64,000 nucleotides of DNA from a virus. Shown in pieces: positions 1 to 64,000 of the stretch. The DNA lies in the IMG/VR virus record IMGVR_UViG_3300044958_000668, positions 19,102 to 83,101 of that record; one strand, 5' to 3'. The stretch's first letter is position 1. The number at the start of each line of letters is the position of its first letter. The notes under the pieces were generated by a model, which saw nothing but the letters and a program-made list of their open reading frames with translations, was not told where the DNA came from and made no database searches. The translations under genes and the position numbers were made by a program.

Positions 1-200
1 CTGTCTTGGCCAAAAGAAGGATCGAATCCAGCAGAAGAAGAAACAAATGACTCGCTATCTGTCACTTTAGGCTGTGGATTTAAGTTTCCATTTCCATCAG
101 TAATAGCACCTTTGGAAAAGTCTTCTTCATTCTTCGCTTTGTCCCATTTTTGACACCAATCGGCAAAGTCTTCTCTTTGTTGTTGTTCATAATCTTTCAT
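1..200 (-). CDS. Unknown phage protein, N-terminal part only
   Basis: An open frame begins with ATG at 200 and runs off the left edge, giving about 66 residues. The start of the protein (MKDYEQQQREDFADW) is acidic and rich in Gln, Asp and Trp, followed by a Gly/Asn/Ser-rich stretch. I recognise no family. There is no Shine-Dalgarno sequence, but a TATATAAT box lies about 8 bases before the ATG on this strand, the same arrangement as several other genes in this window. Confidence 0.6.
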   Translation of the reverse strand, partial: MKDYEQQQREDFADWCQKWDKAKNEEDFSKGAITDGNGNLNPQPKVTDSESFVSSSAGFDPSFGQD

Positions 201-224
201 AATAATTATATATGGTTTTCGAGC

Positions 225-437
225 TTATTTTTTTAATTCTGGGTCGAAATAAATGGCCAAACTAGCAGTTGTGCTCTTCATCTCTCCAGAAAAATAAGCA
301 TCTCTAAGACGAGATATGGCTAAATTTGTTATGTTATACTTATATTCTAAATGTTCCCAGCTTTCATCGAAGCCTCTCATCATACACAGTAGCTCGTCAA
401 TAATCTTCAAATCATCTAAACGATATTCTTTATTCAT
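225..437 (-). CDS. Hypothetical 70-aa protein
   Basis: A small, mostly helical, mildly acidic protein (starts MNKEYRLDDLKIIDELL). It lies between the partial gene at the left edge and the 198-aa gene upstream, on the same strand with short gaps, so it is probably in the same transcript. No clear ribosome binding site is seen and no family is recognised. It is accepted from packing and amino acid composition. Confidence 0.55.
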   Translation of the reverse strand: MNKEYRLDDLKIIDELLCMMRGFDESWEHLEYKYNITNLAISRLRDAYFSGEMKSTTASLAIYFDPELKK

Positions 438-448
438 AACGATATTCT

Positions 449-1045
449 TTATTTATCAGGCTCAACAAGCAGTCTATCGATTTTCTCTTTTGATCTAAAC
501 TTAAACTCATCATGCCACCCAGTAGTTTTCCCCGTGTACCTCACGTTGCCCTTCAAAAACCTTCTCACAGCATACTCAGTATCTGAAGTATATCTAATAC
601 TTAAGAGAGCTTCTTCAAAATTGTTCTCTACCCAATCATAGTTTTGGGAACAACGAAGCATCATGGTAAAAAACGACCTTCTCATGCCAGTCTTGGTCCA
701 AAATGGAACAACTTTTATCCAAGAAATTGTTGATCTTTGAGTTGGGCCAATTCGAGACTTGTCTTTAAGTTTCAACTTGTTTTCGACTTTTCTAATAAAC
801 CTAGCAACATCTTCTGTTTGATGTTTCGAGTGAGAATATAAAATCCTTGTCACTCCCTGAGATTCTTGTTGAAACCATTCTCTGCAAAAGTACCACTTAT
901 TCGCCAGCCAAATTTCTTCGTTAGAAGGATGTGTTCGGGAGGAATGTCTAACTTTAGAAAAGGAACCTTGAGTGACTCGCATTGCAGAAGATCGTTTCTC
1001 ACCAGTATCATTAGCAACTTTCTTTTTCTCGCCAATAATTGACAT
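449..1045 (-). CDS. Hypothetical basic protein, 198 aa
   Basis: Starts MSIIGEKKK with GGAG seven bases upstream. The protein is rich in Arg, Lys and Trp throughout, with a predicted mixed alpha/beta character and a stretch around residues 35-60 rich in aromatic residues. The basic, aromatic composition would suit a nucleic-acid or structural protein, but no motif identifies it. It is cotranscribed with the genes on both sides and sits directly downstream of the 161-aa gene and the polymerase C-terminal half. Confidence 0.6.
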   Translation of the reverse strand: MSIIGEKKKVANDTGEKRSSAMRVTQGSFSKVRHSSRTHPSNEEIWLANKWYFCREWFQQESQGVTRILYSHSKHQTEDVARFIRKVENKLKLKDKSRIGPTQRSTISWIKVVPFWTKTGMRRSFFTMMLRCSQNYDWVENNFEEALLSIRYTSDTEYAVRRFLKGNVRYTGKTTGWHDEFKFRSKEKIDRLLVEPDK

Positions 1046-1064
1046 CTATTTTCTCCAAGGGTTC

Positions 1065-1550
1065 TTAAGAGCTTTCTTCTGTCAGAATGTTTGCTCTAAT
1101 CGTAAGGCCATCCTCAGTGTTTTCGATGGCGTCATCTAAATTTATCAAAGAGACACAACTCCAGTGAGGATCATCACGAGGAATATATTCCTGTTGGGTA
1201 TAAAAGTAAACCTCAACTGTATAGCTGTATTTCTTTTTTGCTAAATCATCGTGAGACATCCCAGCCAACAAATCCTCCGACATCTCTCTTGGAATCCGAA
1301 TAGAATCTTTTTCATTTGCGTGAAGCAGTTTTCGCATGATTTGCATAACTGCTTCAATTTTTCCATCCCCTTGAAGCATCGACATAATGTTTCTTTTTTC
1401 CATTCCATCAAGAAACTCAGCTTTGGCTGTGTAACAAGCCATAACCTGACCTCTCTGAGGCTCATGCCTTCTGACATCAAAAAAATATTGATCAAAATTT
1501 TCTTCCGTGATGACCAGCAACTCTTCTTTTTCTTTTTCTTCTTCACTCAT
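1065..1550 (-). CDS. Hypothetical acidic protein, 161 aa
   Basis: The start MSEEEKEKEELLVITEENF is highly charged. The frame begins immediately after the stop of the polymerase C-terminal gene (TAA then ATG, one base apart), so translation is probably coupled to it. The remaining sequence looks like a single globular domain with no recognisable catalytic motif. Position next to the replicative polymerase hints at a replication accessory role, which is inference only. Confidence 0.6.
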   Translation of the reverse strand: MSEEEKEKEELLVITEENFDQYFFDVRRHEPQRGQVMACYTAKAEFLDGMEKRNIMSMLQGDGKIEAVMQIMRKLLHANEKDSIRIPREMSEDLLAGMSHDDLAKKKYSYTVEVYFYTQQEYIPRDDPHWSCVSLINLDDAIENTEDGLTIRANILTEESS

Positions 1551-1551
1551 T

Positions 1552-4284
1552 TTATATTCCCACTATTGTAAAGCCTTCATCGTTTATATCTTTCAAAAGC
1601 TTTTCCTCTGCCTTGGAAGGCTCATGCTTTATTTCAACTTGTTCCGGTTTAGCCATGACGACGAGTCTGCCATCTGCTGCTTTTTCAGGTAGCTCCGAAC
1701 GATTTCGTTTGGTCGGACTCTGAAAAACGTGACTGCTAAATCCGGGATCAGGTCGATTGATCCTCATTCTAAGAAAGTTACCTTGGCGGAATTCTCCGTC
1801 CCAATGCTCTATTTCTTCCTTAAATCTAACAAAATCATCTTCCCACATCGTCACCAGTCTTGTGTTAAAATTTTCATCTTGAACAGTAAAAACATAATAA
1901 GGATTTCCCTTTTTAGAAAGCCTCTCCTGTAATGATGACTCCTTTTTAGGAAGCCCTTTTTTATCCAAGCTTACTATCTGACATTCAATTGGTGCCCAAA
2001 GCAAGGTTGATTCCTCATCAAAACGGTCAAAAGTCATTCCGCCTTTATAGTCAGGGCTGAACTCTATAGGATGCTGCCATGCGAATCCATAATACATCGA
2101 TTCTGCAATGCCTAGCAACTCGTTGTAAACATTTTCAAATCCCGTGTCGATTTCTCCAGAAGGCATAAAATCAGCAAGAGTGATTGGCAGATCAGAATCT
2201 TTCTTCTTCTTCAAAGATTCGACGTTTCTCTTGTACTTCTTTCCAATCTTTAAAATGTCTTCCAAATCATCTTTTAAGTGTTGGAAATTAAAATTCTCAA
2301 ATTCAAATTCAGAAATGAAGAAATCTTTCTTAGGCAAATCTAATAAACCGCTTTTCAGAATCTCTTTTAAAAAGTTTTCAGAGGAACCATCGCCCCCATT
2401 CTTGTAAAGAACGTAGTCCATCTCTTCTACAATTTTTAATTTAGATTTATCCGCACGCTTATCTCTGTCCTGACGCTTTTTTGTTTCATGTTTAAAGTAC
2501 TCCCAAAATTCATGGAGCACCTTTCTGTCTTCCTCTTCTCCGAAGCAATTTAAGGCAATCAAAGGCTTTAGAACTTTTGAATCTGTGCCAAATCTTTGCA
2601 AGAAGTCATCAAATCCACTGTATGGCTGTCCTTCCTCGATCTTATGAGAGACATCTTCCCCTATTCCCTTAATGTCAGAGAAGCCCATATAGACCAAATC
2701 ATCAACAATTTCCCAGTTCCAACCTGATTTGTTGATGTCTACCCTTTTTAGCTCTACACCATCTTTCTCTGCCTCAAGTTTGTAATCTTTAATTTTACCT
2801 GACTGGGTTTCGCATTGCAAAGTTCCACAATAAAACTCAATTGGAAAATGTGCCTTCAAGTAAAGAAGCCTAGACGAAATATAAGAATATGCGTAAGCGT
2901 GGCTTGCGTTAAATCCGTACTCTGAAAAAGCTTCCACTTGATCCCACAGTTCTTCAACTTCTTTCTTTTCCCAGCCGAGATTTGATTGCCCACGACCAAC
3001 GAACTGCTCTTTATATCGAGCAAACTCCTTAACCTTTTTCTTACTCATTGCTTTTCTGACTTTTTCGCAATGAATAAGCGGAATGTCTCCCACGACATTC
3101 AAAATTTTCATAACCTGTTCTTGGTAAACCATAACTCCATATGTTCTGCCAAGAATTGGCCTGAGAATCGGATGCAAATCTCCATCCATGTCTGGAACTG
3201 GATTACTAACAGGCTCTTGTCCTCTTTTTCGCCTGATGTACGTTTTATCCATGTCCATATTAAGAGGGCCGGGTCTGTACAGAGCAGAATAAGCAGGTAA
3301 ATCATCAAACCCTGTTACACCGCCTTTTTTAACCATCTCACGCATTCCATTAGAATCAAACTGGAAAATGCACTTTAGCTTTCCTTCATCCGCTAAAGCA
3401 ATTGCTTTAGGGTCATTCAGATAGGCAGTATCAGACCAATCGTCATCCGTGCCATCCAAAGCAGATATTGTCTTTATGTGAGGATGATTCCTTTTGACTA
3501 ACTCGCTGATGGTTACAATTCTTTTCAAATCCGTAACAACCAAGAGGTCAAATTTAATCAAACCCAAAGGGCCTAAGTCGGTTCCAGACAGCCCTTCCAC
3601 AAATGCAGAAACATAAGCGTCGTCTTTGCCCTTAACCAGTGGAACCAGTTTATTGATTCTTTGATCAGAAATGATTAGCCCACCAGCATGCATTCCCATT
3701 CCACGATTGCGATTTAAAAGCCTACGGGCAGCGTCTGCAACATCTGGATTGTCTTCGCAATATTTGCCCAATTTCTCAAATTGCTCTAAAGCTTTATCGA
3801 AAGTAAGAGTCTTGCCATCATTATCTTTCAAGCCAAGCTGAGTGGTTAGTCCTATAATTTCATTTCGATCCTTATCATGGACCTTGGCCATATCAATTAA
3901 AGAACTTTTTATTCCGTAAGTTGTGTAGTTGCCAATTGCGCAAACATTTTCTTTTCCAAACTCTTTCGGTGCCCACTCAACCTTTAGATAATCACGAACT
4001 TGAGGTAAGTAATCTATATCAATATCTGGAAACTCGCCCTGTACAGAAACTGGTGGCAAATTTATGTCGAAATCATCGACCAAGTCTAAAAGATAAGCAA
4101 TTAAAAGATTGTTTTCATTGTTTTCAAATTTAGCTTTTTTAGAATGAAGATCTACAAAATACTCATGTTCCGCCTGAGCATCAAGCTCTTTAAGCTCCTC
4201 TCTTAATCGCTCTTTATATTCAGAAGAATCTAAGCCCTTTTTGGACATTCCTTCCACGCAAAGTTTTAGTAGTTGATCTCTCAT
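1552..4284 (-). CDS. dnaE: DNA polymerase III alpha subunit, C-terminal half (split gene)
   Basis: This 910-aa protein carries the catalytic palm of a bacterial-type replicative polymerase. FPDIDIDYL at residues 85-93 supplies the first two metal-binding aspartates and LIKFDLL near residue 246 the third. It continues through fingers, a helix-hairpin-helix segment (IKGIGEDVSHKI) and a C-terminal OB-like domain near residue 790. It lacks the PHP domain and the GPGRGS loop, which are encoded by the separate gene at 8803-10462. Residues 1-80 repeat the kind of segment that normally precedes the palm (YKERLREEL). The pair together should form one polymerase. No SD is visible, but a TATAAAT box sits 6 bases before the ATG. 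Confidence 0.93.
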   Translation of the reverse strand: MRDQLLKLCVEGMSKKGLDSSEYKERLREELKELDAQAEHEYFVDLHSKKAKFENNENNLLIAYLLDLVDDFDINLPPVSVQGEFPDIDIDYLPQVRDYLKVEWAPKEFGKENVCAIGNYTTYGIKSSLIDMAKVHDKDRNEIIGLTTQLGLKDNDGKTLTFDKALEQFEKLGKYCEDNPDVADAARRLLNRNRGMGMHAGGLIISDQRINKLVPLVKGKDDAYVSAFVEGLSGTDLGPLGLIKFDLLVVTDLKRIVTISELVKRNHPHIKTISALDGTDDDWSDTAYLNDPKAIALADEGKLKCIFQFDSNGMREMVKKGGVTGFDDLPAYSALYRPGPLNMDMDKTYIRRKRGQEPVSNPVPDMDGDLHPILRPILGRTYGVMVYQEQVMKILNVVGDIPLIHCEKVRKAMSKKKVKEFARYKEQFVGRGQSNLGWEKKEVEELWDQVEAFSEYGFNASHAYAYSYISSRLLYLKAHFPIEFYCGTLQCETQSGKIKDYKLEAEKDGVELKRVDINKSGWNWEIVDDLVYMGFSDIKGIGEDVSHKIEEGQPYSGFDDFLQRFGTDSKVLKPLIALNCFGEEEDRKVLHEFWEYFKHETKKRQDRDKRADKSKLKIVEEMDYVLYKNGGDGSSENFLKEILKSGLLDLPKKDFFISEFEFENFNFQHLKDDLEDILKIGKKYKRNVESLKKKKDSDLPITLADFMPSGEIDTGFENVYNELLGIAESMYYGFAWQHPIEFSPDYKGGMTFDRFDEESTLLWAPIECQIVSLDKKGLPKKESSLQERLSKKGNPYYVFTVQDENFNTRLVTMWEDDFVRFKEEIEHWDGEFRQGNFLRMRINRPDPGFSSHVFQSPTKRNRSELPEKAADGRLVVMAKPEQVEIKHEPSKAEEKLLKDINDEGFTIVGI

Positions 4285-4320
4285 ATGAAATTTATAACCT
4301 AAATCAATTACATTTGCAAC

Positions 4321-4716
4321 TTATCTTTTTCTTTTGACAACATTTGAATCTTTTCTCTTTCTTCTTCTTTTTGGCTTTTCTTCCTCTTTTTCTTCCTCAA
4401 CCGGAATAGGTTCTGGATCGAGTTGAAGAACAGACGAATCGGTCCACTTATGTCGATCCCACACCTGAACTGAACGGTTAAATTTTTGAAAAACCTTTTC
4501 TGCCTCGGTTTTTAAATCTTTTAAAGTGTTGCTTTCCTTGTAGTGAACGTAACAATTAGGATTATCTTCTTTAGACAAACCTAGAACATATCTGAACTCG
4601 TATTTGACCATTCCATATTCATCAAATTCTAATTCAATTTTAGGTTTTTCTTCTTCGCCTTCTATTATTTCCTCTTCTATTATTTCCTCTTCTTTAATCT
4701 TCCTCTTTCTTCCCAT
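4321..4716 (-). CDS. Hypothetical acidic protein with a basic tail
   Basis: I take the ATG at 4716 (MGRKRKIKEEEIIEEE), which overlaps the end of the upstream gene by 23 bases. The N-terminus alternates basic and glutamate-rich runs, the middle is a small globular segment, and the last 30 residues are strongly basic (RRRKRKDSNVVKRKR). Such tails often bind nucleic acid. The product is not recognised. An ATG two codons upstream is possible. Confidence 0.55.
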   Translation of the reverse strand: MGRKRKIKEEEIIEEEIIEGEEEKPKIELEFDEYGMVKYEFRYVLGLSKEDNPNCYVHYKESNTLKDLKTEAEKVFQKFNRSVQVWDRHKWTDSSVLQLDPEPIPVEEEKEEEKPKRRRKRKDSNVVKRKR

Positions 4717-4966
4717 TTTCATTCCAGTATATTTGAGTGTGTTTATTGTTTTTGGAAAGCCATTCATGAACGTGATGGAGTGTATCAATACAATCTTGCT
4801 CAGTGAAATCCTTTAGCCTCTTTTTCTTTGGGAAATATGAATACTCTGAACTATCCGACCAGCCCTCGCCAGCAAGCTCCATCCCAAAGAGACCTTCTGC
4901 GTGCCCTAGAAACGAAGCCAGGAGAGACGTTACGTCTTGCAATTGTTTTAATTCATCAGAACTCAT
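4694..4966 (-). CDS. Hypothetical protein, 90 aa
   Basis: Starts MSSDELKQLQDV at 4966, two bases after the stop of the upstream gene, so it is likely translationally coupled. The sequence is helical at both ends with a Gly/Ser/Tyr-rich centre. No family is recognised. A longer reading from further upstream is open but would overlap the preceding gene. Confidence 0.55.
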   Translation of the reverse strand: MSSDELKQLQDVTSLLASFLGHAEGLFGMELAGEGWSDSSEYSYFPKKKRLKDFTEQDCIDTLHHVHEWLSKNNKHTQIYWNENGKKEED

Positions 4967-4968
4967 TT

Positions 4969-5226
4969 TTAATCCCAAATTAAAGTGCTTCTGTACCAAT
5001 CCTTGACCCAAAAATGATCTCTCCACATGGGGTCAAGTTTATATGGATGCTCTTTGTAATAATCCATTAATTTTATATTCAGCATCCCTTTCATTTTGGC
5101 ATACTCTACAGGATCTATTTCTTGGCCGCAATCCTGGCATGTATAGCTCCCAATTAAACTATACATGCCATTAAATGTTGCATTGTCGTGTTCGCAGATT
5201 AAGTCATCATAACTCTGATGCATCAT
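4969..5226 (-). CDS. Small possible zinc-binding protein, 85 aa
   Basis: The protein has a Cys/His cluster (CEHD near residue 11 and CQDCGQ near residue 34) that could bind one zinc ion, followed by a Tyr/Trp-rich helical tail. GGAAG precedes the ATG pair at 5226/5223. It overlaps the small gene upstream. The function is unknown. Confidence 0.55.
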   Translation of the reverse strand: MMHQSYDDLICEHDNATFNGMYSLIGSYTCQDCGQEIDPVEYAKMKGMLNIKLMDYYKEHPYKLDPMWRDHFWVKDWYRSTLIWD

Positions 5227-5335
5227 CTGGGGCTTCCTTGAAAAAGTCTAAGGGGTATTCAACAACCGCACCTGTCTCCAACGGCTGAATTTCAAAAATC
5301 AAACTCAAGTCAACATATTGCCCGTGAAATATCAT
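5207..5335 (-). CDS. Hypothetical 42-aa protein
   Basis: A short frame starts with the ATG immediately after the stop of the YopX-like gene (TAA then ATG with no gap) and ends inside the next gene with a 20-base overlap. The product (starts MIFHGQYVDLSLIFEI) has ordinary protein composition, alternating hydrophobic and charged residues, and an acidic end. Tight packing on both sides supports it as a real gene filling what would otherwise be a 110-base gap. Confidence 0.45.
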   Translation of the reverse strand: MIFHGQYVDLSLIFEIQPLETGAVVEYPLDFFKEAPDDASEL

Positions 5336-5734
5336 TTAATGATCTCCCTCAAATATGTTTCCAATTACTTCTATTTCACCCAGAAAATCACAATGTAACC
5401 AACCGCCGTTGGGAACCCAGATTCCCCAACATAGATTATCTAAAGTTTGATCACTGTTCCACTCAACAAACCCAACATATCTTTCGCCGCCAATATCTGA
5501 GTTGTCAAAAACAACTTTATCTCCCTCGTAAATGTCAACTCCATTTTTATCTACAAGACCAATCCACTGCTGAGTAATGATGCCTTCTATTGGATGTGAC
5601 AACCGATGACAATTATGGCAGTCACTAGGGTTGGGACGAAAGCTGCTGCTGCATATGCCACGATTGCCAATATGCAGATTTTCCCTGAACATGCCAGAGC
5701 TTTGATCCCAGAATCTAAACCTAAACCTACTCAA
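5336..5734 (-). CDS. YopX-like protein
   Basis: The sequence follows the YopX pattern of small phage proteins: an N-terminal FRFRFWDQSSGMF like the usual FRAWD-x-x-x-x-M, then QWIGLVDKNGVDIYEGDKVVF, and a C-terminal VIGNIFEGDH, 132 aa in all. YopX proteins occur widely in phages and prophages; their molecular role is not known to me. A CHNC-x-x-LSH cluster near residue 42 may bind metal and is not a typical feature. The start is TTG with GGAG five bases upstream. Confidence 0.8.
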   Translation of the reverse strand: MSRFRFRFWDQSSGMFRENLHIGNRGICSSSFRPNPSDCHNCHRLSHPIEGIITQQWIGLVDKNGVDIYEGDKVVFDNSDIGGERYVGFVEWNSDQTLDNLCWGIWVPNGGWLHCDFLGEIEVIGNIFEGDH

Positions 5735-5753
5735 GTCATCTCCAATTTAAACC

Positions 5754-5972
5754 TCAATTATTTTCCGCAAATATCTCGTTAAAATAAGCCCTCGACGCTT
5801 CAGCGGTATCGTATCCGCTTGGATTAGTCTCCATGAAATCAGCAACATCTGCCGATGGACCAATTTGAACTAATTCTTCAAAGCATTCACGACATATGTA
5901 ACCGTATGTATGAGAGTACCTTTCACACATGACGTTAGGACAATTTCCTCTGGCACAGGGAAGAACACTCAT
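5754..5972 (-). CDS. Small Cys-rich (zinc-ribbon-like) protein
   Basis: 72 aa with four or five cysteines in pairs (CARGNCPNVMC and YICREC), which resembles a treble-clef or ribbon zinc site, followed by an acidic helical tail. AAAGGA lies ahead of the ATG. It is the first gene after the tmRNA terminator on the minus strand. No specific family is assigned. Confidence 0.6.
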   Translation of the reverse strand: MSVLPCARGNCPNVMCERYSHTYGYICRECFEELVQIGPSADVADFMETNPSGYDTAEASRAYFNEIFAENN

Positions 5973-6065
5973 TTCTTTTCCTTTGATATTAGAGTTTCAA
6001 ACATCTTAAAAAAATGTCACGCATGAGTCAATAAAAAAAAGCTCAGTCATGCTTCATAACTCATA

Positions 6066-6100
6066 ATAAAAAAGCTCCCCTCGCAATGCGAGGGGAGCTT
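6066..6100 (-). terminator. Rho-independent terminator after the tmRNA
   Basis: A 13-bp perfect GC-rich hairpin (AAGCTCCCCTCGC with its complement at 6072-6100) is followed on the minus strand by a run of T. It sits four bases beyond the tmRNA 3' end. Confidence 0.92.
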
Positions 6101-6103
6101 CAG

Positions 6104-6459
6104 TGGACCGGACGGGAGTCGAACCCGTGTGTTGCGCTACCTATTCAAAAGCGTCTACCTGTATAGTTTGATGTTTGAGTTTCGCATCATTAAACCACAA
6201 CAAACAAAGGTTTAAATCAACTATCAAACAACGAGTCTTAGTTCAAAAGTAGTTTGATTTGCTTTGAACGCATCCAGTATTGCGGCAAGTTGTCAAACGT
6301 CACTGGCAGACCTTTGAAACTTGGGCTACTTATAATTAAGCAGCCATAGCGAAATTAGTTTTGTCAACTAAATTTTTAATCGGATTTTTAAGGAGCCTTC
6401 CGATCAACTCCTACAGGCAACTCAAGAACTCAACAGCCAATCGATACCATTTCCAGCCC
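6104..6459 (-). ncRNA. ssrA: Transfer-messenger RNA (tmRNA)
   Basis: All core parts of a one-piece tmRNA can be read on the minus strand. The 5' acceptor strand GGGCUGG (6459 down) pairs with CCGGUCC before the discriminator A at 6104, and the third pair is the G-U wobble that alanyl-tRNA synthetase requires. A T-arm (ACGGG-UUCGACU-CCCGU) precedes the 3' strand. A first pseudoknot is visible (GGAG with CUCC, AUCGGA with UCCGAU). The tag frame at 6336-6365 follows UUAGUU and reads DKTNFAMAA then UAA UAA, so the tag would be A-DKTNFAMAA, ending like the host ALAA degron. CCA is not encoded. Length, 356 nt, is typical. It would rescue stalled ribosomes and tag products for ClpP-type proteases. 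Confidence 0.94.
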
Positions 6460-6506
6460 GTGTGTTTTAGTTATACGCAAAAAAGATATTTTTGTAAACT
6501 TAATTT

Positions 6507-6827
6507 CTAATTTTTATGAGCATCTGCCCATTTTGAATCTTCTGGAATGTCGTGTGTTTTGACGTAATCTCGCCACTTTTCATATCCATAAAGATCGATA
6601 TATTCGCCTCTTCTTAGAGATCTTTTTTCTTCTGCCTGCTTGAGAATCTTTTTCCTATCTTGATCAAGCTTTGGATAATCGGCACGACCAGATTGCTGCG
6701 ATGCTGCTGTATTCGCCCTCTTTAGCTTCTTTTCAAAAGATTTACTAGTTTTTCTCAACTCTTCCCGTCCTTCTAAGAACTTAGAAAAATTCATAAAATA
6801 TTCAGTCTGTTTGTTGTGTGATTTCAT
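6507..6827 (-). CDS. Basic protein with the shared F-x-x-F/W-L N-terminal motif
   Basis: The likely start is the ATG at 6827 (MKSHNKQTEYF), just beyond a TATATAATAG box; an internal ATG at 6794 gives MNFSKFLEGREEL, which matches the short motif seen at the start of several other proteins here. The body is strongly basic with Gln/Lys/Arg-rich helices and ends acidic. No family is recognised. Late expression is suggested by the promoter box. Confidence 0.6.
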   Translation of the reverse strand: MKSHNKQTEYFMNFSKFLEGREELRKTSKSFEKKLKRANTAASQQSGRADYPKLDQDRKKILKQAEEKRSLRRGEYIDLYGYEKWRDYVKTHDIPEDSKWADAHKN

Positions 6828-6840
6828 ACTATTATATACC
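6828..6840. promoter_or_regulatory. Divergent TATA-type late-like promoter
   Basis: The 16 bases between two divergent genes hold only an AT box: TATATAATAGT toward the minus gene (ATG at 6827) and ATTATATACC toward the plus gene (ATG at 6844). No SD fits on either side. The spacing is that of a T4-type late promoter whose transcript would start at or next to the ATG. Confidence 0.5.
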
Positions 6841-6843
6841 AGC

Positions 6844-7485
6844 ATGGTAAAAATATATTCCAACATATTTCCAGGAAAAATCACTGGCAGCGAATTCTGG
6901 AACAGGAATGGCCACTTAAATGACACCATCTGCTTTCTAAATGATTATTACAAATTTAATTTTTTATGTATACCCAAAAATGCCTCGAACACCATACGTA
7001 AAGAGCTTAATTCCAAAAGAGAAAAACTATTTTCCAAACTGAACAAGGATGAACAACTTTATCCAATTATCTGCTTTGTAAGACCTGTGGATGATAGATT
7101 TTGGTCTGCTGTCAATACTATTTTGAGAAGAAAAAACGGCAGCACTAGAATGTTTTTAAGAAACTGCGATAGTATCGAGAAATTAGCAGATTACATTGCC
7201 TCCGGTAACGACCCGCACCTTGCATCCGTTTCCGTCTTAACATCAAACATAAAACACACGGACATACGTTGGTATGATTTGAAGGTTTTAGACCAACTTA
7301 ACATTTGCCACCCAAGCATAAATCGCAATTTTGACACTTTAGACACATTGAAGCAGCTTGACATATTTGGATCAAAAAAAATCCAATCTTATTATGAAAA
7401 AGATTTTGAAATTTATGAAAACTCAAAAAAAGAGATTGAAAACATTAAGTTGAAGAAGTTATGTCATAAAAAAAGCCTGTTTTAA
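6844..7485 (+). CDS. Sulfotransferase-like protein
   Basis: The product (213 aa from the ATG at 6844) has the two PAPS-binding signatures of Golgi-type/Sulfotransfer_2 enzymes: CIPKNASNTIRKEL near residue 40, corresponding to the 5'-phosphosulfate loop, and CFVRPVDDRFWSAV near residue 75, corresponding to the 3'-phosphate site. Sulfotransferases move sulfate from PAPS onto a sugar or other hydroxyl. The acceptor is unknown. It is a plus-strand gene inserted among minus-strand genes and ends in a bidirectional hairpin. Confidence 0.65.
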   Translation: MVKIYSNIFPGKITGSEFWNRNGHLNDTICFLNDYYKFNFLCIPKNASNTIRKELNSKREKLFSKLNKDEQLYPIICFVRPVDDRFWSAVNTILRRKNGSTRMFLRNCDSIEKLADYIASGNDPHLASVSVLTSNIKHTDIRWYDLKVLDQLNICHPSINRNFDTLDTLKQLDIFGSKKIQSYYEKDFEIYENSKKEIENIKLKKLCHKKSLF

Positions 7486-7500
7486 AAACAGGCTTTTTTA
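7466..7500. terminator. Bidirectional terminator
   Basis: The hairpin AAAAGCCTGTTTT / AAAACAGGCTTTT spans 7471-7497 with T runs on both strands. It overlaps the stop of the plus-strand sulfotransferase-like gene and lies 28 bases beyond the stop of the minus-strand acidic-repeat gene, so it serves converging transcripts. Confidence 0.85.
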
Positions 7501-7524
7501 TTTCGGCTTATGGAAATTCTTGTT

Positions 7525-8223
7525 TCATCTCATGTTCATATAGCTTTTCATGGCGTCAGGCATTCCATCTGGAAGTCTTCTTTCACTGTGTTTCGATCTT
7601 AATCTTTCGAGTGGACCCATTTCGTCATCCATGCCCTCTTCGTCGTCTTCCATGTCTTCGTCGTCAGCATCCATGTCCATTTCGTCGGCATCCATGTCTT
7701 CGTCGTCGGCATCCATGTCTTCGTCGTCAGCATCCATGTCTTCGTCGTCAGCATCCATGTCTTCGTCGTCAGCATCCATGTCTTCGTCGTCAGCATCCAT
7801 GTCTTCGTCGTCATCCATGTCATCTTCAGTGCCCATGGGAGGACCAACCGCTTCGTTTTTATTTTGCATAAATGCATCAAAGCTTTCTGGCCATGTTTTT
7901 GCCTCTTTGCCGCTGGCATCTGTGTCTGGACTGTAGATTAAGTTTTTGTCGCCATCGTCTCCAAGTCCTTTTTCTTTGCCACCATCTGCAACTTGCATCC
8001 CAGGGTCTTTACCAGCAGCTTTGTATGGTGCAGGCTTAGAAGTTTTACTTCCAGCTACGTCTTCCATACCTTTTCCATCATCCTTTAACTTACGACCAGC
8101 CTGAGACTTCTCTGGAGAAGCTGGGGTTGGACCGTCATAGTCAGCAACTTTTTTAGTGCTTGCCTTTTCTCTCGTCTTGCTTCTAGAGTCTATATACTCG
8201 TTCCAAGTTTTCCAATTGTTCAT
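7525..8223 (-). CDS. Acidic repeat protein (DDEDMDA repeats)
   Basis: This 232-aa protein starts MNNWKTWNEYIDSR, related to the short N-terminal motif of other proteins here. It continues as a Lys/Gly/Pro-rich low-complexity region and then carries a run of seven-residue DDEDMDA units (about residues 135-188), before a short basic C-terminus. The region is extremely negative; such tracts mimic DNA, bind basic proteins or bind cations. AGGAG precedes the ATG. No family is assigned; a packaged or scaffold-like role is inference. Confidence 0.65.
   Translation of the reverse strand: MNNWKTWNEYIDSRSKTREKASTKKVADYDGPTPASPEKSQAGRKLKDDGKGMEDVAGSKTSKPAPYKAAGKDPGMQVADGGKEKGLGDDGDKNLIYSPDTDASGKEAKTWPESFDAFMQNKNEAVGPPMGTEDDMDDDEDMDADDEDMDADDEDMDADDEDMDADDEDMDADDEDMDADEMDMDADDEDMEDDEEGMDDEMGPLERLRSKHSERRLPDGMPDAMKSYMNMR
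7655..7818 (-). repeat. 21-bp tandem coding repeat
   Basis: About seven copies of a 21-bp unit (TCTTCGTCGTCAGCATCCATG on the plus strand) with a few G/A changes and one variant copy. The unit length is a multiple of three and encodes DDEDMDA, so copy number can change without shifting the frame. Confidence 0.9.
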
Positions 8224-8231
8224 CTTTTCTC

Positions 8232-8414
8232 CTAATGTGCATTTTCTGCTATTAGCATTATAATTAATAAAATGAGATAAAGCCCTAGGCCAGTGCCGAA
8301 AAATACAATGCCTAAAACAAATCCTAGTCTAACTGTTGTAGGGTTGATGTTTAAGTCTCTTCCCAATCCTGAACAGACACCAAACAAAACCTTATTGCCA
8401 AGATCTCTCTTCAT
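8232..8414 (-). CDS. PspC-domain membrane protein
   Basis: The 60-aa product matches the PspC domain: VLFGVCSGLGRDLNINPTTV followed by RLGFVLGIVFFGTGLGLYL and a second hydrophobic run. PspC family proteins are inner-membrane proteins of the phage-shock response. This minimal version has little beyond the domain. AGGAG lies six bases before ATG at 8414. It is 8 bases upstream of the acidic-repeat gene and probably cotranscribed. Its phage role might be membrane stabilisation during infection, which is inference. Confidence 0.85.
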   Translation of the reverse strand: MKRDLGNKVLFGVCSGLGRDLNINPTTVRLGFVLGIVFFGTGLGLYLILLIIMLIAENAH

Positions 8415-8480
8415 AATATACTCCTGTTTTATATTTAGTGTATTATGTGCTTTTTTTTTAAAGCATAAAGTATATATTGT

Positions 8481-8801
8481 ATGCAATTCAGAAAATGGCT
8501 AATAAAAGAAATGGCTCACATATCAATTGATGAACCAATCGACATTGGAGATCAAAAAAATGTATCTATGATTGATATGCAGTTTGAACTATATCCCGAC
8601 ATGACCCAGACAACTCTAGCTCACTGGATAGTCAACGGATTTGCCGCCAAAGTCCCAAATAGCAATTATTATATAGTTTTTGACGGAAAAACAGGAAAAG
8701 CAAAGGTGTCCGATTCGACAGAGAACAAAATGCAAGTTCCTGGCGAATGGCACAAAATGGCTTATATGTCGAGCGATATGCCAGCTTGGAAATCTGCGTG
8801 A
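8481..8801 (+). CDS. Hypothetical protein with MQFRKWL N-terminal motif
   Basis: A 106-aa protein starting MQFRKWLIKEMAHIS. There is no SD, but TATATATT at 8471-8478 is three bases from the ATG, so the mRNA would be nearly leaderless. The N-terminal segment resembles those of the genes at 18659, 62249 and others. The remainder looks like a small alpha/beta domain (FAAKVPNSNYYIVFDG). Function unknown. Confidence 0.6.
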   Translation: MQFRKWLIKEMAHISIDEPIDIGDQKNVSMIDMQFELYPDMTQTTLAHWIVNGFAAKVPNSNYYIVFDGKTGKAKVSDSTENKMQVPGEWHKMAYMSSDMPAWKSA

Positions 8802-8802
8802 G

Positions 8803-10462
8803 TTATTGATCTGACCAAACACGATCAGTTCTTCCTAGAAAAGGCGCAGACTCAATTGCTTCGTCCATGGGAATGGGATCAATATTCGAAAAAGATGGTT
8901 CTCCCGAAAATCTAAACTTAATTTGTTTTCCGCCACGAGCAGGACTCAAAAATCTAGAAAACAATAGACCATGCTTGATTGGATCGACATCCGTTATCCC
9001 AAGACAGTAGCAACTAAGAGCACCAACTGCCGAGCCTCTTCCGGGACCGACTGCCGAAGAACCGCTGGAGCCATATGTCTCAAAGTACCATCTTCTGGCT
9101 TCATCGGTCATCATTTTTTGGATCAAAAAGTAAGAGGAAAAGCCTTTTTGGCAAATTAAAGAATATTCTTCTTCTATCCTATCCAAATATTCTTTATTCC
9201 TAGGAATTTTCCTCTTAACAACCCCTTCTATGATTGATTCCTTAAACTTAATGTCAGATTCGCTAAATGCAGGAAGTTTGATAGTTCTATCAAGCTTTAC
9301 GCCTTTTGCTTTTTCGCAAAGGGCAACGGTATTTAACTTGGCCTGCTTAAGTATTTCGTAATCTATTACATCCTTGTAATCACTTTCCCACTTCGCATTT
9401 ATCTCTTCTTCTGACTTCATCCATAAGTTTGAATCTTGCAATTCGAACATATCAGCCATGTCATTCTGTGCCAACGCTTGTTCGATTTGCTTCATGGTTC
9501 TTCCTGTTTGAACCATAATCATCTTTCTCTGCATTTCGCTGTCTTCTTTGAGACAGTAGTGGCAATCATTTGTAACAATAATTGGTAAATTATATTTTTG
9601 GCTGGCTTTTATTATAAACTCATCATAAGGCTTTTGTTTCGAGAAGTCTAAAAGCATTATTTCTAGATAGAAGTTTTCTCCGAACATGGCCATATATTTT
9701 TCGACCATCTCCATAGCTGGACCTTCGCCACCCACATCAAAAGCTTGTCCAATTTCACTGTTATAACAGCAAGAAGTGAATATAATTCCTTCTTTATATT
9801 GCATGAGGACTTCGTGATTGACTCTGGGTTTCCTGTAGAAACCCCTCGTCCAACCCCAAGATGAAAGAGTAACCAGATTGCTGTAGCCTGTTTCATTATA
9901 GGCTATGGCAAGCAGATGATTCGATTTTCTTAACTTGGCTTGCTCTTCTTGCGTACCCAGACCTCTATTGAATTCCGTCATAGAAGGAATAGTGGTCGTG
10001 TCAGGCTGCAACTGATTTACATAAAGCTCACAAGCAAATATAGGCTCTAGGTTGTTTTCATCGCATGCTCTAATCTGGCGTGGGACAGAACCCATCGCAC
10101 CATGATCTGATATGCATAAAAACTTTTGATTTACCTGTTTAGAATATTTTCCATATTCTTCAACAGTGGCGTATCCATCTAAGCACAAACTCCACAGTTT
10201 CTTGTGGTGTAGACTATATCATCACCCCGAAGGGTGTCGGACGCTCTGGCCTGTAATTAAGAGGACTGAACCTCTCAGGTAGTCGTTGCACGTTCCAAAA
10301 GTGTACTTCTGGCTTCGCTCAGGATTGCCCTCGACTTTACGTTAGGGTTTCCCTGAATTCATCCGATTTGCATGCAAGATTTCTCTCACATGGCCCCAGT
10401 TAGTTAAGGCTGAAATCAGTATGTCTGTGTAGATGTTCAAAACCTACAATCAGGTCTTTCAT
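8803..10462 (-). CDS. dnaE: DNA polymerase III alpha subunit, N-terminal half (PHP domain), intron-interrupted
   Basis: The gene is two exons, 10407-10462 and 8803-10183, joined by removal of a group I intron; together they give exactly 479 codons and read FEHLHRHTDFSLLDGYATV across the joint. AAAGGAG precedes the ATG at 10462. PHP metal-site motifs are present: HLHRH (residues 10-14), ISDHG, FACEL and NDCHY. Near the C-terminus is the polymerase loop GPGRGSAVGALS, then ITDVDPIKHGLLFSRFLSP. The protein stops about 48 residues later, just where an intact enzyme would enter the catalytic PD-x-D-x-D motif, which is encoded by the gene at 1552-4284. The two must associate to give an active polymerase. 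Confidence 0.92.
10184..10406 (-). ncRNA. Group I self-splicing intron in dnaE
   Basis: A 223-nt intervening sequence without a reading frame. It has the classic conserved elements on the minus strand: a P-like element (AATTCAGGGAAACC), a Q-like element (AATCCTGAGC), R (GCAACGACTA) and S (GATATAGTC) forming P7. The 5' exon ends in GCCU, which pairs with the internal guide GGGC to give the U-G pair at the splice site, and the intron ends in G. Removal restores an unbroken PHP motif and reading frame. It is a minimal intron with no homing endonuclease inside. Confidence 0.93.
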
Positions 10463-10535
10463 ATTTTACTCCTTTAGATTCAAGATACTTTTCAAATTCG
10501 CCAGCGTCATATTTGCCATTATTTAATCTTTCCAT
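10437..10535 (-). CDS. Possible 32-aa overlapping protein
   Basis: A short frame (starts MERLNNGKYDAGEFEKYLE) overlaps the last codons of the gene upstream and the first 26 bases of dnaE exon 1. Its composition is protein-like and its stop lies just inside exon 1, but it has only a weak ribosome binding site. It may instead be a chance frame. Confidence 0.3.
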   Translation of the reverse strand: MERLNNGKYDAGEFEKYLESKGVKYERPDCRF

Positions 10536-11038
10536 TGTTTCCATTTGCCCGTCTTTTCATTTTTAAAGTAAAAAGCAGCTTTTGGATCTTGTGTGTCTAC
10601 CTTGAAGAAAGGCTCAGATCCTTTTCTGTTTCTGCACCACTTGTTTTCAACAGGCGACTCCAGCATGGCTTCACGATTTACAATGAACAGCCTTTTGTAA
10701 TCGCCCCCGATTATCATCATATGAGTGGCATGCTCTTCTGCTTTGTCCCTTTTGCGGTAAGGGAAGTCCATTGTATGAAATTTGAAAGGAACGTCAAACC
10801 ATTTTGTTCCCCAATCTTGCTTTATCTCGGCCTCAATTCTCCATTCACCGATACTCTTTTTTGAATGCGTTCCAGCAACATCCCATATCTTTTTAAATTT
10901 TCCTCTGCTCTCGTCTAAGTTCTCTGATATTTTTTTGAATCCACGTTGTTGTAAAAATTCCGTTGCCACTAGCTTTGCAGGTCCATCATACTTTTCGTAC
11001 CTATCTTTGCAAAACCTTATATCATTAGGTTTTGGCAT
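10523..11038 (-). CDS. Hypothetical protein, possible nuclease-like fold
   Basis: 171 aa from the ATG at 11038, which overlaps the clpP stop as TGATG with AAGGA upstream. It is basic and aromatic-rich. The segment EWRIEAEIKQDW near residue 65 contains an E-x-K that could be part of a PD-(D/E)XK core, followed by a hydrophobic strand (HMMIIGGDYKRLFIV). I cannot confirm a nuclease. The position between clpP and dnaE places it in the same operon. Confidence 0.6.
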   Translation of the reverse strand: MPKPNDIRFCKDRYEKYDGPAKLVATEFLQQRGFKKISENLDESRGKFKKIWDVAGTHSKKSIGEWRIEAEIKQDWGTKWFDVPFKFHTMDFPYRKRDKAEEHATHMMIIGGDYKRLFIVNREAMLESPVENKWCRNRKGSEPFFKVDTQDPKAAFYFKNEKTGKWKQWKD

Positions 11039-11751
11039 CAAATACATTCCTTAAACTTAGAGCATCTCCTTATCTTTGCTATAGTTTCGAAACCTTTGGT
11101 TCCCAAAATCCCATCAGCAAAGCCGTAGTACACTGCCTCTTCCGCAGACATGTACCAATCACTCTTATCCTTGAGCTTTTTATCTATCCAAGATATAATT
11201 CGTGATTCTGTGTATTCTTTCTCTAAAAAGAACTCTCCAATCTTACAGCGTCTAGCAAATATTTGCAACATACGTTTCATATATTTATTATTCATTTCCA
11301 CAGCGGAGTTTACAGCTATGGAGTTATCATGCAAAGCTATAGAACCATGGTGAATCATGAATTCACAATTAGGCGTTAAAACTCTTTTATCAGCCGCTTG
11401 CAACAAAATTCCACTCATAGAAGAAGCTTGTGCATAAGTAACAAACGTGACTGATGAGTTTGCAAATCTAATTGCATCAAACATCGCTAACCCATCGCAC
11501 CAACTTCCGCCAGTAGAATGCATGTGTACCAGTACGTTTTCAGAATTCTGATTCTCTAAAACAGATAAATTTTTATTAAATCTAACTGCCATTCTGTAAT
11601 CTACACCTGGTTCGGAATCGTCAGACAAAGGGCTTAAAGAACTGTGCAGAAAGAGTTCTCTTGTATAGTGATTGATATTGTGAGAGTGAACATCGCTGAG
11701 AAGCTGTTCAATTTCCGACTTTTTACGCAAACTATTTTTCGTTGTAGCCAT
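11038..11751 (-). CDS. clpP: ClpP-like serine protease
   Basis: 237 aa from ATG at 11751, six bases after GGAGG. It has the ClpP/crotonase fold landmarks: VLVHMHSTGGSWCDGL, the nucleophile serine in QASSMSG, the histidine in FMIHHG, and SAEEAVYYGFADGIL near the end, which matches the usual A-x-x-YGLID-x-(I/V) region carrying the aspartate. In tailed phages such proteins act either as prohead proteases or as free ClpP homologues. With tmRNA and the PrkA-type AAA+ gene nearby, a proteolytic role in infected cells is also possible. A long leader with its own TATA box separates it from spoVR. Confidence 0.85.
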   Translation of the reverse strand: MATTKNSLRKKSEIEQLLSDVHSHNINHYTRELFLHSSLSPLSDDSEPGVDYRMAVRFNKNLSVLENQNSENVLVHMHSTGGSWCDGLAMFDAIRFANSSVTFVTYAQASSMSGILLQAADKRVLTPNCEFMIHHGSIALHDNSIAVNSAVEMNNKYMKRMLQIFARRCKIGEFFLEKEYTESRIISWIDKKLKDKSDWYMSAEEAVYYGFADGILGTKGFETIAKIRRCSKFKECI

Positions 11752-11782
11752 CGCAACCTCCAAAAAAGTCTTTATTTAATTC

Positions 11783-11796
11783 ACTATTATATATCT
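11783..11796 (-). promoter_or_regulatory. TATA-type promoter for clpP-dnaE
   Basis: ATATATAATAGTG on the minus strand lies about 33 bases before the clpP ATG. It matches the TATATAATAGT boxes upstream of 6827 and 19051, but here it leaves room for a leader with a strong SD. Confidence 0.5.
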
Positions 11797-11862
11797 GATT
11801 TATATTCTATTTATCTTTTTTAACTTCCTTCCTAGGAAAATATTAAAACTATTAACTTCAAA

Positions 11863-11903
11863 AATGTTCATAAGTCCTTTTATTTAAAGAACTTATGAAC
11901 ATT
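11863..11903. terminator. Inverted repeat, probable terminator
   Basis: A 13-bp perfect stem (AATGTTCATAAGT with its complement) and a 15-base loop, followed on the minus strand by TTTTTGAAG. It lies between spoVR and the clpP promoter and probably ends the prkA-yeaH-spoVR transcript. Confidence 0.7.
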
Positions 11904-11951
11904 ATGATCTTTAGAGATCCCATTCTCAGCCTCAGATTGTTTATCACTCAT
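11880..11951 (-). CDS. Possible 23-aa peptide
   Basis: MSDKQSEAENGISKDH and seven more residues, ending within the terminator loop. Its ATG overlaps the end of the preceding tiny frame as ATGAGTGA. It could be a translated leader or chance. There is no clear SD. Confidence 0.22.
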   Translation of the reverse strand: MSDKQSEAENGISKDHNVHKFFK

Positions 11952-12000
11952 TGCTTACATCCCTTTTGACTTTCTTTAATGCTTTTAGCAGGTCGAACAC
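11944..12000 (-). CDS. Possible 18-aa peptide after spoVR
   Basis: GTG start directly after the spoVR stop, reading M-FDLLKALKKVKRDVSNE, an amphipathic basic helix. It overlaps the next tiny frame. Too short to judge by composition; listed because the 230-base gap between spoVR and clpP is otherwise empty of genes. Confidence 0.2.
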   Translation of the reverse strand: MFDLLKALKKVKRDVSNE

Positions 12001-12001
12001 C

Positions 12002-13594
12002 CTATAGCGATTCGTATTCTTCTCTGGTCATGACGGCCACATCGCCATCCTGTGTTCCTACGCACCAATAAACTATTTCTTCGTCATCGGAACCAGTAGT
12101 AGACAACACCACATCATTCCCCCAAATGAATCTTAAAGACTTTAAAGTGGGGATTAAATCCGGCTCATACAAGCCTCTGCCATCGGAGTTGTGCTCTAGC
12201 AACATGACTCCCTTGCCTTGGTGGTTTGGATCTACTAGATATATCTCTGGCAAGCCTCCATTCAAATGTCTTTTGATCAACTTACTTTTGATTGACTTGT
12301 GGTCACGATTTTCAATCTTGTACTCGCCATTTGGATATCTTTTCCATTCAAAAAACTCATATTTATTACAAAAATCTTCTGTGAAAAACTCCATCAAAGC
12401 TGTTAGGTCATTATATTGCTTTCGAACATCAAATATTTTATCTCTGCCTAGACCTAGATTCTTATCCCAATTTTCTTTTTCTACTATATTGCTACATTCT
12501 TCGTACTCTTGGCCAAACTTGCCTTTATTCCACCTCTCTTCGATATCCAACAAAAGACAGAATCCTAGCTTATAAGGATTCATCGAATACTTGCCTCCGA
12601 GAACGCCCATCTTGTGAGCGGAGTATTCAACGATGCCGCAGTCTTCGCCTGTCTGCCCTAAGCCACAAAGTCCCATTTCACACATTACTGTATAATCTGT
12701 AAAGCTTGCCCATCCTTCGTTGAGCATTTTTGTAACTCTTTGAGGCGAAAAATATAAACTTTCCTCATACATCATGGAAAGAATGTCTGACTGCCAAGGT
12801 TTCAAAGGAGCACTATCTCTTAAAAATCCCATAATGTCTTTAGTTGGATTTTTAAATATTCCAATTTGCTGTGCGGCCTCATCTCGACTAATCTTTTCTT
12901 TTTGGCCATCAATCCATCTTTTAGGATTGATATAAGGCTCCATGTAATCACGGTCAGAATTTACACCTAACCTTTTAGGCTGCTTGTAGGTTCTCTCATC
13001 TTGTATGACACGATCTTTTACAACCTTTTCTTCCCAAGCCTTCGCTGAGTCTATCAAAGTTTCAATCGAGCAGCAGTGGTCGATAAATTCTGTAACTTTC
13101 TCCACGCCCCAACGCTGCATGTATTTTCGGATGCGGGTTCCATGATTAGCAAGTTGGTTCATCATATTTTGCGAGGTGGGCGCAAAATATATGTTGTTCT
13201 TAAAAAAGTCATTGTGGCCTAAAGCGTGAGCAATAACCGTAACATTATCCACCAGCGTATTTGAATCCAAACAGTAGATGTAACAAGGATTGGTATTAAT
13301 AACCATTTCATAAATTCGGTGCATCCCATGCTCGTAACCTTTTTGAAGGCTTTCGTATTCCATTCCCCATTTCCAGTGTGGGTAACGAACTGGAAATCCT
13401 CCGTAAGATGCAACTTCACTTATTTCATCGTAAGTCAGCATCTGAACAACGGTGGGATAAAAATCGCAGCCGAAGTCTTTAACTGCCTTGAATATGTCAG
13501 GCATAATCTTCTTAAGCTCACTAGGAAGCTGAACGCCTGGCACAGTGCTGTCACCGAGAAGCAGAGAAGAGCCTCTGAAAAATTTACTAGACAT
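12002..13594 (-). CDS. spoVR: SpoVR family protein
   Basis: 530 aa, close to the usual 500-520 of the family. Family-typical segments include FYPTVVQMLTYDEISEVASY, WGMEYESLQKGY, MVINTNPCYIYCL and HALGHNDFFKNN with conserved histidines. SpoVR was named for a Bacillus spore-cortex defect; in many bacteria its gene (ycgB in E. coli) accompanies prkA/yeaG and yeaH, a set linked to stationary-phase and nitrogen-stress responses. The biochemical role is not established. Here it follows yeaH by five bases, so the arrangement of the bacterial operon is kept. AAGGA precedes the ATG. Confidence 0.93.
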   Translation of the reverse strand: MSSKFFRGSSLLLGDSTVPGVQLPSELKKIMPDIFKAVKDFGCDFYPTVVQMLTYDEISEVASYGGFPVRYPHWKWGMEYESLQKGYEHGMHRIYEMVINTNPCYIYCLDSNTLVDNVTVIAHALGHNDFFKNNIYFAPTSQNMMNQLANHGTRIRKYMQRWGVEKVTEFIDHCCSIETLIDSAKAWEEKVVKDRVIQDERTYKQPKRLGVNSDRDYMEPYINPKRWIDGQKEKISRDEAAQQIGIFKNPTKDIMGFLRDSAPLKPWQSDILSMMYEESLYFSPQRVTKMLNEGWASFTDYTVMCEMGLCGLGQTGEDCGIVEYSAHKMGVLGGKYSMNPYKLGFCLLLDIEERWNKGKFGQEYEECSNIVEKENWDKNLGLGRDKIFDVRKQYNDLTALMEFFTEDFCNKYEFFEWKRYPNGEYKIENRDHKSIKSKLIKRHLNGGLPEIYLVDPNHQGKGVMLLEHNSDGRGLYEPDLIPTLKSLRFIWGNDVVLSTTGSDDEEIVYWCVGTQDGDVAVMTREEYESL

Positions 13595-13599
13595 ATTTT

Positions 13600-14832
13600 T
13601 TATCCTTGAATCTTCTTTTCTATTAAACCCGGTTTTCCTAATAAATCAATAATTGCTTCTCTGATTTTTACGTCTCTTTCTTCCTCTGAAATTTCAGAAG
13701 CAGGCCCCCAACTAGATACATTGTCTTCTGAGTCAGACATTATATCTGTGGTCACAACGTTAGAAGGAGGGCTTTCCGACATTAAAACATTCTCATCTAC
13801 ATATTCTTTCAAGCTTCCCTTGTATCTCCAAGGCAAAATTTGAGCTATTCCTATAAAGTTGACAATATCTTCTGTGAATTGATCTTTTATTATTTTTGAA
13901 AAGACTTCGTTGTCATTGTCCCAGTTTTCCCCGTCAGTAAAATAAATTACGTACACATTCCACTTTTCAGGAGGAAACCTATTTTCCATCTGCTTTGAAA
14001 TTAATTTCAAAGCAGATGAACATGTTGTTCCACCACCATATCGGTATTTATAGAATCTTTTCTCATCAACTTCCGAAGCTTCTGTGTCGTGCCAAATATA
14101 ACATCTTTCGACACGTTTATAAAACTGCCTTATCCATAAATCTATCCACCAAGACATATCGCTAACAATATCACACTTTGTCTGGTCCATTGAAGCAGAT
14201 CCATCACGAGCGAAAAATATAACAGCATTGCTCGATGGAACTTTTATTTCTTTATATCGCCTATACCTGCGATCACTGTTTATCGGCATGATCATTTTTA
14301 CAGGCTCCTTCATGCCGGGAATGGCATGGAGTTTTTCCAATTCTCCAGAAGCAGCCATTCTCTTCATGGCTTGCTGCATAGTTCTTCGATTGTGCCTTAA
14401 GGATTCTGGACCTTGTAATGAAATATCATTGTATTTAATTTTAATTTCATCATAAGTTTGATTTGGCTTTGGCTTTAAATCAGGAAGTTCTAATTCATCC
14501 TGAAGAAATTTTAAAACATCTTCCAAGTCTATGGATATAGTAACGCCATCAGATTGTCCTTGTCCTGCCTTGCCCTTGCCTTTTCCATCGCCTGGATCAT
14601 CTCTCCCAACTACGTCTCCAGGTTTTCCACCGCCACGTCCGACTCCCTCGCCACTATTCCCATAAACAATATGTGGTATGTCTATTTTTGGGATTGTGAT
14701 GTTTATCTTTTTCCCATCTCCACGAGTTCTAAATATAGATCCGTTTTTAATCCTCTTTTGAAGATCTTTTCTTATTCGGCCAGAATAAACATCTCTAAAT
14801 CTTTTGTGGTCTTCTTCAATACGTCTTGGCAT
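13600..14832 (-). CDS. yeaH: YeaH/DUF444 family protein with VWA-like domain
   Basis: 410 aa from ATG at 14832 with AAAGGG upstream. The N-terminus MPRRIEEDHKRFRDVYSGR is characteristic of the UPF0229/YeaH family. A Gly/Lys/Asp-rich linker follows, then a von Willebrand A-like domain with FFARDGSASMDQTK as the metal-ion-dependent adhesion motif (D-x-S-x-S) near residue 220 and VYVIYFTDGENWDND as its second part. YeaH is the usual partner of the PrkA kinase. It lies between prkA and spoVR on the same strand. Confidence 0.93.
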   Translation of the reverse strand: MPRRIEEDHKRFRDVYSGRIRKDLQKRIKNGSIFRTRGDGKKINITIPKIDIPHIVYGNSGEGVGRGGGKPGDVVGRDDPGDGKGKGKAGQGQSDGVTISIDLEDVLKFLQDELELPDLKPKPNQTYDEIKIKYNDISLQGPESLRHNRRTMQQAMKRMAASGELEKLHAIPGMKEPVKMIMPINSDRRYRRYKEIKVPSSNAVIFFARDGSASMDQTKCDIVSDMSWWIDLWIRQFYKRVERCYIWHDTEASEVDEKRFYKYRYGGGTTCSSALKLISKQMENRFPPEKWNVYVIYFTDGENWDNDNEVFSKIIKDQFTEDIVNFIGIAQILPWRYKGSLKEYVDENVLMSESPPSNVVTTDIMSDSEDNVSSWGPASEISEEERDVKIREAIIDLLGKPGLIEKKIQG

Positions 14833-14907
14833 TACTGAACCCTTTAGTAGTCTAAAATAAAGAGCCACCCCCACAAAGAAGTGAAGAGTGGCTCATCCTC
14901 TTTATAT

Positions 14908-17022
14908 CTAGGAGTCGTTAGCTACATCGCCTCTTGCAAATATAGAACCAACATAATCAAGAACATCCGTTGCGGATTTTTCGTTATATCCATGATGCTT
15001 AATCAAGCGGGACTTAATTGCATCAATTTTTTCTTGAACGTCTGGATCAACTACAGAGGCACCAAGAGAATTTAAAGCAGAAAGCTTTATGTGATCTCTA
15101 GTGTCTTCGAATAGTTTGGTTTGCAAAGCCTTTTGCAACTGTGGGTTACTATCCCACTTAAAGGTTTTGCTTTCATGGGCAAGATTTCCAATGAAAGCTG
15201 CCAAACTTCTGCGGAAGTCGTCAGAGCCAACTTCTGGAACATCAATTTTTTCTTCAATCGATCTCATCAACTGCTCATCTGGCAACTGTTCCTGTCCTGT
15301 GTACGGATTGGTCACTTTTGCCTTTTTAATGTATGCCATCACGTTATCGACATAATTAGTACAAAGTCTAATAATGGCATTCTCATCACCAACAAGTGCT
15401 TTTTGAACTTCTGTTTTCAAAATCTCATCTAGCTCTTTCATAGCAAAATCAACACAAGTGTTAAACCTACTTGCGTCCTCTTGATTAGAGATCAAAGAAG
15501 ATCCGTCAAGTCCTTCACGAATTTCATTCAGCACCATGAATGGATTGATGTAATCATGGTGAGAACTCAAACAGTTAGAAATCTTGTCCTGAACATATCG
15601 AGCAGAGACTCCGCCAGACATCCCTTCATTTGGATATTTATCTCGCATTTCTTTTACTGAATCTTCAGTCCAGCCAGGCATTGATTTTCCATCATAAAGC
15701 TTTGACTTCTCTACCAAAGAAATTTTGCCATCTTTATCATCTTGCAATCTTGTCAAAACCGCCCAAAGAGCGGCAATCTCTAAAGTATGAGGAGCAACAT
15801 GCTGAGGAACTTTACTTTTGCCGTAATCGTTCTGATAAACTTTAAGTTCATCAGAAAGACTTAAAAGATATGGAACATCGATCTTCACAGTTCTATCACG
15901 CAAGGCTTCCATGCTTTGATTGTTCTTGAGTTTTTCATACTCAGGATTATTTGTATGCCCAATTAAGACTTCATCGACCCCAATCTGAGCGAACTTTTTC
16001 GGCTTTATGCTTCGCTCTTGAGACGCTCCCAAAAGATCGTACAAAAACTCTTGAGCAAGCTTCAGCATCTCAATAAATTCAACAACACCACGATTCCCCA
16101 CACAAAACTCACCATCAAAGTTGAAAGCTCTAGGATCACTATCAGATCCAAAGTGAGGAAGCTTCGCATAATTGATGTCACCAGTTAGCTCAGTAGCATC
16201 TTGATTCTTTTCGTCTTTAGGTTGAAAAGTTGCAATCCCGCATCTGTCTGCTTCAGAATAAACTTTTCTCACAACAACAATGTGCTCGTCAACAACCTTT
16301 CTCCAATCACCCTTGTGTATTTTCAAAAGTTCATCCATAAACTTTTTACATCTCGGATTAAGCTCCCCGTCGCAACGGAGTTCGTATGTTTGCTCTCCTT
16401 GAGGGTGATTCCCAAACTCTGCCTTTACTTCATTCAAATCTTTGAGAAGTTCTGCTCGTACTTTCATGGGCACTAACTTAATGGGATCGTCATGCATCGG
16501 ACAATCATCAGAATCATTTGTATAAATTCCATCGGACCCTGTTGGAAGGTTTTTCCAACGGTATGTATACCAAGCACCTTGGTCTGTTTGAGAGTATTCT
16601 TCCATGCCTCTTTTGATAAGTCGGCAAATTGTAGACTTAGACGAACCTACTGGCCCGTGGAGAAGAAGAATTCTTTTTTCGGTTCCGTACCAACCGGCAG
16701 CACCCCGAATAAATTTAACCAATTCATGTAGAGTATTGTCCAAACCATAAATTGGAATTTCATCATTATCAAAGAAGTTATAATGGATATAGGTTTTTCG
16801 ATACTTTTTAAACTCAGAAGTTCCAGCATTCATGATCATATCATAAACTCGCTGGTAAGCTGATCGGACTAAGCCTGGACTTTTATAACAACTATCAATG
16901 TACTCAGAAAAAGTCATTTCCTGATTAAGTGTTTGAAATTTACCAGTATCAAAAAATCCAGCAAGCTTGTCTAGCTTAGAAGTGCCTTCATGCTCTTCCT
17001 TGTTGAAATTTTCATTTTCCAT
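14908..17022 (-). CDS. prkA: PrkA-type AAA+ serine protein kinase
   Basis: 704 aa, about 60 more than E. coli YeaG (about 644). The N-terminus holds the conserved MTFSEYIDSCYKSPGLVRSA segment; a Walker A motif HGPVGSSKST is at residues 122-131; the family's C-terminal kinase-like region follows (SGGVSARYVQDKISN, INPFMVLNEIREGL). PrkA proteins are AAA+ ATPases reported to phosphorylate a small set of proteins, and some act as Lon-like proteases. The gene heads a three-gene set with yeaH and spoVR. AGGA sits about eight bases before ATG, with a TTATACTCTTTTATATT promoter-like stretch some 70 bases upstream. Confidence 0.94.
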   Translation of the reverse strand: MENENFNKEEHEGTSKLDKLAGFFDTGKFQTLNQEMTFSEYIDSCYKSPGLVRSAYQRVYDMIMNAGTSEFKKYRKTYIHYNFFDNDEIPIYGLDNTLHELVKFIRGAAGWYGTEKRILLLHGPVGSSKSTICRLIKRGMEEYSQTDQGAWYTYRWKNLPTGSDGIYTNDSDDCPMHDDPIKLVPMKVRAELLKDLNEVKAEFGNHPQGEQTYELRCDGELNPRCKKFMDELLKIHKGDWRKVVDEHIVVVRKVYSEADRCGIATFQPKDEKNQDATELTGDINYAKLPHFGSDSDPRAFNFDGEFCVGNRGVVEFIEMLKLAQEFLYDLLGASQERSIKPKKFAQIGVDEVLIGHTNNPEYEKLKNNQSMEALRDRTVKIDVPYLLSLSDELKVYQNDYGKSKVPQHVAPHTLEIAALWAVLTRLQDDKDGKISLVEKSKLYDGKSMPGWTEDSVKEMRDKYPNEGMSGGVSARYVQDKISNCLSSHHDYINPFMVLNEIREGLDGSSLISNQEDASRFNTCVDFAMKELDEILKTEVQKALVGDENAIIRLCTNYVDNVMAYIKKAKVTNPYTGQEQLPDEQLMRSIEEKIDVPEVGSDDFRRSLAAFIGNLAHESKTFKWDSNPQLQKALQTKLFEDTRDHIKLSALNSLGASVVDPDVQEKIDAIKSRLIKHHGYNEKSATDVLDYVGSIFARGDVANDS

Positions 17023-17143
17023 GAGAAGTTCCTATTCTATAATTTCGAAAGTTTGGAGAGTTTGGAGATTCTTGTTCCCGAATATAAAAGAGTATAAGAC
17101 CTTCTAGAATTATGATCAATGCTAATTTGTTTGATAAATTATT

Positions 17144-17512
17144 TTACTTAACCTCGCCAAAATTTTCGCCACTAGTGATGTCATCGATCTGTTGACCAAA
17201 CTTTTTAACATCAGCATCTCCATACGGATCAGTTCCCATTTTGCTAACAGCTTCTGCAATTTTTCTGGTCGCTTTCACACCGCCTGGTTTTTCCATTTTA
17301 TGTTTAAACCTATAATCGTGCGAATTGTTAAACTTATCTGTTCCCTCTGGATTTGAAAAAGAAAAATTTGTAGAAGAAACCAAAGAAACTTTTGATTTTG
17401 ATCCACATTCAGGACACTTGGCTTTTTTTATATTTTCTTCCCTGTTGGACATTGTAGACATGATGTCATAATCATGTCTACATTTTTTACATTCTAATTC
17501 ATAAAAAGGCAT
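17144..17512 (-). CDS. FmdB-type zinc-ribbon protein
   Basis: 122 aa. The start MPFYELECKKCRHDYDIM with KCPECGSKSKV about 30 residues later is the FmdB/CxxC regulatory-protein zinc ribbon (two CxxC pairs). The C-terminal two thirds is a charged extension rich in Lys, Gly and Asp. Such ribbons are common in phages with unknown partners. CGGAG precedes the ATG and overlaps the stop of the upstream gene. Confidence 0.8.
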   Translation of the reverse strand: MPFYELECKKCRHDYDIMSTMSNREENIKKAKCPECGSKSKVSLVSSTNFSFSNPEGTDKFNNSHDYRFKHKMEKPGGVKATRKIAEAVSKMGTDPYGDADVKKFGQQIDDITSGENFGEVK

Positions 17513-17514
17513 TT

Positions 17515-17829
17515 TTACTCCGAGTCTTCTTCGTTTTCGTTTTTATCTTGTGTTTTTTTATACATCAATATATACAGTAATGTATAAAGTTCGGCTATTT
17601 TTTTTGACTTGTATTCTGGTGATCTGAATCTCCAAAACCAACTTTTTTCTAATGTTTTACGTACTGTTTCCAAAACCTTGGGTCTAGGATCTTTTGTCTT
17701 AACTTCAACGTGCGGCACCTCAAGGTATTCTCGCATTATATCTTCTTCATCAAAATAACGTTCTTCATTGAAAAAATTATCTATATCGTCCCTGAAATCT
17801 TCGTTGCCATCATAATCGAAATATCTCAT
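17515..17829 (-). CDS. Hypothetical acidic protein
   Basis: From ATG at 17829 (MRYFDYDGNEDFRDD) with GGAGG upstream; an ATG four codons earlier is also open. The first half is very acidic and aromatic, the second half basic with a hydrophobic helix (IAELYTLLYILMY) that could be a membrane or packing helix, then an acidic tail. No family is recognised. Confidence 0.55.
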   Translation of the reverse strand: MRYFDYDGNEDFRDDIDNFFNEERYFDEEDIMREYLEVPHVEVKTKDPRPKVLETVRKTLEKSWFWRFRSPEYKSKKIAELYTLLYILMYKKTQDKNENEEDSE

Positions 17830-17842
17830 CCTTTCCTCCATC

Positions 17843-18373
17843 CTAAAAGGTAGCCTTGTATAATTTTTCTGCCTTTTCCCACAGCTTAATTATCCTAGAT
17901 TCATTAACGCTCATTTCGGAACTTATAAATCTTCGAGATATAGCACCAAAGGGTAGTACATTTTTATTTATGCACTCAGCTAAAACAAAGTTACCAACTC
18001 CATCTAAATAACTTACGAATGTAGATTGTTCATTAGATTTAGAAGAAGTAATTTTATCCCCTAAATAAGTGTCAACGGCCATAACGTCAGAATTAATAAA
18101 TAAAGTTTTTTCAAAATGTCTACTAAATTTCGTTTTAGCAACATTTAAATAATTTTGATCATTATATTGAGAAAAATTAATTTTACATCTTTTTGCCCAA
18201 TTTGAAACAATATCGCTTTTAATAAAGTCTCCTCTTGCAAGTATGAAAACCTTTGCGTCTGGTAAATTCTTAACAATTGAATACCATGAGCAAAACGCCA
18301 TCCATGGCTCAAATGGGTCTTTATCAATATTAATAACAACAGCTAAGTTGTCGCCAGTTTTAGAGATAGTCAT
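17843..18373 (-). CDS. Hypothetical protein, glycosyltransferase-like pattern
   Basis: 176 aa. The alternation of strands and helices (AVVINIDKDPFEPW, AKVFILARGDF, EKTLFINSDVMAVDTYLG) with a D-x-D-like SDVMAVD resembles small GT-A-fold transferases that visit nucleotide-sugar sites, but the match is loose. The gene lies at the edge of the decoration cluster. No SD is seen. Confidence 0.5.
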   Translation of the reverse strand: MTISKTGDNLAVVINIDKDPFEPWMAFCSWYSIVKNLPDAKVFILARGDFIKSDIVSNWAKRCKINFSQYNDQNYLNVAKTKFSRHFEKTLFINSDVMAVDTYLGDKITSSKSNEQSTFVSYLDGVGNFVLAECINKNVLPFGAISRRFISSEMSVNESRIIKLWEKAEKLYKATF

Positions 18374-18455
18374 GTTTTAATTTAGTTACCAGTGTAAATT
18401 TTCAATAACTAAATAAACTACTTAGACTTACAATCGCAGTGACTGCTTTATTGCT

Positions 18456-18659
18456 TTATTCCTTTGATTCATCTTCTATCAATTCTCCAGATTCAGCATC
18501 AACGATAGCAAAATCAGAAACATCCATTTTCAATGTTTCTACATACTCTGCACATGCAGCGAGCATTTCTTTCGCTTCTTCAACATCAGAAGTAAACCAC
18601 AATCCAACTTGAGGATGCTTTAAGGTTCTGCCTGTCTTTTTATTCAATAAAGTATACAT
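18456..18659 (-). CDS. Hypothetical 67-aa protein
   Basis: Starts MYTLLNKKTGRTLKH at 18659, overlapping the upstream stop as TGATG. A small alpha/beta protein with an acidic C-terminus (ESGELIEDESKE). Translationally coupled to the low-complexity gene upstream. Function unknown. Confidence 0.55.
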   Translation of the reverse strand: MYTLLNKKTGRTLKHPQVGLWFTSDVEEAKEMLAACAEYVETLKMDVSDFAIVDAESGELIEDESKE

Positions 18660-19051
18660 CAACCTATATTAGTATCAGGCGATGGAACTTGAACCGTTGA
18701 GTTAGCATTATTTTGAGCTTGTCCAAATTGTTGAGGCTGACCTATGCCGCCGCCACGAACCGAACCAGATTTTGGCGTCGAGGGTGGGGACATATTAGAA
18801 GCAGGGGGAACAGGATTCGGCTGAGTGCCGGGACTCATGTTTGAAGCTGGTCTTTTGTTGTTTGTTTGCAATTTGTCAGACACATTAAATGCCGATCTGG
18901 GCTTTTTAGAACTATTTAAATTATCTTGAGGATTGATGCCTGCCATTTGTGGATTAGCAGGTGCTACAGGGCTTTCTCCTGCCCTTCCTGCTGCGTTCAT
19001 TCCTGTGGCACTTGCTCCCGTGCCTTGCTCAAGCCATTTTCTGAATTCCAT
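18659..19051 (-). CDS. Pro/Asn-rich protein with MEFRKWLEQ motif
   Basis: 130 aa. After the N-terminal MEFRKWLEQ, nearly identical in form to the genes at 8481 and 62249, the rest is low-complexity Pro, Asn, Ser, Gly and Gln with repeated SNMSP units and is probably unstructured. No SD; an ACATAATAGT box is two bases before the ATG. The layout (short aromatic leader plus disordered body) suits a packaged internal or scaffold protein, by inference. Confidence 0.6.
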   Translation of the reverse strand: MEFRKWLEQGTGASATGMNAAGRAGESPVAPANPQMAGINPQDNLNSSKKPRSAFNVSDKLQTNNKRPASNMSPGTQPNPVPPASNMSPPSTPKSGSVRGGGIGQPQQFGQAQNNANSTVQVPSPDTNIG

Positions 19052-19065
19052 ACTATTATGTAGAT

Positions 19066-19344
19066 ATGGGACGTAAAAAAACGCTAATCAACAAGAAAAA
19101 CAAGAAAAGATTAGAAAGCTGTGCTTTTTGCGAATGTGCAGACTATGAAATTTTAGATGTCCACAGAATAAACGAAGGAGCAGACGGAGGAAGATATACC
19201 AGTCACAACTCCTTGACTGTCTGTGCAAACTGCCATCGGAAAATTCATTCTGGAAAAATAAAAACATTCAGAAAGCATCTAAGCACTGGCGGATATGTCC
19301 TTCATTGTGAAATCGAAGGACAAGAACAGTTTTTGAAACTATGA
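19066..19344 (+). CDS. HNH endonuclease
   Basis: 92 aa. CAFCECADYEILDVHRI, GGRYTSHNSLTVCANCHRK and the following IH form a complete HNH motif with two CxxC zinc pairs. It is short and has no visible extra DNA-binding domain. Free-standing HNH nucleases in phages are homing enzymes or packaging/repair nucleases. It diverges from the gene at 18659-19051 with only 14 bases between the two ATGs. Confidence 0.88.
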   Translation: MGRKKTLINKKNKKRLESCAFCECADYEILDVHRINEGADGGRYTSHNSLTVCANCHRKIHSGKIKTFRKHLSTGGYVLHCEIEGQEQFLKL

Positions 19345-19605
19345 TTACTTCTTTGCGTTATTGTCAGGCAAAAATTTTGCTGCATCGGCTGGCTTTAGCT
19401 GGCCGCTATCGATTGCTTTTATAACATTATTTTTTACAGCATCTTTTACGGCTTTAGAATCTCCACCACTTTTGATTGTTTTTGTGGTGTCTGCTTTAAT
19501 TTGCTGGCTCAACTGAGAATTCTCTGCGTCCTTTTCCGCATTGCCCTGTTGTCCCACTTCCATCTCTTTAAGAGATACCCATTTTTCAAAAGAATAATTA
19601 TTCAT
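19345..19605 (-). CDS. Hypothetical protein with N-terminal FEKWV motif
   Basis: 86 aa starting MNNYSFEKWVSLKEMEV. The body is Lys/Asp/Ala-rich and helical, with alternating KAV/KAI repeats. A GATAAATT box lies four bases before ATG and no SD is present. It converges tail to tail with the HNH gene. Function unknown. Confidence 0.6.
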   Translation of the reverse strand: MNNYSFEKWVSLKEMEVGQQGNAEKDAENSQLSQQIKADTTKTIKSGGDSKAVKDAVKNNVIKAIDSGQLKPADAAKFLPDNNAKK

Positions 19606-19662
19606 AGTAATTTATCTATGTTTGAAGCGTAAATATTTAAAACTTTATTTAAGGATGGATAA

Positions 19663-19848
19663 ATGAAAAAAATACTAACTTTACTAATTTTGGGAATGTG
19701 TTTTTCCCTAACTGGATGCTCTTCCGACGACTCTTCCTGCTGCTGTGAGGGGGATAAATGCCATTGTGTGGATATCGGTGCCTGCTGCTGTGAAGAAGGC
19801 AAATGCAAAATAGAATGTGATTGCGAAGGATGCGATTGCAGCAAATAA
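19663..19848 (+). CDS. Cysteine-rich phage lipoprotein
   Basis: 61 aa. Residues 1-19 are a lipoprotein signal (MKKILTLLILGMCFSLTGC) ending in the lipobox LTGC. The mature part is about 42 residues with some 16 cysteines in CCC, CxC and CC groups and many acidic residues, a composition seen in metal-binding or heavily cross-linked peptides. AAGGA precedes the ATG. Phage lipoproteins often block superinfection, but the Cys richness is unusual for that group. Confidence 0.75.
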   Translation: MKKILTLLILGMCFSLTGCSSDDSSCCCEGDKCHCVDIGACCCEEGKCKIECDCEGCDCSK

Positions 19849-19870
19849 ACGTTGCGCAGACCACATAGCA

Positions 19871-20374
19871 TCAAATAGGTTTCAACCTCGCCATAAACTC
19901 TATCTCTTCTATCATGGCGACAACGCCTTCTTTAATCAAGTCATCTACGGCTGTCTCTACTCCGAACCTTTTTCCGGGTCGCTGTAGATGATCCTTGTAG
20001 TCGTGACACAATATATCCTTAGCTCCACATCTAATTGATCCTAATATATCCCTCTTCACAACCTCTGCATCGTGGTTGCCATCAATAAAAGCAAAATCTA
20101 TTGATTCAGTAGTGGATTCAAAAAAATTATCACTAGACATGTGATGAACAATACAATTGGTTAATTTCCTTGCTTTTATTCCAGCTACGAAAGCTGCCTT
20201 CCATTCTTCAATAGGCCATATATCGACACAATGAATTTTGCCGTTGCATATTTCAGCCATTGGAAAAATTGATGCACCTTGATATACGCCTATGTTGACT
20301 ATATTCTGATAATTGTTTTCTTTGACAATCTCAGCCATTATTTGATATTGCTTATTTGAGCATTTTCCTCTCAT
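19871..20374 (-). CDS. SAM-dependent methyltransferase-like protein
   Basis: 167 aa from ATG at 20374. The pattern IVNIGVYQGASIFPMAE (motif I), IHCVDIW, and FAFIDGNHDAEVVKRDI is that of class I methyltransferases of the family 24/CmcI type. The acceptor is not known. A TATATA box lies five bases before ATG and no SD is present. It faces the plus-strand gene cluster across a short AT-rich gap. Confidence 0.75.
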   Translation of the reverse strand: MRGKCSNKQYQIMAEIVKENNYQNIVNIGVYQGASIFPMAEICNGKIHCVDIWPIEEWKAAFVAGIKARKLTNCIVHHMSSDNFFESTTESIDFAFIDGNHDAEVVKRDILGSIRCGAKDILCHDYKDHLQRPGKRFGVETAVDDLIKEGVVAMIEEIEFMARLKPI

Positions 20375-20440
20375 GCCAGTATATAGTAATATCAAATAAA
20401 TTGTATTTTTAAAAAGTTTGAGGTGTGGGTAAATAAATAT

Positions 20441-21202
20441 ATGATTAATGTCTTAATGTGTACTTATAAATCTGGCGATGTATTGCCTTTATCTTTAAAG
20501 CCTCTTGTGGACTTTCCGGGAATCACCAAGATACTCATAGCAGATGGTCCTCATGGTGGCCCAATTAAGCCGGGAATAAAATTTGATGAACCTTCTGTCT
20601 ACAAGATAGCAGAAAAGTTTAACAAAAGTGGAAAAATACATTATGAGTATACTGACACCTGCAAAAACAGAGCATTGAAGAACAACAGTGTTTTAAAGCA
20701 CACTACAGACGATTGCAAATGGATTTTAAATGTAGACTCTGATGAGGTTTATCACGAAGATGGGTTGAAAAGGCTATTTGAATTCATCCTCACTACTGGC
20801 AATGGGTACGATAAATATAGAATCAAAACTATTGACCCTATTGATGATTTTTTCCACGAGATCAGAATACCAGATTGGAAGCCAAGACTTTACAAATACA
20901 AAAAAGGATACATCTGTCCTCCGGGCGATTGTAGAGCACATCAATATGTTGTTGACCCAAACAAAATAAATTCTCACAGAGAAGCAATAGAAAAATTGCC
21001 AGAAGACATTTGTAAAATATATCATCTAAATGCTTTGAGAAACGCAAGTCTCCCACGCAAGAGAATTAAAACACTTAAGGATGGTTCATATTGTTGGAGT
21101 GGCGGCAAAATGAAATTCTATTCTGAGAAATTCGAAATAGATCGAAAAGAAATACCTAACTGTATATTGAAATTAAACAAGGATACATTGTGGACTATAT
21201 AA
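20441..21202 (+). CDS. Glycosyltransferase, GT2-like
   Basis: 253 aa from ATG at 20441. The N-terminus INVLMCTYKSGDVLPLSLKP and the acidic motif WILNVDSDEVYHEDGLKRL (D-x-D) fit a GT-A family 2-type transferase. The C-terminus is basic and aromatic. No SD is near; the region TAAATAAATAT before the ATG may be a promoter. It is followed by a methyltransferase whose GTG start lies inside its last codons. Confidence 0.7.
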   Translation: MINVLMCTYKSGDVLPLSLKPLVDFPGITKILIADGPHGGPIKPGIKFDEPSVYKIAEKFNKSGKIHYEYTDTCKNRALKNNSVLKHTTDDCKWILNVDSDEVYHEDGLKRLFEFILTTGNGYDKYRIKTIDPIDDFFHEIRIPDWKPRLYKYKKGYICPPGDCRAHQYVVDPNKINSHREAIEKLPEDICKIYHLNALRNASLPRKRIKTLKDGSYCWSGGKMKFYSEKFEIDRKEIPNCILKLNKDTLWTI

Positions 21203-21864
21203 AATGGGCACAAACCGCAATAGAAAATGCTGGCAAAGAAGTTTCTAAGCTTAACAAGGGTGCTCTTATGGTTGACGGCATGTCTTCTACGAAGAGTCGC
21301 CATCTTCTTAATAATTTATGTGCATTTCCTGAAGCCGTTTATTTTGAGATAGGAAGTTGGAAAGGATCAACCATTATTGCTGCCTCGTTTGAAAATGAAG
21401 GTAAATTCTACGCTTTAGACCAATTCTCGTCTAAGTTTAAACAAAAAGAAAGTGCATCGGTAGACTTTTATGCTAACAAAGAAAGATTCTCTAAGCATTG
21501 CGATTATACTTTCTTCGAAGAAAACAGTTGGGAATTTGACGTGTCCAAGATAGAAGAAAAGGTTAATGTTTACTTCTATGATGGAGACCACACTCCTGAA
21601 GGCACCATTAAAGCTTTTACGCATTACAATGATGTTTTCGCAGACACATTTATTATGGTGATGGATGATTGGAATAGAGGACACATTAGAACTTCCACTA
21701 AGGCTGCACTGAAGGGCTATAAGATACTCTTTGAGCAAGAGTTTTTTACTCCCGGTGGCAAGAATGACCCACATGGAACAAAAAGACTTGGATGCATGGA
21801 AGGAAGAGAAGTTGACACTTGGTGGAATGGTCTTTACTTGGCTGTGTTAGAAAAAACATCATAG
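21190..21864 (+). CDS. SAM-dependent methyltransferase
   Basis: 224 aa. EAVYFEIGSWKGSTIIAASF is motif I, YALDQF motif II, and NVYFYDGDHTPEGTIKAF the acidic post-motif typical of family 24 methyltransferases. The start is GTG at 21190, six bases after AAGGA, overlapping the stop of the glycosyltransferase. Its last 31 bases overlap the end of the converging sulfotransferase gene. Probable target: a sugar or protein of the decoration pathway (inference). Confidence 0.8.
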   Translation: MDYIKWAQTAIENAGKEVSKLNKGALMVDGMSSTKSRHLLNNLCAFPEAVYFEIGSWKGSTIIAASFENEGKFYALDQFSSKFKQKESASVDFYANKERFSKHCDYTFFEENSWEFDVSKIEEKVNVYFYDGDHTPEGTIKAFTHYNDVFADTFIMVMDDWNRGHIRTSTKAALKGYKILFEQEFFTPGGKNDPHGTKRLGCMEGREVDTWWNGLYLAVLEKTS

Positions 21865-22427
21865 TATTTGTCTGCAAACCAATTGACTTCTTTAAGAAAA
21901 CTTTCCTTGCATTTTGTGTCGATGTCTTCAAAATTATCACAGTGATATTCTTTGTTTGTATTTATCTTTATATCTAAATCTTCTTGACATATTTCAACGT
22001 CATTGATTTCAAAATCATCAAGCAAGGATTGCAAATAAACAATATCAGTTGTCATTTTTTCAAATCTTATCATCTTTATACCTTCTTCTAAATAGGAGTC
22101 TAGTATAGTGTAATGTTCTTTCATAAAAGGAACAACTGTTTCGCATTTAAATTTAGGTCTTCTATTGTATGCGGATAGAAAAACATCATGAGGGTGACGA
22201 ATTAGAATGGCTTTTTTTTCAACCTCTAAGTCTTTGAAAACATTCATCAAATAAGAATTAACTTCTCCATAAAAATCTTTTTGAAATCTGGGTTGGACTT
22301 TTTCTATTGGTGCTTTTCTTTGTATGCCCGGTTCATGCAAAACAGTCCAAACTTCAGACCTATTCATTAATTGGCTTAAAAAAGTAGTACCACTTCTCCC
22401 CATGCCTGTAATTGCAAAATTCTTCAT
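21834..22427 (-). CDS. P-loop sulfotransferase
   Basis: 197 aa starting MKNFAITGMGRSGTTFLSQL, a textbook PAPS-binding loop (GMGRSGTT); RHPHDVFLSAYNRRP near residue 90 is the 3'-phosphate-binding segment (R and S). The start overlaps the upstream methyltransferase stop as ATGA. It would transfer sulfate from PAPS to a glycan or other hydroxyl. The gene is part of the run 24983 to 21834 of overlapping transferase genes. Confidence 0.88.
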   Translation of the reverse strand: MKNFAITGMGRSGTTFLSQLMNRSEVWTVLHEPGIQRKAPIEKVQPRFQKDFYGEVNSYLMNVFKDLEVEKKAILIRHPHDVFLSAYNRRPKFKCETVVPFMKEHYTILDSYLEEGIKMIRFEKMTTDIVYLQSLLDDFEINDVEICQEDLDIKINTNKEYHCDNFEDIDTKCKESFLKEVNWFADKYYDVFSNTAK

Positions 22428-23050
22428 AGTTCTAGCAAAGCCCTCAATACAGTATTTTTTCTTTTTACATCTAGCACTTTTGCCCATTTGCTGAGGTAAT
22501 CTTCAAATTCTTTCTCTGAATACCACCAATGCACATGCGTAGGATGATTGTAATGCTCCTTAAAGGGCACAGAGATTAACATCTTGGCCGCAGGCTTAGT
22601 AAGCTTCTTTAAGCCCTCAAATATCTCCGTAGGGTCTTCTACGTGCTCGAAACAATGAGATGACCATACAGAGTCATATTCAGCTTCTTCTACCGTCTCA
22701 TCTAGGTGTAAACACTCAAACGACACATCGTCTTGTATTTCGTGAGGCTGCAAGCCTTTGAGATAATTAGCTATTGCAATTGCTGTGCGGCTATTATCGA
22801 TACCATGCACCTTGCGGCCTTTAAAGGCTAGGCAGATGTCAGAATGCCCTGAGCCGCATCCAAAATCAATGGTGTGCCCCGATATCTCAGGATATGATTC
22901 TAACATGTCCAAGTATTCAAAATGCTTAGCCCAAAATTTGAAATACATTGTATGACGCTGCTTACTAAACATCCTGATATAGAAGATGTCATCTTCATCC
23001 CCTATGTCTTGTATGAGTTTAGCCAGTGTTGGGATGTCAGGCTCTACCAT
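22424..23050 (-). CDS. SAM-dependent methyltransferase
   Basis: 208 aa. TIDFGCGSGHSDICLAF is an almost perfect motif I, GIDNSRTAI motif II, and YDSVWSSHCFEHVEDPTEIF matches the methyltransferase 11/23 class. The ATG overlaps the stop of the GT17 gene. Amino-terminal helices (about 50 residues) precede the Rossmann fold. Confidence 0.88.
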   Translation of the reverse strand: MVEPDIPTLAKLIQDIGDEDDIFYIRMFSKQRHTMYFKFWAKHFEYLDMLESYPEISGHTIDFGCGSGHSDICLAFKGRKVHGIDNSRTAIAIANYLKGLQPHEIQDDVSFECLHLDETVEEAEYDSVWSSHCFEHVEDPTEIFEGLKKLTKPAAKMLISVPFKEHYNHPTHVHWWYSEKEFEDYLSKWAKVLDVKRKNTVLRALLEL

Positions 23051-23844
23051 GCGATATACTTACTCCAAAAGTCAATGTTGTCTAATATTGTTTGAGGATA
23101 GGTTTCGTCAACTGGGACCTTCGTAAGCGTTTGAACTTCGCCAGTCGAGAGCGTTCTGTCAAAAGGGTCTTGTTGTTTTGAAATTCTTTCTTTAATCTTT
23201 TCTTCATCCGTGAACTTGTTTTTCATAAATTCAGGATGTCCTGCATTATTGATCTTGTAAGCAATTCCTTCAGGATCGGTAAGATAACTAAAGTGCTTGC
23301 CATCTGTATTTATGACACCAATGCCCTTGCGTTCATTTCGGAGTTTATAAATATTTTCATTCCGCTTTCTCAGTTCTCTGCCTGTAATGGCGTAAGAACA
23401 TCTCCATCCCTTATTTGCGTCTTTCTGGCCTCTTTGCAGATTAATCTTGTAGTAATAGCAATGCATCGCCAGCTTTACGAAACCATGCTCAGACGCAGCA
23501 TCGATGATCCTCGGAAGGTCTTTCTTGTTGTTAATTTCATCAAGGTCAGAACAAATCAGCACATCGTCATCATCGTAATCAAAGAATCTTAAAACACCAT
23601 TCTTTTGAATGGTGTCATTCGGCCTATGAGCATTGGGTGAGAATTCATCTTCAATAAAACAAAACTCTACTTTTGGATTGTTTTCATGCTTGTTGCCTTT
23701 TAAATTTAAAGGCTTTGGCAAACAATGCAGCGACTGATTCGATTCAATAAGAAATATCTTATCTACCGTATCTATTTCTTCAGCAACCTTCAAATCAAGA
23801 AGGTCGTATTCATTAAAAAAAGGGGAACAACTATAAACTTTCAT
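23044..23844 (-). CDS. Glycosyltransferase family 17-like protein
   Basis: 266 aa from ATG at 23844, overlapping the upstream stop as ATGA. The start MKVYSCSPFFNEYDLLDLK, then KIFLIESNQSLHCLPKPLN, and DDDVLICSDLDEINNKKDL (acidic metal/nucleotide-sugar site) is the pattern of GT17 proteins, related to beta-1,4-mannosyl-glycoprotein N-acetylglucosaminyltransferase. Bacterial and phage members are uncharacterised. It is the glycosyl-transfer step in the middle of a methyltransferase/sulfotransferase run. Confidence 0.8.
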   Translation of the reverse strand: MKVYSCSPFFNEYDLLDLKVAEEIDTVDKIFLIESNQSLHCLPKPLNLKGNKHENNPKVEFCFIEDEFSPNAHRPNDTIQKNGVLRFFDYDDDDVLICSDLDEINNKKDLPRIIDAASEHGFVKLAMHCYYYKINLQRGQKDANKGWRCSYAITGRELRKRNENIYKLRNERKGIGVINTDGKHFSYLTDPEGIAYKINNAGHPEFMKNKFTDEEKIKERISKQQDPFDRTLSTGEVQTLTKVPVDETYPQTILDNIDFWSKYIAW

Positions 23845-24983
23845 TTTGACCACCACCAAAAATTTCTATCTTTTTTATAACCAGGAAGTAATTCCATTAC
23901 GGCTCTTTCAACTCCTCCCTCAAGGTCGTGACGACCTTTGTGAGCAGAAGCAATATCGTCTCCGCAAAGAACACCGTTCTTAGTTAGTTTGGGAAGCAAC
24001 GTTTTAATTGTTTTTTTCACACTCTCATAGTCATGAGACGCATCAATGTGGCAAAATTTAACTGGTTTGTCTAATTTTTCCAGATAGTCAAAACAATCCA
24101 TTTGATGTACTTTTACATTCCCTTTTGTGTGCTTCTCTATATTCTCATCAAAAATTGCCTTTACATCTACTGAAGCTGCGACCTTGGCCGTAGGATGAAG
24201 CTTTCCTGTAACGTTGCCTTCGTCGATATTGCCCTTCCATGTATCGCAAGCATTAAAGGACATAGGCCATATTTTATTGGCAATTGCTGAACAACTCTTT
24301 CCTTTCCAGCAGCCGATTTCTATAAACAAGCCTTCGTCAGAAGTATCCAAAGCCATATTGACAACATTAATTAAAGACTTAACTTGATAGTCTGTATACT
24401 GATTCTCCATGTTGTCCGTGCTTCTTTTAAGGATCGTTAGGCCGCTGCAATTTGCATGATGCTCTAATTGATCCCAATCATCATTAGAACTCAAAAACTC
24501 CTCAATAGCTGGTTTAAGTCCTTTAGCACCAGTGTTGTGACCACCAACAAGACCACAACTTTCTGTGTCGTGCATCACTATGTACTTAGTAACTTTGTTA
24601 TGATGAAGTTCAAGCTCTTTCTTTAAATGATCGTATGTGTGAAAAGAATCAATGAAAAGCAAATCTGTTTTTTCTATTTCTGTTTCTACTGAACTCTCAT
24701 GTTTAAATTCAAACTCAGTTCCTTCTGAAAGTTCTCCAATTTGCCCTACGCTTCCTTTTGGATGAATGTCGTATGTTACAAATTTACTCGGCCTTGCGGC
24801 AAGCCAGCAAACCGTTGAAACTCCATGCCTTGCACCAAATTCAGTAACATGACTGCACTCTTTGGCAAGGGAAAGCATTCTTGGAAAATGAGCATTAATG
24901 TCAGAAGAGGTTTTCTCACATATTTTGTAAAGACCAGACAAAGTAGGGCTGTCGGATTCAAGATAGTCAATTAGTTGTTTCAT
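23841..24983 (-). CDS. Tandem two-domain methyltransferase
   Basis: 380 aa made of two related class I methyltransferase domains. Domain 1 (about 1-190) has VTEFGARHGVSTVCWLA and LLFIDSFHTYDHLKKEL; domain 2 (about 195-380) has LFIEIGCWKGKSCSAIA and KFCHIDASHDYESVKKTI. Both are of the CmcI/family 24 type, like the separate genes at 19871 and 21190. Domain fusion or duplication is evident. GAGGAG precedes the ATG. Targets are unknown. Confidence 0.82.
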   Translation of the reverse strand: MKQLIDYLESDSPTLSGLYKICEKTSSDINAHFPRMLSLAKECSHVTEFGARHGVSTVCWLAARPSKFVTYDIHPKGSVGQIGELSEGTEFEFKHESSVETEIEKTDLLFIDSFHTYDHLKKELELHHNKVTKYIVMHDTESCGLVGGHNTGAKGLKPAIEEFLSSNDDWDQLEHHANCSGLTILKRSTDNMENQYTDYQVKSLINVVNMALDTSDEGLFIEIGCWKGKSCSAIANKIWPMSFNACDTWKGNIDEGNVTGKLHPTAKVAASVDVKAIFDENIEKHTKGNVKVHQMDCFDYLEKLDKPVKFCHIDASHDYESVKKTIKTLLPKLTKNGVLCGDDIASAHKGRHDLEGGVERAVMELLPGYKKDRNFWWWSK

Positions 24984-25021
24984 TTTTTCTCCTCAATATT
25001 CTCTTGCTTGTTTTTCGACAT
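24980..25021 (-). CDS. Possible 13-aa leader peptide
   Basis: MSKNKQENIEEKK, with AAGGAAATTAAAAT upstream and a stop overlapping the methyltransferase ATG as ATGA. It fills the gap after the HD-domain gene. The good SD and exact overlap favour a coupling peptide, but it is too short to be certain. Confidence 0.3.
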   Translation of the reverse strand: MSKNKQENIEEKK

Positions 25022-25024
25022 ATT

Positions 25025-26017
25025 TTAATTTCCTTTTGATACGTACTCTTTCATTCCGATTGAAGAAAAATAAGAATCTCCATAAATTCTAAAAGAGTCC
25101 TGAAGAGGTTGTTTTGCCTTGATTGCTTCTTTTAGATTCGTCTCAATCATGCCGTTACGACTCGAAATGTAATCGGCACGGCTCAAAATGCCCGCCTCAA
25201 CAGATTGAACAGTTTTAACCGAACCCCATTCGGGAAGTCCGTGGTGACTGGCGATCAGATGAAGAACTTCATTAACCCAATCTTGCGTCACAAAGCTATC
25301 GCCTTGAAGTTTCTTCTTCTCTTGAGACACAAGTTCCATGCCATAAAACAAATGACCAATAGTTCTCTCTGTTGTCAATGTTTCTGCGATACCCATATCG
25401 TTAAGATAATAAGTTTCAACTTTTCCAAGATCGTGAAGAATTGCTCCAGAAAACAACGCATCTCTATTTATAAAACTGTATCTCTTGCTTGCATCTGCAA
25501 TTGCTCTACATAGATCTAAAACTTCAGAAGTGTGAACAATTAGTCCGCCACCATAATTGTGGTGAACTTTCCCGGCTGCGGGGCAAGCTCTCAATTTTTC
25601 TACGTCGAATGTCGAAAGACATTGCATGGTGAACTTGTGATGCTTATCATCGTCCCAAAAGCTAGAATCAGAAATAAGATTCAAAGCAGACCTCATCTCT
25701 TCTTCAGATGCTTTTTCAAATTCTAATATAGAGTGCTCTTCTTGCGGCAGCGTTTCTTTAGTGAGCCTGTGAAAGCCTCTGATGACGATGCTGCCCCGTT
25801 CGGCAAACTGGTCGTCATATCCTGTAATCTCAATAATGTCGCCCGTGTGAGGGAAAAGTGGCGACTCCTCAGCATTTGATGGTGCATTCCACATTAGAGA
25901 CTTGATATTTCCGACACATGTTTTTAAAGCATTTTGCCAAAAGTAATCGCCATTCTTTGTGGTTCTTTTTTCCTGCTCAATTACGAGAGCATAAATCGGT
26001 ACTGGTAATTGTGTCAT
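25025..26017 (-). CDS. YhaM-like 3'-5' exoribonuclease / HD-domain protein
   Basis: 330 aa. The N-terminal third resembles an OB-like nucleic-acid-binding domain; the C-terminal half has the HD motif (HHNYGGGLIVHTSEVLDLC, then GAILHDLGKVETY, HLIASHHGLPEWG) in the arrangement of YhaM/CBF1-type exoribonucleases. YhaM degrades RNA and single-stranded DNA from the 3' end. A TATAAATT box lies 6 bases before ATG and no SD is visible. Confidence 0.8.
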   Translation of the reverse strand: MTQLPVPIYALVIEQEKRTTKNGDYFWQNALKTCVGNIKSLMWNAPSNAEESPLFPHTGDIIEITGYDDQFAERGSIVIRGFHRLTKETLPQEEHSILEFEKASEEEMRSALNLISDSSFWDDDKHHKFTMQCLSTFDVEKLRACPAAGKVHHNYGGGLIVHTSEVLDLCRAIADASKRYSFINRDALFSGAILHDLGKVETYYLNDMGIAETLTTERTIGHLFYGMELVSQEKKKLQGDSFVTQDWVNEVLHLIASHHGLPEWGSVKTVQSVEAGILSRADYISSRNGMIETNLKEAIKAKQPLQDSFRIYGDSYFSSIGMKEYVSKGN

Positions 26018-26050
26018 AATAGGAATTTATACTATTTCGAGAATGTTGAA

Positions 26051-27481
26051 TCAAGATCGACTTGCCTTGTTTATTATTTCTGTTGTTGACATGCCTTCAA
26101 GCAATTCAACAAATCTAACGTCTTCCACCAAATCGGAGCCAATAACGACCTTGCCTTCCCAATCTCCACCTTTTACCAAAACATCAGGCATTATCTTTTT
26201 GATCAATGCATATGGAGTTTTCTGGTCAAAGGAAACGACAAAATCAACACATTCTAACGCTGCCAGCATCTTTACTCTATCTTCTAGAGGAATTATTGGC
26301 CGCTTGTCACCTTTTATTCTTTTAATGCTATCATCAGAATTAATGCCAACAACTAACTTGTCGCCAAACGATTTAGCTTCTTCCAAAACTTTTAAATGAC
26401 CTGAATGTAATAGATCATAACACCCATTTGTAAAAACAAGTTTATAATCTCTTTCTTGAGGAGGCATTGTCAATTTATCTGTACTCATAAGTATATCCGA
26501 TGGTTTAATAGGCTTGTTGTGAGAGTTTTGCACATAAATTGCACCAGCCTCATAAGCAATCTCACATGCATCAATTATATCCATCCCAACAGAAAGAGCC
26601 ATGGCAAGGAAGGCGGCGAAGCAATCCCCTGCCCCAATTACAGATTTAGCCTTGATGCTATCCCCCGATCTGTAATTAAAGTGCTTCCCGCCAACCTTAC
26701 CGTATACTCCGTCGCCCCCATTTGTAACAACGACAGCCATGCAACCGATTTTAGCTTGAAAATAATTGCACTGCTCTATCGGGTCTTCAAGCCCAGAAAG
26801 CTTTTTGGCTTCAAGAAAGTTAGGCTTAAACACAGTACATCCACGCCACTTCTCAACCGGCCCATTTTTTGGGTCTACGATTGTTATAGTGTTTCCATCA
26901 GTGAGTGATGGCCAATCGACAAAAGTACCGTGAGAGTCTTCCTCGAAAATGCCTTTTCCATAATCTGAAAAGATTGCGACATCAAAACTTGATTTAAGCC
27001 ACTCTGTTTGAAGTCGATCCCTAGCTTTTATAAAGTGTTCAGATGAAAGTCCATAATTTTCCTTTTCAACATCAAGCCTGCATAGGGGGAAATCTCTTTG
27101 ATAAAACCTGTTTTTTGTTGGTATTTTTTGACCGTATGATTCTTCAATATTCACAGATTCGTAAAAATTGACTTGGTTTTCATGCTGAAAACCAAGTCCC
27201 CAACTCTCAGAATTGAAAACTTTTAATGCCAAATCGTCAACATATCCCAAAAGTTCAACTCTTACAGGGAAGTGTTTAAATTGGGAGACAACATTGGCAG
27301 CACCACCAGGAACTGACTTTTCTGGCGATTCCCCTTCCATCAGCATCACAGGAATAGGGAATTCAGGACTGACTCGGTTTGCGCCAACTCTAAAATAGTT
27401 GTCAATCATGCAATCGCCAATAACTCCTATTCTTGGCGATTGCGTTTTGATGTTTTCTAAAAAAGTATTAAACTTATTCAT
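26051..27481 (-). CDS. hldE: Bifunctional heptose kinase/adenylyltransferase HldE
   Basis: 476 aa, same length and domain order as bacterial HldE. Residues 1-330 are a PfkB-type kinase (VIGDCMIDNYFRVGANRVSP, VPGGAANVVSQF, VIGAGDCFAAFLAMAL with the catalytic GAGD). Residues 345-476 are a nucleotidyltransferase with FTNGCYDLLHSGHLKVL (HxGH) and KGDKRPIIPLEDRV. It phosphorylates heptose 7-phosphate at C1 and adenylylates it, giving ADP-heptose, the LPS inner-core precursor. Both active sites look intact. It sits at the end of the decoration cluster and is followed by a strong terminator hairpin upstream of it on this strand. Confidence 0.93.
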   Translation of the reverse strand: MNKFNTFLENIKTQSPRIGVIGDCMIDNYFRVGANRVSPEFPIPVMLMEGESPEKSVPGGAANVVSQFKHFPVRVELLGYVDDLALKVFNSESWGLGFQHENQVNFYESVNIEESYGQKIPTKNRFYQRDFPLCRLDVEKENYGLSSEHFIKARDRLQTEWLKSSFDVAIFSDYGKGIFEEDSHGTFVDWPSLTDGNTITIVDPKNGPVEKWRGCTVFKPNFLEAKKLSGLEDPIEQCNYFQAKIGCMAVVVTNGGDGVYGKVGGKHFNYRSGDSIKAKSVIGAGDCFAAFLAMALSVGMDIIDACEIAYEAGAIYVQNSHNKPIKPSDILMSTDKLTMPPQERDYKLVFTNGCYDLLHSGHLKVLEEAKSFGDKLVVGINSDDSIKRIKGDKRPIIPLEDRVKMLAALECVDFVVSFDQKTPYALIKKIMPDVLVKGGDWEGKVVIGSDLVEDVRFVELLEGMSTTEIINKASRS

Positions 27482-27520
27482 GACGCAATAATAGAGTTAC
27501 CTTTTTACAAATTATAAAAA

Positions 27521-27556
27521 AAACGGGTGATCTATCGTAACTTAGATCACCCGTTT
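27521..27556 (-). terminator. Rho-independent terminator
   Basis: A 14-bp perfect stem (AAACGGGTGATCTA with its complement) and 8-base loop, followed on the minus strand by TTTTTTTT. It ends the transcript that includes guaC and its downstream gene, before hldE. Confidence 0.92.
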
Positions 27557-27625
27557 ATTAAGGAGAAATTGACCCAGTAAACATCAGGTCAACCAACACA
27601 ATGGCGTTTGTGCAATCTAAAGTAG

Positions 27626-27907
27626 TTACTTCAAAGTTTTTTTAAAATGATTTTCACAAGATTTTATTGCAGGGTTCTTCTTACGATGTCTTGAGATAAT
27701 GCGTTCAGAAAAAGTTTTAGAATTTCTTCCCTGAAATTCTTCAATCACAATCGCATAGTAAGCATCGGGCATTGCGCCGTTCCCTAAAAAAATATGAGAA
27801 TGGATGACTTTGTAGCAATTACACTTGCTTTCCCATATCCTTCGGTCGGATACGTCAGTGCGATCCTTTTTACATCGTTTTTTCCAGACAAGACTATTAT
27901 TCCCCAT
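27626..27907 (-). CDS. Hypothetical Cys/Lys-rich protein
   Basis: 93 aa from ATG at 27907, overlapping the guaC stop. An upstream in-frame ATG would overlap guaC by 35 bases. The sequence has scattered cysteines (CKKDRTD, ESKCNCYKV, KSCENHF) and many basic residues, possibly a small zinc-binding or nuclease-like fold. Not recognised. Confidence 0.5.
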   Translation of the reverse strand: MGNNSLVWKKRCKKDRTDVSDRRIWESKCNCYKVIHSHIFLGNGAMPDAYYAIVIEEFQGRNSKTFSERIISRHRKKNPAIKSCENHFKKTLK

Positions 27908-28961
27908 ACACTGTATTATGCGTCCTTGCACACCTTACAAAAGTTGTACACTTGCTAAGATCTTTTAATCTGGTTGCCCCAACATAAGAACAAGCACTTC
28001 TTATGCCGCCTTCGATATTTTGGATAACATTCTGAACAGGGCCTTTATATGGTATTTTCACGACTTTTCCCTCTGCTGCACGATGGCTTGCCATGCCCCC
28101 TGAATATTTGTCCATAGCGGTTTCACTGCTCATCCCATAAAAAATTAATGCTTCTTTTATATCTGGTCCAGCATCTGAATATTCCCATTCGCCTTCACAT
28201 TCCTCTGTGCCAGACAACATCCCACCAAGCATTGCGAAATCTGCACCTGCTCCAAAAGCTTTTGCAATGTCGCCAGAGGTAGTGCATCCTCCATCGGCGC
28301 AAACCAGTCCTCCAAGTCCATGTGCAGCATCGGCACACTCAATGATTGCAGACAACTGCGGGTAGCCAACGCCAGCAACAATGCGAGTTTCACAAACACT
28401 GCCCGGTCCAATTCCCACTTTAACAATGTCTGCACCCGCAAATAAAAGTTCTTGTACCATTTCAGGAGTGCAAACATTTCCAACCATCAAATCGATGGCT
28501 GGGTATTGCTCTCTAAACCTTTTAACTTTGTCAACGAAAGCTGCACTGTACCCGTTCGCCACATCTATACAAACATGCTGTAGCCTTTCTCCACAGCCCG
28601 TGCCTTGAAAAAAGACACGTTCGAATTTGGCCATGTCTGAGTCAACAATTCCAAGTGTGTACCATGCGTGATTGATAACTTCATCTGATTCATTTTTGAA
28701 AAAATCAATTAATTCAGATGTTTTATAATGCTTATGAAGACAAACGTCCATTCCATGTTTTGCGAATTCTCTGGCCATATCCATAGTGCCAACGGTGTCC
28801 ATGTTGGCTGCGAATATTGGAAATCCGTCATACCAATTTTTTGAATTCTTATATTGATAAGTTCTCTTTATGACAACATTTGAACGACTTGCTGTCTCGG
28901 ATCTCTTTGGCCGAATTAGAACGTCACAAAAATCAAGCTTAATGCCGTCTTCAATTTTCAT
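27897..28961 (-). CDS. guaC: GMP reductase
   Basis: 354 aa; collinear with E. coli GuaC (347 aa). The diagnostic loop GIGPGSVCETR holds the catalytic Cys and the Thr two residues later; FYGMSSETAM carries the Glu; ADGGCTTSGDIAKAFGAGAD and AANMDTVGTMDMA are near-identical to the bacterial enzyme. It lacks the CBS pair and flap of IMP dehydrogenase, so GMP reductase is the better call. It converts GMP to IMP with NADPH, draining guanylate toward adenylate. The neighbours are folA and thyA, an evident nucleotide-metabolism operon. Confidence 0.95.
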   Translation of the reverse strand: MKIEDGIKLDFCDVLIRPKRSETASRSNVVIKRTYQYKNSKNWYDGFPIFAANMDTVGTMDMAREFAKHGMDVCLHKHYKTSELIDFFKNESDEVINHAWYTLGIVDSDMAKFERVFFQGTGCGERLQHVCIDVANGYSAAFVDKVKRFREQYPAIDLMVGNVCTPEMVQELLFAGADIVKVGIGPGSVCETRIVAGVGYPQLSAIIECADAAHGLGGLVCADGGCTTSGDIAKAFGAGADFAMLGGMLSGTEECEGEWEYSDAGPDIKEALIFYGMSSETAMDKYSGGMASHRAAEGKVVKIPYKGPVQNVIQNIEGGIRSACSYVGATRLKDLSKCTTFVRCARTHNTVYGE

Positions 28962-28979
28962 TTTATAAATCCGTCTTTA

Positions 28980-29273
28980 CTACCAATCTTTTTTATACTC
29001 AAAACCCTGAATGTAGCTGTCTTCCTCTTTCTCCGAAGGGATCAATGACCATTTTCCTTCATCGTCTCCATCTGCTTTGTTCTCTTCAAAACTTGTTGTA
29101 TATTTTTGCTCTATATCTTTAATGGGCAAATCAGGTTGAGGATCATATGACCTTATCAAAAACCCACCTGCAAATCCTGCAAGTAAACCAATAAGTAAAA
29201 CATTTAAAATTTCTGAGTGAATTAGGCTCTTGCCGTTCTCACTCTTTTCCGTTTTTTCCGACTCTTTTGTCAT
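28980..29273 (-). CDS. Small single-pass membrane protein
   Basis: 97 aa from ATG at 29273; it overlaps the folA 3' end by 35 bases in another frame. A charged N-terminus is followed by one hydrophobic helix (LNVLLIGLLAGFAGGFLI, about residues 25-42) and an acidic exposed tail. Function unknown. Position between folA and guaC suggests only cotranscription. Confidence 0.55.
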   Translation of the reverse strand: MTKESEKTEKSENGKSLIHSEILNVLLIGLLAGFAGGFLIRSYDPQPDLPIKDIEQKYTTSFEENKADGDDEGKWSLIPSEKEEDSYIQGFEYKKDW

Positions 29274-29784
29274 TTTCTGCCAATTCCTTTTCATAGTTTA
29301 AAATTAAGAAGTAGTTATGATCCTCTACATTTGAAATTTTCCATTTTTTATCTAATTCAGGAAAAAAAGTATCACCTTTATGGCACTTAGCTTTGATTAA
29401 ACTCACGATTACCGAGTCAACCAAATCGTTCTCAAGTACATACCGATACAATTGCCCGCCACCAATTATGTAAATATCTTTATCTGGCCAAAGATCTTTT
29501 GAATAACCTAAAGCAGATTCAACAGATTCTGTTGAAATAAATGAATCATCTTGATGCATTGACTTTGGAAACTCTAAGCCTGTCGCATTAGAGGTGACAA
29601 CAATGTTCTGCCTGTTTGGAAGAGGCTTTTTAGGAAGGCTATCCCAAGTTTTTCTTCCCATTACAACAACGTGATCCGTGGTTAATCTCTTAAAGTTTTT
29701 AAGATCTTCAGGAACGCTCCAAGGAATCTTTCCTTCATTTCCGATGACTCTGTTTTCATCGTGTGCAACAATTAATTTAATCAT
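29239..29784 (-). CDS. folA: Dihydrofolate reductase
   Basis: 181 aa. LIVAHDENRVIGNEGKIPW (the active-site loop with the Trp), the acidic residue in PEDLKNFKRLTTDH, VVMGRKTWDSLPKKPLPNRQ (NADPH site) and IYIIGGGQLYRYVL are all in place. The ATG overlaps the thyA stop as ATGA. It regenerates tetrahydrofolate used by thymidylate synthase. Confidence 0.95.
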   Translation of the reverse strand: MIKLIVAHDENRVIGNEGKIPWSVPEDLKNFKRLTTDHVVVMGRKTWDSLPKKPLPNRQNIVVTSNATGLEFPKSMHQDDSFISTESVESALGYSKDLWPDKDIYIIGGGQLYRYVLENDLVDSVIVSLIKAKCHKGDTFFPELDKKWKISNVEDHNYFLILNYEKELAENDKRVGKNGKE

Positions 29785-30653
29785 ACTGCAACTTCGAACT
29801 TTATTTCTGGCTCAGGGTTATAATCTTCTAAGACGAAATCAGAAGGCTTGTAGTCTTCAATTGAATTGGCTGTGGCGAAGATTTTCAAAACGGGAGAATC
29901 AGGCTTGCCTCTAGAAAGATATTCCTCAACAGCTTCTATCTGATTGACATAGATGTGACTGTCTGCTGTCGTATGAATAAACTCGTAAGGCTCTAAATCC
30001 GCTTGTTGGGCAAGCATATAAATCAAAGCACTATAGAATGCTATGTTAAAAGGAACACCAACAGGGAAATCACAAGAGCGTTGCGTAAGCATACCGCTAA
30101 GTTTGCCATCATGCGTATAACACTGGAAAGTGTAATGACAAGGAGGCAATCTCATTTGATGCATCATCTTAGGATTCCATAGGGAGAAGAGAATCCTTCT
30201 ATCATTTGGATTATTTTTTAAAAGATCAACCATGTAAGCAAGTTGATCAAAACCACCTTCTCCATAAAGTGGATTAGCATTAACTTCGCTTGAGCCGTTT
30301 CCATAGTGTCCACCAAAATGCCTAAGCTGGAAGCCATACAAGGGACCAAACGCACCGTCTACAAATCCATTTTCTTCTTCGAACTCTTTGTCCAGCCAAG
30401 GAGTCCAAAACCCACAACCTAGATCTTTCAAATCTTGGTTTAAAGTGCTACCGGACAAAAACCAAAGAAGCTCGCCAACCATTGATTTATGGCGAATTTT
30501 TCGTCTGGTCAAAAGAGGAAATCTCTCATCAATCCTATAGCGAGATTGCATTCCAAAAAGAGAAATAGTATCAACGCCTGTGCGATTTGTCTTTCTTATT
30601 CCGTGTTTTAGAATCTTTTCCAAAGCATCGTCATAATCTTGCATCAAATACAT
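29781..30653 (-). CDS. thyA: Thymidylate synthase
   Basis: 290 aa. The nucleophile Cys is in MRLPPCHYTFQCY, the phosphate-binding Arg/Ser in TQRSCDFPVGVPFNIAFY, and the Asn of PFN, which marks dUMP rather than dCMP specificity, is present. LWNPKMMHQ and HIYVNQIEAV are also standard. It makes dTMP from dUMP. Cotranscribed with folA. Start ATG at 30653; an ATG three codons on is possible. Confidence 0.95.
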   Translation of the reverse strand: MYLMQDYDDALEKILKHGIRKTNRTGVDTISLFGMQSRYRIDERFPLLTRRKIRHKSMVGELLWFLSGSTLNQDLKDLGCGFWTPWLDKEFEEENGFVDGAFGPLYGFQLRHFGGHYGNGSSEVNANPLYGEGGFDQLAYMVDLLKNNPNDRRILFSLWNPKMMHQMRLPPCHYTFQCYTHDGKLSGMLTQRSCDFPVGVPFNIAFYSALIYMLAQQADLEPYEFIHTTADSHIYVNQIEAVEEYLSRGKPDSPVLKIFATANSIEDYKPSDFVLEDYNPEPEIKFEVAV

Positions 30654-30662
30654 TTAAGTTCT

Positions 30663-30821
30663 CTAAGGCTTTACTTTTGATAATCTGTCTTTTATTTTTT
30701 CCAAAAGAGGCTCTTCACTCTCGTCGTAATCACGCACGAGTGCCAAACCACCAAGAGCCTTCTTTAAAAAATCAATTTCTTCAGATCGAAGCATGACAGG
30801 GTAAACCATTACATTTTTCAT
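30663..30821 (-). CDS. Hypothetical 52-aa protein
   Basis: From ATG at 30821 (MKNVMVYPVMLRSEEIDFL), directly after the ppiC stop. A small helical protein with alternating hydrophobic and charged residues, acidic in the middle (DYDESEEPLLEK). No family recognised. A longer reading would overlap ppiC. Confidence 0.5.
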   Translation of the reverse strand: MKNVMVYPVMLRSEEIDFLKKALGGLALVRDYDESEEPLLEKIKDRLSKVKP

Positions 30822-30822
30822 T

Positions 30823-31098
30823 TCAATCTCTGGCTGTGACTTGTAGCAGATGATAACCAAACTGCGTCTTCACTGGTCCTTGCACTTCGTTCAGGGGGCA
30901 GCTAAATACAACTTGATCAAACTCAGGAACCATTCTTCCTCTTCCAAAAGATCCTAGCCCACCACCAGTTTGACCTGATGGGCATTTTGAATAATCTTTG
31001 GCGGCTTGTCCAAAATCCGACCCAGATTCAATCTCTTTTTTCAGTTCTAAACATCGTGCCTCTGAGTCTACCAAAATATGTCTTGCAGTCGCTTGCAT
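30823..31098 (-). CDS. ppiC: Parvulin-type peptidyl-prolyl isomerase
   Basis: 91 aa, the length of free-standing PpiC (93 aa). The core ARHILVDSEARCLELKKEI, FGQAAKDYSKCPSGQTGG, LGSFGRGRMVPEFDQVVF and GPVKTQFGYHLLQV matches E. coli PpiC throughout, with the active-site Cys, Met and Phe/His pairs kept. It is cytoplasmic with no signal peptide. It would speed proline isomerisation in folding of phage or host proteins. Confidence 0.93.
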   Translation of the reverse strand: MQATARHILVDSEARCLELKKEIESGSDFGQAAKDYSKCPSGQTGGGLGSFGRGRMVPEFDQVVFSCPLNEVQGPVKTQFGYHLLQVTARD

Positions 31099-31127
31099 CT
31101 TAATTCTCTCTAAAGTTTAAAAAAAAA

Positions 31128-31262
31128 GACGCCCCAGAGGATTCGAACCCCAAAGCCCAGCATCTTGTGCTTGCTAGAGCGTTATGGGAATAATCGTTTT
31201 TCAAATGAATTGCTTCAAATGAAAGTTCGGCTTCCCAAACCGCTGACATTGTAGTGTCAGGT
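31128..31262 (-). ncRNA. Candidate structured RNA with a tRNA-like 3' end (element 1)
   Basis: On the minus strand a series of hairpins (CUGACA/UGUCAG near 31260, CGGUUU/AAGCCG near 31240) leads to a 55-nt tRNA-like unit: ACGCUCU (31176-31182) pairs over seven bases with GGGGCGU (31129-31135), enclosing one hairpin arm and a T-arm with the consensus GGUUCGAAUCC, then a long T run. It lacks a normal anticodon or D arm. A 49-codon frame also passes through, so coding cannot be excluded. It fills most of a 325-base gap; the rest, 31263-31423, is AT-rich with a TATATTAT box near 31400. Confidence 0.4.
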
Positions 31263-31423
31263 TTTCTAATATAATTATTTTTAACTTAAGTAATATTTAA
31301 AATCTTCTTTATAATTAATAAGCAAAAACAGTCTCCTGCCCTTTGGCAAGGATACTAGATCAGTGTTCCTGCGACGGTAATAATATAGTAATCAATCAGA
31401 ATAATCAATGCCGAATTGAAAAA

Positions 31424-31822
31424 TTACATGGGTGACTGAGAATCCAAGCCTTGCAGAAGTGCGGTGTTCAACTGATCAACAGGAATCGTATAAACTTTGT
31501 TATCTGGATCTTCATAAGCACTGACTCTGATTTGCTTTCCATCATCGTCTTTTTTAAACTTTTTCTTTGTTGTATCACTTGTATCGTTCATCATCTGGAT
31601 TTTAGCATGGGTTATATTTCCATCAGAATCACGATCATACCCTAAAATTTTATATCCAGATAGGTTATATGAATTTCCACCTATAGAAAACTGAGAAATA
31701 GTCTGCGGACTGTCTGCAACTAGTTCAGGGGGTATTCCTAGCTCGTCTTCAATTTGGTTTAAATAATCTATTTTTTGTTTTTGATATTCCAAAAAATCTC
31801 TAAATGATAAATTGTTGTTCAT
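31424..31822 (-). CDS. Hypothetical protein with N-terminal SFRDFLE motif
   Basis: 132 aa starting MNNNLSFRDFLEYQKQK. The rest is a beta-rich domain with a repeated Gly-Tyr/Asp pattern (NSYNLSGYKILGYDRDSDG) and ends QLNTALLQGLDSQSPM. A TATATAAGGC box stands in front of ATG and there is no classic SD beyond AAGG within it. N-terminal resemblance to other proteins with the aromatic motif suggests the same class. Function unknown. Confidence 0.6.
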   Translation of the reverse strand: MNNNLSFRDFLEYQKQKIDYLNQIEDELGIPPELVADSPQTISQFSIGGNSYNLSGYKILGYDRDSDGNITHAKIQMMNDTSDTTKKKFKKDDDGKQIRVSAYEDPDNKVYTIPVDQLNTALLQGLDSQSPM

Positions 31823-31867
31823 GCCTTATATACTCTATGAGTAGATCTTTTTTTGAGAAACATTAAT

Positions 31868-32221
31868 ATGAATAAATCTCCTGCATTTTCTGAATTTAGA
31901 AATCTAATGGACACATGGGACAAACAAGTCCTCCATGAGAACACAATAGACAATTTTATAGATAAAAACGGCCTTTTATTATTTTTCACAAAAGGAAAAA
32001 ATTGCTTTGGAGCACCAGAGCAAAGCAGGTTAATTTTTGCAAAATTAAAATCCGATGATGAAGATTGCGAAGAAGACGGCTGGAGAGATGAAGCATCCTT
32101 CGCCGCATTAAATTTACAAGATGCACTAAACGGTGAAGAAAAACAGCATATTTTTTCTAATAGAGACTTGAATTCTATAAAGATAATAGACAAACGTGCT
32201 CTTTACGAGAAGTTAAAATGA
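31868..32221 (+). CDS. Hypothetical protein, 117 aa
   Basis: From ATG at 31868 (MNKSPAFSEFRNLMDTWDK); a TTG five codons upstream is also in frame. The sequence is acidic and helical with an Asp/Glu cluster (SDDEDCEEDGW). It begins 45 bases from the divergent gene at 31822 and its stop overlaps the next gene as ATGA, so the two are co-translated. Not recognised. Confidence 0.55.
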   Translation: MNKSPAFSEFRNLMDTWDKQVLHENTIDNFIDKNGLLLFFTKGKNCFGAPEQSRLIFAKLKSDDEDCEEDGWRDEASFAALNLQDALNGEEKQHIFSNRDLNSIKIIDKRALYEKLK

Positions 32222-32901
32222 CCCTTCCTTTTGACAACACTAATAAAAATCAAAGAAAGTATCAGTGTTTTGTATGCGGCAGACAATATATGTCTTTTTC
32301 TGAATTTAAGGAACATATATTAGAAACCCATGATGAAGGTCGTGAGTTTCTAATATGCCCATGCGAACACTGCGGTGCTCCTGTCAGGGATATGAGGATG
32401 CACTTCAAGGTGAAGCACCCACACTCTCCCATCCCCAAGAAGGGAATGATGAAAGCACTTGTCTGGAAAGATATGTCTCCAAAGAAAGGGAATTCAAAAG
32501 GCAAAAAAACTAAAAAGCCTAAATTCAGAGAAGGATATTACGAATCTGCAAAAATGAAAAAATCGCTCCACTACCGATCTGGATATGAAGCGACAATATA
32601 CGAATGCCTAGATTCTTGGCACAAGGTCGTGGCATTCGAAGTAGAGCCTTTCGAGATACCGTACATCTATAAAGGATCGGGACATAAGTATATTCCTGAT
32701 TTACTTGTTCACTACAAAGATGGAGAAAAAGAAGTTTGGGAAATAAAACCAGCAAACCAAACTACTCTTGAAAAAAATACCCAAAAATGGAGAGCAGCAG
32801 AGTTAGCATTAGAACATAGAGGGTGGAAATTCGTAGTTGTTACAGAAGTTGGAATAGATAAACTAAAGCAGTTGGTAAGAAACCAATTTTTAAACGATTA
32901 A
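32218..32901 (+). CDS. Zinc-finger PD-(D/E)XK nuclease, TnsA-like
   Basis: 227 aa. Residues 15-60 contain two Cys2-His2-like units (CFVCGRQYMSFSEFKEHILE with TH following; CPCEHCGAPVRDMRMHFKV with KH). After a basic linker the catalytic core reads RSGYEATIYECLDSW, KYIPDLLVHYKDGEKEVWEI ending in K, with the D and E-x-K spacing of TnsA/head-completion-type nucleases. It would cut or trim DNA; a packaging, repair or homing role is all possible. Start overlaps the upstream stop. Confidence 0.7.
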   Translation: MTLPFDNTNKNQRKYQCFVCGRQYMSFSEFKEHILETHDEGREFLICPCEHCGAPVRDMRMHFKVKHPHSPIPKKGMMKALVWKDMSPKKGNSKGKKTKKPKFREGYYESAKMKKSLHYRSGYEATIYECLDSWHKVVAFEVEPFEIPYIYKGSGHKYIPDLLVHYKDGEKEVWEIKPANQTTLEKNTQKWRAAELALEHRGWKFVVVTEVGIDKLKQLVRNQFLND

Positions 32902-33371
32902 TCGCCTTTAATTACTCTAAATGAATCTTCATCAAAGTGTTGCGTGCTGAACTCAAAGAGCCAAGTGTCTTTGATGCCTTCCATCATATGCCTTAGACCA
33001 ATAGGAATTTGAAACGTATCCCCTTCTTCTAAAACTATAATTCCATGTTGTGAAAATTGCTTTATCTCTAATTTTTCCCCGTCTGCTGTGATGGTTTGTC
33101 CTTTTTTATCAACAGGATACATTTGGTTTTTCATCAAATCAGAGTGAACATCATCATCGCTCCACCAAACTTTCAATTCGCCCTTATGCACATAAAAAGT
33201 TTCTGTTTTAATCTTGTGGTAATGAAAGCTACACTTTTTTCCACGCTTAAAAAACAAAAGCTTTCCACAATACTTTTCAGAATTGACTATCCAGTCTTCA
33301 TATCCCCACCCTTTTGAAACAAAGACTCTGCTAGGTTGAGGAGTTACTTCGTGCCCTTGAATGTGCCTCAT
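32898..33371 (-). CDS. Cupin-fold protein
   Basis: 157 aa of a single double-stranded beta-helix domain: CSFHYHKIKTETFYVHKGE (metal-ligand H-x-H and E) and GDTFQIPIGLRHMMEG (second cupin motif). It resembles the sugar-phosphate isomerase class of cupins (C-terminal domain of mannose-1-phosphate guanylyltransferase/isomerase). The substrate is unknown but suits the sugar-decoration theme. The ATG overlaps the dNMP kinase stop; it converges with the nuclease gene by four bases. Confidence 0.75.
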   Translation of the reverse strand: MRHIQGHEVTPQPSRVFVSKGWGYEDWIVNSEKYCGKLLFFKRGKKCSFHYHKIKTETFYVHKGELKVWWSDDDVHSDLMKNQMYPVDKKGQTITADGEKLEIKQFSQHGIIVLEEGDTFQIPIGLRHMMEGIKDTWLFEFSTQHFDEDSFRVIKGD

Positions 33372-34078
33372 GCTATCGCCTTGTATCTATTTTTGATATA
33401 TGGAACTACAATTTCATCAATCTTTTTATAAAGATCTTGAACAGTTCCATCATTACGAATAAACAAATGAACCAAGTCGGCACCCTCTGGCAAGCTGGTT
33501 AGCTCATTGGGATCTAAATTTAAAAGGAAATCACCTGTGTCTCCCTCTACATTTGTTTTCTTCCAAAAGTCTACCGCAGGCTTGATTTGCTTTTCAGACC
33601 CATTGGGATCATCGTTTTCACGTTCTGGATGCCAAACTAAAATATTTGTGCCGTTAACCGAGAATATCTTGTCTAATTCATTTATGTATCTGGCATCTGA
33701 AATGATGACTGAATCTTCTCTATTTAAAAACGGCTTATTAAGCCACACATCGCCCTGAATTTCTCGAAAGCCATCGCCTATAAATTGTAAAGATTGCCTA
33801 ACGGGCTTTAAAAATCCTGGCGGAGGTTCTGGAATCGTTTTCCACTTTTCGATAAAGTCCATATCGACACCAAAAGTGTCACAAAAAACCTTTTTAACCC
33901 CTGCGGCGAATGCATCTCTCCGGTAAGAAAGGTTGAAAATGCTGGATGAGTTGAAAGGACTTTGTATTGGGCGGCGATCAAGTATAGCGGAATACAAGTA
34001 GTCGGCAATTGTGTCTTTACCATTTTGCATCTGTCCAGCTACTCCAACAGCGGCAAAATTTAGATTTTCGGCTATCAT
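33368..34078 (-). CDS. Deoxynucleoside monophosphate kinase-like protein
   Basis: 236 aa. The P-loop VAGQMQNGKDTIADYL, FAAGVKKVFCDTFGVD, the VRQSLQFIGDGFREIQGDVWL segment and VIISDARYINELD match phage dNMP kinases such as T4 gp1. The enzyme would phosphorylate dTMP, dGMP or modified dNMPs, feeding the polymerase. AGGA precedes the ATG. Confidence 0.85.
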   Translation of the reverse strand: MIAENLNFAAVGVAGQMQNGKDTIADYLYSAILDRRPIQSPFNSSSIFNLSYRRDAFAAGVKKVFCDTFGVDMDFIEKWKTIPEPPPGFLKPVRQSLQFIGDGFREIQGDVWLNKPFLNREDSVIISDARYINELDKIFSVNGTNILVWHPERENDDPNGSEKQIKPAVDFWKKTNVEGDTGDFLLNLDPNELTSLPEGADLVHLFIRNDGTVQDLYKKIDEIVVPYIKNRYKAIA

Positions 34079-34142
34079 TTTAATTTCCTGTTAAATATAA
34101 TAAAATATAACACTAATTTAACTACAACAAGGTTGAAAATCA

Positions 34143-34421
34143 ATGGCAAAAAAAGTAGAAAAAACATGCAAGAACTGCCAATTATACAACCAAAAGAGCG
34201 GAGAATGTAGTGTAATAGTCCTTCATGAAGGAGAAAAAATAAACATTCCTGTTGATCCAGAGGATGCATGTTTTTTTGAAAATGAATTCATAGAAAAATA
34301 TAAACCTATTCAGGACGTAAAACAAGTTAAGCTTTGGGTAGAAGATCCAAAAACTGGCGAAAAGACTACGGATGGAGTCGTAAAAATAGAATACCCAACT
34401 GATTTTTTTGGTGAAGAATAA
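34143..34421 (+). CDS. Small zinc-binding protein
   Basis: 92 aa. CKNCQLYNQKSGEC near residue 10 and DPEDACFFE near residue 38 form a four-cysteine site of the sort seen in phage zinc proteins. The rest is charged. It starts 65 bases from the divergent dNMP kinase gene, with TATAATAAAATATAA between. Function unknown. Confidence 0.6.
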   Translation: MAKKVEKTCKNCQLYNQKSGECSVIVLHEGEKINIPVDPEDACFFENEFIEKYKPIQDVKQVKLWVEDPKTGEKTTDGVVKIEYPTDFFGEE

Positions 34422-34423
34422 TA

Positions 34424-35544
34424 TGGCGACATTGGAAAACTGCTGCGGAGGAGGAGGAGGAGGAGGGGTAGACTCAAACTGCTGCGGTCCTTTTAGCCTC
34501 GGAACGCCTGGCAGTGGTTGGTCCTCTTGTTGCGACAACGTTTGTCCGCCACCCGTTTGCTGCTGTGGGAGCGTTACGTTCAATTATCAATGCGGTGGAG
34601 GCGGAACTGGTGCGTCAGACTGCTACCCTGTAAACCCATGCGACCTCTGTCCTCCACCTTGTGAAGGTAGCCCGCCATCTTGTACTCCGCCATCATATGA
34701 CCCGCCCGATTGCATTCCATCTTGCTGCCCGCCGTCGTATGACCCACCGTCGTATGATCCACCGTCATATGATCCACCGTCATATGAAGATCCACCAATC
34801 ACGTCCAGCGTAGCGTTGAGATTTCGGTCCATTCTGCCAGAGGGTCATCCTGATTACTCGAATAATAGGTCAAATCTATCCTATGCCTTGGAAGATTTTC
34901 CAGGAATAGAAGATTTTACGAATAGTTATATTGGCATGGAAAACAACCCCAACTATACCAAATTCGCTCGTGAATCTGGTTCGCATTTGCCAAGCCGTGA
35001 ATATATTTCCAGCGAGGATTCTTTTGAGTCTCTTGGAGCCATTCAGTCTCTTGAAGTCACTCCCAGTCCATCTGTTATTGACCCGTCCTGTTGTTGCGAC
35101 CCATGTACTTGTGCAACGACTAGTGTCACCGTGACTTTCTCAGGTTGCTGCCTGTATATTGATGGGTGCAGCATCACCACTGTTGGATCTGGAGACCTAA
35201 CATGGAACTCAGCATTCACTGCTGGCAGTTGCAGTGGGACAGTTTCTGTAAACGGGGACTCATCAGGAAGTTTATCTGTCGCAGACGGCGAGTCAGTCAG
35301 CGTATCAATCAGTGGCGTCTCAGGTGATTGCTGCAATTGTGAATTAGTATCTCAAACAGGTTGTGGAATCGCATTTGACAATAGCAACCTCTACTCTCTT
35401 GTAAACGGGAAGTTAGCGTTAAACAAAAAAGAGTACATGAAGCAAAGAAACGCCCTAATCAAACACAGAGCGGAAACGAAACTCAGAAAATTATCCAAAG
35501 AAAGAAAGAATTCTTTGCTAAACAAAATCAGAAGAAGAAATTAA
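34424..35544 (+). CDS. Cys/Gly-rich repeat protein, probable virion surface protein
   Basis: 373 aa from ATG at 34424, two bases after the upstream stop. The first 125 residues have CC pairs, seven Gly in a row, PxCCP units and four PPSYD repeats (15-bp DNA repeat near 34740-34790). The middle is a beta-rich Ser/Thr/Gly segment with further CC pairs, and the last 50 residues are a basic helical tail (ETKLRKLSKERKNSLLNKI). No family matches. The composition suggests a cross-linked or adhesive particle protein; the basic tail recalls the gene at 59996. It converges with the helicase gene. Confidence 0.6.
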
Positions 35545-37571
35545 GTTATATCCTTTGCGCTTTGACAAATTTTATCTATAGATTCCTTTTTCATGTTCAA
35601 AATAGATTGAACTTTTCCTTGATTTGAAGAAACATCTTTTGCGTTCTTTATCCCAGCCTTCCAGAGTTTCTCTGCTCTGACCTTTCCTATATTTGCAATC
35701 CCACAGAGGGAGAGCAAGTGTGGTTTGACTCCATAATTAATTCTTAAACTTAGAGTCTTAAACCAATCTTTTTTGTTCCACTTGCAATTCATTTGATCTA
35801 TTGCCTGCAAGACCTGAATCATCCTTGGAGCATCCCATTGCAGAGTTTTTGAAACTCCAGATATACTTCCACCGTGAATCCCATTCATGAGACAATAATA
35901 CGCATATCCAAATTTTATCTCTGGGTCTTTGAACTGAAATCTGCCGTAAGATTTTTGAACCATGCTTTTAAAGCCAGCCATGTCTTTCTTTTCAGCATTA
36001 CTTATGATTCCCGCTCTTGCATTTTCTACGTTAGCAAGAGCCATGGCCACTCTTAAATCATTGTCTTCATATCCGCCATCAAACACATCTTTAAAGTTTC
36101 TTCTTAAATCAGCAACATCAAAAGGACTGAAGTAAAACAAAGAAGCAACTGTTCCAATGGCAGTGGCTTTATAGATGCCATTGTCTTCTTTTATTGCCCT
36201 GCATTTCAAAAGCATATCAATAGTAGAATCTGCTATTTGGTCATCTAGATCCTTCGCTTGAAAGGATGCCAAGCTTTTTTCGTACCACTTATGCAGATCT
36301 TTTTTATTCTTAATCGATCCGTGGTGAATTTCACTGACTAAATGAAAAGCAAGAGTCTTGTACTTAGCTTTTTTTCCATTTCCAACATGTTCTAATAATC
36401 TAGACTCAATTTTCTGATGTGCTTTTAATCTACTTCTATGCTTTTCTTCATTGTTGTGAGGCAGAAGTATATAAACATCTCCACGAGGGTCATATCCAGG
36501 TCTGCCAGCACGCCCTGCCATCTGCCATATATCATACGTTGCAACCTCTTGCATACCCCTGTGTACTCCGAGAATTATGACTCTACGAGCAGGCATGTTG
36601 AGACCCCAAGCAAGAGTTGAAGTGGCAACAATTATTTGTAAATTTCCTTCACGAAATTTCTTTTCTACAGAATGCCTTTTGTTCTTATCTAAATCTGCGT
36701 TATGAAACTCTGCTTCATATCCAGCTTTCTCCAAAGCCTTTTTAACCATATGCCCCGTTCTTTTGGTATGGACAAAAACGATAAACTTGTCTTCTTTATA
36801 GTCGTTTATGATATTCAGGGCAGAATTTAGTTTTTCCTCTTCTATAGACTCATACTTTCCTTGAGAAATATAAGATTCATAATGCACGCCCAAAGGACAC
36901 GGCCTATATTCCGATTCAATTAAATACGTTTCTTTGCCTGTAAGTTGGTAGCTGATCCACTCGGCTATTTCTCCAACATTAGGCATAGTAGCAGACAGAA
37001 AAACAACTCTAGCATTGGGGGCGACTTGAGTAAGCTTCATCAAGCCAACTTCTAAATGATCGCCCCTGCCTGGTACGGTCAAAAGATGAGACTCATCAAC
37101 GACGAGCGTTCCTATGTCTTTGAGCCACTCATTGTTTTCAGATTTATTGTTCCTGCATCTGGAGTTCAACATCTCAGATGTCATCAGAACTATGTCTGAA
37201 TTTTCAAGCTCTTTTTTTCTGGCCGCTGTCAGTCTGTAGTCGCCTGTACAAATGGAAAGATTACAATCTGCAAAGTGGTGATTGGGATCGGTCCAGTCGT
37301 CAATTTTCTCTTTAGCCAATGCTTTTAGAGGTGCTAAGAACATGGCCTTGCCGCCACGCTCTCTAATCTCATGAGCCATGATCATTTCAGAGCATATGGT
37401 CTTTCCCGCTGATGTCTTTGCTGCAACGATGACGTTGCAATCCTTATCGAATAATTCAAATATCCGACTTTGAACCGGATTGAAATTTTCAAAAGGAAAG
37501 TTTGCGTATGAAGGATATTGCTCAGTAGGAACCAAATCATTTTGATCAGTCAGATTTTTGACTGGTGGCAC
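35541..37571 (-). CDS. Ski2-like (Hel308-type) superfamily 2 helicase
   Basis: 676 aa starting at GTG 37571 with GGAG upstream. Motif Q/I: FENFNPVQSRIF and VAAKTSAGKT; motif II: LVVDESHLL; motif III: VVFLSATMPN; motif VI: QMAGRAGRPGYDPRG. The C-terminal third has the winged-helix/ratchet part and ends in a helix-hairpin-helix (HLLSLCGIANIGKVRAEKLW). Such helicases unwind forked DNA or RNA duplexes in repair; this subgroup is typical of archaea and eukaryotes and uncommon in bacteria. It probably aids phage replication restart or RNA remodelling. Confidence 0.88.
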   Translation of the reverse strand: MPPVKNLTDQNDLVPTEQYPSYANFPFENFNPVQSRIFELFDKDCNVIVAAKTSAGKTICSEMIMAHEIRERGGKAMFLAPLKALAKEKIDDWTDPNHHFADCNLSICTGDYRLTAARKKELENSDIVLMTSEMLNSRCRNNKSENNEWLKDIGTLVVDESHLLTVPGRGDHLEVGLMKLTQVAPNARVVFLSATMPNVGEIAEWISYQLTGKETYLIESEYRPCPLGVHYESYISQGKYESIEEEKLNSALNIINDYKEDKFIVFVHTKRTGHMVKKALEKAGYEAEFHNADLDKNKRHSVEKKFREGNLQIIVATSTLAWGLNMPARRVIILGVHRGMQEVATYDIWQMAGRAGRPGYDPRGDVYILLPHNNEEKHRSRLKAHQKIESRLLEHVGNGKKAKYKTLAFHLVSEIHHGSIKNKKDLHKWYEKSLASFQAKDLDDQIADSTIDMLLKCRAIKEDNGIYKATAIGTVASLFYFSPFDVADLRRNFKDVFDGGYEDNDLRVAMALANVENARAGIISNAEKKDMAGFKSMVQKSYGRFQFKDPEIKFGYAYYCLMNGIHGGSISGVSKTLQWDAPRMIQVLQAIDQMNCKWNKKDWFKTLSLRINYGVKPHLLSLCGIANIGKVRAEKLWKAGIKNAKDVSSNQGKVQSILNMKKESIDKICQSAKDIT

Positions 37572-37597
37572 TTCGACACTCCTTCAAATAATAAAAA

Positions 37598-37709
37598 CTC
37601 ACAGAGTCGGGAATCGAACCCGAATTAGGGAATGACCCTTTACAGATCCACTATCGACGCTCGTGCCACACGATATAGGGTATTGAACCTTACACGCCGC
37701 ATCTGTGAG
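37598..37709 (-). ncRNA. Candidate tRNA-like RNA (element 2)
   Basis: On the minus strand CUCACAGA at the 5' end pairs over eight bases with UCUGUGAG at the 3' end, next to a perfect T-arm (UCGGG-UUCGAUU-CCCGA). Inside are a UCGUG/CACGA hairpin and an AGGG/CCCU hairpin whose loop contains UCAUU. At 112 nt it is too long for a standard tRNA and no standard D or anticodon arm can be fitted. A run of five T follows. Possibly a degenerate class II tRNA, a new tRNA-like RNA, or a processed operon element. Confidence 0.45.
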
Positions 37710-37730
37710 CCGAAAGCTCCACCACTTCTG

Positions 37731-38030
37731 TTACGCATTCTGTCTTTTCTTCTTATCAGAAGATTTTTTGAAAGATTTTGAATCTTCTCCATATCTCCTA
37801 ATATTTTCTTTTTTAACATAATCTCCAACCATGTCAAGCATGTCGAACCATTCTGTACATGAAGAAGCGGCAGAAAGCCAGTTATCAACACTTCTTTCTC
37901 TTGATAAAAACTCTGCCGACTCTGCTTTGTCTCCACTCAGAGAATGAGTGAAACGAATCGATAGATAACGTAGATCTTCGTCAGAAAGCTTTCTGACATA
38001 CTCTTTTAAAACATTCTCAATCTTTTTCAT
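37731..38030 (-). CDS. Hypothetical protein, 99 aa
   Basis: Starts MKKIENVLKEYVRKLSDED with GAGG ahead. A helical, highly charged protein ending in a lysine-rich tail (KKSSDKKKRQNA). It is upstream of tRNA-like element 2 and the helicase on the same strand. No family recognised. Confidence 0.6.
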   Translation of the reverse strand: MKKIENVLKEYVRKLSDEDLRYLSIRFTHSLSGDKAESAEFLSRERSVDNWLSAASSCTEWFDMLDMVGDYVKKENIRRYGEDSKSFKKSSDKKKRQNA

Positions 38031-38045
38031 GAGTCCGTCCCTCTA

Positions 38046-38339
38046 ATGTTAGACCCTAGTGAATTTGAAAAAATAATACTTTCAAAATGGACAGAGTTCT
38101 TTGACAATAGAAAATTACTTTCTATTGCAAAAAAATTAGCAATAGAAAATCTAGACATAGATTCCTCCTGTCAGATTACAAAGCTAACTCTATCTCGTTT
38201 TGAAAAACAAAAATCAAGTTTTTTATTATGGATAGATTATACAATCCTAGAATATAAAAACAATATCACTTCGGCAACTAGCGAAATAATTTTGAACAAA
38301 GATGGAAAAACCATCCATATAAAAACAATTAAAAACTAA
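38046..38339 (+). CDS. Hypothetical protein, 97 aa
   Basis: Starts MLDPSEFEKIILSKWTEFF. A mostly helical, Ile/Lys-rich protein ending in a beta-like segment (KTIHIKTIKN). It diverges from the gene at 38030 with 15 bases between and converges with the next gene by four bases. No SD. Function unknown. Confidence 0.5.
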   Translation: MLDPSEFEKIILSKWTEFFDNRKLLSIAKKLAIENLDIDSSCQITKLTLSRFEKQKSSFLLWIDYTILEYKNNITSATSEIILNKDGKTIHIKTIKN

Positions 38340-38638
38340 ACTACAGATAAAATGTGTTGTTCTTCTCCATTTTGCCCGATGGCTTGGTCCTCAAATATAA
38401 ACTTATTTGTATCGGCGTTAAAACTCAATCCTAAATTGTAAGCATCCATAGAAGCAGTTCTGCCGTCTTGGGTCGCTATCATCCAACAGTAATTGTCTTT
38501 CTTTACTAAATCGCCAACCTTGTCCTCTTGAACTGTCCCAATCTCTAGAACAATACCATCGGGTAAAATAAGTTCGACGTATCCCTCTTCTAAAAGATGA
38601 CTAATTAGAAGTTGTTGAATTTTTTTAGATTTATTCAT
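38336..38638 (-). CDS. Hypothetical protein, 100 aa
   Basis: AGGAG precedes the start MNKSKKIQQLLISHLLEEG. After an N-terminal helix the protein is beta-rich (YVELILPDGIVLEIGTVQED) with an acidic surface, perhaps a small OB/SH3-like barrel. Not assigned to a family. Confidence 0.6.
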   Translation of the reverse strand: MNKSKKIQQLLISHLLEEGYVELILPDGIVLEIGTVQEDKVGDLVKKDNYCWMIATQDGRTASMDAYNLGLSFNADTNKFIFEDQAIGQNGEEQHILSVV

Positions 38639-38724
38639 GTTTCCACTCCTGTATTTAAGTTATGAGCTTCCTTCTTATATACAAATAATAAGAAAGGAAA
38701 ACTTAAAAAGAAAACAAAAGATAG

Positions 38725-39192
38725 TTAATAAAAATTAACTGTGGTAGGGTCAATATATCCGTATTCAAAGCCTTCATAAACACATCTTTCAACACTCTCT
38801 GACTCTTCAAGATTACTTTTCATTGGCTTCCCTCCATCATCTACTAACAAAGTCCAACAATAAATTTTCCTATTACCTCTGAGCATCTCCACAAGAGAGA
38901 GACGATGGCCGCCTAGAATCTTTTGGGCTAATTTTGCAACCAAGTTAAATGGTAAAAAGGGAGCATCTTTAGACATTACTTGTAATGTCTCTAAATAATG
39001 ATTTTCATACTTTGCTTTGCTAAAATGTAGGATTATTCTATATCCATCTATGGTGCAATCTGTAATTTTTAAAAAATTTAAATCATCTTCCCAAACTGGA
39101 TCGCCTAAAGGAAAATTATAAGGAATTAATAAATTCCCCATATTCTTCATACGATCAATTATTTCATCTAATTTAAGTTTTTCATAAGACAT
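38725..39192 (-). CDS. Hypothetical protein, 155 aa
   Basis: Starts MSYEKLKLDEIIDRMKNMG with GAGG upstream and a TATATA box about 25 bases before that. A single alpha/beta domain of unknown type with two small Cys-containing segments. It follows the amidoligase gene on the same strand, separated by 41 bases. Confidence 0.55.
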   Translation of the reverse strand: MSYEKLKLDEIIDRMKNMGNLLIPYNFPLGDPVWEDDLNFLKITDCTIDGYRIILHFSKAKYENHYLETLQVMSKDAPFLPFNLVAKLAQKILGGHRLSLVEMLRGNRKIYCWTLLVDDGGKPMKSNLEESESVERCVYEGFEYGYIDPTTVNFY

Positions 39193-39233
39193 AATGTACC
39201 TCAGAAGTATATATTGATAAGCATCTGATAAAA

Positions 39234-40310
39234 TTAAAATCTGTACTCAGTAGAGTACAGATTTTTTTCATCGTTCAAAGAATTTAAAAGGTCATTGTCG
39301 CTTAATCCCATAGATTTTATAGCCTCATCTAATTTCTCTTTAGATTGTGATCTTGATAAATTAGACCACACTCCTGGCGAATCTGAATCAAAGATATTGT
39401 TTTTTAAACGAGCTAAAAACCAATTCCTAACTTGTTCCATCCCTTTCGAAAGAATATATTCCTCGTGAAAAAACCCTAAAAAGTACAAAACTTCATCAGG
39501 ATCTAACCAAAGAAAAGATGACCAAGGATCATCACACTTGTAACTTCTTGGAGCCATTGCCCAACTTGAAACGTCTACAAAATGCAACAAAAGTTTAATC
39601 CAGTTTTTGACCAAGAAAGGATTAACGCAACCATCTGATTCTATTATTCTAAATTCTATAGTATTTCTATTCCTTCTGCATTTATGGTATGTGTTTAAAG
39701 AATAATATTTCATAGTTCCTAAAGAGTTTATTATCTCTCCATCTGAATAGTCACAATCGTGCTCAAACAAGTCTGTTAAACCGATAGCCTGACAATACCT
39801 ATTTATTTTTCTATTGGCTGGCACTGAGTCCAAAAATACGCTTTCGCATTTGATCCAATATTTCAATATATTAGCAATTTGTGCGTCCGATAGGTCAGAA
39901 ACATCAATATGACAATGAAAGGAACATCTCGAATCTACTCCCACCGAAGTGTTGTCTTTAATAAATTCTACAACTTTGCAAACCTCTTCCAATCCATCCC
40001 AACCGGAAAGAACAGGAGAACAAAGTTCCATTCCACAACTTGAATCCGGCTTCAGCCTCCAATTTTCGTTATCGTGAGTATGATGCCAGCCTGTAACCTG
40101 CACAGTTGAATCTAAATTAGACTTATCAGACTTTAAATAGTAACTTCTCAAAAAATCGCTACATTCTTTAGAGAAATCCATCATTCCCAAGGGCTGTTCG
40201 CCTCGTTCTAAAGGGTTGCTCTTGAAATCCCTGCGATCTTGGGAGTTTAATTCAATTTCGACTCCAAAATTTCTTTTAGAGTCCGATTTTAATAAAAAGC
40301 TTTCTACCAT
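39234..40310 (-). CDS. Putative amidoligase (COOH-NH2 ligase fold)
   Basis: 358 aa from ATG at 40310. The pattern NFGVEIELN (E-x-E), WRLKPDSSCGMELCSPVLSG, SFHCHIDVSDLSD and RNTIEFRIIESDG (R and E ligands) is that of the Amidoligase_2 family, a glutamine synthetase-like ATP-dependent ligase group that joins carboxylates to amines, used in peptide or protein tagging and cell-wall modification. No transglutaminase-like or protease partner is adjacent. The gene has no clear SD. Function in a phage is open. Confidence 0.75.
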   Translation of the reverse strand: MVESFLLKSDSKRNFGVEIELNSQDRRDFKSNPLERGEQPLGMMDFSKECSDFLRSYYLKSDKSNLDSTVQVTGWHHTHDNENWRLKPDSSCGMELCSPVLSGWDGLEEVCKVVEFIKDNTSVGVDSRCSFHCHIDVSDLSDAQIANILKYWIKCESVFLDSVPANRKINRYCQAIGLTDLFEHDCDYSDGEIINSLGTMKYYSLNTYHKCRRNRNTIEFRIIESDGCVNPFLVKNWIKLLLHFVDVSSWAMAPRSYKCDDPWSSFLWLDPDEVLYFLGFFHEEYILSKGMEQVRNWFLARLKNNIFDSDSPGVWSNLSRSQSKEKLDEAIKSMGLSDNDLLNSLNDEKNLYSTEYRF

Positions 40311-40400
40311 GTTTTTTATTTTACATAATAAAATATTTGATTGCAACCTTGCTTTTCTTTGAGAAAAATGCAATAATCTAAAAATATATTGGAGAAAAAA

Positions 40401-40886
40401 ATGTTAACCAAAAAAGACCACAACTGCATATTGCTAAAAACCAAAGATAAAAGAAATTTCTTTACGTCTGAGAAAAATTTAAATTATCTAATAGAGTTTT
40501 CAAATTTTTTCAATGCTGAAATAAAGCATGTCAAAATTAAAAAAGGCGAAGTGCTTAATCTAGAAGAATTGGCTTCTGCAATTTCAAACCCAGATTATTC
40601 AGCAAACTTTGAATATGAAACAGTCGAATCAGTCCCTAAAGTGCTAGACCAAAAGGGTGTGCCTCGAAAAGAAAAAATGAGAAGAGCAGCAATCATTAGG
40701 AACCATATAAAGAAAGAATTCGAAAAGGGAAAGACTGTAGACCTTTCGAAAGTCAAGAAAAGATATGAAAGGTATGAGTTAAGCTCTGCATGTTTTTCTT
40801 CTCACATTTCTCATGTTAAAAAAGAAATGGAAAAACAAGGATGCAAAATCAAAAAAGTTGGCGGAGGGAAGTACGTTAAAATCTAA
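40401..40886 (+). CDS. Hypothetical basic protein, possible DNA-binding
   Basis: 161 aa from ATG at 40401, with GGAG six bases upstream and a TATATT box just before that. The C-terminal half is lysine-rich and reads like a winged-helix or HTH region (EKMRRAAIIRNHIKKEFEKG followed by LSKVKKRYERYELSSACFSS). It diverges from the amidoligase gene and ends at a bidirectional terminator. Confidence 0.6.
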   Translation: MLTKKDHNCILLKTKDKRNFFTSEKNLNYLIEFSNFFNAEIKHVKIKKGEVLNLEELASAISNPDYSANFEYETVESVPKVLDQKGVPRKEKMRRAAIIRNHIKKEFEKGKTVDLSKVKKRYERYELSSACFSSHISHVKKEMEKQGCKIKKVGGGKYVKI

Positions 40887-40914
40887 AAATAAGATTCTAA
40901 CGCACCTACAAAAA

Positions 40915-40940
40915 AACCTCGCCTTACGGCGAGGTTTTTT
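40915..40940. terminator. Bidirectional terminator
   Basis: Hairpin AACCTCGCC/GGCGAGGTT with loop TTAC and A/T runs on both sides. It separates the plus-strand gene from the converging recA-like gene. Confidence 0.93.
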
Positions 40941-40983
40941 TGATCACAACTAACCCAGTGATACGCCAACTCTCTTCAAGAGC

Positions 40984-42258
40984 TTATTCAGATTCTTCTG
41001 GCGTGAACTCATCACTATTAAATTGATCTTCTAATCCGAGATTCTTCAACACGTCTGCATCCTTGACCATGTCAACATTTTCATCTGCGATGCCCTCTGT
41101 TTTGAGATCGGCTGCTGCTAATTTGGAAGCTCCCTCCCAAATGGAAAGATAATCTCTTACCTGTTCTTCGTTTTCAGCATCGATAAGTGATGGGCACTTG
41201 AGGAGAATCTCTTCTGGGACCACACCCTCAGCAGCAGATGCTTTGAATGTGACCTCTTCCCCGCCTGCCCACGGTTCATTGACGATCCAATTTCCCTTGG
41301 GACTTGGTCGCTCAATCCTTTCTGCTTGCTTCAGGCTCATCAGAAGTCCTCCTAGAGGTGAGATTCCTTGATCGAAGAAAAGCTGAACACCTTCGACGAC
41401 GCCAAAAGGTTTGAAAGCTCTATTCTTCTTGTTGCGGAAATTCAGATTAACACCACATGGGACTTCGTGCTTGTCAAGCATGTGCTTTGTCGCACTAGTT
41501 CTGAGACGACACGAGGCGTAGAAAGGGAGTGCTTTTCCACCACCAGCAGTGGTTTCGTCGCTGCCAAACATAACTCCAATCTTTTGCCTAGTTTGATTTA
41601 CGATGTACAGAGATGCATTGTGATCATTCAAAAAAGGATTCAACCTTCTAAGAGCATCGCCTGCGGCTCTTGCTCTTTCTCCCGGTCGCTCTTTGGAACC
41701 TACAACTCTCTTAAATTCAGCCGCAGTATAGTTTTCAGGTAGCTCATTAGTTTTCCACTCTCGTTCCGTTGGAACAACAGAAATTGAGTCCCACACGAAA
41801 AGCTTTGGAATATCGACGCCGTAATGCTTTGTGATCAATTTGATAGAAGTTCTAATCTTGGCTTCAACTTGCTCAATAGAGATCGGCTCATACGTTATAA
41901 GTTTATCAACATCTACTTTGGCTGCATTTTTTGCAAATTCAGGATTTCCTGCACGTTCGCAGTCTAGATAGACAGCAATCCCTCCCATGCGTTGACAAGC
42001 ACCAAGAACACAATTTCCCAAAAGGGACTTGGCCGATGCAGAAGGTCCATAAACTTCTGTGATTTGTCCACCTGGAATGCCTCCGCCTACGTACTTGCCA
42101 GAACAGATTCTATTTAGAGCTAAATTCCCGGTATCAATGAAATACTTTGAAGCTCCCACTTCGCTCATTATTTGACCTCCAGTCTCAGAAGCAAGCTCCT
42201 TCAGAAAGTCATCATCAGATTTAGTTTTAGTTGTTTTTTTAGTTCCTTTTTTAGCCAT
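40984..42258 (-). CDS. RecA/UvsX-like recombinase
   Basis: 424 aa. Walker A is GPSASAKSLLGN (a variant with Ala in place of the usual Gly before Lys-Ser), Walker B LFVWDSISVVP, the L1/L2 regions follow and YIVNQTRQKIGVMFG carries the Gln/Asn sensor; GGGKALPFYASCRLR matches RecA's ATP-cap strand. The N-terminus is a lysine-rich tail and the last 80 residues are acidic. It pairs strands during recombination-dependent replication. CGGAG precedes the ATG. The gene begins after a terminator and a run of short direct repeats (TTGATTGTTGATTG). Confidence 0.93.
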   Translation of the reverse strand: MAKKGTKKTTKTKSDDDFLKELASETGGQIMSEVGASKYFIDTGNLALNRICSGKYVGGGIPGGQITEVYGPSASAKSLLGNCVLGACQRMGGIAVYLDCERAGNPEFAKNAAKVDVDKLITYEPISIEQVEAKIRTSIKLITKHYGVDIPKLFVWDSISVVPTEREWKTNELPENYTAAEFKRVVGSKERPGERARAAGDALRRLNPFLNDHNASLYIVNQTRQKIGVMFGSDETTAGGGKALPFYASCRLRTSATKHMLDKHEVPCGVNLNFRNKKNRAFKPFGVVEGVQLFFDQGISPLGGLLMSLKQAERIERPSPKGNWIVNEPWAGGEEVTFKASAAEGVVPEEILLKCPSLIDAENEEQVRDYLSIWEGASKLAAADLKTEGIADENVDMVKDADVLKNLGLEDQFNSDEFTPEESE

Positions 42259-42310
42259 AATTCACTCCGTAATTTTTGTTTGTTGTTGATTGTTGATTGT
42301 TGATTAAAAA

Positions 42311-42338
42311 AGAGCCTTGCCCAAACGGGCAAGGCTCT
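42311..42338 (-). terminator. Rho-independent terminator
   Basis: A 12-bp stem (AGAGCCTTGCCC/GGGCAAGGCTCT) with loop AAAC and a T run on the minus strand. It ends the ssb transcript after tRNA-like element 3, ahead of recA. Confidence 0.93.
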
Positions 42339-42348
42339 AGCAAAGCTA

Positions 42349-42459
42349 CTAGCGTATAGGATTCAAACCCATTAAGCCCAGTTATTATTTTAAGTTATTA
42401 CTGGTGTTCCCTCTGTCAGGGCATGTGTCGCTCACCACATCGCCGCTTTCGCTTCTGAA
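42349..42459 (-). ncRNA. Candidate tRNA-like RNA downstream of ssb (element 3)
   Basis: On the minus strand, directly after the ssb stop, hairpins AUGUG/CACAU and CCCU/AGGG are followed by a five-bp stem CCAGU/ACUGG with a 17-nt AU-rich loop, a 5-nt spacer, a T-arm (AUGGG-UUUGAAU-CCUAU) and a seven-base 3' strand (ACGCUAG). Spacing from the CCAGU stem onward is exactly that of a tRNA anticodon stem, variable loop, T-arm and acceptor, except the loop is 17 instead of 7. A matching 5' acceptor strand is weak (UGAGCGA, 5 of 7). A strong terminator follows. Confidence 0.42.
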
Positions 42460-43446
42460 TTAACTGCTTAGATTTCTTAGTTCATTCAAGAAGTCATCAT
42501 CAGCCATTGATTCTGTTTCTCCAGAAGTTGGCAACTCCGTTTCAGCGACAGCAACTGCGGCAGCAGCGGGAGCGGGAGCGGAGTCCAAAGGAGCATCTGT
42601 TACCGTTGCTGATGCAACTGTTGCACTCGGAGATGTTTGAAATTCAGTAGGATCAAACCCACTAGAACCAGAGCTATCTTGAACCAACCCAAGATGAACT
42701 TTAAGCTCATGCTTAAGCTCATCTTCTGGCCTCAAGGCTCTCAGAGATGCAATATCGTGCAAATCTGTCATCCATTTTTCAATTTGATCTGGCTCACCTA
42801 ATGGGCTTGGATCTAAGAATTTAGAATCGCTGTAATTAGGATAAGAATCACGACCTGATTGTCGCATCGTTTTGATTAACTTAAAGTCTCTGCCGTTTGT
42901 CGGATGAGTTACATCCCCCAAAGCAGCCTCATTGATCGATTTGTCGCCAACAATCGCTCGAATGATCATCTTGTGTAAAGTTTTACCAACAGACAAGATT
43001 TTGGGACCAACATTTTCTTCCATCTTTTGAGTCTGCTCATTGAACACAGATCGAACAACAACATTGTAATAGTAACGCTCGATTGGCTTTATCTTTCGAG
43101 CATTTGCCTGCATTTGATTAGCTTCTTCAGGCGACTTCTTTTCCGACTCTTGCCACAGCCAATTATAATATTTGCAAATAGGACAATTATCGCCCTTCCA
43201 TCGTGAACCGTCTAGTTCTTTAGGGCAGTGGCAGCTTTTGTTGTTTACTCTATGAATCCTTGTAGAGCAGTAGAAAGGATTTTTATCCCTGCCAAAAGCA
43301 CTTGCTGGTGCTGGTGGTAGAAGCCTTAAAACTAAGGCCCCATTGCCTTCTGGCATTTTTACAAAGTTTGCAAGATAATCACCTGCTTGTGATTCTGTTG
43401 ATAATCGATCATTTTCTGCTTGTAGAGCACCGATGTCTAAAGTCAT
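42460..43446 (-). CDS. Single-stranded DNA-binding protein, gp32-like
   Basis: 328 aa. The core has a zinc motif (CSTRIHRVNNKSCHCP then CPICKYYNWL) and aromatic OB-fold segments (PIERYYYNVVVRSVF), matching T4 gp32 architecture. The C-terminus is a flexible Ala/Pro/Thr linker ending in an acidic tip (ESMADDDFLNELRNLSS) for protein partners. It protects ssDNA and recruits helicase, recombinase and mediator. CGGAG precedes the ATG. Confidence 0.88.
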   Translation of the reverse strand: MTLDIGALQAENDRLSTESQAGDYLANFVKMPEGNGALVLRLLPPAPASAFGRDKNPFYCSTRIHRVNNKSCHCPKELDGSRWKGDNCPICKYYNWLWQESEKKSPEEANQMQANARKIKPIERYYYNVVVRSVFNEQTQKMEENVGPKILSVGKTLHKMIIRAIVGDKSINEAALGDVTHPTNGRDFKLIKTMRQSGRDSYPNYSDSKFLDPSPLGEPDQIEKWMTDLHDIASLRALRPEDELKHELKVHLGLVQDSSGSSGFDPTEFQTSPSATVASATVTDAPLDSAPAPAAAAVAVAETELPTSGETESMADDDFLNELRNLSS

Positions 43447-43585
43447 TTTTGTTCTCCGTAGTTTTTAAAGGTAATGCAACGTTTGTTATAGTTTTCGTTG
43501 CGTGGTTGATTGTTATAAATAGTATCGTCAATAAGGTCAATGGACTTTAGTTATATTTTTATTTTATTTTTAGGTAGGCATCGGT

Positions 43586-44056
43586 TCAGTTTTTAAGGTC
43601 TGGCTCTGATGTTGCGAAACTGCATTCCGCCCCTCCTGCAAAGCCTCCAATAGTTTTCTTTTTGATTTGATTTTTGGCCTTTTCAACGGCTCCAGATTTT
43701 ATAGCTTCTAGCTTTTCTTCAGGGGTTGTTGCACCTGTCGCCACTAGTTCCTCGTTTAACTTTTTTCTATTTTCTGCTTGTTGGCCACTTTCTTCTTCTA
43801 AAGCTTTCAGGATCTCTAAATTCTTCTCTAGTTTTTCCATCACTTCTGCATCCTTTTCTGGATTAGGTTCTTTTTTTCGGTATGTAGTAGACAAACCGGC
43901 TTTAGCGGCAGCTTTGCGAGCACGCTCTTGAGAATCTCTTTCGGCCCTTTTCTCCTTTGCCTCTTCACGAATTGCTGACCTGCGTGCCAGAACTCTCCCC
44001 TTGGCTAATTTTTCTCTTTTTTTCTTTTTCTTTTCTTGTTTTTTTAAATTGCTCAT
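43586..44056 (-). CDS. Coiled-coil basic protein
   Basis: 156 aa from ATG at 44056, with GAGG in the preceding stop region. The first 60 residues are Lys/Arg/Glu-rich coiled coil (KKKKREKLAKGRVLARRSA), the middle acidic helix, and the end a Lys-rich plus Gly-rich tail with two cysteines. Looks like a structural or scaffolding protein; no family match. Confidence 0.55.
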   Translation of the reverse strand: MSNLKKQEKKKKKREKLAKGRVLARRSAIREEAKEKRAERDSQERARKAAAKAGLSTTYRKKEPNPEKDAEVMEKLEKNLEILKALEEESGQQAENRKKLNEELVATGATTPEEKLEAIKSGAVEKAKNQIKKKTIGGFAGGAECSFATSEPDLKN

Positions 44057-44058
44057 AT

Positions 44059-44874
44059 TTACCTCACGCTTGGCATGTTGTCGCCAATTACGCCGCTCCA
44101 TTGTAATTTTGAATCTGACTGGTCTTGGATCTGGACACCTCTTTCCCGATCCCCGATTAACTGTGATGTTTCCGTTTTGAAGAACTTATCTGACATTGCT
44201 TGTTTGTTGCCATTATCATCTAAAGTAAAATACTGCATGCCTGCGTATTGATTTCCAGCAGCTTTTTCTTCGTATATTGGATATTTTTTACCCAAAGTAA
44301 ACCTAAGACCTCGACGTTTGGCATCTTGTGCTAACCCGTCTATAACAGGATCGAACACCTCGTACCTCAAAGGAGCGTTTTTAAATTGCGACTTGCCTTT
44401 GGGACTAGGTGCTGTAGCCTGTGGGTGTGTTTTTCTAGATGGTGTGTTTTGCGACGATTCGTGTGGGAAAGGCACGCTGGCAGTCTCGGCCCCAGCAACC
44501 CCAAGCGAATTGATTAAATCAGGATTGGCATCAAGCAAGGCTTTGAGTTGGTCTATGGGATCACTTTGCTCAAGGCTCTCGCCTTTCAACGTTGACCCAT
44601 CATCAAACTTAAACTTCCTATTTTTTATAACAATGCCGTCTTTCGCCTCTCTGAATGTTACGCTTTTTTTCTTAAATTCGCTTATCTCTAAACTTGTAAC
44701 TAGAATACTTCTCCGAGCCAAGAGTGCCATTACTTTGCCAGCTAAATAATCTAATTCCACATCTTCCCACGCCTCACCTACAATTACCATGCCTTCTTTT
44801 GTTTCTTCTTTGTTATATTCTCCACGCTCTATTTCTTCGTGGTAATAGTATACAACTTCGTAACCCATTGACAT
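44059..44874 (-). CDS. Hypothetical protein, 271 aa
   Basis: GAGG precedes ATG at 44874. A small alpha/beta N-terminal domain (about 130 aa) is followed by a Ser/Pro/Thr-rich linker and a second mixed domain (KNAPLRYEVFDPVIDGLAQD, TLGKKYPIYEEKAAGNQYAG). The second part recalls a barrel-like virion protein, but the match is not firm. Coupled to the coiled-coil gene downstream. Confidence 0.55.
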   Translation of the reverse strand: MSMGYEVVYYYHEEIERGEYNKEETKEGMVIVGEAWEDVELDYLAGKVMALLARRSILVTSLEISEFKKKSVTFREAKDGIVIKNRKFKFDDGSTLKGESLEQSDPIDQLKALLDANPDLINSLGVAGAETASVPFPHESSQNTPSRKTHPQATAPSPKGKSQFKNAPLRYEVFDPVIDGLAQDAKRRGLRFTLGKKYPIYEEKAAGNQYAGMQYFTLDDNGNKQAMSDKFFKTETSQLIGDRERGVQIQDQSDSKLQWSGVIGDNMPSVR

Positions 44875-44918
44875 TTACCTCTTTTACTATTATTTCTCTT
44901 TAAGATAGTTTGAAAAAC

Positions 44919-45542
44919 TTATTTTTGAACTATTCCAACACCGTATCTTGTTTTTATTACAAAAGGATCTCTATTTTTAATGTTACAAAAATTACTAAAA
45001 GAATCTTTGGCAGACTTGTCAGATACAACACGATCCACCACTAAAAATCCACCCGAACTTAGAAAAGGCCACAAAATCTCCAAGCATTCTAGATGAGTGT
45101 CATACAATATTCTCTCATTTACCATAATAAGATCCCATTTCTTACTATGAACACTTTTTTCAAAAGCTTCATCATGAAAGCCTCCGTGATAAAAACTAAA
45201 ATTATTTTTGTAATGATTTTTTACATTTTTAATAGAAAGACGAGACGAGTAAAAAACTTCATTTTTTCTTTGAAAAGCTAAAAAATCTTCCACCGAATTA
45301 CAGCTTTTCATAAAGCAAGCAGAAGAAAGCCCCAAATTAAAACCTATTTGAATATAGCTCTTAGGAGAAATATGTTTCCCAAGATGATAATAAAATGGCA
45401 TATACAAGGGATCTGCATAAGCACCTGATTTCCTAGATGATTCATCAATAAACCGAAGTGAACTTAAAATTATTCTAGGAGATATCAACCCATCCTGTAG
45501 ATTTGACTCTAGATTAGAAACTATTTCTTTCAATTCTTTCAT
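44919..45542 (-). CDS. SAM-dependent methyltransferase-like protein
   Basis: 207 aa. YIQIGFNLGLSSACFMKS (motif I) and DLIMVNERILYDTHLECLEI, then LSSGGFLVVDRV, follow class I methyltransferases of the family 24 type. It lies between the structural genes and a DUF707-type glycosyltransferase, echoing the cluster at 19-25 kb. Substrate unknown. Confidence 0.65.
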   Translation of the reverse strand: MKELKEIVSNLESNLQDGLISPRIILSSLRFIDESSRKSGAYADPLYMPFYYHLGKHISPKSYIQIGFNLGLSSACFMKSCNSVEDFLAFQRKNEVFYSSRLSIKNVKNHYKNNFSFYHGGFHDEAFEKSVHSKKWDLIMVNERILYDTHLECLEILWPFLSSGGFLVVDRVVSDKSAKDSFSNFCNIKNRDPFVIKTRYGVGIVQK

Positions 45543-45562
45543 TTTAACACCAAATACACAAA

Positions 45563-45612
45563 CAGCCTTTTCCCTATCGCCCCAATTGTTTAAAAGACTT
45601 GAGAAAAGGCTG
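45563..45612. repeat. Long-loop inverted repeat
   Basis: CAGCCTTTTC at 45563-45572 and its complement GAAAAGGCTG at 45603-45612, with a 30-base loop. Lies upstream of the methyltransferase start and just beyond the adjoining terminator; may be a second terminator or regulatory hairpin. Confidence 0.4.
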
Positions 45613-45624
45613 CTTGCTTAAAAA

Positions 45625-45654
45625 TTAAAAAACTGACTGTTCCTCCAGTCAGTT
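45625..45654 (-). terminator. Rho-independent terminator
   Basis: AACTGACTG/CAGTCAGTT, nine bp, loop GGAGGA-like, with a T run on the minus strand. It ends the transcript coming from 46.7 kb. Confidence 0.88.
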
Positions 45655-45682
45655 CTTTGCACTCTTAGCTAAGACGTTTGTC

Positions 45683-45787
45683 TTAATTTTTGAAAACCAC
45701 ACAAGATGTGCCTTTAAAGCATCCATCTTCTGTGCAAGTGATTTTCTTCTTTTTCATGTGTGTCATCCGCACAGGCAGACCCATCAT
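45683..45787 (-). CDS. Possible 34-aa Cys-containing peptide
   Basis: A short frame (MMGLPVRMTHMKKKKITC and 16 more residues with three cysteines, CTEDGC then SCVVF) lies between the DUF707 gene and the terminator. No SD is clear and several ATGs compete. It may be a small zinc-binding peptide or a chance frame. Confidence 0.3.
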   Translation of the reverse strand: MMGLPVRMTHMKKKKITCTEDGCFKGTSCVVFKN

Positions 45788-45829
45788 ATTTCGAAGGCAA
45801 ATTCTAAGAATACAAATTATTTACTCTTG

Positions 45830-46708
45830 TTAATCTATTAAATTTTTAAAATTTAACAACCTATTTCCCACTTTCCTGCACGCATGAGAACACCCTTTAT
45901 CCCTTCGGAAAAGGTGATTAAACCTATGTTTAACCTGTGGGATTTCATGCAGTACACACACTCTTTCCATTCGTCTCTCTATATTAGAAATTTCAGTACA
46001 AATAGCAAGAGGAATCTTGTATCGCCTAAGAATTTTTTTCTTTTCTATAGTGGGGCAAATATCGTCTTTTTTATATTTTTCATATAATTCCCCAGACTCA
46101 CATTCTTTTGTGTGCTTAATTTGGATTAAATCTATTACTCCGCAATTTTCATAATTTAAGATTTTAGGCCAAACCCAATCAAGTCCCCATCCACTTTTGG
46201 TCTCTATAAAAGTTTTTCTAAGCGTTTTGAAAGATTCTCTACTGAAAACCGGAGCCATTCGTTCTACGACGTTGGTAAATCGGAATTCTGTTCCAGTGTG
46301 ATTGGACACAATGGGCCACTCTTTTTTATCCGAACCTATAAAACTATCACTAGTCATCGAAGGCTGTGCCAAATTTAAACCTTTATCTTTGCAATACCGA
46401 AACATGTGAGACAAAGATTCGCTGTTTACAGACACGTCGTCATCTGGGCACCAGATGAATTCATAATTTGAAAAAGACTTTTCAAATTTATCATACATTT
46501 CAGATATTAAATGCCACTTATATCCTTTTGATTTTAAATAATATTTGGCATCATCTTTGTACATCTCTTCTTTGTGGACAAGATCGCCATAGTAAATCAA
46601 AGCCAAATCAAAAGATTTGTTTTTGGCATCAGAAATCCACTCTTTGTGAATAGATTGATCACCAACAGCAGCGATAACCAAATTTGACTTTCTTCTCTTC
46701 CAAATCAA
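45830..46708 (-). CDS. DUF707-type glycosyltransferase-like protein
   Basis: 292 aa. The N-terminus LVIAAVGDQSIHKEWISDAK, DLALIYYGD, and FIWCPDDDVSVNSESLSHMF (acidic DDD site) follow the DUF707 family, putative glycosyltransferases of bacteria and plants. The C-terminus is Cys/His-rich (HLFRRDKGCSHACRKVGNRL). It starts at TTG 46708, overlapping the upstream stop. Another decoration enzyme, separate from the main cluster. Confidence 0.72.
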   Translation of the reverse strand: MIWKRRKSNLVIAAVGDQSIHKEWISDAKNKSFDLALIYYGDLVHKEEMYKDDAKYYLKSKGYKWHLISEMYDKFEKSFSNYEFIWCPDDDVSVNSESLSHMFRYCKDKGLNLAQPSMTSDSFIGSDKKEWPIVSNHTGTEFRFTNVVERMAPVFSRESFKTLRKTFIETKSGWGLDWVWPKILNYENCGVIDLIQIKHTKECESGELYEKYKKDDICPTIEKKKILRRYKIPLAICTEISNIERRMERVCVLHEIPQVKHRFNHLFRRDKGCSHACRKVGNRLLNFKNLID

Positions 46709-47268
46709 TTCGCACCACCTATGATATTGTCAACCTTCGCACCACCTATGATATTGTCAACCTTGACATCAAGGTCACTTGAGGTCGTTGTTAAGCGACC
46801 GTCACTATTGGCCGGATCGAACCATTGTTTTTCCATTTCTTTTCTAAATGTATTTGCTCTATTTTGAGCCGAATCGTGTGCCTTGTCCCAAGCTCTAAGA
46901 TGCTGTTGCAGGCATTTGACGGTGTGCTTCGCTCGTGCGATTCCTTTCTTTGCTTCTTCGAGTTCTTCATCTGATTTAGCACTTGCATCTGCTAATTTGT
47001 CAGAACATCCATTTTCTTTATAGGAAACAAACAAGCTTGCATATTTACTTTCATAGTCAGCATCTCTTGCATCTTTAAGATATTCTGCATCTGCTAGTTG
47101 TCGAGCAAAGTATGCGTACCACGCACCTGCATCTTGTAACCATTCGCCTACAGACTGTTCGTTGAAGATCAGCCTATTGGGGTCAAGATATACTTTTTGC
47201 TCACCAACTTTTACGCTAGGCGTCTGTTCTAATATTTCTTCTAAAGTTTCTACTGTTACGTCTGGCAT
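46705..47268 (-). CDS. Possible UvsY-like recombination mediator
   Basis: 187 aa. AAGGG precedes ATG. The central 100 residues are a long helical, coiled-coil region with Tyr/Trp/Lys (VGEWLQDAGAWYAYFARQL, CLQQHLRAWDKAHDSAQNRA) like the helical domain of phage mediators that load recombinase on gp32-coated DNA. The call rests on form and on its neighbours (helicase, SSB and recombinase genes). The C-terminus has two tandem copies of KVDNIIGGA. Confidence 0.5.
   Translation of the reverse strand: MPDVTVETLEEILEQTPSVKVGEQKVYLDPNRLIFNEQSVGEWLQDAGAWYAYFARQLADAEYLKDARDADYESKYASLFVSYKENGCSDKLADASAKSDEELEEAKKGIARAKHTVKCLQQHLRAWDKAHDSAQNRANTFRKEMEKQWFDPANSDGRLTTTSSDLDVKVDNIIGGAKVDNIIGGAN
46712..46765 (-). 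repeat. 27-bp tandem duplication at a gene end
   Basis: Two exact 27-bp copies at the end of the 187-aa gene encode KVDNIIGGA twice. The copies are identical, so the duplication is probably recent or kept by slippage. Confidence 0.85.
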
Positions 47269-47287
47269 TTTATTTCCCTTTGTTAAA

Positions 47288-48952
47288 CTAGTCTAGTCCT
47301 GGTATTTCGTCTTTTACATCTACATCATCGTCATTGTTTCCAATTTCTTTAGAAAAATTTGCCGATGCTCCTTCAATCGCATTCAGGTGATCAGATGCAT
47401 TTCCAATTATACTGGCAGTTGGGTCGTTCTTTAACTCATTTTCCACGCCTTGAGTACCGTGTTCCTCTTTTGTGGACTGGTATTCTTTAAGAACTTTCAT
47501 ATATGTATCTTTCGATATCTGTCGCATGCACAACGTGTGTCTATTAATTTCTATATGAAAGTGATACTTCGCTTGACCGTTTCTATTTTTGGCAATAAAG
47601 ACCCTAGCCAATCTAATTGGCTCGCAATCGTTTTCATCTTGAAACTGATTCAGAGTCCACAAGGCATCGAGCGGCTTAACTTGGTCAAAGGAGTCTGAGA
47701 GATGTTCGTCATCAATTACATCTCCCATTTTTGCAATTTCTTTAGAACTTCTATTTGCCTGCATAGCTGTAATAATGCAAATCTTCTCAGAAACAGCCCA
47801 GCCTCTCAGGTCTCTAACAATCTTGTATCTAGATTCATAGGTCTTCACGCCAGGATAATCTGCCATTTCTCCGATATAATCAACAATGACCAAATCAGGA
47901 GTAAATCCTTGAAGTTTAAGCTGATTGTGGTATGCCATTAGATCGCTCGGACCCATTTGGCCACCAGGAAACTGCTTAATAATTAAAAGCCTTTTGTCCT
48001 CTTTGTCTTCTACATATTCGTTAATTGCATTGATGACAATTTCAGGGTTGTCTTTCTCCATGAGAGTGTTGATTCCAGGCATGCTCTCTACACCTACCGG
48101 ATTTGCTATTTGTGAATCAAACCTGTCAGCAGTAAGATCTTCTGAATTTTCGAGAGTGATGTAAAGGACTTTTTTTCCAATATTAACATTAGCAATAGCA
48201 CCTCTCACAAGAGCTAAAGATTTCCCCGTCCCACTCAATCCCATCCAAGATGCTATCTCGCCTCGACTGAGACCGCCACCAATAATATGGTCATCAATTG
48301 CCTTAAATCCACTTGTGAAGATCTCTCCTTCTTCTGCCGCTTTCTTCTTTCTTTCGTATCTCTCTTCCGGCCCTTCGAAGTAGTTTTCGCCAATATCAAC
48401 ATCACGATCAACCAACAAGGCTTCACGTAACATTTCTTTAATTTTGTCCCAAGACCTCTTTCCTTTGAATTCTTGGATGCACCTGTGAAACGTTATCTTC
48501 AGTTCGGCTTCTTTAGCAAACTCAGTAATCTTATCGCTGTAATACGATCTTGATTCAATTCCAGGATTGTAGAACTTCAGGACAGTACTGAGTTCCTTCA
48601 GAAAATGAACACGAACTTCTGCATCTTTTCCCTCTGTTAAATCCCTTAGTTCCTGTGCTAATTGAATTCTAGTTGGTAGAGATGTGTATTCTTGAAAGTG
48701 TGAAAATAAAATTTTGCACAACTTTTGATGAACTTCATTGGCGAAGTAAGTGTGCTTAACTAGCTGAATATTTTGTCGGCAAAAGCTTTCATCTTGAAGA
48801 AGCAGAGAGACAATTTCCCGTTGAAAATCTTCGCTCCAATTGTACGCATCGCCAGACGCAGGGTCAGGATCATTGGCCATTAATTCAGCCAATGCTTCCT
48901 GCTCTTCATCTGACAAGTCGCCTTCGTCTAGGAAATCAATTCCTTCTGCCAT
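47288..48952 (-). CDS. dnaB: Replicative DNA helicase, DnaB/gp41-like
   Basis: 554 aa from ATG at 48952 with CGGAG upstream. An N-terminal primase-interacting helical region precedes a RecA-type ATPase with GLSRGEIASWMGLSGTGKSL (Walker A), YITLENSED, DLVIVDYIGEM (Walker B) and IITAMQANRSS. It has an acidic N-terminus and a long acidic C-terminal tail. It unwinds DNA at the fork for the split Pol III-type polymerase. Confidence 0.9.
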   Translation of the reverse strand: MAEGIDFLDEGDLSDEEQEALAELMANDPDPASGDAYNWSEDFQREIVSLLLQDESFCRQNIQLVKHTYFANEVHQKLCKILFSHFQEYTSLPTRIQLAQELRDLTEGKDAEVRVHFLKELSTVLKFYNPGIESRSYYSDKITEFAKEAELKITFHRCIQEFKGKRSWDKIKEMLREALLVDRDVDIGENYFEGPEERYERKKKAAEEGEIFTSGFKAIDDHIIGGGLSRGEIASWMGLSGTGKSLALVRGAIANVNIGKKVLYITLENSEDLTADRFDSQIANPVGVESMPGINTLMEKDNPEIVINAINEYVEDKEDKRLLIIKQFPGGQMGPSDLMAYHNQLKLQGFTPDLVIVDYIGEMADYPGVKTYESRYKIVRDLRGWAVSEKICIITAMQANRSSKEIAKMGDVIDDEHLSDSFDQVKPLDALWTLNQFQDENDCEPIRLARVFIAKNRNGQAKYHFHIEINRHTLCMRQISKDTYMKVLKEYQSTKEEHGTQGVENELKNDPTASIIGNASDHLNAIEGASANFSKEIGNNDDDVDVKDEIPGLD

Positions 48953-49006
48953 TCTCACTCCGAATAAAGCAACACGTTTCTGCTTATCTGACTCTGTGTT
49001 GAGTTG

Positions 49007-49570
49007 TTAAAAATCAGAAGAAACCAAGTAGTCATATTCCGAAAGACTCACCTGCCCTGATCTGATTCCTTTTTCTCTAGTAATTCTTTTGCCCATAGAT
49101 TTTTGAGCATTCCAGGTTATAGATTTACAATATGTTACAAATTTACTGTCTATTCGTAAAGGTGCTTTTCTAGAGAGTCTTTCTTTTTTTGGAACTATCT
49201 TCTTAACAAGTTTTTCTAGAATCTTTTCTTGATGAGGTCCAAACTTTTGCTTATTCGCTCCGTGTCGAGTTTTATTTCTCCAAAGCTCACACAACTCTTC
49301 AACCACACATTTTACAAATTTATCTTGTGCGTGTTTGGCACAAAGCTCCAAGCATCCAACAATGTAAACCTGCCTCTTGTAGTAAGAGCCTGCCCTAATT
49401 AAGGCTATTCTGAGTTCTTGTGAAATATCTGTTTGTTCATCCGTGTGATTATTTCTAGAATTTTTTTTAATCAACTGCCATGCGGCATATTCGCACAAAT
49501 CGCCAAACTTTTCATCAAGCTTTTCATATTCCTCTGATGTTACAGGAAATTGAGTAAATATAGATTTCAA
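49007..49570 (-). CDS. Possible sigma-like late transcription factor
   Basis: 187 aa from TTG at 49570, five bases after GGAG. DISQELRIALIRAGSYYKRQ resembles sigma region 2 (D-I/L-x-QE-G-x-x-x-LIRA), and the C-terminal segment FVTYCKSITWNAQKSMGKRI then SLSEYDYL resembles the 2.4/3 region ending. It is short, as T4 gp55 is. The matches are suggestive only. If correct it would recognise the TATATA boxes seen before many genes here. An unrelated helical DNA-binding protein is the alternative. Confidence 0.42.
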   Translation of the reverse strand: MKSIFTQFPVTSEEYEKLDEKFGDLCEYAAWQLIKKNSRNNHTDEQTDISQELRIALIRAGSYYKRQVYIVGCLELCAKHAQDKFVKCVVEELCELWRNKTRHGANKQKFGPHQEKILEKLVKKIVPKKERLSRKAPLRIDSKFVTYCKSITWNAQKSMGKRITREKGIRSGQVSLSEYDYLVSSDF

Positions 49571-49581
49571 GGTATCTCCAA

Positions 49582-50853
49582 TTAGTTTATAGGCTTCATG
49601 TCATTGAGATTTTTCCCAATCTCACATGAAATTTTTAATTTTAAATTTGGATACAGATTATCGTCATCTGACTCCAGAATATCTTTTGATAAGTTATAAA
49701 CCTTACGACAGTCGCTCGGCCTAACATAAAAAATATAACCATCATGAACGTGCATCGCTATTCTTGCATCTTTAATTTCCCGGTGCAGCATGACAAGTTT
49801 ATGCAAACAGACCGTAGATGCAGGAGATTGAATTACAAAATTTCTAATCCTATAATCTTGCTCTCCAAAAAATCGCTTTTTTCCGTAATGGTCTAAAGCA
49901 TATCCGTCATCTTTAACAATTTGCTTGGCAACATATTCCAATGCGACCGAGTATTTATTTTGTATCTTTGTAATCAACTTATTGGCGACATCAAACGGTA
50001 TCCCAAGCCGTTTCGAAAGGGACTTTGCGCCCTGTCCAAATATGACAGGTAAAAATATACCCTTACAAATCCTTCTCGAATCTGGTGTTGGCTCCAATGT
50101 CGTGATATCTCTCCAAATCGTATTATACAAATCTTGCCCTGTTGCAAGATTTTTCCCCAACTCAGGATCATCAGAAAGCCATTGCAGCATAGAAACTTCC
50201 TGATGATTGAAGTCTATGTACATGAAAATTTCATCAAATCCAGCAGGTCTGAACAATTCTCTATCGGACTCGTTAATTGAATGGGGATTAAAGCTTTTGT
50301 CTGAGAATTTTGAGCATTTGCTTCGACCGTTAACTTGTCCAAGAATCTCGTAATAGGAATTTAGCTTTAATCTGTTTTTGGTGTGTATGATGCCTGCGTT
50401 TTCTATATCAGGTATCACACTAGTTATAAGCGGGAGATAAATATTTTTGTAAATATATTTTAATTTATCCCAATTTGCGTCCTGCATGATGCTGACTAGT
50501 CTGGACTGGGCAGTTTTAAAACTCTCTGGGGCTTTCTCAAACACTCCAAAAAAACACTCTAAAACCTTTAAGTCCAACAAGTTAGAGTCCAAATCATATT
50601 TCAATCCAAGCACATTGCCAACATGGGAAAATAAGTTTTTCAAATCCCATCCAATCAACACTTTATTTGGATCATTTATATAAAAATCAATTTCGCCCAA
50701 TTGTTCAGCAAGCTGACTTCTGTCGCTCGACAGATCTATTTGCACTCGTTTGTTTCCGCCAATAATAATCAATCTTTTAGAAACAGTGCCTTCTACAGCA
50801 ATAAAAATATTGCTATCTACCAACTGCTCTAAGGCTTGTGCTAATTCGCTCAT
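49582..50853 (-). CDS. Family A DNA polymerase with degenerate exonuclease domain
   Basis: 423 aa from ATG at 50853. The N-terminal 150 residues resemble a remnant 3'-5' exonuclease domain (KVLIGWDLKNLFSHV) lacking its acidic catalytic set. The polymerase part has motif A (FMYIDFNHQEVSML), motif B (RRICKGIFLPVIFGQGAKSL) and motif C (IAMHVHDGYIF); the second acidic residue of motif C (usually HDE) is Gly, while the metal-binding Asp residues stay. It coexists with a Pol III-type polymerase in the same genome. A lesion-bypass, priming or Okazaki role is possible. Confidence 0.85.
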   Translation of the reverse strand: MSELAQALEQLVDSNIFIAVEGTVSKRLIIIGGNKRVQIDLSSDRSQLAEQLGEIDFYINDPNKVLIGWDLKNLFSHVGNVLGLKYDLDSNLLDLKVLECFFGVFEKAPESFKTAQSRLVSIMQDANWDKLKYIYKNIYLPLITSVIPDIENAGIIHTKNRLKLNSYYEILGQVNGRSKCSKFSDKSFNPHSINESDRELFRPAGFDEIFMYIDFNHQEVSMLQWLSDDPELGKNLATGQDLYNTIWRDITTLEPTPDSRRICKGIFLPVIFGQGAKSLSKRLGIPFDVANKLITKIQNKYSVALEYVAKQIVKDDGYALDHYGKKRFFGEQDYRIRNFVIQSPASTVCLHKLVMLHREIKDARIAMHVHDGYIFYVRPSDCRKVYNLSKDILESDDDNLYPNLKLKISCEIGKNLNDMKPIN

Positions 50854-51538
50854 AGTAAGAGTGTAATGAAAAATCAAACAACTAACAAGATCGAAAAAAC
50901 AACTAACGAGTTAAAACAAGTTTAAAAAACAAGTTTTGTATGCGCATAATCTCCTCCAAGTTTTATCTGGCCTTAATGCTTTCACCCTATTAATTAATTA
51001 CTAATAATAACAAGGGGGATATAAGAGCACAGATAAACTGAGTTAATGTTCTTACTGACTTGTCTAATAAGAATCATTGTGTACAAGCAATAACAAAATC
51101 CAATTTGAAATTTACATAAAGCAATTGTCTTGAATTACTTTTTCTTTATAAATTTCTTGTAAACGTCCTAACCAAAGTAAAGGAGAAAGATCTTTTTCAA
51201 CTTTCTCACCCCAAGAGTTGGGTACGAATGGTTACGTAACAATCCAACTGTTTTGCCGTTTTTAGGGGATGGTTTCAATACTCTGGCTCACCTAGTTTAC
51301 TGCTCTCATGTAGATCTGGAGTTAGATCCGATTAGCAAGCAGGGCCACCTCGCAGAGTCAGGTTTTGTTTATCAGGCTGTAATTTGGGATTTTTTCAAAT
51401 AATTCCTGATAAGGCAGGATGATGCCTAGCATGTTTTTAAAGTTGAAACTAAGTTAGTAACTCTAAATAATAAAGTCAACTTGACTTGAGAAAAAAAATT
51501 TTATATAAATCTCAATTCGAACAAAGGAAAATTTCTCA
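50854..51538. other. 685-base intergenic region with structured stretches, no gene
   Basis: No convincing gene is present. The first 330 bases are AT-rich with short direct repeats. Between about 51190 and 51400 the sequence is more GC-balanced and can form hairpins (AGTTGG/CCAACT at about 51214-51253 enclosing GTTACGTAAC; GATCT/AGATC; TTATCAGG/CCTGATAA; AGGCA/TGCCT). It lies between a minus-strand and a plus-strand operon, and so must contain divergent promoters; TTTATATAAAT at 51500-51511 is the one before the plus-strand gene. A regulatory RNA or replication origin is possible. Confidence 0.4.
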
Positions 51539-52228
51539 ATGCCAGACCCTCTCGAAGCAATTTTGCATCATCAAATGAATAAACTTGAGGCGAAGGCTTA
51601 TAAAATCTCCCTAATGTGGGTCGAGATGTCTAGAGAGCAATTTCCTAATTATCAACATGTTCGAATTCGAAAAACAGGTGATCCTCGAAAATCCCTTCTT
51701 TTTAAACACTGCTACAAATTAGCAAAAGAAACCAACGGCATATTGCCAGACAAAGAATATAAACTATACATTCTAGCTCAACTTCATATTTTAAAGTCAA
51801 TTAACGATGGAAAAATACACGCCTTAATTGATCCTCAGTGCTTGCATGGAGAAAAAGCTTGGAGAAGATGGCAAGTTTGGAAAAGAAGATATGATGCTCA
51901 CCGCATTAAAACTCAATCAATAGAAAACTTGAGTTCAGATAGCACCTCTAGAGTGCTGAGGGAATTAGAAAAAACAAAAATGTTTTTAGCTGATCGCAAC
52001 TGCCTAATTTATAGGCAGTACGAAGAAAAAGTTTTAGATAGAACCATGATTAAATGGATAACATTTGGATGGGTGTCACCAATTTATTCGCTGTTAAGCC
52101 CTTGGATGGCTAAGGTTCTGAATGAACCAATTGAGAAAGCATTCTCTTTTGACTTTTCTATCTATAAATCTTCGATCAACGATGAAGTCGTAAATAGGTT
52201 TAAGGAAATTTTTGACTATGAACAATAG
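51539..52228 (+). CDS. Hypothetical protein, 229 aa
   Basis: AAAGGA precedes ATG. The protein is helical, Trp/Lys/Arg-rich (AWRRWQVWKRRYDAHRIKTQ) and could bind nucleic acid. No recognisable family. It is the first gene of a plus-strand set of three that follow the large intergenic region. A downstream gene overlaps its end by 11 bases. Confidence 0.6.
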   Translation: MPDPLEAILHHQMNKLEAKAYKISLMWVEMSREQFPNYQHVRIRKTGDPRKSLLFKHCYKLAKETNGILPDKEYKLYILAQLHILKSINDGKIHALIDPQCLHGEKAWRRWQVWKRRYDAHRIKTQSIENLSSDSTSRVLRELEKTKMFLADRNCLIYRQYEEKVLDRTMIKWITFGWVSPIYSLLSPWMAKVLNEPIEKAFSFDFSIYKSSINDEVVNRFKEIFDYEQ

Positions 52229-52466
52229 ATTTTTTTTAGACGAAGAAAATAGTGTTTGGAAATACTACGACTTAAAAAACACCGAATCAAATATGAGATG
52301 TTGCCGATTTGAAGGCTATACAAATACCAAAGAACGACAAGAAATCTGGGTATGTAGAAGAAGCTGCCCTGAAGAAACTTGGATGGAAATTTTTGAACAT
52401 CAAGCACAAATTATTATTGACTCGGAGAAACATAATGGAATTCCAAACAGACCATCTCAAGTCTGA
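52218..52466 (+). CDS. Hypothetical protein, 82 aa
   Basis: Starts MNNRFFLDEENSVWKYY, overlapping the upstream gene by 11 bases. A small acidic and aromatic protein with four cysteines (MRCCRFEGYTNTK, VCRRSCPEETW) that may pair or bind zinc. Overlaps the next gene by 32 bases. Confidence 0.5.
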   Translation: MNNRFFLDEENSVWKYYDLKNTESNMRCCRFEGYTNTKERQEIWVCRRSCPEETWMEIFEHQAQIIIDSEKHNGIPNRPSQV

Positions 52467-52710
52467 TGACTTAAGGCAAATATGTAGATTCGCATATGAA
52501 AATTGTAAAATTTGGTATGGCGAAATATTTATTGAAGATATAGATGATGAAAATTGTTCATTAGAAAATATAATGTCTTATATTGACGAAGACTTTAATT
52601 TTAGAATAAGCATAAATGATGATATAGAAATGGGCTTCTATGAAGATAGTTGTTATTGCTGGTTCGTGTTAGAAAAAGATCATATTAGCAATATTGCATC
52701 CTTAGTTTAA
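52435..52710 (+). CDS. Hypothetical acidic protein, 91 aa
   Basis: From ATG at 52435 with GGAG upstream (MEFQTDHLKSDDLRQICRF). Strongly acidic, with Asp/Glu runs and Tyr/Cys scattered (YEDSCYCWFVLEKD). It may be a small acidic inhibitor or DNA mimic; that is only a suggestion from charge. It converges with the next gene directly at the stop. Confidence 0.5.
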   Translation: MEFQTDHLKSDDLRQICRFAYENCKIWYGEIFIEDIDDENCSLENIMSYIDEDFNFRISINDDIEMGFYEDSCYCWFVLEKDHISNIASLV

Positions 52711-52938
52711 TCAAACAGTCTTGCTTAACCACTCTTTAAAGCTAAAGTTTTTTATAAGCAAGGAATCTATTTGTCTATTTGGATTAACAATTATTTTGTT
52801 AATTTCTTTCTTTCCTTTTTCAGATGTTATTGCTTTCCATGCTTTTTTTCTTGTCGGATAGCTCATATCTTTAAAAGATGATCTTAAATTTTTTACAATA
52901 TCTTCTATTGCATCTCTTTTATTTGATTTTTTACTCAA
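52711..52938 (-). CDS. Small protein with C-terminal SFKEWL motif
   Basis: 75 aa, starting at TTG 52938 (reading LSKKSNKRDAIEDIVKNLR). Basic helical protein whose last residues are NFSFKEWLSKTV, the same aromatic-x-x-W-L pattern that other proteins here carry at the N-terminus. Not recognised. Confidence 0.5.
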   Translation of the reverse strand: MSKKSNKRDAIEDIVKNLRSSFKDMSYPTRKKAWKAITSEKGKKEINKIIVNPNRQIDSLLIKNFSFKEWLSKTV

Positions 52939-52939
52939 C

Positions 52940-53719
52940 TTAGTACCATTTCAGAGTATTAGTGATTGTTTCTATTATTTCAGAATTTTCCTGTGTAGGA
53001 AAGAAATTCAAATCAGTATCAGAAGGACTCATGGCCCACTCATGTTGTCCCATTCCAGACTCTATGTTGTAGTTCAATATTCGAATCATCCCTTTTTCTT
53101 TTTCGAATATTATAGAAGTTTGATTTTCCTCGACTCTTTGATGATCTGGTGCTTGGTTGCCATGTCCTTTAACTCCCAGTCTGATGATATAATTAGAATT
53201 ACTTATTTTCTTAATGCCCTCATAGATGAAGATATTCTTTGCGTTTCTTCTTATAGAATCAGCCATTTGTACAACTAGGCTTTCGAGTTTATTATATTCT
53301 CTCTTTGGAGAATCTATATCCTCTTTATTTATCACTTGCACTTCGTCTAAAACTTCATTGGCGACTATATCTTCATATCCCCCATATCCGCCTCTGTTTA
53401 TTTGAAAAATTCTTTTTGTATACCAAGTTGGGTTCCCAGTTAAATCGCTTCCTAGTCTGTCGATCATGAGATTCAGACCAGTACCACACCAGCACTTTAT
53501 AGAACCGGAATTATCTCCCCATTGTACCTCATTCATGAAATTGCTACGCCCTTCATTGGTTCCAATTTTTTTAGATGCGAGTATAGAAAACAGCTTTTCT
53601 AAATCAAAAGATTTTATAGGCATATCGTTTTGATGTGACTTCTCAGCATCTTTGTTGTTTTGATCAAATCCAAAAATATCTTTAAATTCTAACCATGTTT
53701 TAAAGCCTTTAACTGTCAT
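52940..53719 (-). CDS. Hypothetical protein with FKTWLEF N-terminal motif
   Basis: 259 aa starting MTVKGFKTWLEFKDIFGFD, with AAAGGA ahead. After the aromatic leader, the protein is Asp/Asn-rich with Gly/Tyr loops (NRGGYGGYEDIV) and ends in a Trp. Possibly a packaged or structural protein. No family. Confidence 0.6.
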   Translation of the reverse strand: MTVKGFKTWLEFKDIFGFDQNNKDAEKSHQNDMPIKSFDLEKLFSILASKKIGTNEGRSNFMNEVQWGDNSGSIKCWCGTGLNLMIDRLGSDLTGNPTWYTKRIFQINRGGYGGYEDIVANEVLDEVQVINKEDIDSPKREYNKLESLVVQMADSIRRNAKNIFIYEGIKKISNSNYIIRLGVKGHGNQAPDHQRVEENQTSIIFEKEKGMIRILNYNIESGMGQHEWAMSPSDTDLNFFPTQENSEIIETITNTLKWY

Positions 53720-53720
53720 T

Positions 53721-54077
53721 TTATTCCTTTGTAGGTTTCTCTATAGATTCTTCTGCGGTTTTTTCAGGCAACATATTTTTTAAGGTCTCTTCTATACTTT
53801 TCAGCATTTTAGTTTGTTCTTTTTCTTGTTTGAATATTCTCATATCCATAGCTTCCACCTTCTTCACCAGTTTTCCCAAATTCAACTTGTCTTCGCCATA
53901 TTCTTTTTGCATTTCAGCCCAAACTTCTTTCAACGCTTTAAGAGAAGTCGTGAAATCATCTTCAGTTAAAGTTGAAAGATTTAACTTTGTCTCTTCTGTT
54001 TCAATTATATTACCTTCGTCGTCTACGACTTCGAAGGTAGTTGTTAAAGTTGTATTTCTATGTAAAACAGTTGTCAT
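53721..54077 (-). CDS. Hypothetical coiled-coil protein
   Basis: 118 aa with AAAGGAG ahead of ATG. Thr/Glu-rich beta segments at the N-terminus, then a helical Lys/Glu coiled coil (LVKKVEAMDMRIFKQEKEQT) and an acidic tail. It lies directly after the fibre genes and may be a tail assembly or chaperone protein, by position. Confidence 0.5.
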   Translation of the reverse strand: MTTVLHRNTTLTTTFEVVDDEGNIIETEETKLNLSTLTEDDFTTSLKALKEVWAEMQKEYGEDKLNLGKLVKKVEAMDMRIFKQEKEQTKMLKSIEETLKNMLPEKTAEESIEKPTKE

Positions 54078-54108
54078 TTTATCTCCTTTGTACTATATTT
54101 ATGAACTT

Positions 54109-55641
54109 TTAAACATTTTCTATTTCTACTAGAGTTGTTTTAGCACACCATCTAATTGTTTCACTTGCTACTCCTGTCACTTTGATTGCTAATGCATCAT
54201 TTGTGTTGTCTGCTTCTGCGTCTGTATCCCAAGAAGCGGTATCTTCAGCTATTGTTGTTTTTGTTGGAGTTCCTACTAAAGCTGTTGTTCCACTGGTGTT
54301 TTCAATAACTCCTTCTATTCTATATCCTCCTCCATCACCAGATGTTACACTTCTTCCTACGATTAATATATCAAAAAGATAAGTTTGGCCGCTTGGTATT
54401 GATATTCTAGCATTTGTAACATCTCCTATAAACATTTCTGTTTGAGTAGCGTTAGTTGTCTCACATGCAGACACAACATAGCTTGTTTGTGCTTTTTTAA
54501 TTGTTTCTGTGACTGTTATGTTTGACCAATAACTTAAATCAGATTGCAGTAACACTCCTGAAGTTGTAACTACAGCATCGTAATTCCCTGATTCTCCCGC
54601 AATGACTCCATCAAAAGATCCATTGTATTTCCCGTCTAGTGATGTTGACCATGTTTCGCTTCCTCCTAAAGGAGCATCATTATCTGTTTGATCTTCTCCA
54701 TATAGAATATTATCCACCCATACTCGAACGCTTCCTATTGGCCCAACTTGAAATTCCCACATTAAATCAAAATCTACGTTTTGAGGCAGTGAAGCATTGG
54801 GTATTTCAACTCTAGCGAAGTCGTCAACATCAGGAGTTGCGCTGCCATCTCCCAATCTAACAACTAAGTCGTAAGATCCATTAAATCCGCAATATCCACC
54901 TCTGAATGAATTGCCCATTTCGAAAATACAACCTTCTGGATTTGTTCCTGTTGGTATGTTTACAGTTGTTTTAAATACAGCGTTTTGACTTCTTCCTATA
55001 TTTTGAGGAGATCCTCCACCTGTATATGAAAAAGCTGAATTTACATTGCTTCCGCTTGTAATAACTTCATCAGCAGACGCAACAGGGGTAGCACCCTCTT
55101 CGAAAGCTCCAGAACTCCTAGCATGCTGACATCTTAATGTGGCTAAAGCATTTTTCCCTGTTGCCAGAGAATAATCGCCACTGGCAGTGCAATCTTCTCC
55201 TATTTCTACTCCATTTGTGCTTATAGGGTTTAATGCAATGTTTCCGCTTGTTGATGAAACTATGTTTCCGTCAAATTTTAAATTATCAACTGTTAAGGAC
55301 CCGTTTATCCCAATTGTTGTAGACGATCCATCATTTGTTCTTACAAAGTCCGTGGTTCCTCCAAAACTTCCCGCATTATTATATTGCACATAAGTATCAG
55401 AGCCTCCTGGCGATCCTCCACCATTCGAATCAACATACGACTTAGTAGCTGCATCTTGGTTTGCAGTAGGATCGGTTATATTTACGATTTTGTTGGTTTG
55501 CATGTCAAGATTACCAGTAAATCTTAATTGGTTTGCTCCATCGATAGTGGTTAGGCCAAGAGCTTCAATAGATTCATCGTCAGATGTAATTTCGTTCTCT
55601 TGTATTTTTAAATATTTTCCACTTATGAATTTAACTACCAT
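54109..55641 (-). CDS. Tail-fibre-like protein
   Basis: 510 aa, SD GGAGG in the upstream stop region. The N-terminal module (TTIDGANQLRFTGNLDMQ and ITDPTANQDAATKSYVDS) is a repeated fibre/structural unit; the middle is beta-rich with Gly/Asn/Thr; the C-terminal domain (near TPTKTTIAEDTASWD and WCAKTTLVEIEN) is shared with the next gene. Likely a receptor-binding or distal fibre subunit. Confidence 0.75.
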   Translation of the reverse strand: MVVKFISGKYLKIQENEITSDDESIEALGLTTIDGANQLRFTGNLDMQTNKIVNITDPTANQDAATKSYVDSNGGGSPGGSDTYVQYNNAGSFGGTTDFVRTNDGSSTTIGINGSLTVDNLKFDGNIVSSTSGNIALNPISTNGVEIGEDCTASGDYSLATGKNALATLRCQHARSSGAFEEGATPVASADEVITSGSNVNSAFSYTGGGSPQNIGRSQNAVFKTTVNIPTGTNPEGCIFEMGNSFRGGYCGFNGSYDLVVRLGDGSATPDVDDFARVEIPNASLPQNVDFDLMWEFQVGPIGSVRVWVDNILYGEDQTDNDAPLGGSETWSTSLDGKYNGSFDGVIAGESGNYDAVVTTSGVLLQSDLSYWSNITVTETIKKAQTSYVVSACETTNATQTEMFIGDVTNARISIPSGQTYLFDILIVGRSVTSGDGGGYRIEGVIENTSGTTALVGTPTKTTIAEDTASWDTDAEADNTNDALAIKVTGVASETIRWCAKTTLVEIENV

Positions 55642-56706
55642 TTATCCTCCAAGTATTCCATTTCCTACGGTTGACCAAGTTTCATCTTTAATTCCTCCGT
55701 GGAAAGGAATTGGTGCTCCACTTGCCTCTCCTCTAACCTCGACTGCTGTCATCTTCGCACACCAGTGTGTAGTCGAATTTGACCCATGTATCCCTTTTAA
55801 AATTACACTTACATCTCCTGCGGATGGAGTGTTGCTTGCAAGACTTAAGGTCACATCTAGATCAGGACTTCCTGATGCTATTGCTGTTTTTGTTGGAGTT
55901 CCTACAAATGATCCGGTTCCATCGTTGTTTTTAATTAATCCGTTATATCTATATGCGTTTCTTTTTTGATTGGTCCCATCGTCTGTTGTTCCCACTATTA
56001 AATATTCAAAAAGCGAATTCCCGTCAGTTGGTAATTCAAATGAATTGTAATTTCCGCCTGGATATATTTCAGCCGTAGCATCGTCTGAACGTTGACGATT
56101 GTGATATGTTAGATAGAGAGTTTGGTAGACATTTACTGATTTCCCAAGATTCCCAGAGCTAGTTAAATGTTGTCCAACTCTACCTTCTCCTAAAGGTTCG
56201 GCATCGGTTCCATGAACAAGTAAGAAGTCTTCTGTAACTGTTGGGTTAAAATGCTCTGAACTGTTTATTACAAATCCATTGTTATTGATTGGGTCTACAA
56301 CTAGATTTTGAAGAGATATGTTATTATTTGTTCTAATTTCATTTGGATTTTGGCCACTTATCCCAATTCTATCAATTTCAACATTATCCGTAGCCGTTAC
56401 ATTTCCCGATCCATCAAATATGAAACCTGCTCCTCCACCAAAGCTGCCTGCATTGTTGTATTGCACATGAGTATTTGACCCGCCTGGTGATCCTCCACCA
56501 TTTGCATCAGCGTATGCCTTAGTAGCAGCTTCTTGGTTTGCCGTTGGGTCTGTAAGATTGACTACTTTATTTGTCTGAAGATCCATATCGCCAGAAAATT
56601 TTAGCTGCCTTGCTCCATCCATCTGAGTTCTTGCCAATGAAGATACCAGATCTATCCCATCAGTAGAAATAACTATTATTCTTCCGCTTATTTGTTTAAC
56701 AGACAT
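55642..56706 (-). CDS. Tail-fibre-like protein
   Basis: 354 aa from ATG at 56706, six bases after a TATATAA box and without SD. It has the same N-terminal module (TQMDGARQLKFSGDMDLQ, DPTANQEAATKAYADA) and a C-terminal domain (VGTPTKTAIA, WCAKMTAVEVRG) homologous to that of the 54109 gene, with a different centre. Shared ends and variable middle indicate domain shuffling among receptor-binding proteins. Confidence 0.75.
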   Translation of the reverse strand: MSVKQISGRIIVISTDGIDLVSSLARTQMDGARQLKFSGDMDLQTNKVVNLTDPTANQEAATKAYADANGGGSPGGSNTHVQYNNAGSFGGGAGFIFDGSGNVTATDNVEIDRIGISGQNPNEIRTNNNISLQNLVVDPINNNGFVINSSEHFNPTVTEDFLLVHGTDAEPLGEGRVGQHLTSSGNLGKSVNVYQTLYLTYHNRQRSDDATAEIYPGGNYNSFELPTDGNSLFEYLIVGTTDDGTNQKRNAYRYNGLIKNNDGTGSFVGTPTKTAIASGSPDLDVTLSLASNTPSAGDVSVILKGIHGSNSTTHWCAKMTAVEVRGEASGAPIPFHGGIKDETWSTVGNGILGG

Positions 56707-56722
56707 GAACTTATATATTAAA

Positions 56723-56747
56723 AAAGGATGGCAAATTGCCATCCTTT
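56723..56747 (-). terminator. Rho-independent terminator
   Basis: AAAGGATGGC/GCCATCCTTT with loop AAATT, then T6 on the minus strand. It is 25 bases from the stop of the gene at 56773 and overlaps the start of the next promoter (TATATAAGTTC), so one unit ends where the next begins. Confidence 0.9.
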
Positions 56748-56772
56748 AGAGTTTTAATAATTTAAATCAAAT

Positions 56773-57927
56773 TTATTGGTTGTAATTAACTAGAATCACA
56801 TCTCCAGACTCAGGGGCAGTATTAAATGTTATAATGGCTCCTGATAAAGTGTAATCATTTGCACCACCAGTATTCTGGATGATGCCATTTAGATAAATAC
56901 AATCAGTATTTGACAAAGGTGTTGCCGCCATTGTGAAGTCTGTATTTGATCCATTAACTGTTCCTGTAGGAGTTTCTCTTGTTACCCAAGTATCTGTAAC
57001 ATATGAATCCGCAATGGTAAAGGCTGCACTTGAACTCATTGTCAGGTCGCCCCCAACTGCGTTGTAGGTAGTGTCAGATGCACCTTGTCCAACAAGCAAT
57101 GCAGCAGAAGCTCCATCGGCAAGAGAAAGCCCACTAGAACCTAGAGCGAGAGTTGATCCATCAAGATTAACTTCAATATCATCAGCATTTACGGTAATTC
57201 CACCCGAAGTTGCAGCACCAATATTAACATCACCGCCAGATGCTGCTAGACCGCTTCCTGCACCGACTGAAATACCGCCAGCACCAAGGTTTAGTCCCGA
57301 ATTAGTATCCAGATTTATTGTGATGTCGTTTGCATTTGCTGTTAATCCACCGCTTGTTGCGGCAACAACATCTACTGTTTCAGCAGTCTTCGTAAGACCA
57401 GCACCAGCTACAAGATCGCCTAAAAGTTGTCCGGTTTGAGAGAATTTTTCAAAAGTCAGAGCGGTTGTATCTAGAGTGATAGATCCGGTTGTAGTTAGCA
57501 ACCAGCCAGTGTCTGCGTTTGAAGTTCCTTCTTCAATGAATGCAAACATGCCAGTTGTAACTTCGGCACTTGTGTTTGCGTCTGAAGATCTGACAGGAGC
57601 ACCAGATGCGGTTACATCATAAATACCGTTTTGGTTACCAGTTGATTGATTCTTAAGAAGAATTCTATCGTCTGCTACAAGAGTCACTCCGTCTACGGTT
57701 TGACCTGCTGTGAATGCTGAAGCAAAAGTTCCATTAGACGTAGTTGCTACCCTAATGCTTTCTTTAAAATCAATTACACCACCTGCAACTTGAGCATCAA
57801 CATATGCTTTCGTTGCAGCTTCCTGATTTGCTGTCGGATCTGTAAGATTGACAATTTTATTGGTTTGCAAGTCAAGATTGCCAGTAAATCTTAACTGACG
57901 AGCACCATCTGTTTGTGTTACGGCCAT
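56773..57927 (-). CDS. Tail-fibre-like protein, paralog of 57980-59134
   Basis: 384 aa with AAGGAAGG upstream. N-terminal module (TQTDGARQLRFTGNLDLQ, TDPTANQEAATKAYVDAQ), a long Gly/Ala/Ser/Asp repeat region (GGLTANANDITINLDT, GGITVNADDIEVNLDG) typical of phage fibre shafts, and a C-terminal beta domain (PTGTVNGSNTDFTMAATPLS). It is near-identical over about 420 bp to the next gene and shares its C-terminal domain with 59220-59987. Probably a trimeric fibre. Confidence 0.85.
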   Translation of the reverse strand: MAVTQTDGARQLRFTGNLDLQTNKIVNLTDPTANQEAATKAYVDAQVAGGVIDFKESIRVATTSNGTFASAFTAGQTVDGVTLVADDRILLKNQSTGNQNGIYDVTASGAPVRSSDANTSAEVTTGMFAFIEEGTSNADTGWLLTTTGSITLDTTALTFEKFSQTGQLLGDLVAGAGLTKTAETVDVVAATSGGLTANANDITINLDTNSGLNLGAGGISVGAGSGLAASGGDVNIGAATSGGITVNADDIEVNLDGSTLALGSSGLSLADGASAALLVGQGASDTTYNAVGGDLTMSSSAAFTIADSYVTDTWVTRETPTGTVNGSNTDFTMAATPLSNTDCIYLNGIIQNTGGANDYTLSGAIITFNTAPESGDVILVNYNQ

Positions 57928-57979
57928 TTTTTTCCTTCCTTGGATTTTAATTTTATGGTAATTTTATGGTAATTTTATT

Positions 57980-59134
57980 TTATTTGGCATAATTAACTAA
58001 TAAAACATCTCCGGTTTCAGGAGCACTATTGAAAGTGATTGAGTTTGTTGAAATGGTGTAATCATTTGAACCGCCAACATTTTGAAGTATACCATTTAAA
58101 TGGACACATTCTGTTCCACTTAAAGGCGTTGCTGCCAACGTGTAAGAAGCATTGCTTCCATTTACAAGTCCTGATGGAACTTCTCTGTAAACCCAAGTAT
58201 CTGTAACATATGAATCCGCAATGGTAAAGGCTGCACTTGAACTCATTGTCAGGTCGCCCCCAACTGCGTTGTAAGTCGAATCAGATGCACCTTGTCCAAC
58301 AAGCAATGCAGCAGAGGCTCCATCGGCAAGAGAAAGACCACTAGCACCTAGAGCGAGAGTTGATCCGTCAAGATTTACTTGGATATCATCAGCATTTACG
58401 GTAATTCCACCCGAAGTTGCAGCACCAACATTAACGTCACCGCCAGATGCTGCCAAACCACTTCCTGCACCGACTGAGATACCGTTAGCACCAAGGTTTA
58501 GTCCCGAATTAGTATCTAGATTTATTGTGATGTCGTTTGCATTTGCTGTTAATCCACCGCTTGTTGCGGCAACAACATCTACTGTTTCAGCAGTCTTCGT
58601 AAGACCAGCACCAGCTACAAGATCTTCTAAAAGTTGTCCAACTTCACTGAATTTTTCAAAAGTCAGAGCCGTTGTATCTAAGGTGATAGTTCCAGTTGTA
58701 GTTAGTAACCATCCGGTTTTTGCGTTTGAAGTTCCTTCTTCTACAAAACAAAACAGTCCACTTGTAACTTCTGCACTTGTGTCTGCATCTGATGACCTAC
58801 TTGGAGCACCAGTAGCTTGTACTATGTAGATTCCGTTCTCGTCTCCTGATGACTGGTTTTTGATTAAAATTCTATCATTAGTTGCAAGAGTCACTCCGTC
58901 TATAACGTCGTTATTTTCAAAATCACTAGCTAGAGTTCCTGTTGCCGTAGTTGCAACTCTGACACTTTCTTTAAAATCAATTACACCACCTGCAACTTGA
59001 GCATCAACATATGATTTCGTAGCAGCGTCTTGATTTGCTGTCGGATCTGTAAGATTGACAATTTTATTGGTTTGCAAGTCAAGATTACCAGTAAATCTTA
59101 ATTGACGAGCACCATCTATTTGTGTTACGGCCAT
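57980..59134 (-). CDS. Tail-fibre-like protein, paralog of 56773-57927
   Basis: 384 aa with AAGGAGGG before ATG. Same length and plan as the gene downstream: N-terminal module, shaft repeats, then a C-terminal beta domain (PSGLVNGSNASYTLAATPLS) ending FNSAPETGDVLLVNYAK. The central DNA (58201-58620) nearly equals 57001-57420, so duplication or gene conversion is recent; the ends differ more. The two may act as alternative receptor binders. Confidence 0.85.
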   Translation of the reverse strand: MAVTQIDGARQLRFTGNLDLQTNKIVNLTDPTANQDAATKSYVDAQVAGGVIDFKESVRVATTATGTLASDFENNDVIDGVTLATNDRILIKNQSSGDENGIYIVQATGAPSRSSDADTSAEVTSGLFCFVEEGTSNAKTGWLLTTTGTITLDTTALTFEKFSEVGQLLEDLVAGAGLTKTAETVDVVAATSGGLTANANDITINLDTNSGLNLGANGISVGAGSGLAASGGDVNVGAATSGGITVNADDIQVNLDGSTLALGASGLSLADGASAALLVGQGASDSTYNAVGGDLTMSSSAAFTIADSYVTDTWVYREVPSGLVNGSNASYTLAATPLSGTECVHLNGILQNVGGSNDYTISTNSITFNSAPETGDVLLVNYAK

Positions 59135-59219
59135 GTTTTCCCTCCTTGAATATTTAAACTGACATTGTAGTTATTCATTATTATGTATTTTTTACAATCT
59201 TTCATGCGTTTATATTGGT

Positions 59220-59987
59220 ATGGCTATAGAAAGATTCACAAACGATGCTGCAACTACGCTTGCTGCTAATATCACCAGTATAGTACAGACTACTGTCGCC
59301 GTTGATTCAGATGCAGATTTTCCTACTAGTCCTCAATTTAGGATTAAAATAGGAGAAGAAATAATGTTGGTGACTGCATTGCCAGCAGCGAATCAATTTA
59401 CAGTAATAAGGGGAGTAGAAGATACAAACCCTTTAACGTACTCTTCAGGAGTAGATGTTACACATTTACTTACTGCGGGTTCTTTTGCGAACGCAATTCG
59501 GGGAGATATAGCTTTTTCCAGTGATTCTGGTGTTTCCAATGCATATGTTGTTTCTTTGGAAATAGCTCCTGAAGAATATAAAACTGGAATGATAGTTCGA
59601 TTTGATCCATCAAATGGAAATACGGGATCTTCAACTATAAACGTTAATTCTTTAGGCGTCAAAAATATAAAGAAAAATGTTTCAGACGACTTGGATGAAG
59701 GCGATATTTTAAGCGGAAAAATTTGCTCTTTAATTTATGACTCATCAGGTAATTTTCAACTTCTCACTTTTCCTGAAATGGTGCTCGGTATAACTCCAAC
59801 TGGATCGGTTGATGGCACAAACGATACTTTCACGATGCCAGACACCTATATATCTAACACAACAGTTGTTTATCGCAATGGACTGCGACAAAAAGAAGGA
59901 GACGATTACTCAGAATCGGGCAGTACAGTAGTTTTCATATCTCCCCCACCTGTTGGAGACTCATTGCTGGCTGACTATAAGAAATAG
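59220..59987 (+). CDS. Tail/baseplate fibre-associated protein
   Basis: 255 aa. TTTATATT seven bases before ATG and no SD. The N-terminal part (TIERFTNDAATTLAANITSI-like, starting MAIERFTNDAA) reads like a phage adaptor with a Ser/Thr/Asp-rich beta fold. The C-terminal 60 residues (PTGSVDGTNDTFTMPDTYIS, PPVGDSLLADYKK) are homologous to the C-termini of the two 384-aa fibre proteins, so the domain is modular. It heads a plus-strand operon. Confidence 0.75.
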   Translation: MAIERFTNDAATTLAANITSIVQTTVAVDSDADFPTSPQFRIKIGEEIMLVTALPAANQFTVIRGVEDTNPLTYSSGVDVTHLLTAGSFANAIRGDIAFSSDSGVSNAYVVSLEIAPEEYKTGMIVRFDPSNGNTGSSTINVNSLGVKNIKKNVSDDLDEGDILSGKICSLIYDSSGNFQLLTFPEMVLGITPTGSVDGTNDTFTMPDTYISNTTVVYRNGLRQKEGDDYSESGSTVVFISPPPVGDSLLADYKK

Positions 59988-59995
59988 GGAAAAAT

Positions 59996-61318
59996 ATGGC
60001 AAGGACGTTCACAGGTCGCTTAGGAAATGAAAAGAGTCGCTTGGCTAATATTGTATTAGCTTACAGCGAGACAGAAAAATCTTTTATTGCTTCTGGCGGC
60101 GTAAATGCATCTGGGCAGTCCAATGCTCAGGTCAATCTTTCTTACACTGCTTCAGGTGGAATTTTAATCTCTGGTGATTCTACTGATAGTGAAGGAAATC
60201 GACAAATAGCAAGTGGCGGAGTTGTTGTAAGTGGCGAATCCGACATTAACTTAATTCTCAGTTTTTCAGGGTCGGGAATTATAACAGCAAGTGGTCGAGC
60301 AGCATGGATTGTGAACCCTGTTGTAAGAGTTGCAACCGGCGGAGTCGAATTATCTGGCAGTGCTCTTTGCGTATTTGAAGAAAGATCGTGTACTTTAACA
60401 ATTTCAGGAGTTAATGGCCCTGGCGAGGCTGAACCTGCGGGCGTTCCTGTTGAAGAAGAGTTTAGAGTATTCGTTGACTGTTACAGTCAGTCGTCTGTAG
60501 GTGGATCGTCGGACAAACAATTTGTTGAATGTATTGAAATGCGATACATTAATTCAGCATTTCTTTCGGCTAGAACTTTCTGCAATCAAGGATTGTTTGT
60601 ACTAAATGATCCGGTTGGAAGGCAAATAAGACTTTTAGAAGCAAAATCTGAGGATGCCACCCCTTTATCTTTCTTCGGTTCTAGGAGGCATTACAAACCT
60701 GTAGCTCCTATTGAAGAAAAAATTATTGAGCAAGAGGTTTTGGATTCAATTGTTATTGAAGATCCTATTCTTAAAAATATTAAAAATACAAAAAAAAGAG
60801 CATCCAAAAACAATAATATTTTGAATCAAAACAAGGTTGAAAAAGAAGAAATTTGCTTTGACTCAATAATCGAGAAATCTTTAGAAATTCTTGGAGTAAA
60901 CTACAGCTACGTTGGATTTTCAAAGAAAAAAGACAACTCAGAAAATTTAGTTATAGAAGCAGTAATTTTAAATGAACCTATTTCCAAAACCATATCAAAC
61001 AGTAAAAAGAGAGCAAGGAGAATGAATACTTTGCTTGAAACAAATAAAATCAATAAACCAATTGAGATTGAGAATGAATTAGATTTTTATGAATCTAATG
61101 ACAACCTTTCTTCGCTTGCTTTAGTGGCTAAGGAAAAGCAAAAAGTTAAGTCTCCAAAAATCAAAGTCGAAAGCCCACAACCGATTTTGAATCATGGGAA
61201 GTCTATAAAGAAAAACGTTCACAGAAGAAGTTCTGCACCTAGAAGACACCCTAAACTTCATGCAAATAAAAAAGAAATAGAAAAATTGCAAGAAATGAGA
61301 GAGAACGCACTAAGATAA
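59996..61318 (+). CDS. Probable virion protein with Gly/Ser repeats and basic tail
   Basis: 440 aa. Residues 30-130 contain short Ser/Gly-rich repeats (IASGGVNASGQSNAQV, TASGGILISG, IASGGVVVSG) of a beta-sandwich or spike type; the middle has a Cys-containing globular part (FRVFVDCYSQSSVGGSSDKQ); the last 200 residues are charged and strongly basic at the end (KSIKKNVHRRSSAPRRHPKL). Its basic tail and Cys content recall the gene at 34424. A capsid-decoration or tail role is likely but unproven. Confidence 0.6.
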   Translation: MARTFTGRLGNEKSRLANIVLAYSETEKSFIASGGVNASGQSNAQVNLSYTASGGILISGDSTDSEGNRQIASGGVVVSGESDINLILSFSGSGIITASGRAAWIVNPVVRVATGGVELSGSALCVFEERSCTLTISGVNGPGEAEPAGVPVEEEFRVFVDCYSQSSVGGSSDKQFVECIEMRYINSAFLSARTFCNQGLFVLNDPVGRQIRLLEAKSEDATPLSFFGSRRHYKPVAPIEEKIIEQEVLDSIVIEDPILKNIKNTKKRASKNNNILNQNKVEKEEICFDSIIEKSLEILGVNYSYVGFSKKKDNSENLVIEAVILNEPISKTISNSKKRARRMNTLLETNKINKPIEIENELDFYESNDNLSSLALVAKEKQKVKSPKIKVESPQPILNHGKSIKKNVHRRSSAPRRHPKLHANKKEIEKLQEMRENALR

Positions 61319-61343
61319 AGCAGTTTACTTTGATGGTGCAATT

Positions 61344-62225
61344 ATGTTTTGGAAAGACAGCTTAGTTTCTGTAGATCAATTAGATAAGTATTCTATATCT
61401 GAAATATTTTCTCAGACTGATTTGTTTAAAATAAGTCCTTTTCCGTGCGGTTCGGGAGATAAAGTTTTTGCCACTATGTTCTTTGAACCATCCACTAGAA
61501 CTAGACTTTCTTTCGAGTCTGCAATTGTTAGACATGATTACCGTTTAATAACTGTTGAAAATGGGAAAGTAAGCTCGTCTGACAAAAAAGGCGAATCTTT
61601 AGAAGATTGTGTCAAAACAGTCTCGCAGTATGTTGACTGCATCATACTAAGACACCCAGAAAAGGGTGCTGCTAAAAGAGCAGCAAAAGTTTCAGATGTT
61701 CCAATTATAAACGCTGGTGATGGCGACGGAGAACATCCCACTCAATCTTTGTTGGACATGTATACTATTTACGAGAATAAAAAGACAGATAAACAAAACT
61801 GTTGGTCTTTGGAATCTGTGTTTGAACCATTAAATGTCCTTTTTTACGCAGATTTAGAAAATGCCAGAACAGTCAATTCTCTTGAAAAACTTCTTTCTTT
61901 ATATGGGGCATCTGTCGAAAAAAGAAGTCTTTTTGACGACCCCAATAAAGATAAAGATTTATGGAAAAAGGCTGATGTCGTTTATATCACTAGGCTTCAA
62001 AAAGAAAGAAAAGATCCTGATCGGCCTTTATGCAAAATACCAGAAAATGTGGTAAATGAAGAAATATTAAAATCAACCAATGAAAATTGTATTTTTCTTC
62101 ATCCCTTACCAAGGTGTGGCGAAGTAGATCCAGCAATAGACAAAGATGAAAGAGTACTATTTTGGCCACAGGTTAAAAATGGCATGTACACCAGAATGGC
62201 TTTAATTTCTATGATGAATATCTGA
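61344..62225 (+). CDS. pyrB: Aspartate carbamoyltransferase
   Basis: 293 aa (E. coli catalytic chain 310). Carbamoyl-phosphate site FEPSTRTRLSFESA, KKGESLEDCVKT loop with Lys, ILRHPEKGAAKRAA, HPTQSLLDMYTI, NARTVNSL, VYITRLQKERKD and LHPLPRCGEVDPA cover all substrate-binding residues. It condenses carbamoyl phosphate and aspartate, the first committed step of pyrimidine synthesis. No regulatory chain is present here. ATG at 61344; no strong SD. It heads the right-hand plus-strand block. Confidence 0.94.
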   Translation: MFWKDSLVSVDQLDKYSISEIFSQTDLFKISPFPCGSGDKVFATMFFEPSTRTRLSFESAIVRHDYRLITVENGKVSSSDKKGESLEDCVKTVSQYVDCIILRHPEKGAAKRAAKVSDVPIINAGDGDGEHPTQSLLDMYTIYENKKTDKQNCWSLESVFEPLNVLFYADLENARTVNSLEKLLSLYGASVEKRSLFDDPNKDKDLWKKADVVYITRLQKERKDPDRPLCKIPENVVNEEILKSTNENCIFLHPLPRCGEVDPAIDKDERVLFWPQVKNGMYTRMALISMMNI

Positions 62226-62248
62226 ACCTAAAAACTATATATTTTGTT

Positions 62249-62503
62249 ATGGAATTTAGATATTGGATAGAATCTGAAGCGAAAGCACTGGCGTCTAGAG
62301 ACATGGTGCTTAATTTTCTTCAAGATAAATTAAACATTAATGATCCCGAAGCAATCCTAAATATGTCTACAGATCAGATAGACTCAGGCGTTATTGCAGA
62401 TCTTTCCCAAAGAGGAATTATATCTTCTGATGATGAGCTTCAATCTATAATCAAGAACGGAATTAAGATATCTGAATTAATAAACATTCTTTCAAAGCAA
62501 TGA
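62249..62503 (+). CDS. Hypothetical protein with MEFRYWIE motif
   Basis: 84 aa starting MEFRYWIESEAKALASRDM. The leader is close to those of 8481 and 18659-19051; the rest is helical and acidic. TATATATT at 62236-62243 lies six bases before ATG and no SD is present. Function unknown; candidate packaged protein. Confidence 0.6.
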   Translation: MEFRYWIESEAKALASRDMVLNFLQDKLNINDPEAILNMSTDQIDSGVIADLSQRGIISSDDELQSIIKNGIKISELINILSKQ

Positions 62504-62513
62504 GGCAAAATGA

Positions 62514-63305
62514 ATGGGAAATTATAAAATTTTAATGTGTAAGCCAACGCATTACGGCATTAAATATTCTATAAACCCTTGGATGAATCTAGAAAATCAA
62601 TCAGACTACTCAAAATCTCAAAAACAATGGCAAAAACTTCATGACACAATCCTCTCCACAGGAGCAGAAATTGAACACGTTGAACCTCATTCAGATGTGC
62701 CAGATATAGTATTCACAGCAAACGCTGCTCTTATATATGAAAATAAATGCATCATATCGAACTTCAAATTTGATGAAAGAAAAAAAGAAGAAAAATTTTA
62801 CGAGGAAAAACTTGGTGAATATTACGACATTGTCAGATTACCAAGAGAGTTAAATTTTGAAGGAGCAGGAGATGCTTTGTTTTCAGAAAATAAATTAATT
62901 ATGGCGCATGGATTTAGGACTAGTATTGATTCTTTACATGCAATTGACGAGGTGTTGGAACTTGATTCAATTAAGGTCAAATTGATAGACCCTTATTTTT
63001 ATCATTTAGATACATGTTTTTGTCCTCTTGAAAAAAATAAAGCAATTTACTTTCCGAAAGCATTCCACAGGGATTCTGTTAAAGCTTTAAATGAAAATAT
63101 GGACATGATACCTGTTCCTGAAAACGATGCAAAAAAGTTCGCATGTAATGCTGTGGTAATTGGAAATTATGTTATAATTCCAGAAGGATGTGATGAAACT
63201 AAAAGACTTTTAGAGAGAATGAACTTTAATGTACTGTGCTGCGATATGAGTGAATTCATAAAAGCAGGCGGTGCTTGCAAATGTCTGACTCTCATGATGG
63301 TGTAA
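62514..63305 (+). CDS. Amidinotransferase/arginine deiminase-family enzyme (DDAH-like)
   Basis: 263 aa. DVPDIVFTANAALI, FEGAGDALF (Asp), FYHLDTCFCPL (His) and FIKAGGACKCLTL (nucleophile Cys) give the full catalytic set of guanidine-modifying enzymes; the length and N-terminus fit dimethylarginine dimethylaminohydrolase or an arginine-deiminase-like hydrolase. It would hydrolyse arginine or methylarginine to citrulline, or act as an amidinotransferase; which one cannot be told. AGGC precedes ATG. Located in an operon with pyrB. Confidence 0.8.
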   Translation: MGNYKILMCKPTHYGIKYSINPWMNLENQSDYSKSQKQWQKLHDTILSTGAEIEHVEPHSDVPDIVFTANAALIYENKCIISNFKFDERKKEEKFYEEKLGEYYDIVRLPRELNFEGAGDALFSENKLIMAHGFRTSIDSLHAIDEVLELDSIKVKLIDPYFYHLDTCFCPLEKNKAIYFPKAFHRDSVKALNENMDMIPVPENDAKKFACNAVVIGNYVIIPEGCDETKRLLERMNFNVLCCDMSEFIKAGGACKCLTLMMV

Positions 63306-63307
63306 TA

Positions 63308-63958
63308 ATGGAAATACTAATAATTCGACACGGACAGAGTGAACACAATGTCTCCTATGAAGGCACTTTGGATTCTTCTTTGACCAAAAAAGGAAATGAG
63401 CAAGTTTACAATACAGCTTGCTGGCTTAAAGATAACTTTGATTTATCTGGTTACAAGGGAGTATCGAGTCCATATTTAAGAACTCTTCAAACTTCTTATA
63501 TTTTACGAAGTCAAACTAATATTGATTTCGAAGTAAATGAACTTGTTCGAGAATATCATGTAAAAAAAGATGAACCTGAACTTGTAGAAAATCAAGGAAT
63601 GCCTATTAAATTTAGGGAAAATCTGTTTGGAGATTTTGACTGGAGCAGATGGAATGGGAAAGATGGAAAGTATGGAGTTTCTGAAGACCTCAAAATATAC
63701 CCGAATGAAACTATGGACGATTTCTTGGGAAGAATAGAATTTTATTTAAAAGGTTTAAATGAAGATTCTAAATATCTCATCGTAGGACACGGAGCATCAT
63801 GTCGTGCTCTCCATGATGTATCAATAAACAAAGATTTAAAAAGTATCAAAGAAAGATATGCAAAACCGATTAAAGAGTATAAAGATAGCATTGAGAATTC
63901 TAGTTTAATATGGATTAAAGATGAAAAATGCAAATGGTTTTCTAAAGTAGTTTGGTAA
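63308..63958 (+). CDS. Histidine phosphatase (phosphoglycerate-mutase-like)
   Basis: 216 aa from ATG at 63308, two bases after the upstream stop. LIIRHGQSEHNVSYEG (catalytic RHG), SSPYLRTLQTSYIL (second Arg) and YLIVGHGASCRAL (second His) define the family. Substrate is unknown: phospho-sugars, nucleotides or phosphoproteins are all seen in the family. Confidence 0.88.
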   Translation: MEILIIRHGQSEHNVSYEGTLDSSLTKKGNEQVYNTACWLKDNFDLSGYKGVSSPYLRTLQTSYILRSQTNIDFEVNELVREYHVKKDEPELVENQGMPIKFRENLFGDFDWSRWNGKDGKYGVSEDLKIYPNETMDDFLGRIEFYLKGLNEDSKYLIVGHGASCRALHDVSINKDLKSIKERYAKPIKEYKDSIENSSLIWIKDEKCKWFSKVVW

Positions 63959-63963
63959 AAAAC

Positions 63964-64000
63964 ATGAAACCTTGTTGGATTTTAACAACCCCAAGATCTG
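63964..64000 (+). CDS. Start of a sulfotransferase-like protein (partial)
   Basis: Only twelve codons are in the window (MKPCWILTTPRS). The form hydrophobic strand plus TTPRS is the beginning of the PAPS-binding P-loop of sulfotransferases (usual PRSGT). The identification is provisional because the frame runs off the edge. Confidence 0.45.
   Translation, partial: MKPCWILTTPRS

Follow-up and report, generated by a model that had tools for sequence, protein, structure and literature searches.

A recurrent PrkA-DUF444-SpoVR gene set in phages and its possible role as a remodelling machine

Why would a phage carry a complete set of prkA, yeaH and spoVR, genes that are found together in an operon in bacteria? 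The PrkA, YeaH (DUF444) and SpoVR families are conserved across many bacterial phyla, and a phage that keeps all three would be a compact test bed for their function. An earlier note, made from the letters of one viral sequence, had described the three genes side by side with a ClpP-like gene. We analyzed that stretch of DNA (hereafter the window; 64,000 nucleotides, positions 19,102 to 83,101 of the 83,101-bp IMG/VR record IMGVR_UViG_3300044958_000668, which is viral by its gene content), and we considered whether the genes belong to the phage, whether they recur in other viruses, and what they might do.

Genes in the window

Open reading frames and Pfam searches confirmed that the four genes are adjacent and on the same strand, and the Walker A and MIDAS strings that the earlier note had reported are both present (Table 1). 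Both domains of PrkA scored far above the Pfam cut-off of 25 bits (the AAA domain, PF08298, with 268 bits and E = 1.3e-79; the PrkA C-terminal domain, PF06798, with 236 bits and E = 6.4e-70). The DUF444 protein (E = 2.8e-69; 234.6 bits vs. a cut-off of 27) and SpoVR (E = 2.9e-106; 356 bits vs. 27) did so as well, while the SpoVR_C domain, at 22.2 bits, was below its cut-off of 27.6. Judging from the Pfam scores, chance resemblance of the four ORFs to their families is excluded. As listed, the DUF444 ORF begins with a GTG (13600-14874). This start is doubtful, and the in-frame ATG at 14832, which opens MPRRIEEDH, is the likely one.

Table 1. Features of the window near the PrkA-DUF444-SpoVR set
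Feature	Coordinates	Strand	Details
DnaE C-terminal part	1552..4284	-	profile searches
tmRNA	6101..6459	-	tag DKTNFAMAA
DnaE N-terminal (PHP) part	8803..10188	-	Pfam search
Group I intron adjoining DnaE N-terminal part	10191..10416	-	
174-aa protein without assigned function	10523..11047	-	ORF list, Pfam search
ClpP-like serine protease (or head-maturation-type relative)	11038..11763	-	PF00574, E = 1.2e-22; Ser115/His138/Asp202 kept
SpoVR	12002..13594	-	530 aa; PF04293
DUF444/YeaH/YhbH vWA protein with MIDAS (D-x-S-x-S...T...D; string DGSASM)	13600..14832	-	likely 410 aa; PF04285
PrkA-type AAA+ protein	14908..17022	-	704 aa; Walker A GPVGSSKST; PF08298, PF06798
Zinc-ribbon protein	17144..17512	-	PF09723

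The flanking DNA is viral, not the bacterial chromosome that would have undermined the earlier note: it encodes UvsX, a gp32-type SSB, a DnaB-type helicase and a DNA polymerase, and has tail-fibre and virion matches. The earlier note also placed the set inside a replication operon. The DnaE alpha subunit is indeed nearby, in two parts, but "operon" is too strong, as the neighbourhood is its sole basis. Across the 81 loci from the best 80 of 133 PrkA relatives, the zinc-ribbon gene is present in 79, mostly immediately 5' of PrkA; in some loci (such as L069, L072-L074, L079, L080 and L085) it is on the opposite strand and several kb away. The 174-aa protein is found in just 3 of these loci, and two of those are the window's own phage.

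Recurrence in viral sequences

The search for co-occurrence that the earlier note proposed showed that the trio is recurrent and not a one-off. Among the 81 loci anchored on PrkA (best 80 of 133 relatives), 76 have the complete trio, and in the other 5 the contig ends first. All 76 loci with room have one order, PrkA-DUF444-SpoVR, on one strand. When anchored on SpoVR (best 80 of 94 relatives), 78 of 80 loci have the trio, which is 78 of 78 with room, as the other two contigs start too late. Some loci are near copies of each other, and L007 and L008 are the window's own phage.

We also searched from the capsid gene. A single-sequence capsid query retrieved only itself. With an alignment as the query (best 80 of 368 relatives), 3 of 11 contigs matched PrkA, one of them by a 60-residue piece, and the rest may be fragments; as a gauge of how widespread the trio is, this search is weak. 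One contig that was reached via its capsid gene, G015, carries the trio too. By Pfam, both PrkA and SpoVR are missing from a contig of 533 kb whose capsid gene is related, which counts against a machine reading.

The trio is not confined to one kind of phage. Another group of phages carries a separate trio of the E. coli type (at 55 of the 57 loci that have room, among the best 80 of 121 relatives), and Thermus phages are a third lineage that bears it. A scan of IMG/VR for the Thermus-type PrkA did not confirm any relative.

Evolution of the phage proteins

For comparison with the bacterial sets, we built trees from rows thinned at 80% identity (171, 130 and 106 rows, reduced to 71, 74 and 73). 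In each of the three trees, the proteins of the window's phage group form one supported branch, next to bacteria. The best bacterial PrkA found is 54% identical to the window's (best 80 of 577 relatives), while the phage relatives (best 80 of 133) are 61-72% identical, except for two that are the same phage and 100% identical. Because these phage relatives are closer to the window's PrkA than the best bacterial protein is, and because the phage proteins form one branch in each tree, a recent acquisition from a host is not supported.

The genes are under strong purifying selection, with median dN/dS of 0.036, 0.053 and 0.071 (from 25, 18 and 12 close pairs). Key residues were counted in rows with a single tblastn piece, at least 85% coverage and no stop, which leaves intein-bearing SpoVR outside the count. 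In PrkA, the Walker A K/S and E315/E318 are invariant (82 of 82 rows); DUF444 keeps its MIDAS residues in 70 of 70 rows; and SpoVR keeps H73, E96, H123, H127, E278, N292 and E293 in all 53 phage rows, with H73, H123-x3-H127 and N292-E293-G294 as its invariant motifs. The low dN/dS and the invariant residues rule out decaying cargo, so the earlier description of a complete, non-decaying set in a phage holds up.

The pairwise distances of the three genes are correlated with each other (r = 0.81-0.90) and with those of DnaE (r = 0.85-0.90), vs. 0.45-0.57 with the neighbouring gene HldE. This comparison used the 32 of 81 loci with all six genes, thinned to 25 phages. The best reading of these distances is that the trio was inherited together with the replicative polymerase. 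Inteins interrupt SpoVR at two invariant sites in 22 of 76 loci.

Comparison with known systems

The closest known system is the bacterial prkA-yhbH/yeaH(DUF444)-spoVR operon (YeaG-YeaH-YcgB in E. coli), which has the same three families and, in 44 of the 80 bacterial loci listed, the same gene order. The phage trio differs from it in its separate branch in all three trees, in having DnaE nearby and often ClpP, and in the frequent inteins in SpoVR. All three proteins miss the NCBIfam equivalog cut-offs (201 bits vs. 576 for PrkA, 306 vs. 388 for DUF444, and 172 vs. 679 for SpoVR). By sequence, then, the phage trio is a homologous set and not the orthologs of the E. coli genes.

The Thermus phages phiYS40, phiLo, MN1, Lalka8 and Lalka27a resemble the window in having a vWA protein, SpoVR and PrkA on one strand, but the order is vWA-SpoVR-PrkA (with one extra gene before PrkA in phiYS40), and their PrkA is just 29-32% identical to the window's. 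Also unlike the window, the trio of phiYS40 and the Lalka phages adjoins head or packaging genes. In TMA and YS40_Isch, the matches listed include PrkA and DUF444 only. In the Ralstonia jumbo phage RsoM2USA, SpoVR is ORF28 and PrkA is ORF30; the ORF between them is about the size of YeaH, and it is presumably YeaH-like. The best matches are gamma-proteobacterial, and the passages on these genes do not treat them as a set (PMC8504454).

The MoxR-type pairs (NorQ-NorD, CbbQ-CbbO and RavA-ViaA) also join an AAA+ motor to a vWA partner, and the phage trio has this hallmark: an AAA+ fold with Walker A and a partner gene with vWA/MIDAS. In NorQ-NorD, remodelling inserts metal (PMC13036017). A similar set is found in group 2.2 jumbo phages, in which Iyer et al. 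2021 describe a pair of MoxR and vWA proteins that includes a metallopeptidase domain (PMC7824862). That set resembles the trio in combining AAA+, vWA and metallopeptidase parts, but its metallopeptidase part belongs to the same protein as the vWA domain, as a fusion, and its AAA+ protein is MoxR rather than PrkA.

The earlier note had allowed that the trio might be a routine marker of a well-described phage group. This is half true: the trio is constant in one phage group, and Thermus records with it are deposited, but among openly licensed PMC papers we found none, in the matches listed, that treats the complete trio as a phage system. The families and scattered phage annotations were already known, and the recurrent complete viral cassette is without a description in those papers.

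Structure and biochemistry of the three proteins

Using VIA-align, the top row for the PrkA model was CbbQ (Z = 11.4), but this is a tie rather than a nearest class, against a machine reading: ClpA scored 11.3, RuvBL 11.1 and NorQ alone 10.9 (10.2-10.7 in NorD complexes). PrkA differs from the MoxR-type AAA+ proteins in its own C-terminal domain and its third partner, SpoVR. A sequence search of the PDB matched PrkA to 9xip, 9xiq and 9xir, which are missing from the fold-search rows. For B. anthracis PrkA, kinase and protease activity is reported to be negligible, and the protein is monomeric before ATP is added (PMC13001217). Given the negligible kinase activity of that homolog, a kinase role for the phage PrkA is doubtful, and we infer that it is better viewed as an AAA+ motor. 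DUF444 reads better as its vWA/MIDAS partner, as NorD is to NorQ; the PDB search found no relative of DUF444.

The model of SpoVR resembles metallopeptidases. Of its first 19 VIA rows, 17 bear the title of a peptidase, of LTA4 hydrolase, of BepA or of ACE2, most of them M1-type aminopeptidases, and we take these to have the gluzincin fold in common; the remaining two have the titles putative lipoprotein and putative hydrolase. The scores (Z from 10.7 to 5.4 over 150-216 residues) are in a range that the tool rates as common. Foldseek alone found no match at E = 0.001 for the PrkA or SpoVR models, the PDB sequence search gave nothing for SpoVR but one chance row at E = 0.5, and there were no weak Pfam metallopeptidase matches among 48 members. 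SpoVR lacks the glutamate of HExxH: H123 and H127 are present in 51 of 51 rows, and residue 124 is alanine in 27, valine in 24 and never glutamate. SpoVR may bind metal.

Possible roles of the set

Because the three genes are kept together under strong selection and were captured independently at least twice, they are expected to work as a unit and to matter during infection. We give roughly an even chance to the idea that they encode a single functional AAA+/vWA/metalloprotein remodelling machine. We infer that PrkA, DUF444 and SpoVR come together in one complex, and the physiological purpose of the set is suggested on the same footing. PrkA would be the motor and DUF444 its vWA/MIDAS adaptor, and SpoVR, metallopeptidase-like in its fold, would be a partner that binds metal and on which, or through which, the pair acts. 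By the logic of NorQ-NorD and CbbQ-CbbO, ATP hydrolysis in the AAA+ ring would pull or twist the vWA protein, and this movement would remodel a target or load metal. The machine could serve protein quality or remodelling during infection, acting on phage or host proteins, beside the phage's ClpP and tmRNA. The tool kit of huge phages would then gain an AAA+/vWA/metalloprotein system.

A plausible but unlikely alternative is virion assembly, in which the trio would be a morphogenesis chaperone and SpoVR would process or mature a structural protein. Iyer et al. 2021 proposed such a role for the jumbo-phage MoxR-vWA-metallopeptidase pair (PMC7824862); the trio lies between portal or minor head genes and TerL in Lalka8 and Lalka27a, and 1.2 kb from TerL in phiYS40; and PHROGs ranks head-maturation proteases first for the ClpP-like neighbour. 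However, in the large trio contig G003, the capsid gene (at 189,203) and terminase (at 198,864) are distant from PrkA (at 39,689), and the promoter motifs differ as well. Among 56 non-redundant loci, 24 have a TATAAT within 160 bp 5' of PrkA, vs. 7.6 expected (and at most 15 in 300 shuffles), while for the capsid gene it is found in 3 of 49 loci, vs. 3.2 expected. (The T4-type late promoter TATAAATA is upstream of 0/62 PrkA, 1/61 DUF444, 1/59 SpoVR and 0/52 capsid genes, so the timing of expression cannot be read from that motif.) The excess of TATAAT before PrkA hints at early sigma70-type expression, which would suit host reprogramming: the trio might copy the bacterial stationary-phase or nitrogen-stress system and hold the host in a starvation-like, quiet state for a slow infection. 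This too seems unlikely, and none of our results supports the earlier note's idea that the phage brings about or takes advantage of such a state. The window's PrkA has no TATAAT in the 160 bp upstream, no stress regulator or host-arrest gene has been shown to accompany the trio, and the link in E. coli is genetic rather than mechanistic.

The trio might instead be an acquired stress operon that aids some infections, has no constant role and is retained by chance linkage. It is missing from at least one large relative (the 533-kb contig), and in LR756502, 244 kb separate SpoVR from PrkA. Yet the set is complete wherever a locus has room for it, purifying selection on it is strong, and its distances track those of DnaE, all of which makes this very unlikely. 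Finally, bacterial DNA that was binned as virus is almost certainly not the explanation. A host flank is plausible for the Enterobacter phage LAU1 record, which begins with a host-like YeaG-YeaH. But Gp23, the T4-type capsid gene, is on 7 of 11 large trio contigs and a terminase is on 6 of 11, so contamination is rejected for the window's phage group; the window's replication and tail genes, and the separate branch of the phage proteins, also argue against it.

Protease and tmRNA genes near the set

A broader version of the remodelling machine would combine the trio with ClpP and tmRNA as one virus-run island for protein rescue and turnover, with tagging of stalled products by the phage's tmRNA, remodelling or unfolding by PrkA-DUF444, and disposal or maturation by SpoVR/ClpP. 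We consider this rather unlikely. If true, infection would not depend on the quality control of the host, SpoVR would represent a new branch of gluzincin-like metalloproteins that lacks HExxH, and what the set does under "stress" in bacteria would be this same activity.

The ClpP-like gene is a frequent but not constant neighbour (31 of 56 listed loci with 5 kb downstream). Its catalytic serine and histidine are kept in 29 of 29 proteins and its aspartate in 28, with glutamate in the other. The label is uncertain, and it could be ClpP or a head-maturation-type relative: the best score for the NCBIfam ClpP model is 63.9 bits vs. a cut-off of 228, and for the head-maturation model it is 60.5 vs. 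120. Control of protein turnover by ClpP, as the earlier note suggested, is possible. Large trio records have tmRNA in 11 of 11 cases and the ClpP family in 10, although of the 51 loci that extend at least 9 kb downstream of the trio, just 9 have the tmRNA in that stretch (against a machine reading). As ClpX-size AAA_2 proteins are present in 5 of the 11 records and SmpB in 2, these viruses do not consistently encode a complete ssrA-ClpXP pathway. In LR745206, an HSP70 gene lies 4.6 kb from the trio.

A phage-borne trio in one group of large phages

The earlier note had described a complete prkA-yeaH-spoVR set plus clpP carried by a phage. All four open reading frames are there (see table), and they belong to the Pfam families PrkA, DUF444, SpoVR, and Clp protease. 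The surrounding 64 kb also proved to be phage DNA: it encodes replication proteins (parts of DNA polymerase III alpha, UvsX, a gp32-type SSB, and DnaB-type and other helicases) along with tail-fibre and virion-type proteins. The window derives from an 83,101-bp IMG/VR fragment, and a 245,522-bp IMG/VR contig (L008) has an identical PrkA with matching flanks.

Features of the window and of related loci
Sequence	Position	Strand	Feature
Window	1552-4284		DnaE, C part
Window	6101-6459		tmRNA
Window	7525-8223		acidic protein
Window	8232-8486		84-aa PspC-domain protein (phage shock protein C family)
Window	8803-10188		DnaE, N part
Window	10191-10416		group I intron adjoining DnaE
Window	11038-11763	-	ClpP-like protein
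Window	12002-13594	-	SpoVR
Window	13600-14832	-	DUF444/YeaH vWA protein
Window	14908-17022	-	PrkA
Window	30823-31098		91-aa parvulin-type peptidyl-prolyl isomerase
Window	56773-57927		384-aa protein, first of pair
Window	57980-59134		384-aa protein, second of pair
LR745206 (L168)	1495-3369		full-length HSP70 (DnaK)
L016-L020, L022, L024, L026-L028, L030, L032			phage SpoVR with inteins, part 1
L041, L047, L053, L054, L057, L065, L066, L071, L072, L086			phage SpoVR with inteins, part 2

Scanning IMG/VR with the window's PrkA gave 133 stretches, all of them relatives. We examined 81 loci: 80 of the 133, and the 595-kb huge-phage record LR756511. PrkA is present in all 81, DUF444 in 79, and SpoVR in 76. 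Five loci (L063, L076, L077, L080, and L084) lack one or two genes or have part of one, and their contigs stop inside or just past the preceding gene. Because these five are cut by contig ends, the co-occurrence of the three genes is complete wherever there is room for it (76/76 loci, in the order PrkA-DUF444-SpoVR and on a single strand), but these counts overstate the number of independent cases, as several loci are near-duplicates and two (L007 and L008) are the window's own phage. Gaps inside the trio reach 2.5 kb in some loci, which is enough for intervening genes. When SpoVR was the anchor (80 of 94 relatives kept), both partners were upstream in 78 of 80 loci, and the contigs of the other two begin too late. 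ClpP is a more variable neighbour: a gene of its family is found in 31 of the 56 loci with 5 kb downstream, though somewhere in 10 of the 11 large records. We are unsure of the class of this neighbour, which might be a head-maturation protease (the top rank in PHROGs); the protein scores below both NCBIfam cutoffs, for the ClpP and the head-maturation models.

Of the 11 large records that contain the trio, 7 encode a Gp23 capsid protein of the T4 type and 6 a terminase above the cutoff; those without them may be fragments. We also anchored a scan on the capsid gene (368 relatives, 80 kept) and inspected 11 contigs for the trio. PrkA was found in two of them, G003 and G015. G015, which was reached independently of the trio, carries the full set together with ClpP, arranged as in the other loci. 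In the 532,729-bp contig G014 (L343), the PrkA match is a 60-residue piece only, and there was no Pfam match for SpoVR or AAA_PrkA. (G014 has two tandem 127-aa ORFs, one of which resembles PrkA residues 578-637 at 50%; no full PrkA was found.) The trio is thus constant inside its group, yet not in every capsid relative.

Selection and co-inheritance

The key motifs, whose retention in the window had been noted earlier, are also kept across relatives: the Walker A and other residues of PrkA are invariant in 82/82 rows, the MIDAS residues of DUF444 in 70/70, and the H/E/N set of SpoVR in 53/53. For close pairs, which are not independent, the median dN/dS is 0.036 (25 pairs), 0.053 (18 pairs), and 0.071 (12 pairs). 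Across 25 non-redundant phages, the distances of the trio genes correlate with each other at 0.81-0.90 and with those of the N-terminal part of DnaE at 0.85-0.90, versus 0.45-0.57 with the neighbouring HldE and 0.42-0.45 with a zinc ribbon; PrkA and DnaE average 67% and 58% identity, respectively. Every gene pair, including those with HldE or the zinc ribbon, beat 500 of 500 permutations, so the difference lies in the size of the correlation, not its significance. By this measure, the trio resembles core replication genes.

One or two in-frame inserts interrupt the phage SpoVR in 22 of the 76 loci: 6 loci have an insert at the first site alone, 8 at the second alone, and 8 at both. Pfam's LAGLIDADG and Intein_splicing domains were found in the four genes we examined, with Intein_splicing above the cutoff in L026, L016, and L022 and under it in L086. 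Inteins favour conserved sites of indispensable proteins. The first site (14 loci) reads N/C...HN/T and lies directly after the invariant N100. The second (16 loci) begins NEGWA/C, inside the invariant NEG motif (this pattern matched in 10 of the 16), and ends HN/S. A planctomycete SpoVR (L112) also bears an intein, whose splicing domain is just below the cutoff.

The window's DnaE is split, with other genes and the tmRNA between its parts. Compared with LR756511, whose DnaE is a single piece, the N part matches residues 21-433 and the C part residues 336-1179; the matched ranges thus overlap.

Origin

Among the bacterial matches listed, the nearest PrkA proteins reach 51-54% identity and are spread over many phyla. 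Among the 80 bacterial loci kept, of at least 577 relatives, 44 have an operon arranged like that of the phages and 29 have PrkA alone, some of them through contig ends. In phylogenies of PrkA, SpoVR, and DUF444 against bacterial sets, a single branch sets the phage rows apart (SH-aLRT 99, 100, and 99, from a quick method with no bootstrap and a bacterial sample of the nearest 80 matches only).

Other phages have other versions. Huge-phage records near 640 kb (LR756502, LR745206, and LR756504) encode a PrkA of the E. coli type, which shares 61-65% identity with the YeaG in the Enterobacter LAU1 record and only 24-25% with the window's PrkA. An IMG/VR scan with this type gave 121 relatives, of which 80 were kept; the full trio is in 65 of the 80, and in 55 of the 57 loci whose downstream stretch is 4 kb or longer. 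SpoVR is absent within reach in L358 and L362, and Gp23 is above the cutoff in 6 of 12 large contigs of this group. Thermus phages have a third, very divergent set. Since these sets are distinct, at least two captures by phages would be needed to account for the sequences, and probably there were three. Bacillus phage CM1 has a DUF444 protein but no PrkA match.

Public records already contain single members as well as the Thermus sets, and a paper on the Ralstonia phage isolate RsoM2USA lists SpoVR and PrkA (PMC8504454). In titles and abstract openings of the papers listed from the openly licensed PMC literature, we did not find the trio treated as a phage system, and a word search for PrkA and SpoVR in the main text of four huge- or jumbo-phage papers gave no mention.

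Proposed mechanism

The trio is likely an AAA+ motor (PrkA) with a vWA adaptor (DUF444) and a metalloprotein partner (SpoVR). Despite the kinase name, the kinase and protease activities of B. anthracis PrkA are negligible, according to PMC13001217. The AlphaFold model of the window's PrkA (mean pLDDT 81) matches AAA+ domains; CbbQ ranks first, and NorQ is near the top, in a tie with ClpA and RuvBL. NorQ remodels a linker of NorD so that metal insertion is possible (PMC13036017). Because the gene for the MIDAS protein adjoins PrkA, such an AAA+/vWA pair would be the nearest working analogy for PrkA and DUF444.

The SpoVR model (pLDDT 82) had no significant match in Foldseek. A second-look aligner placed a putative lipoprotein first and M1-type aminopeptidases near the top, and the first 19 rows (Z from 10.7 to 5.4) include a putative hydrolase (3cmn), ACE2, BepA, and DPP III. 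With the invariant H123-x3-H127 on one helix and E278/N292-E293-G294 on a second, these residues would fit as metal ligands. At position 124, however, 51/51 rows have Ala or Val and none has Glu; the glutamate of HExxH is therefore missing, and we refrain from classifying SpoVR among the gluzincin peptidases.

Role during infection

We modestly prefer a role in proteostasis over virion assembly or host reprogramming. The window's trio adjoins ClpP and is 5.5 kb from a tmRNA with the tag DKTNFAMAA. A tmRNA scores above the Rfam cutoff in all 11 large records, and the tags found end in LAA, MAA, or VAA; it lies inside 9 kb downstream in 9 of the 51 loci having that length, and elsewhere beyond reach. 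SmpB is in 2 of the 11 large records and a ClpX-size AAA_2 protein in 5. In LR745206, the HSP70 gene is 4.6 kb from the E. coli-type trio, and HSP70 occurs in 10 of the 80 E. coli-type loci kept (of 121 relatives).

Virion assembly remains an alternative. Iyer et al. 2021 proposed it for a similar MoxR-vWA-metallopeptidase pair that other jumbo phages carry (PMC7824862), and the trio of the Lalka phages sits amid head and packaging genes, but in G003 about 147 kb separate PrkA from the capsid gene. Reprogramming of the host by the trio also remains: nitrogen starvation is the setting in which yeaG and yeaH act (PMC4664914), and TATAAT occurs within 160 bp upstream of PrkA in 24 of 56 non-redundant loci (7.6 expected), an excess not seen before the capsid gene. 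However, the window's own PrkA has no upstream TATAAT.

Other genes in the window

The acidic protein contains DADDEDM six times, and tblastn matches to it in related loci are on the opposite strand in 13 of 15 cases. The parvulin-type isomerase lies near an IMPDH/GMP-reductase gene, and we take nearby ORFs, judging by their sequence, for a putative thymidylate synthase and DHFR. The adjacent 384-aa proteins are 84% identical over 382 residues, so they are likely a duplication; the first has virion/tail-type PHROG matches.
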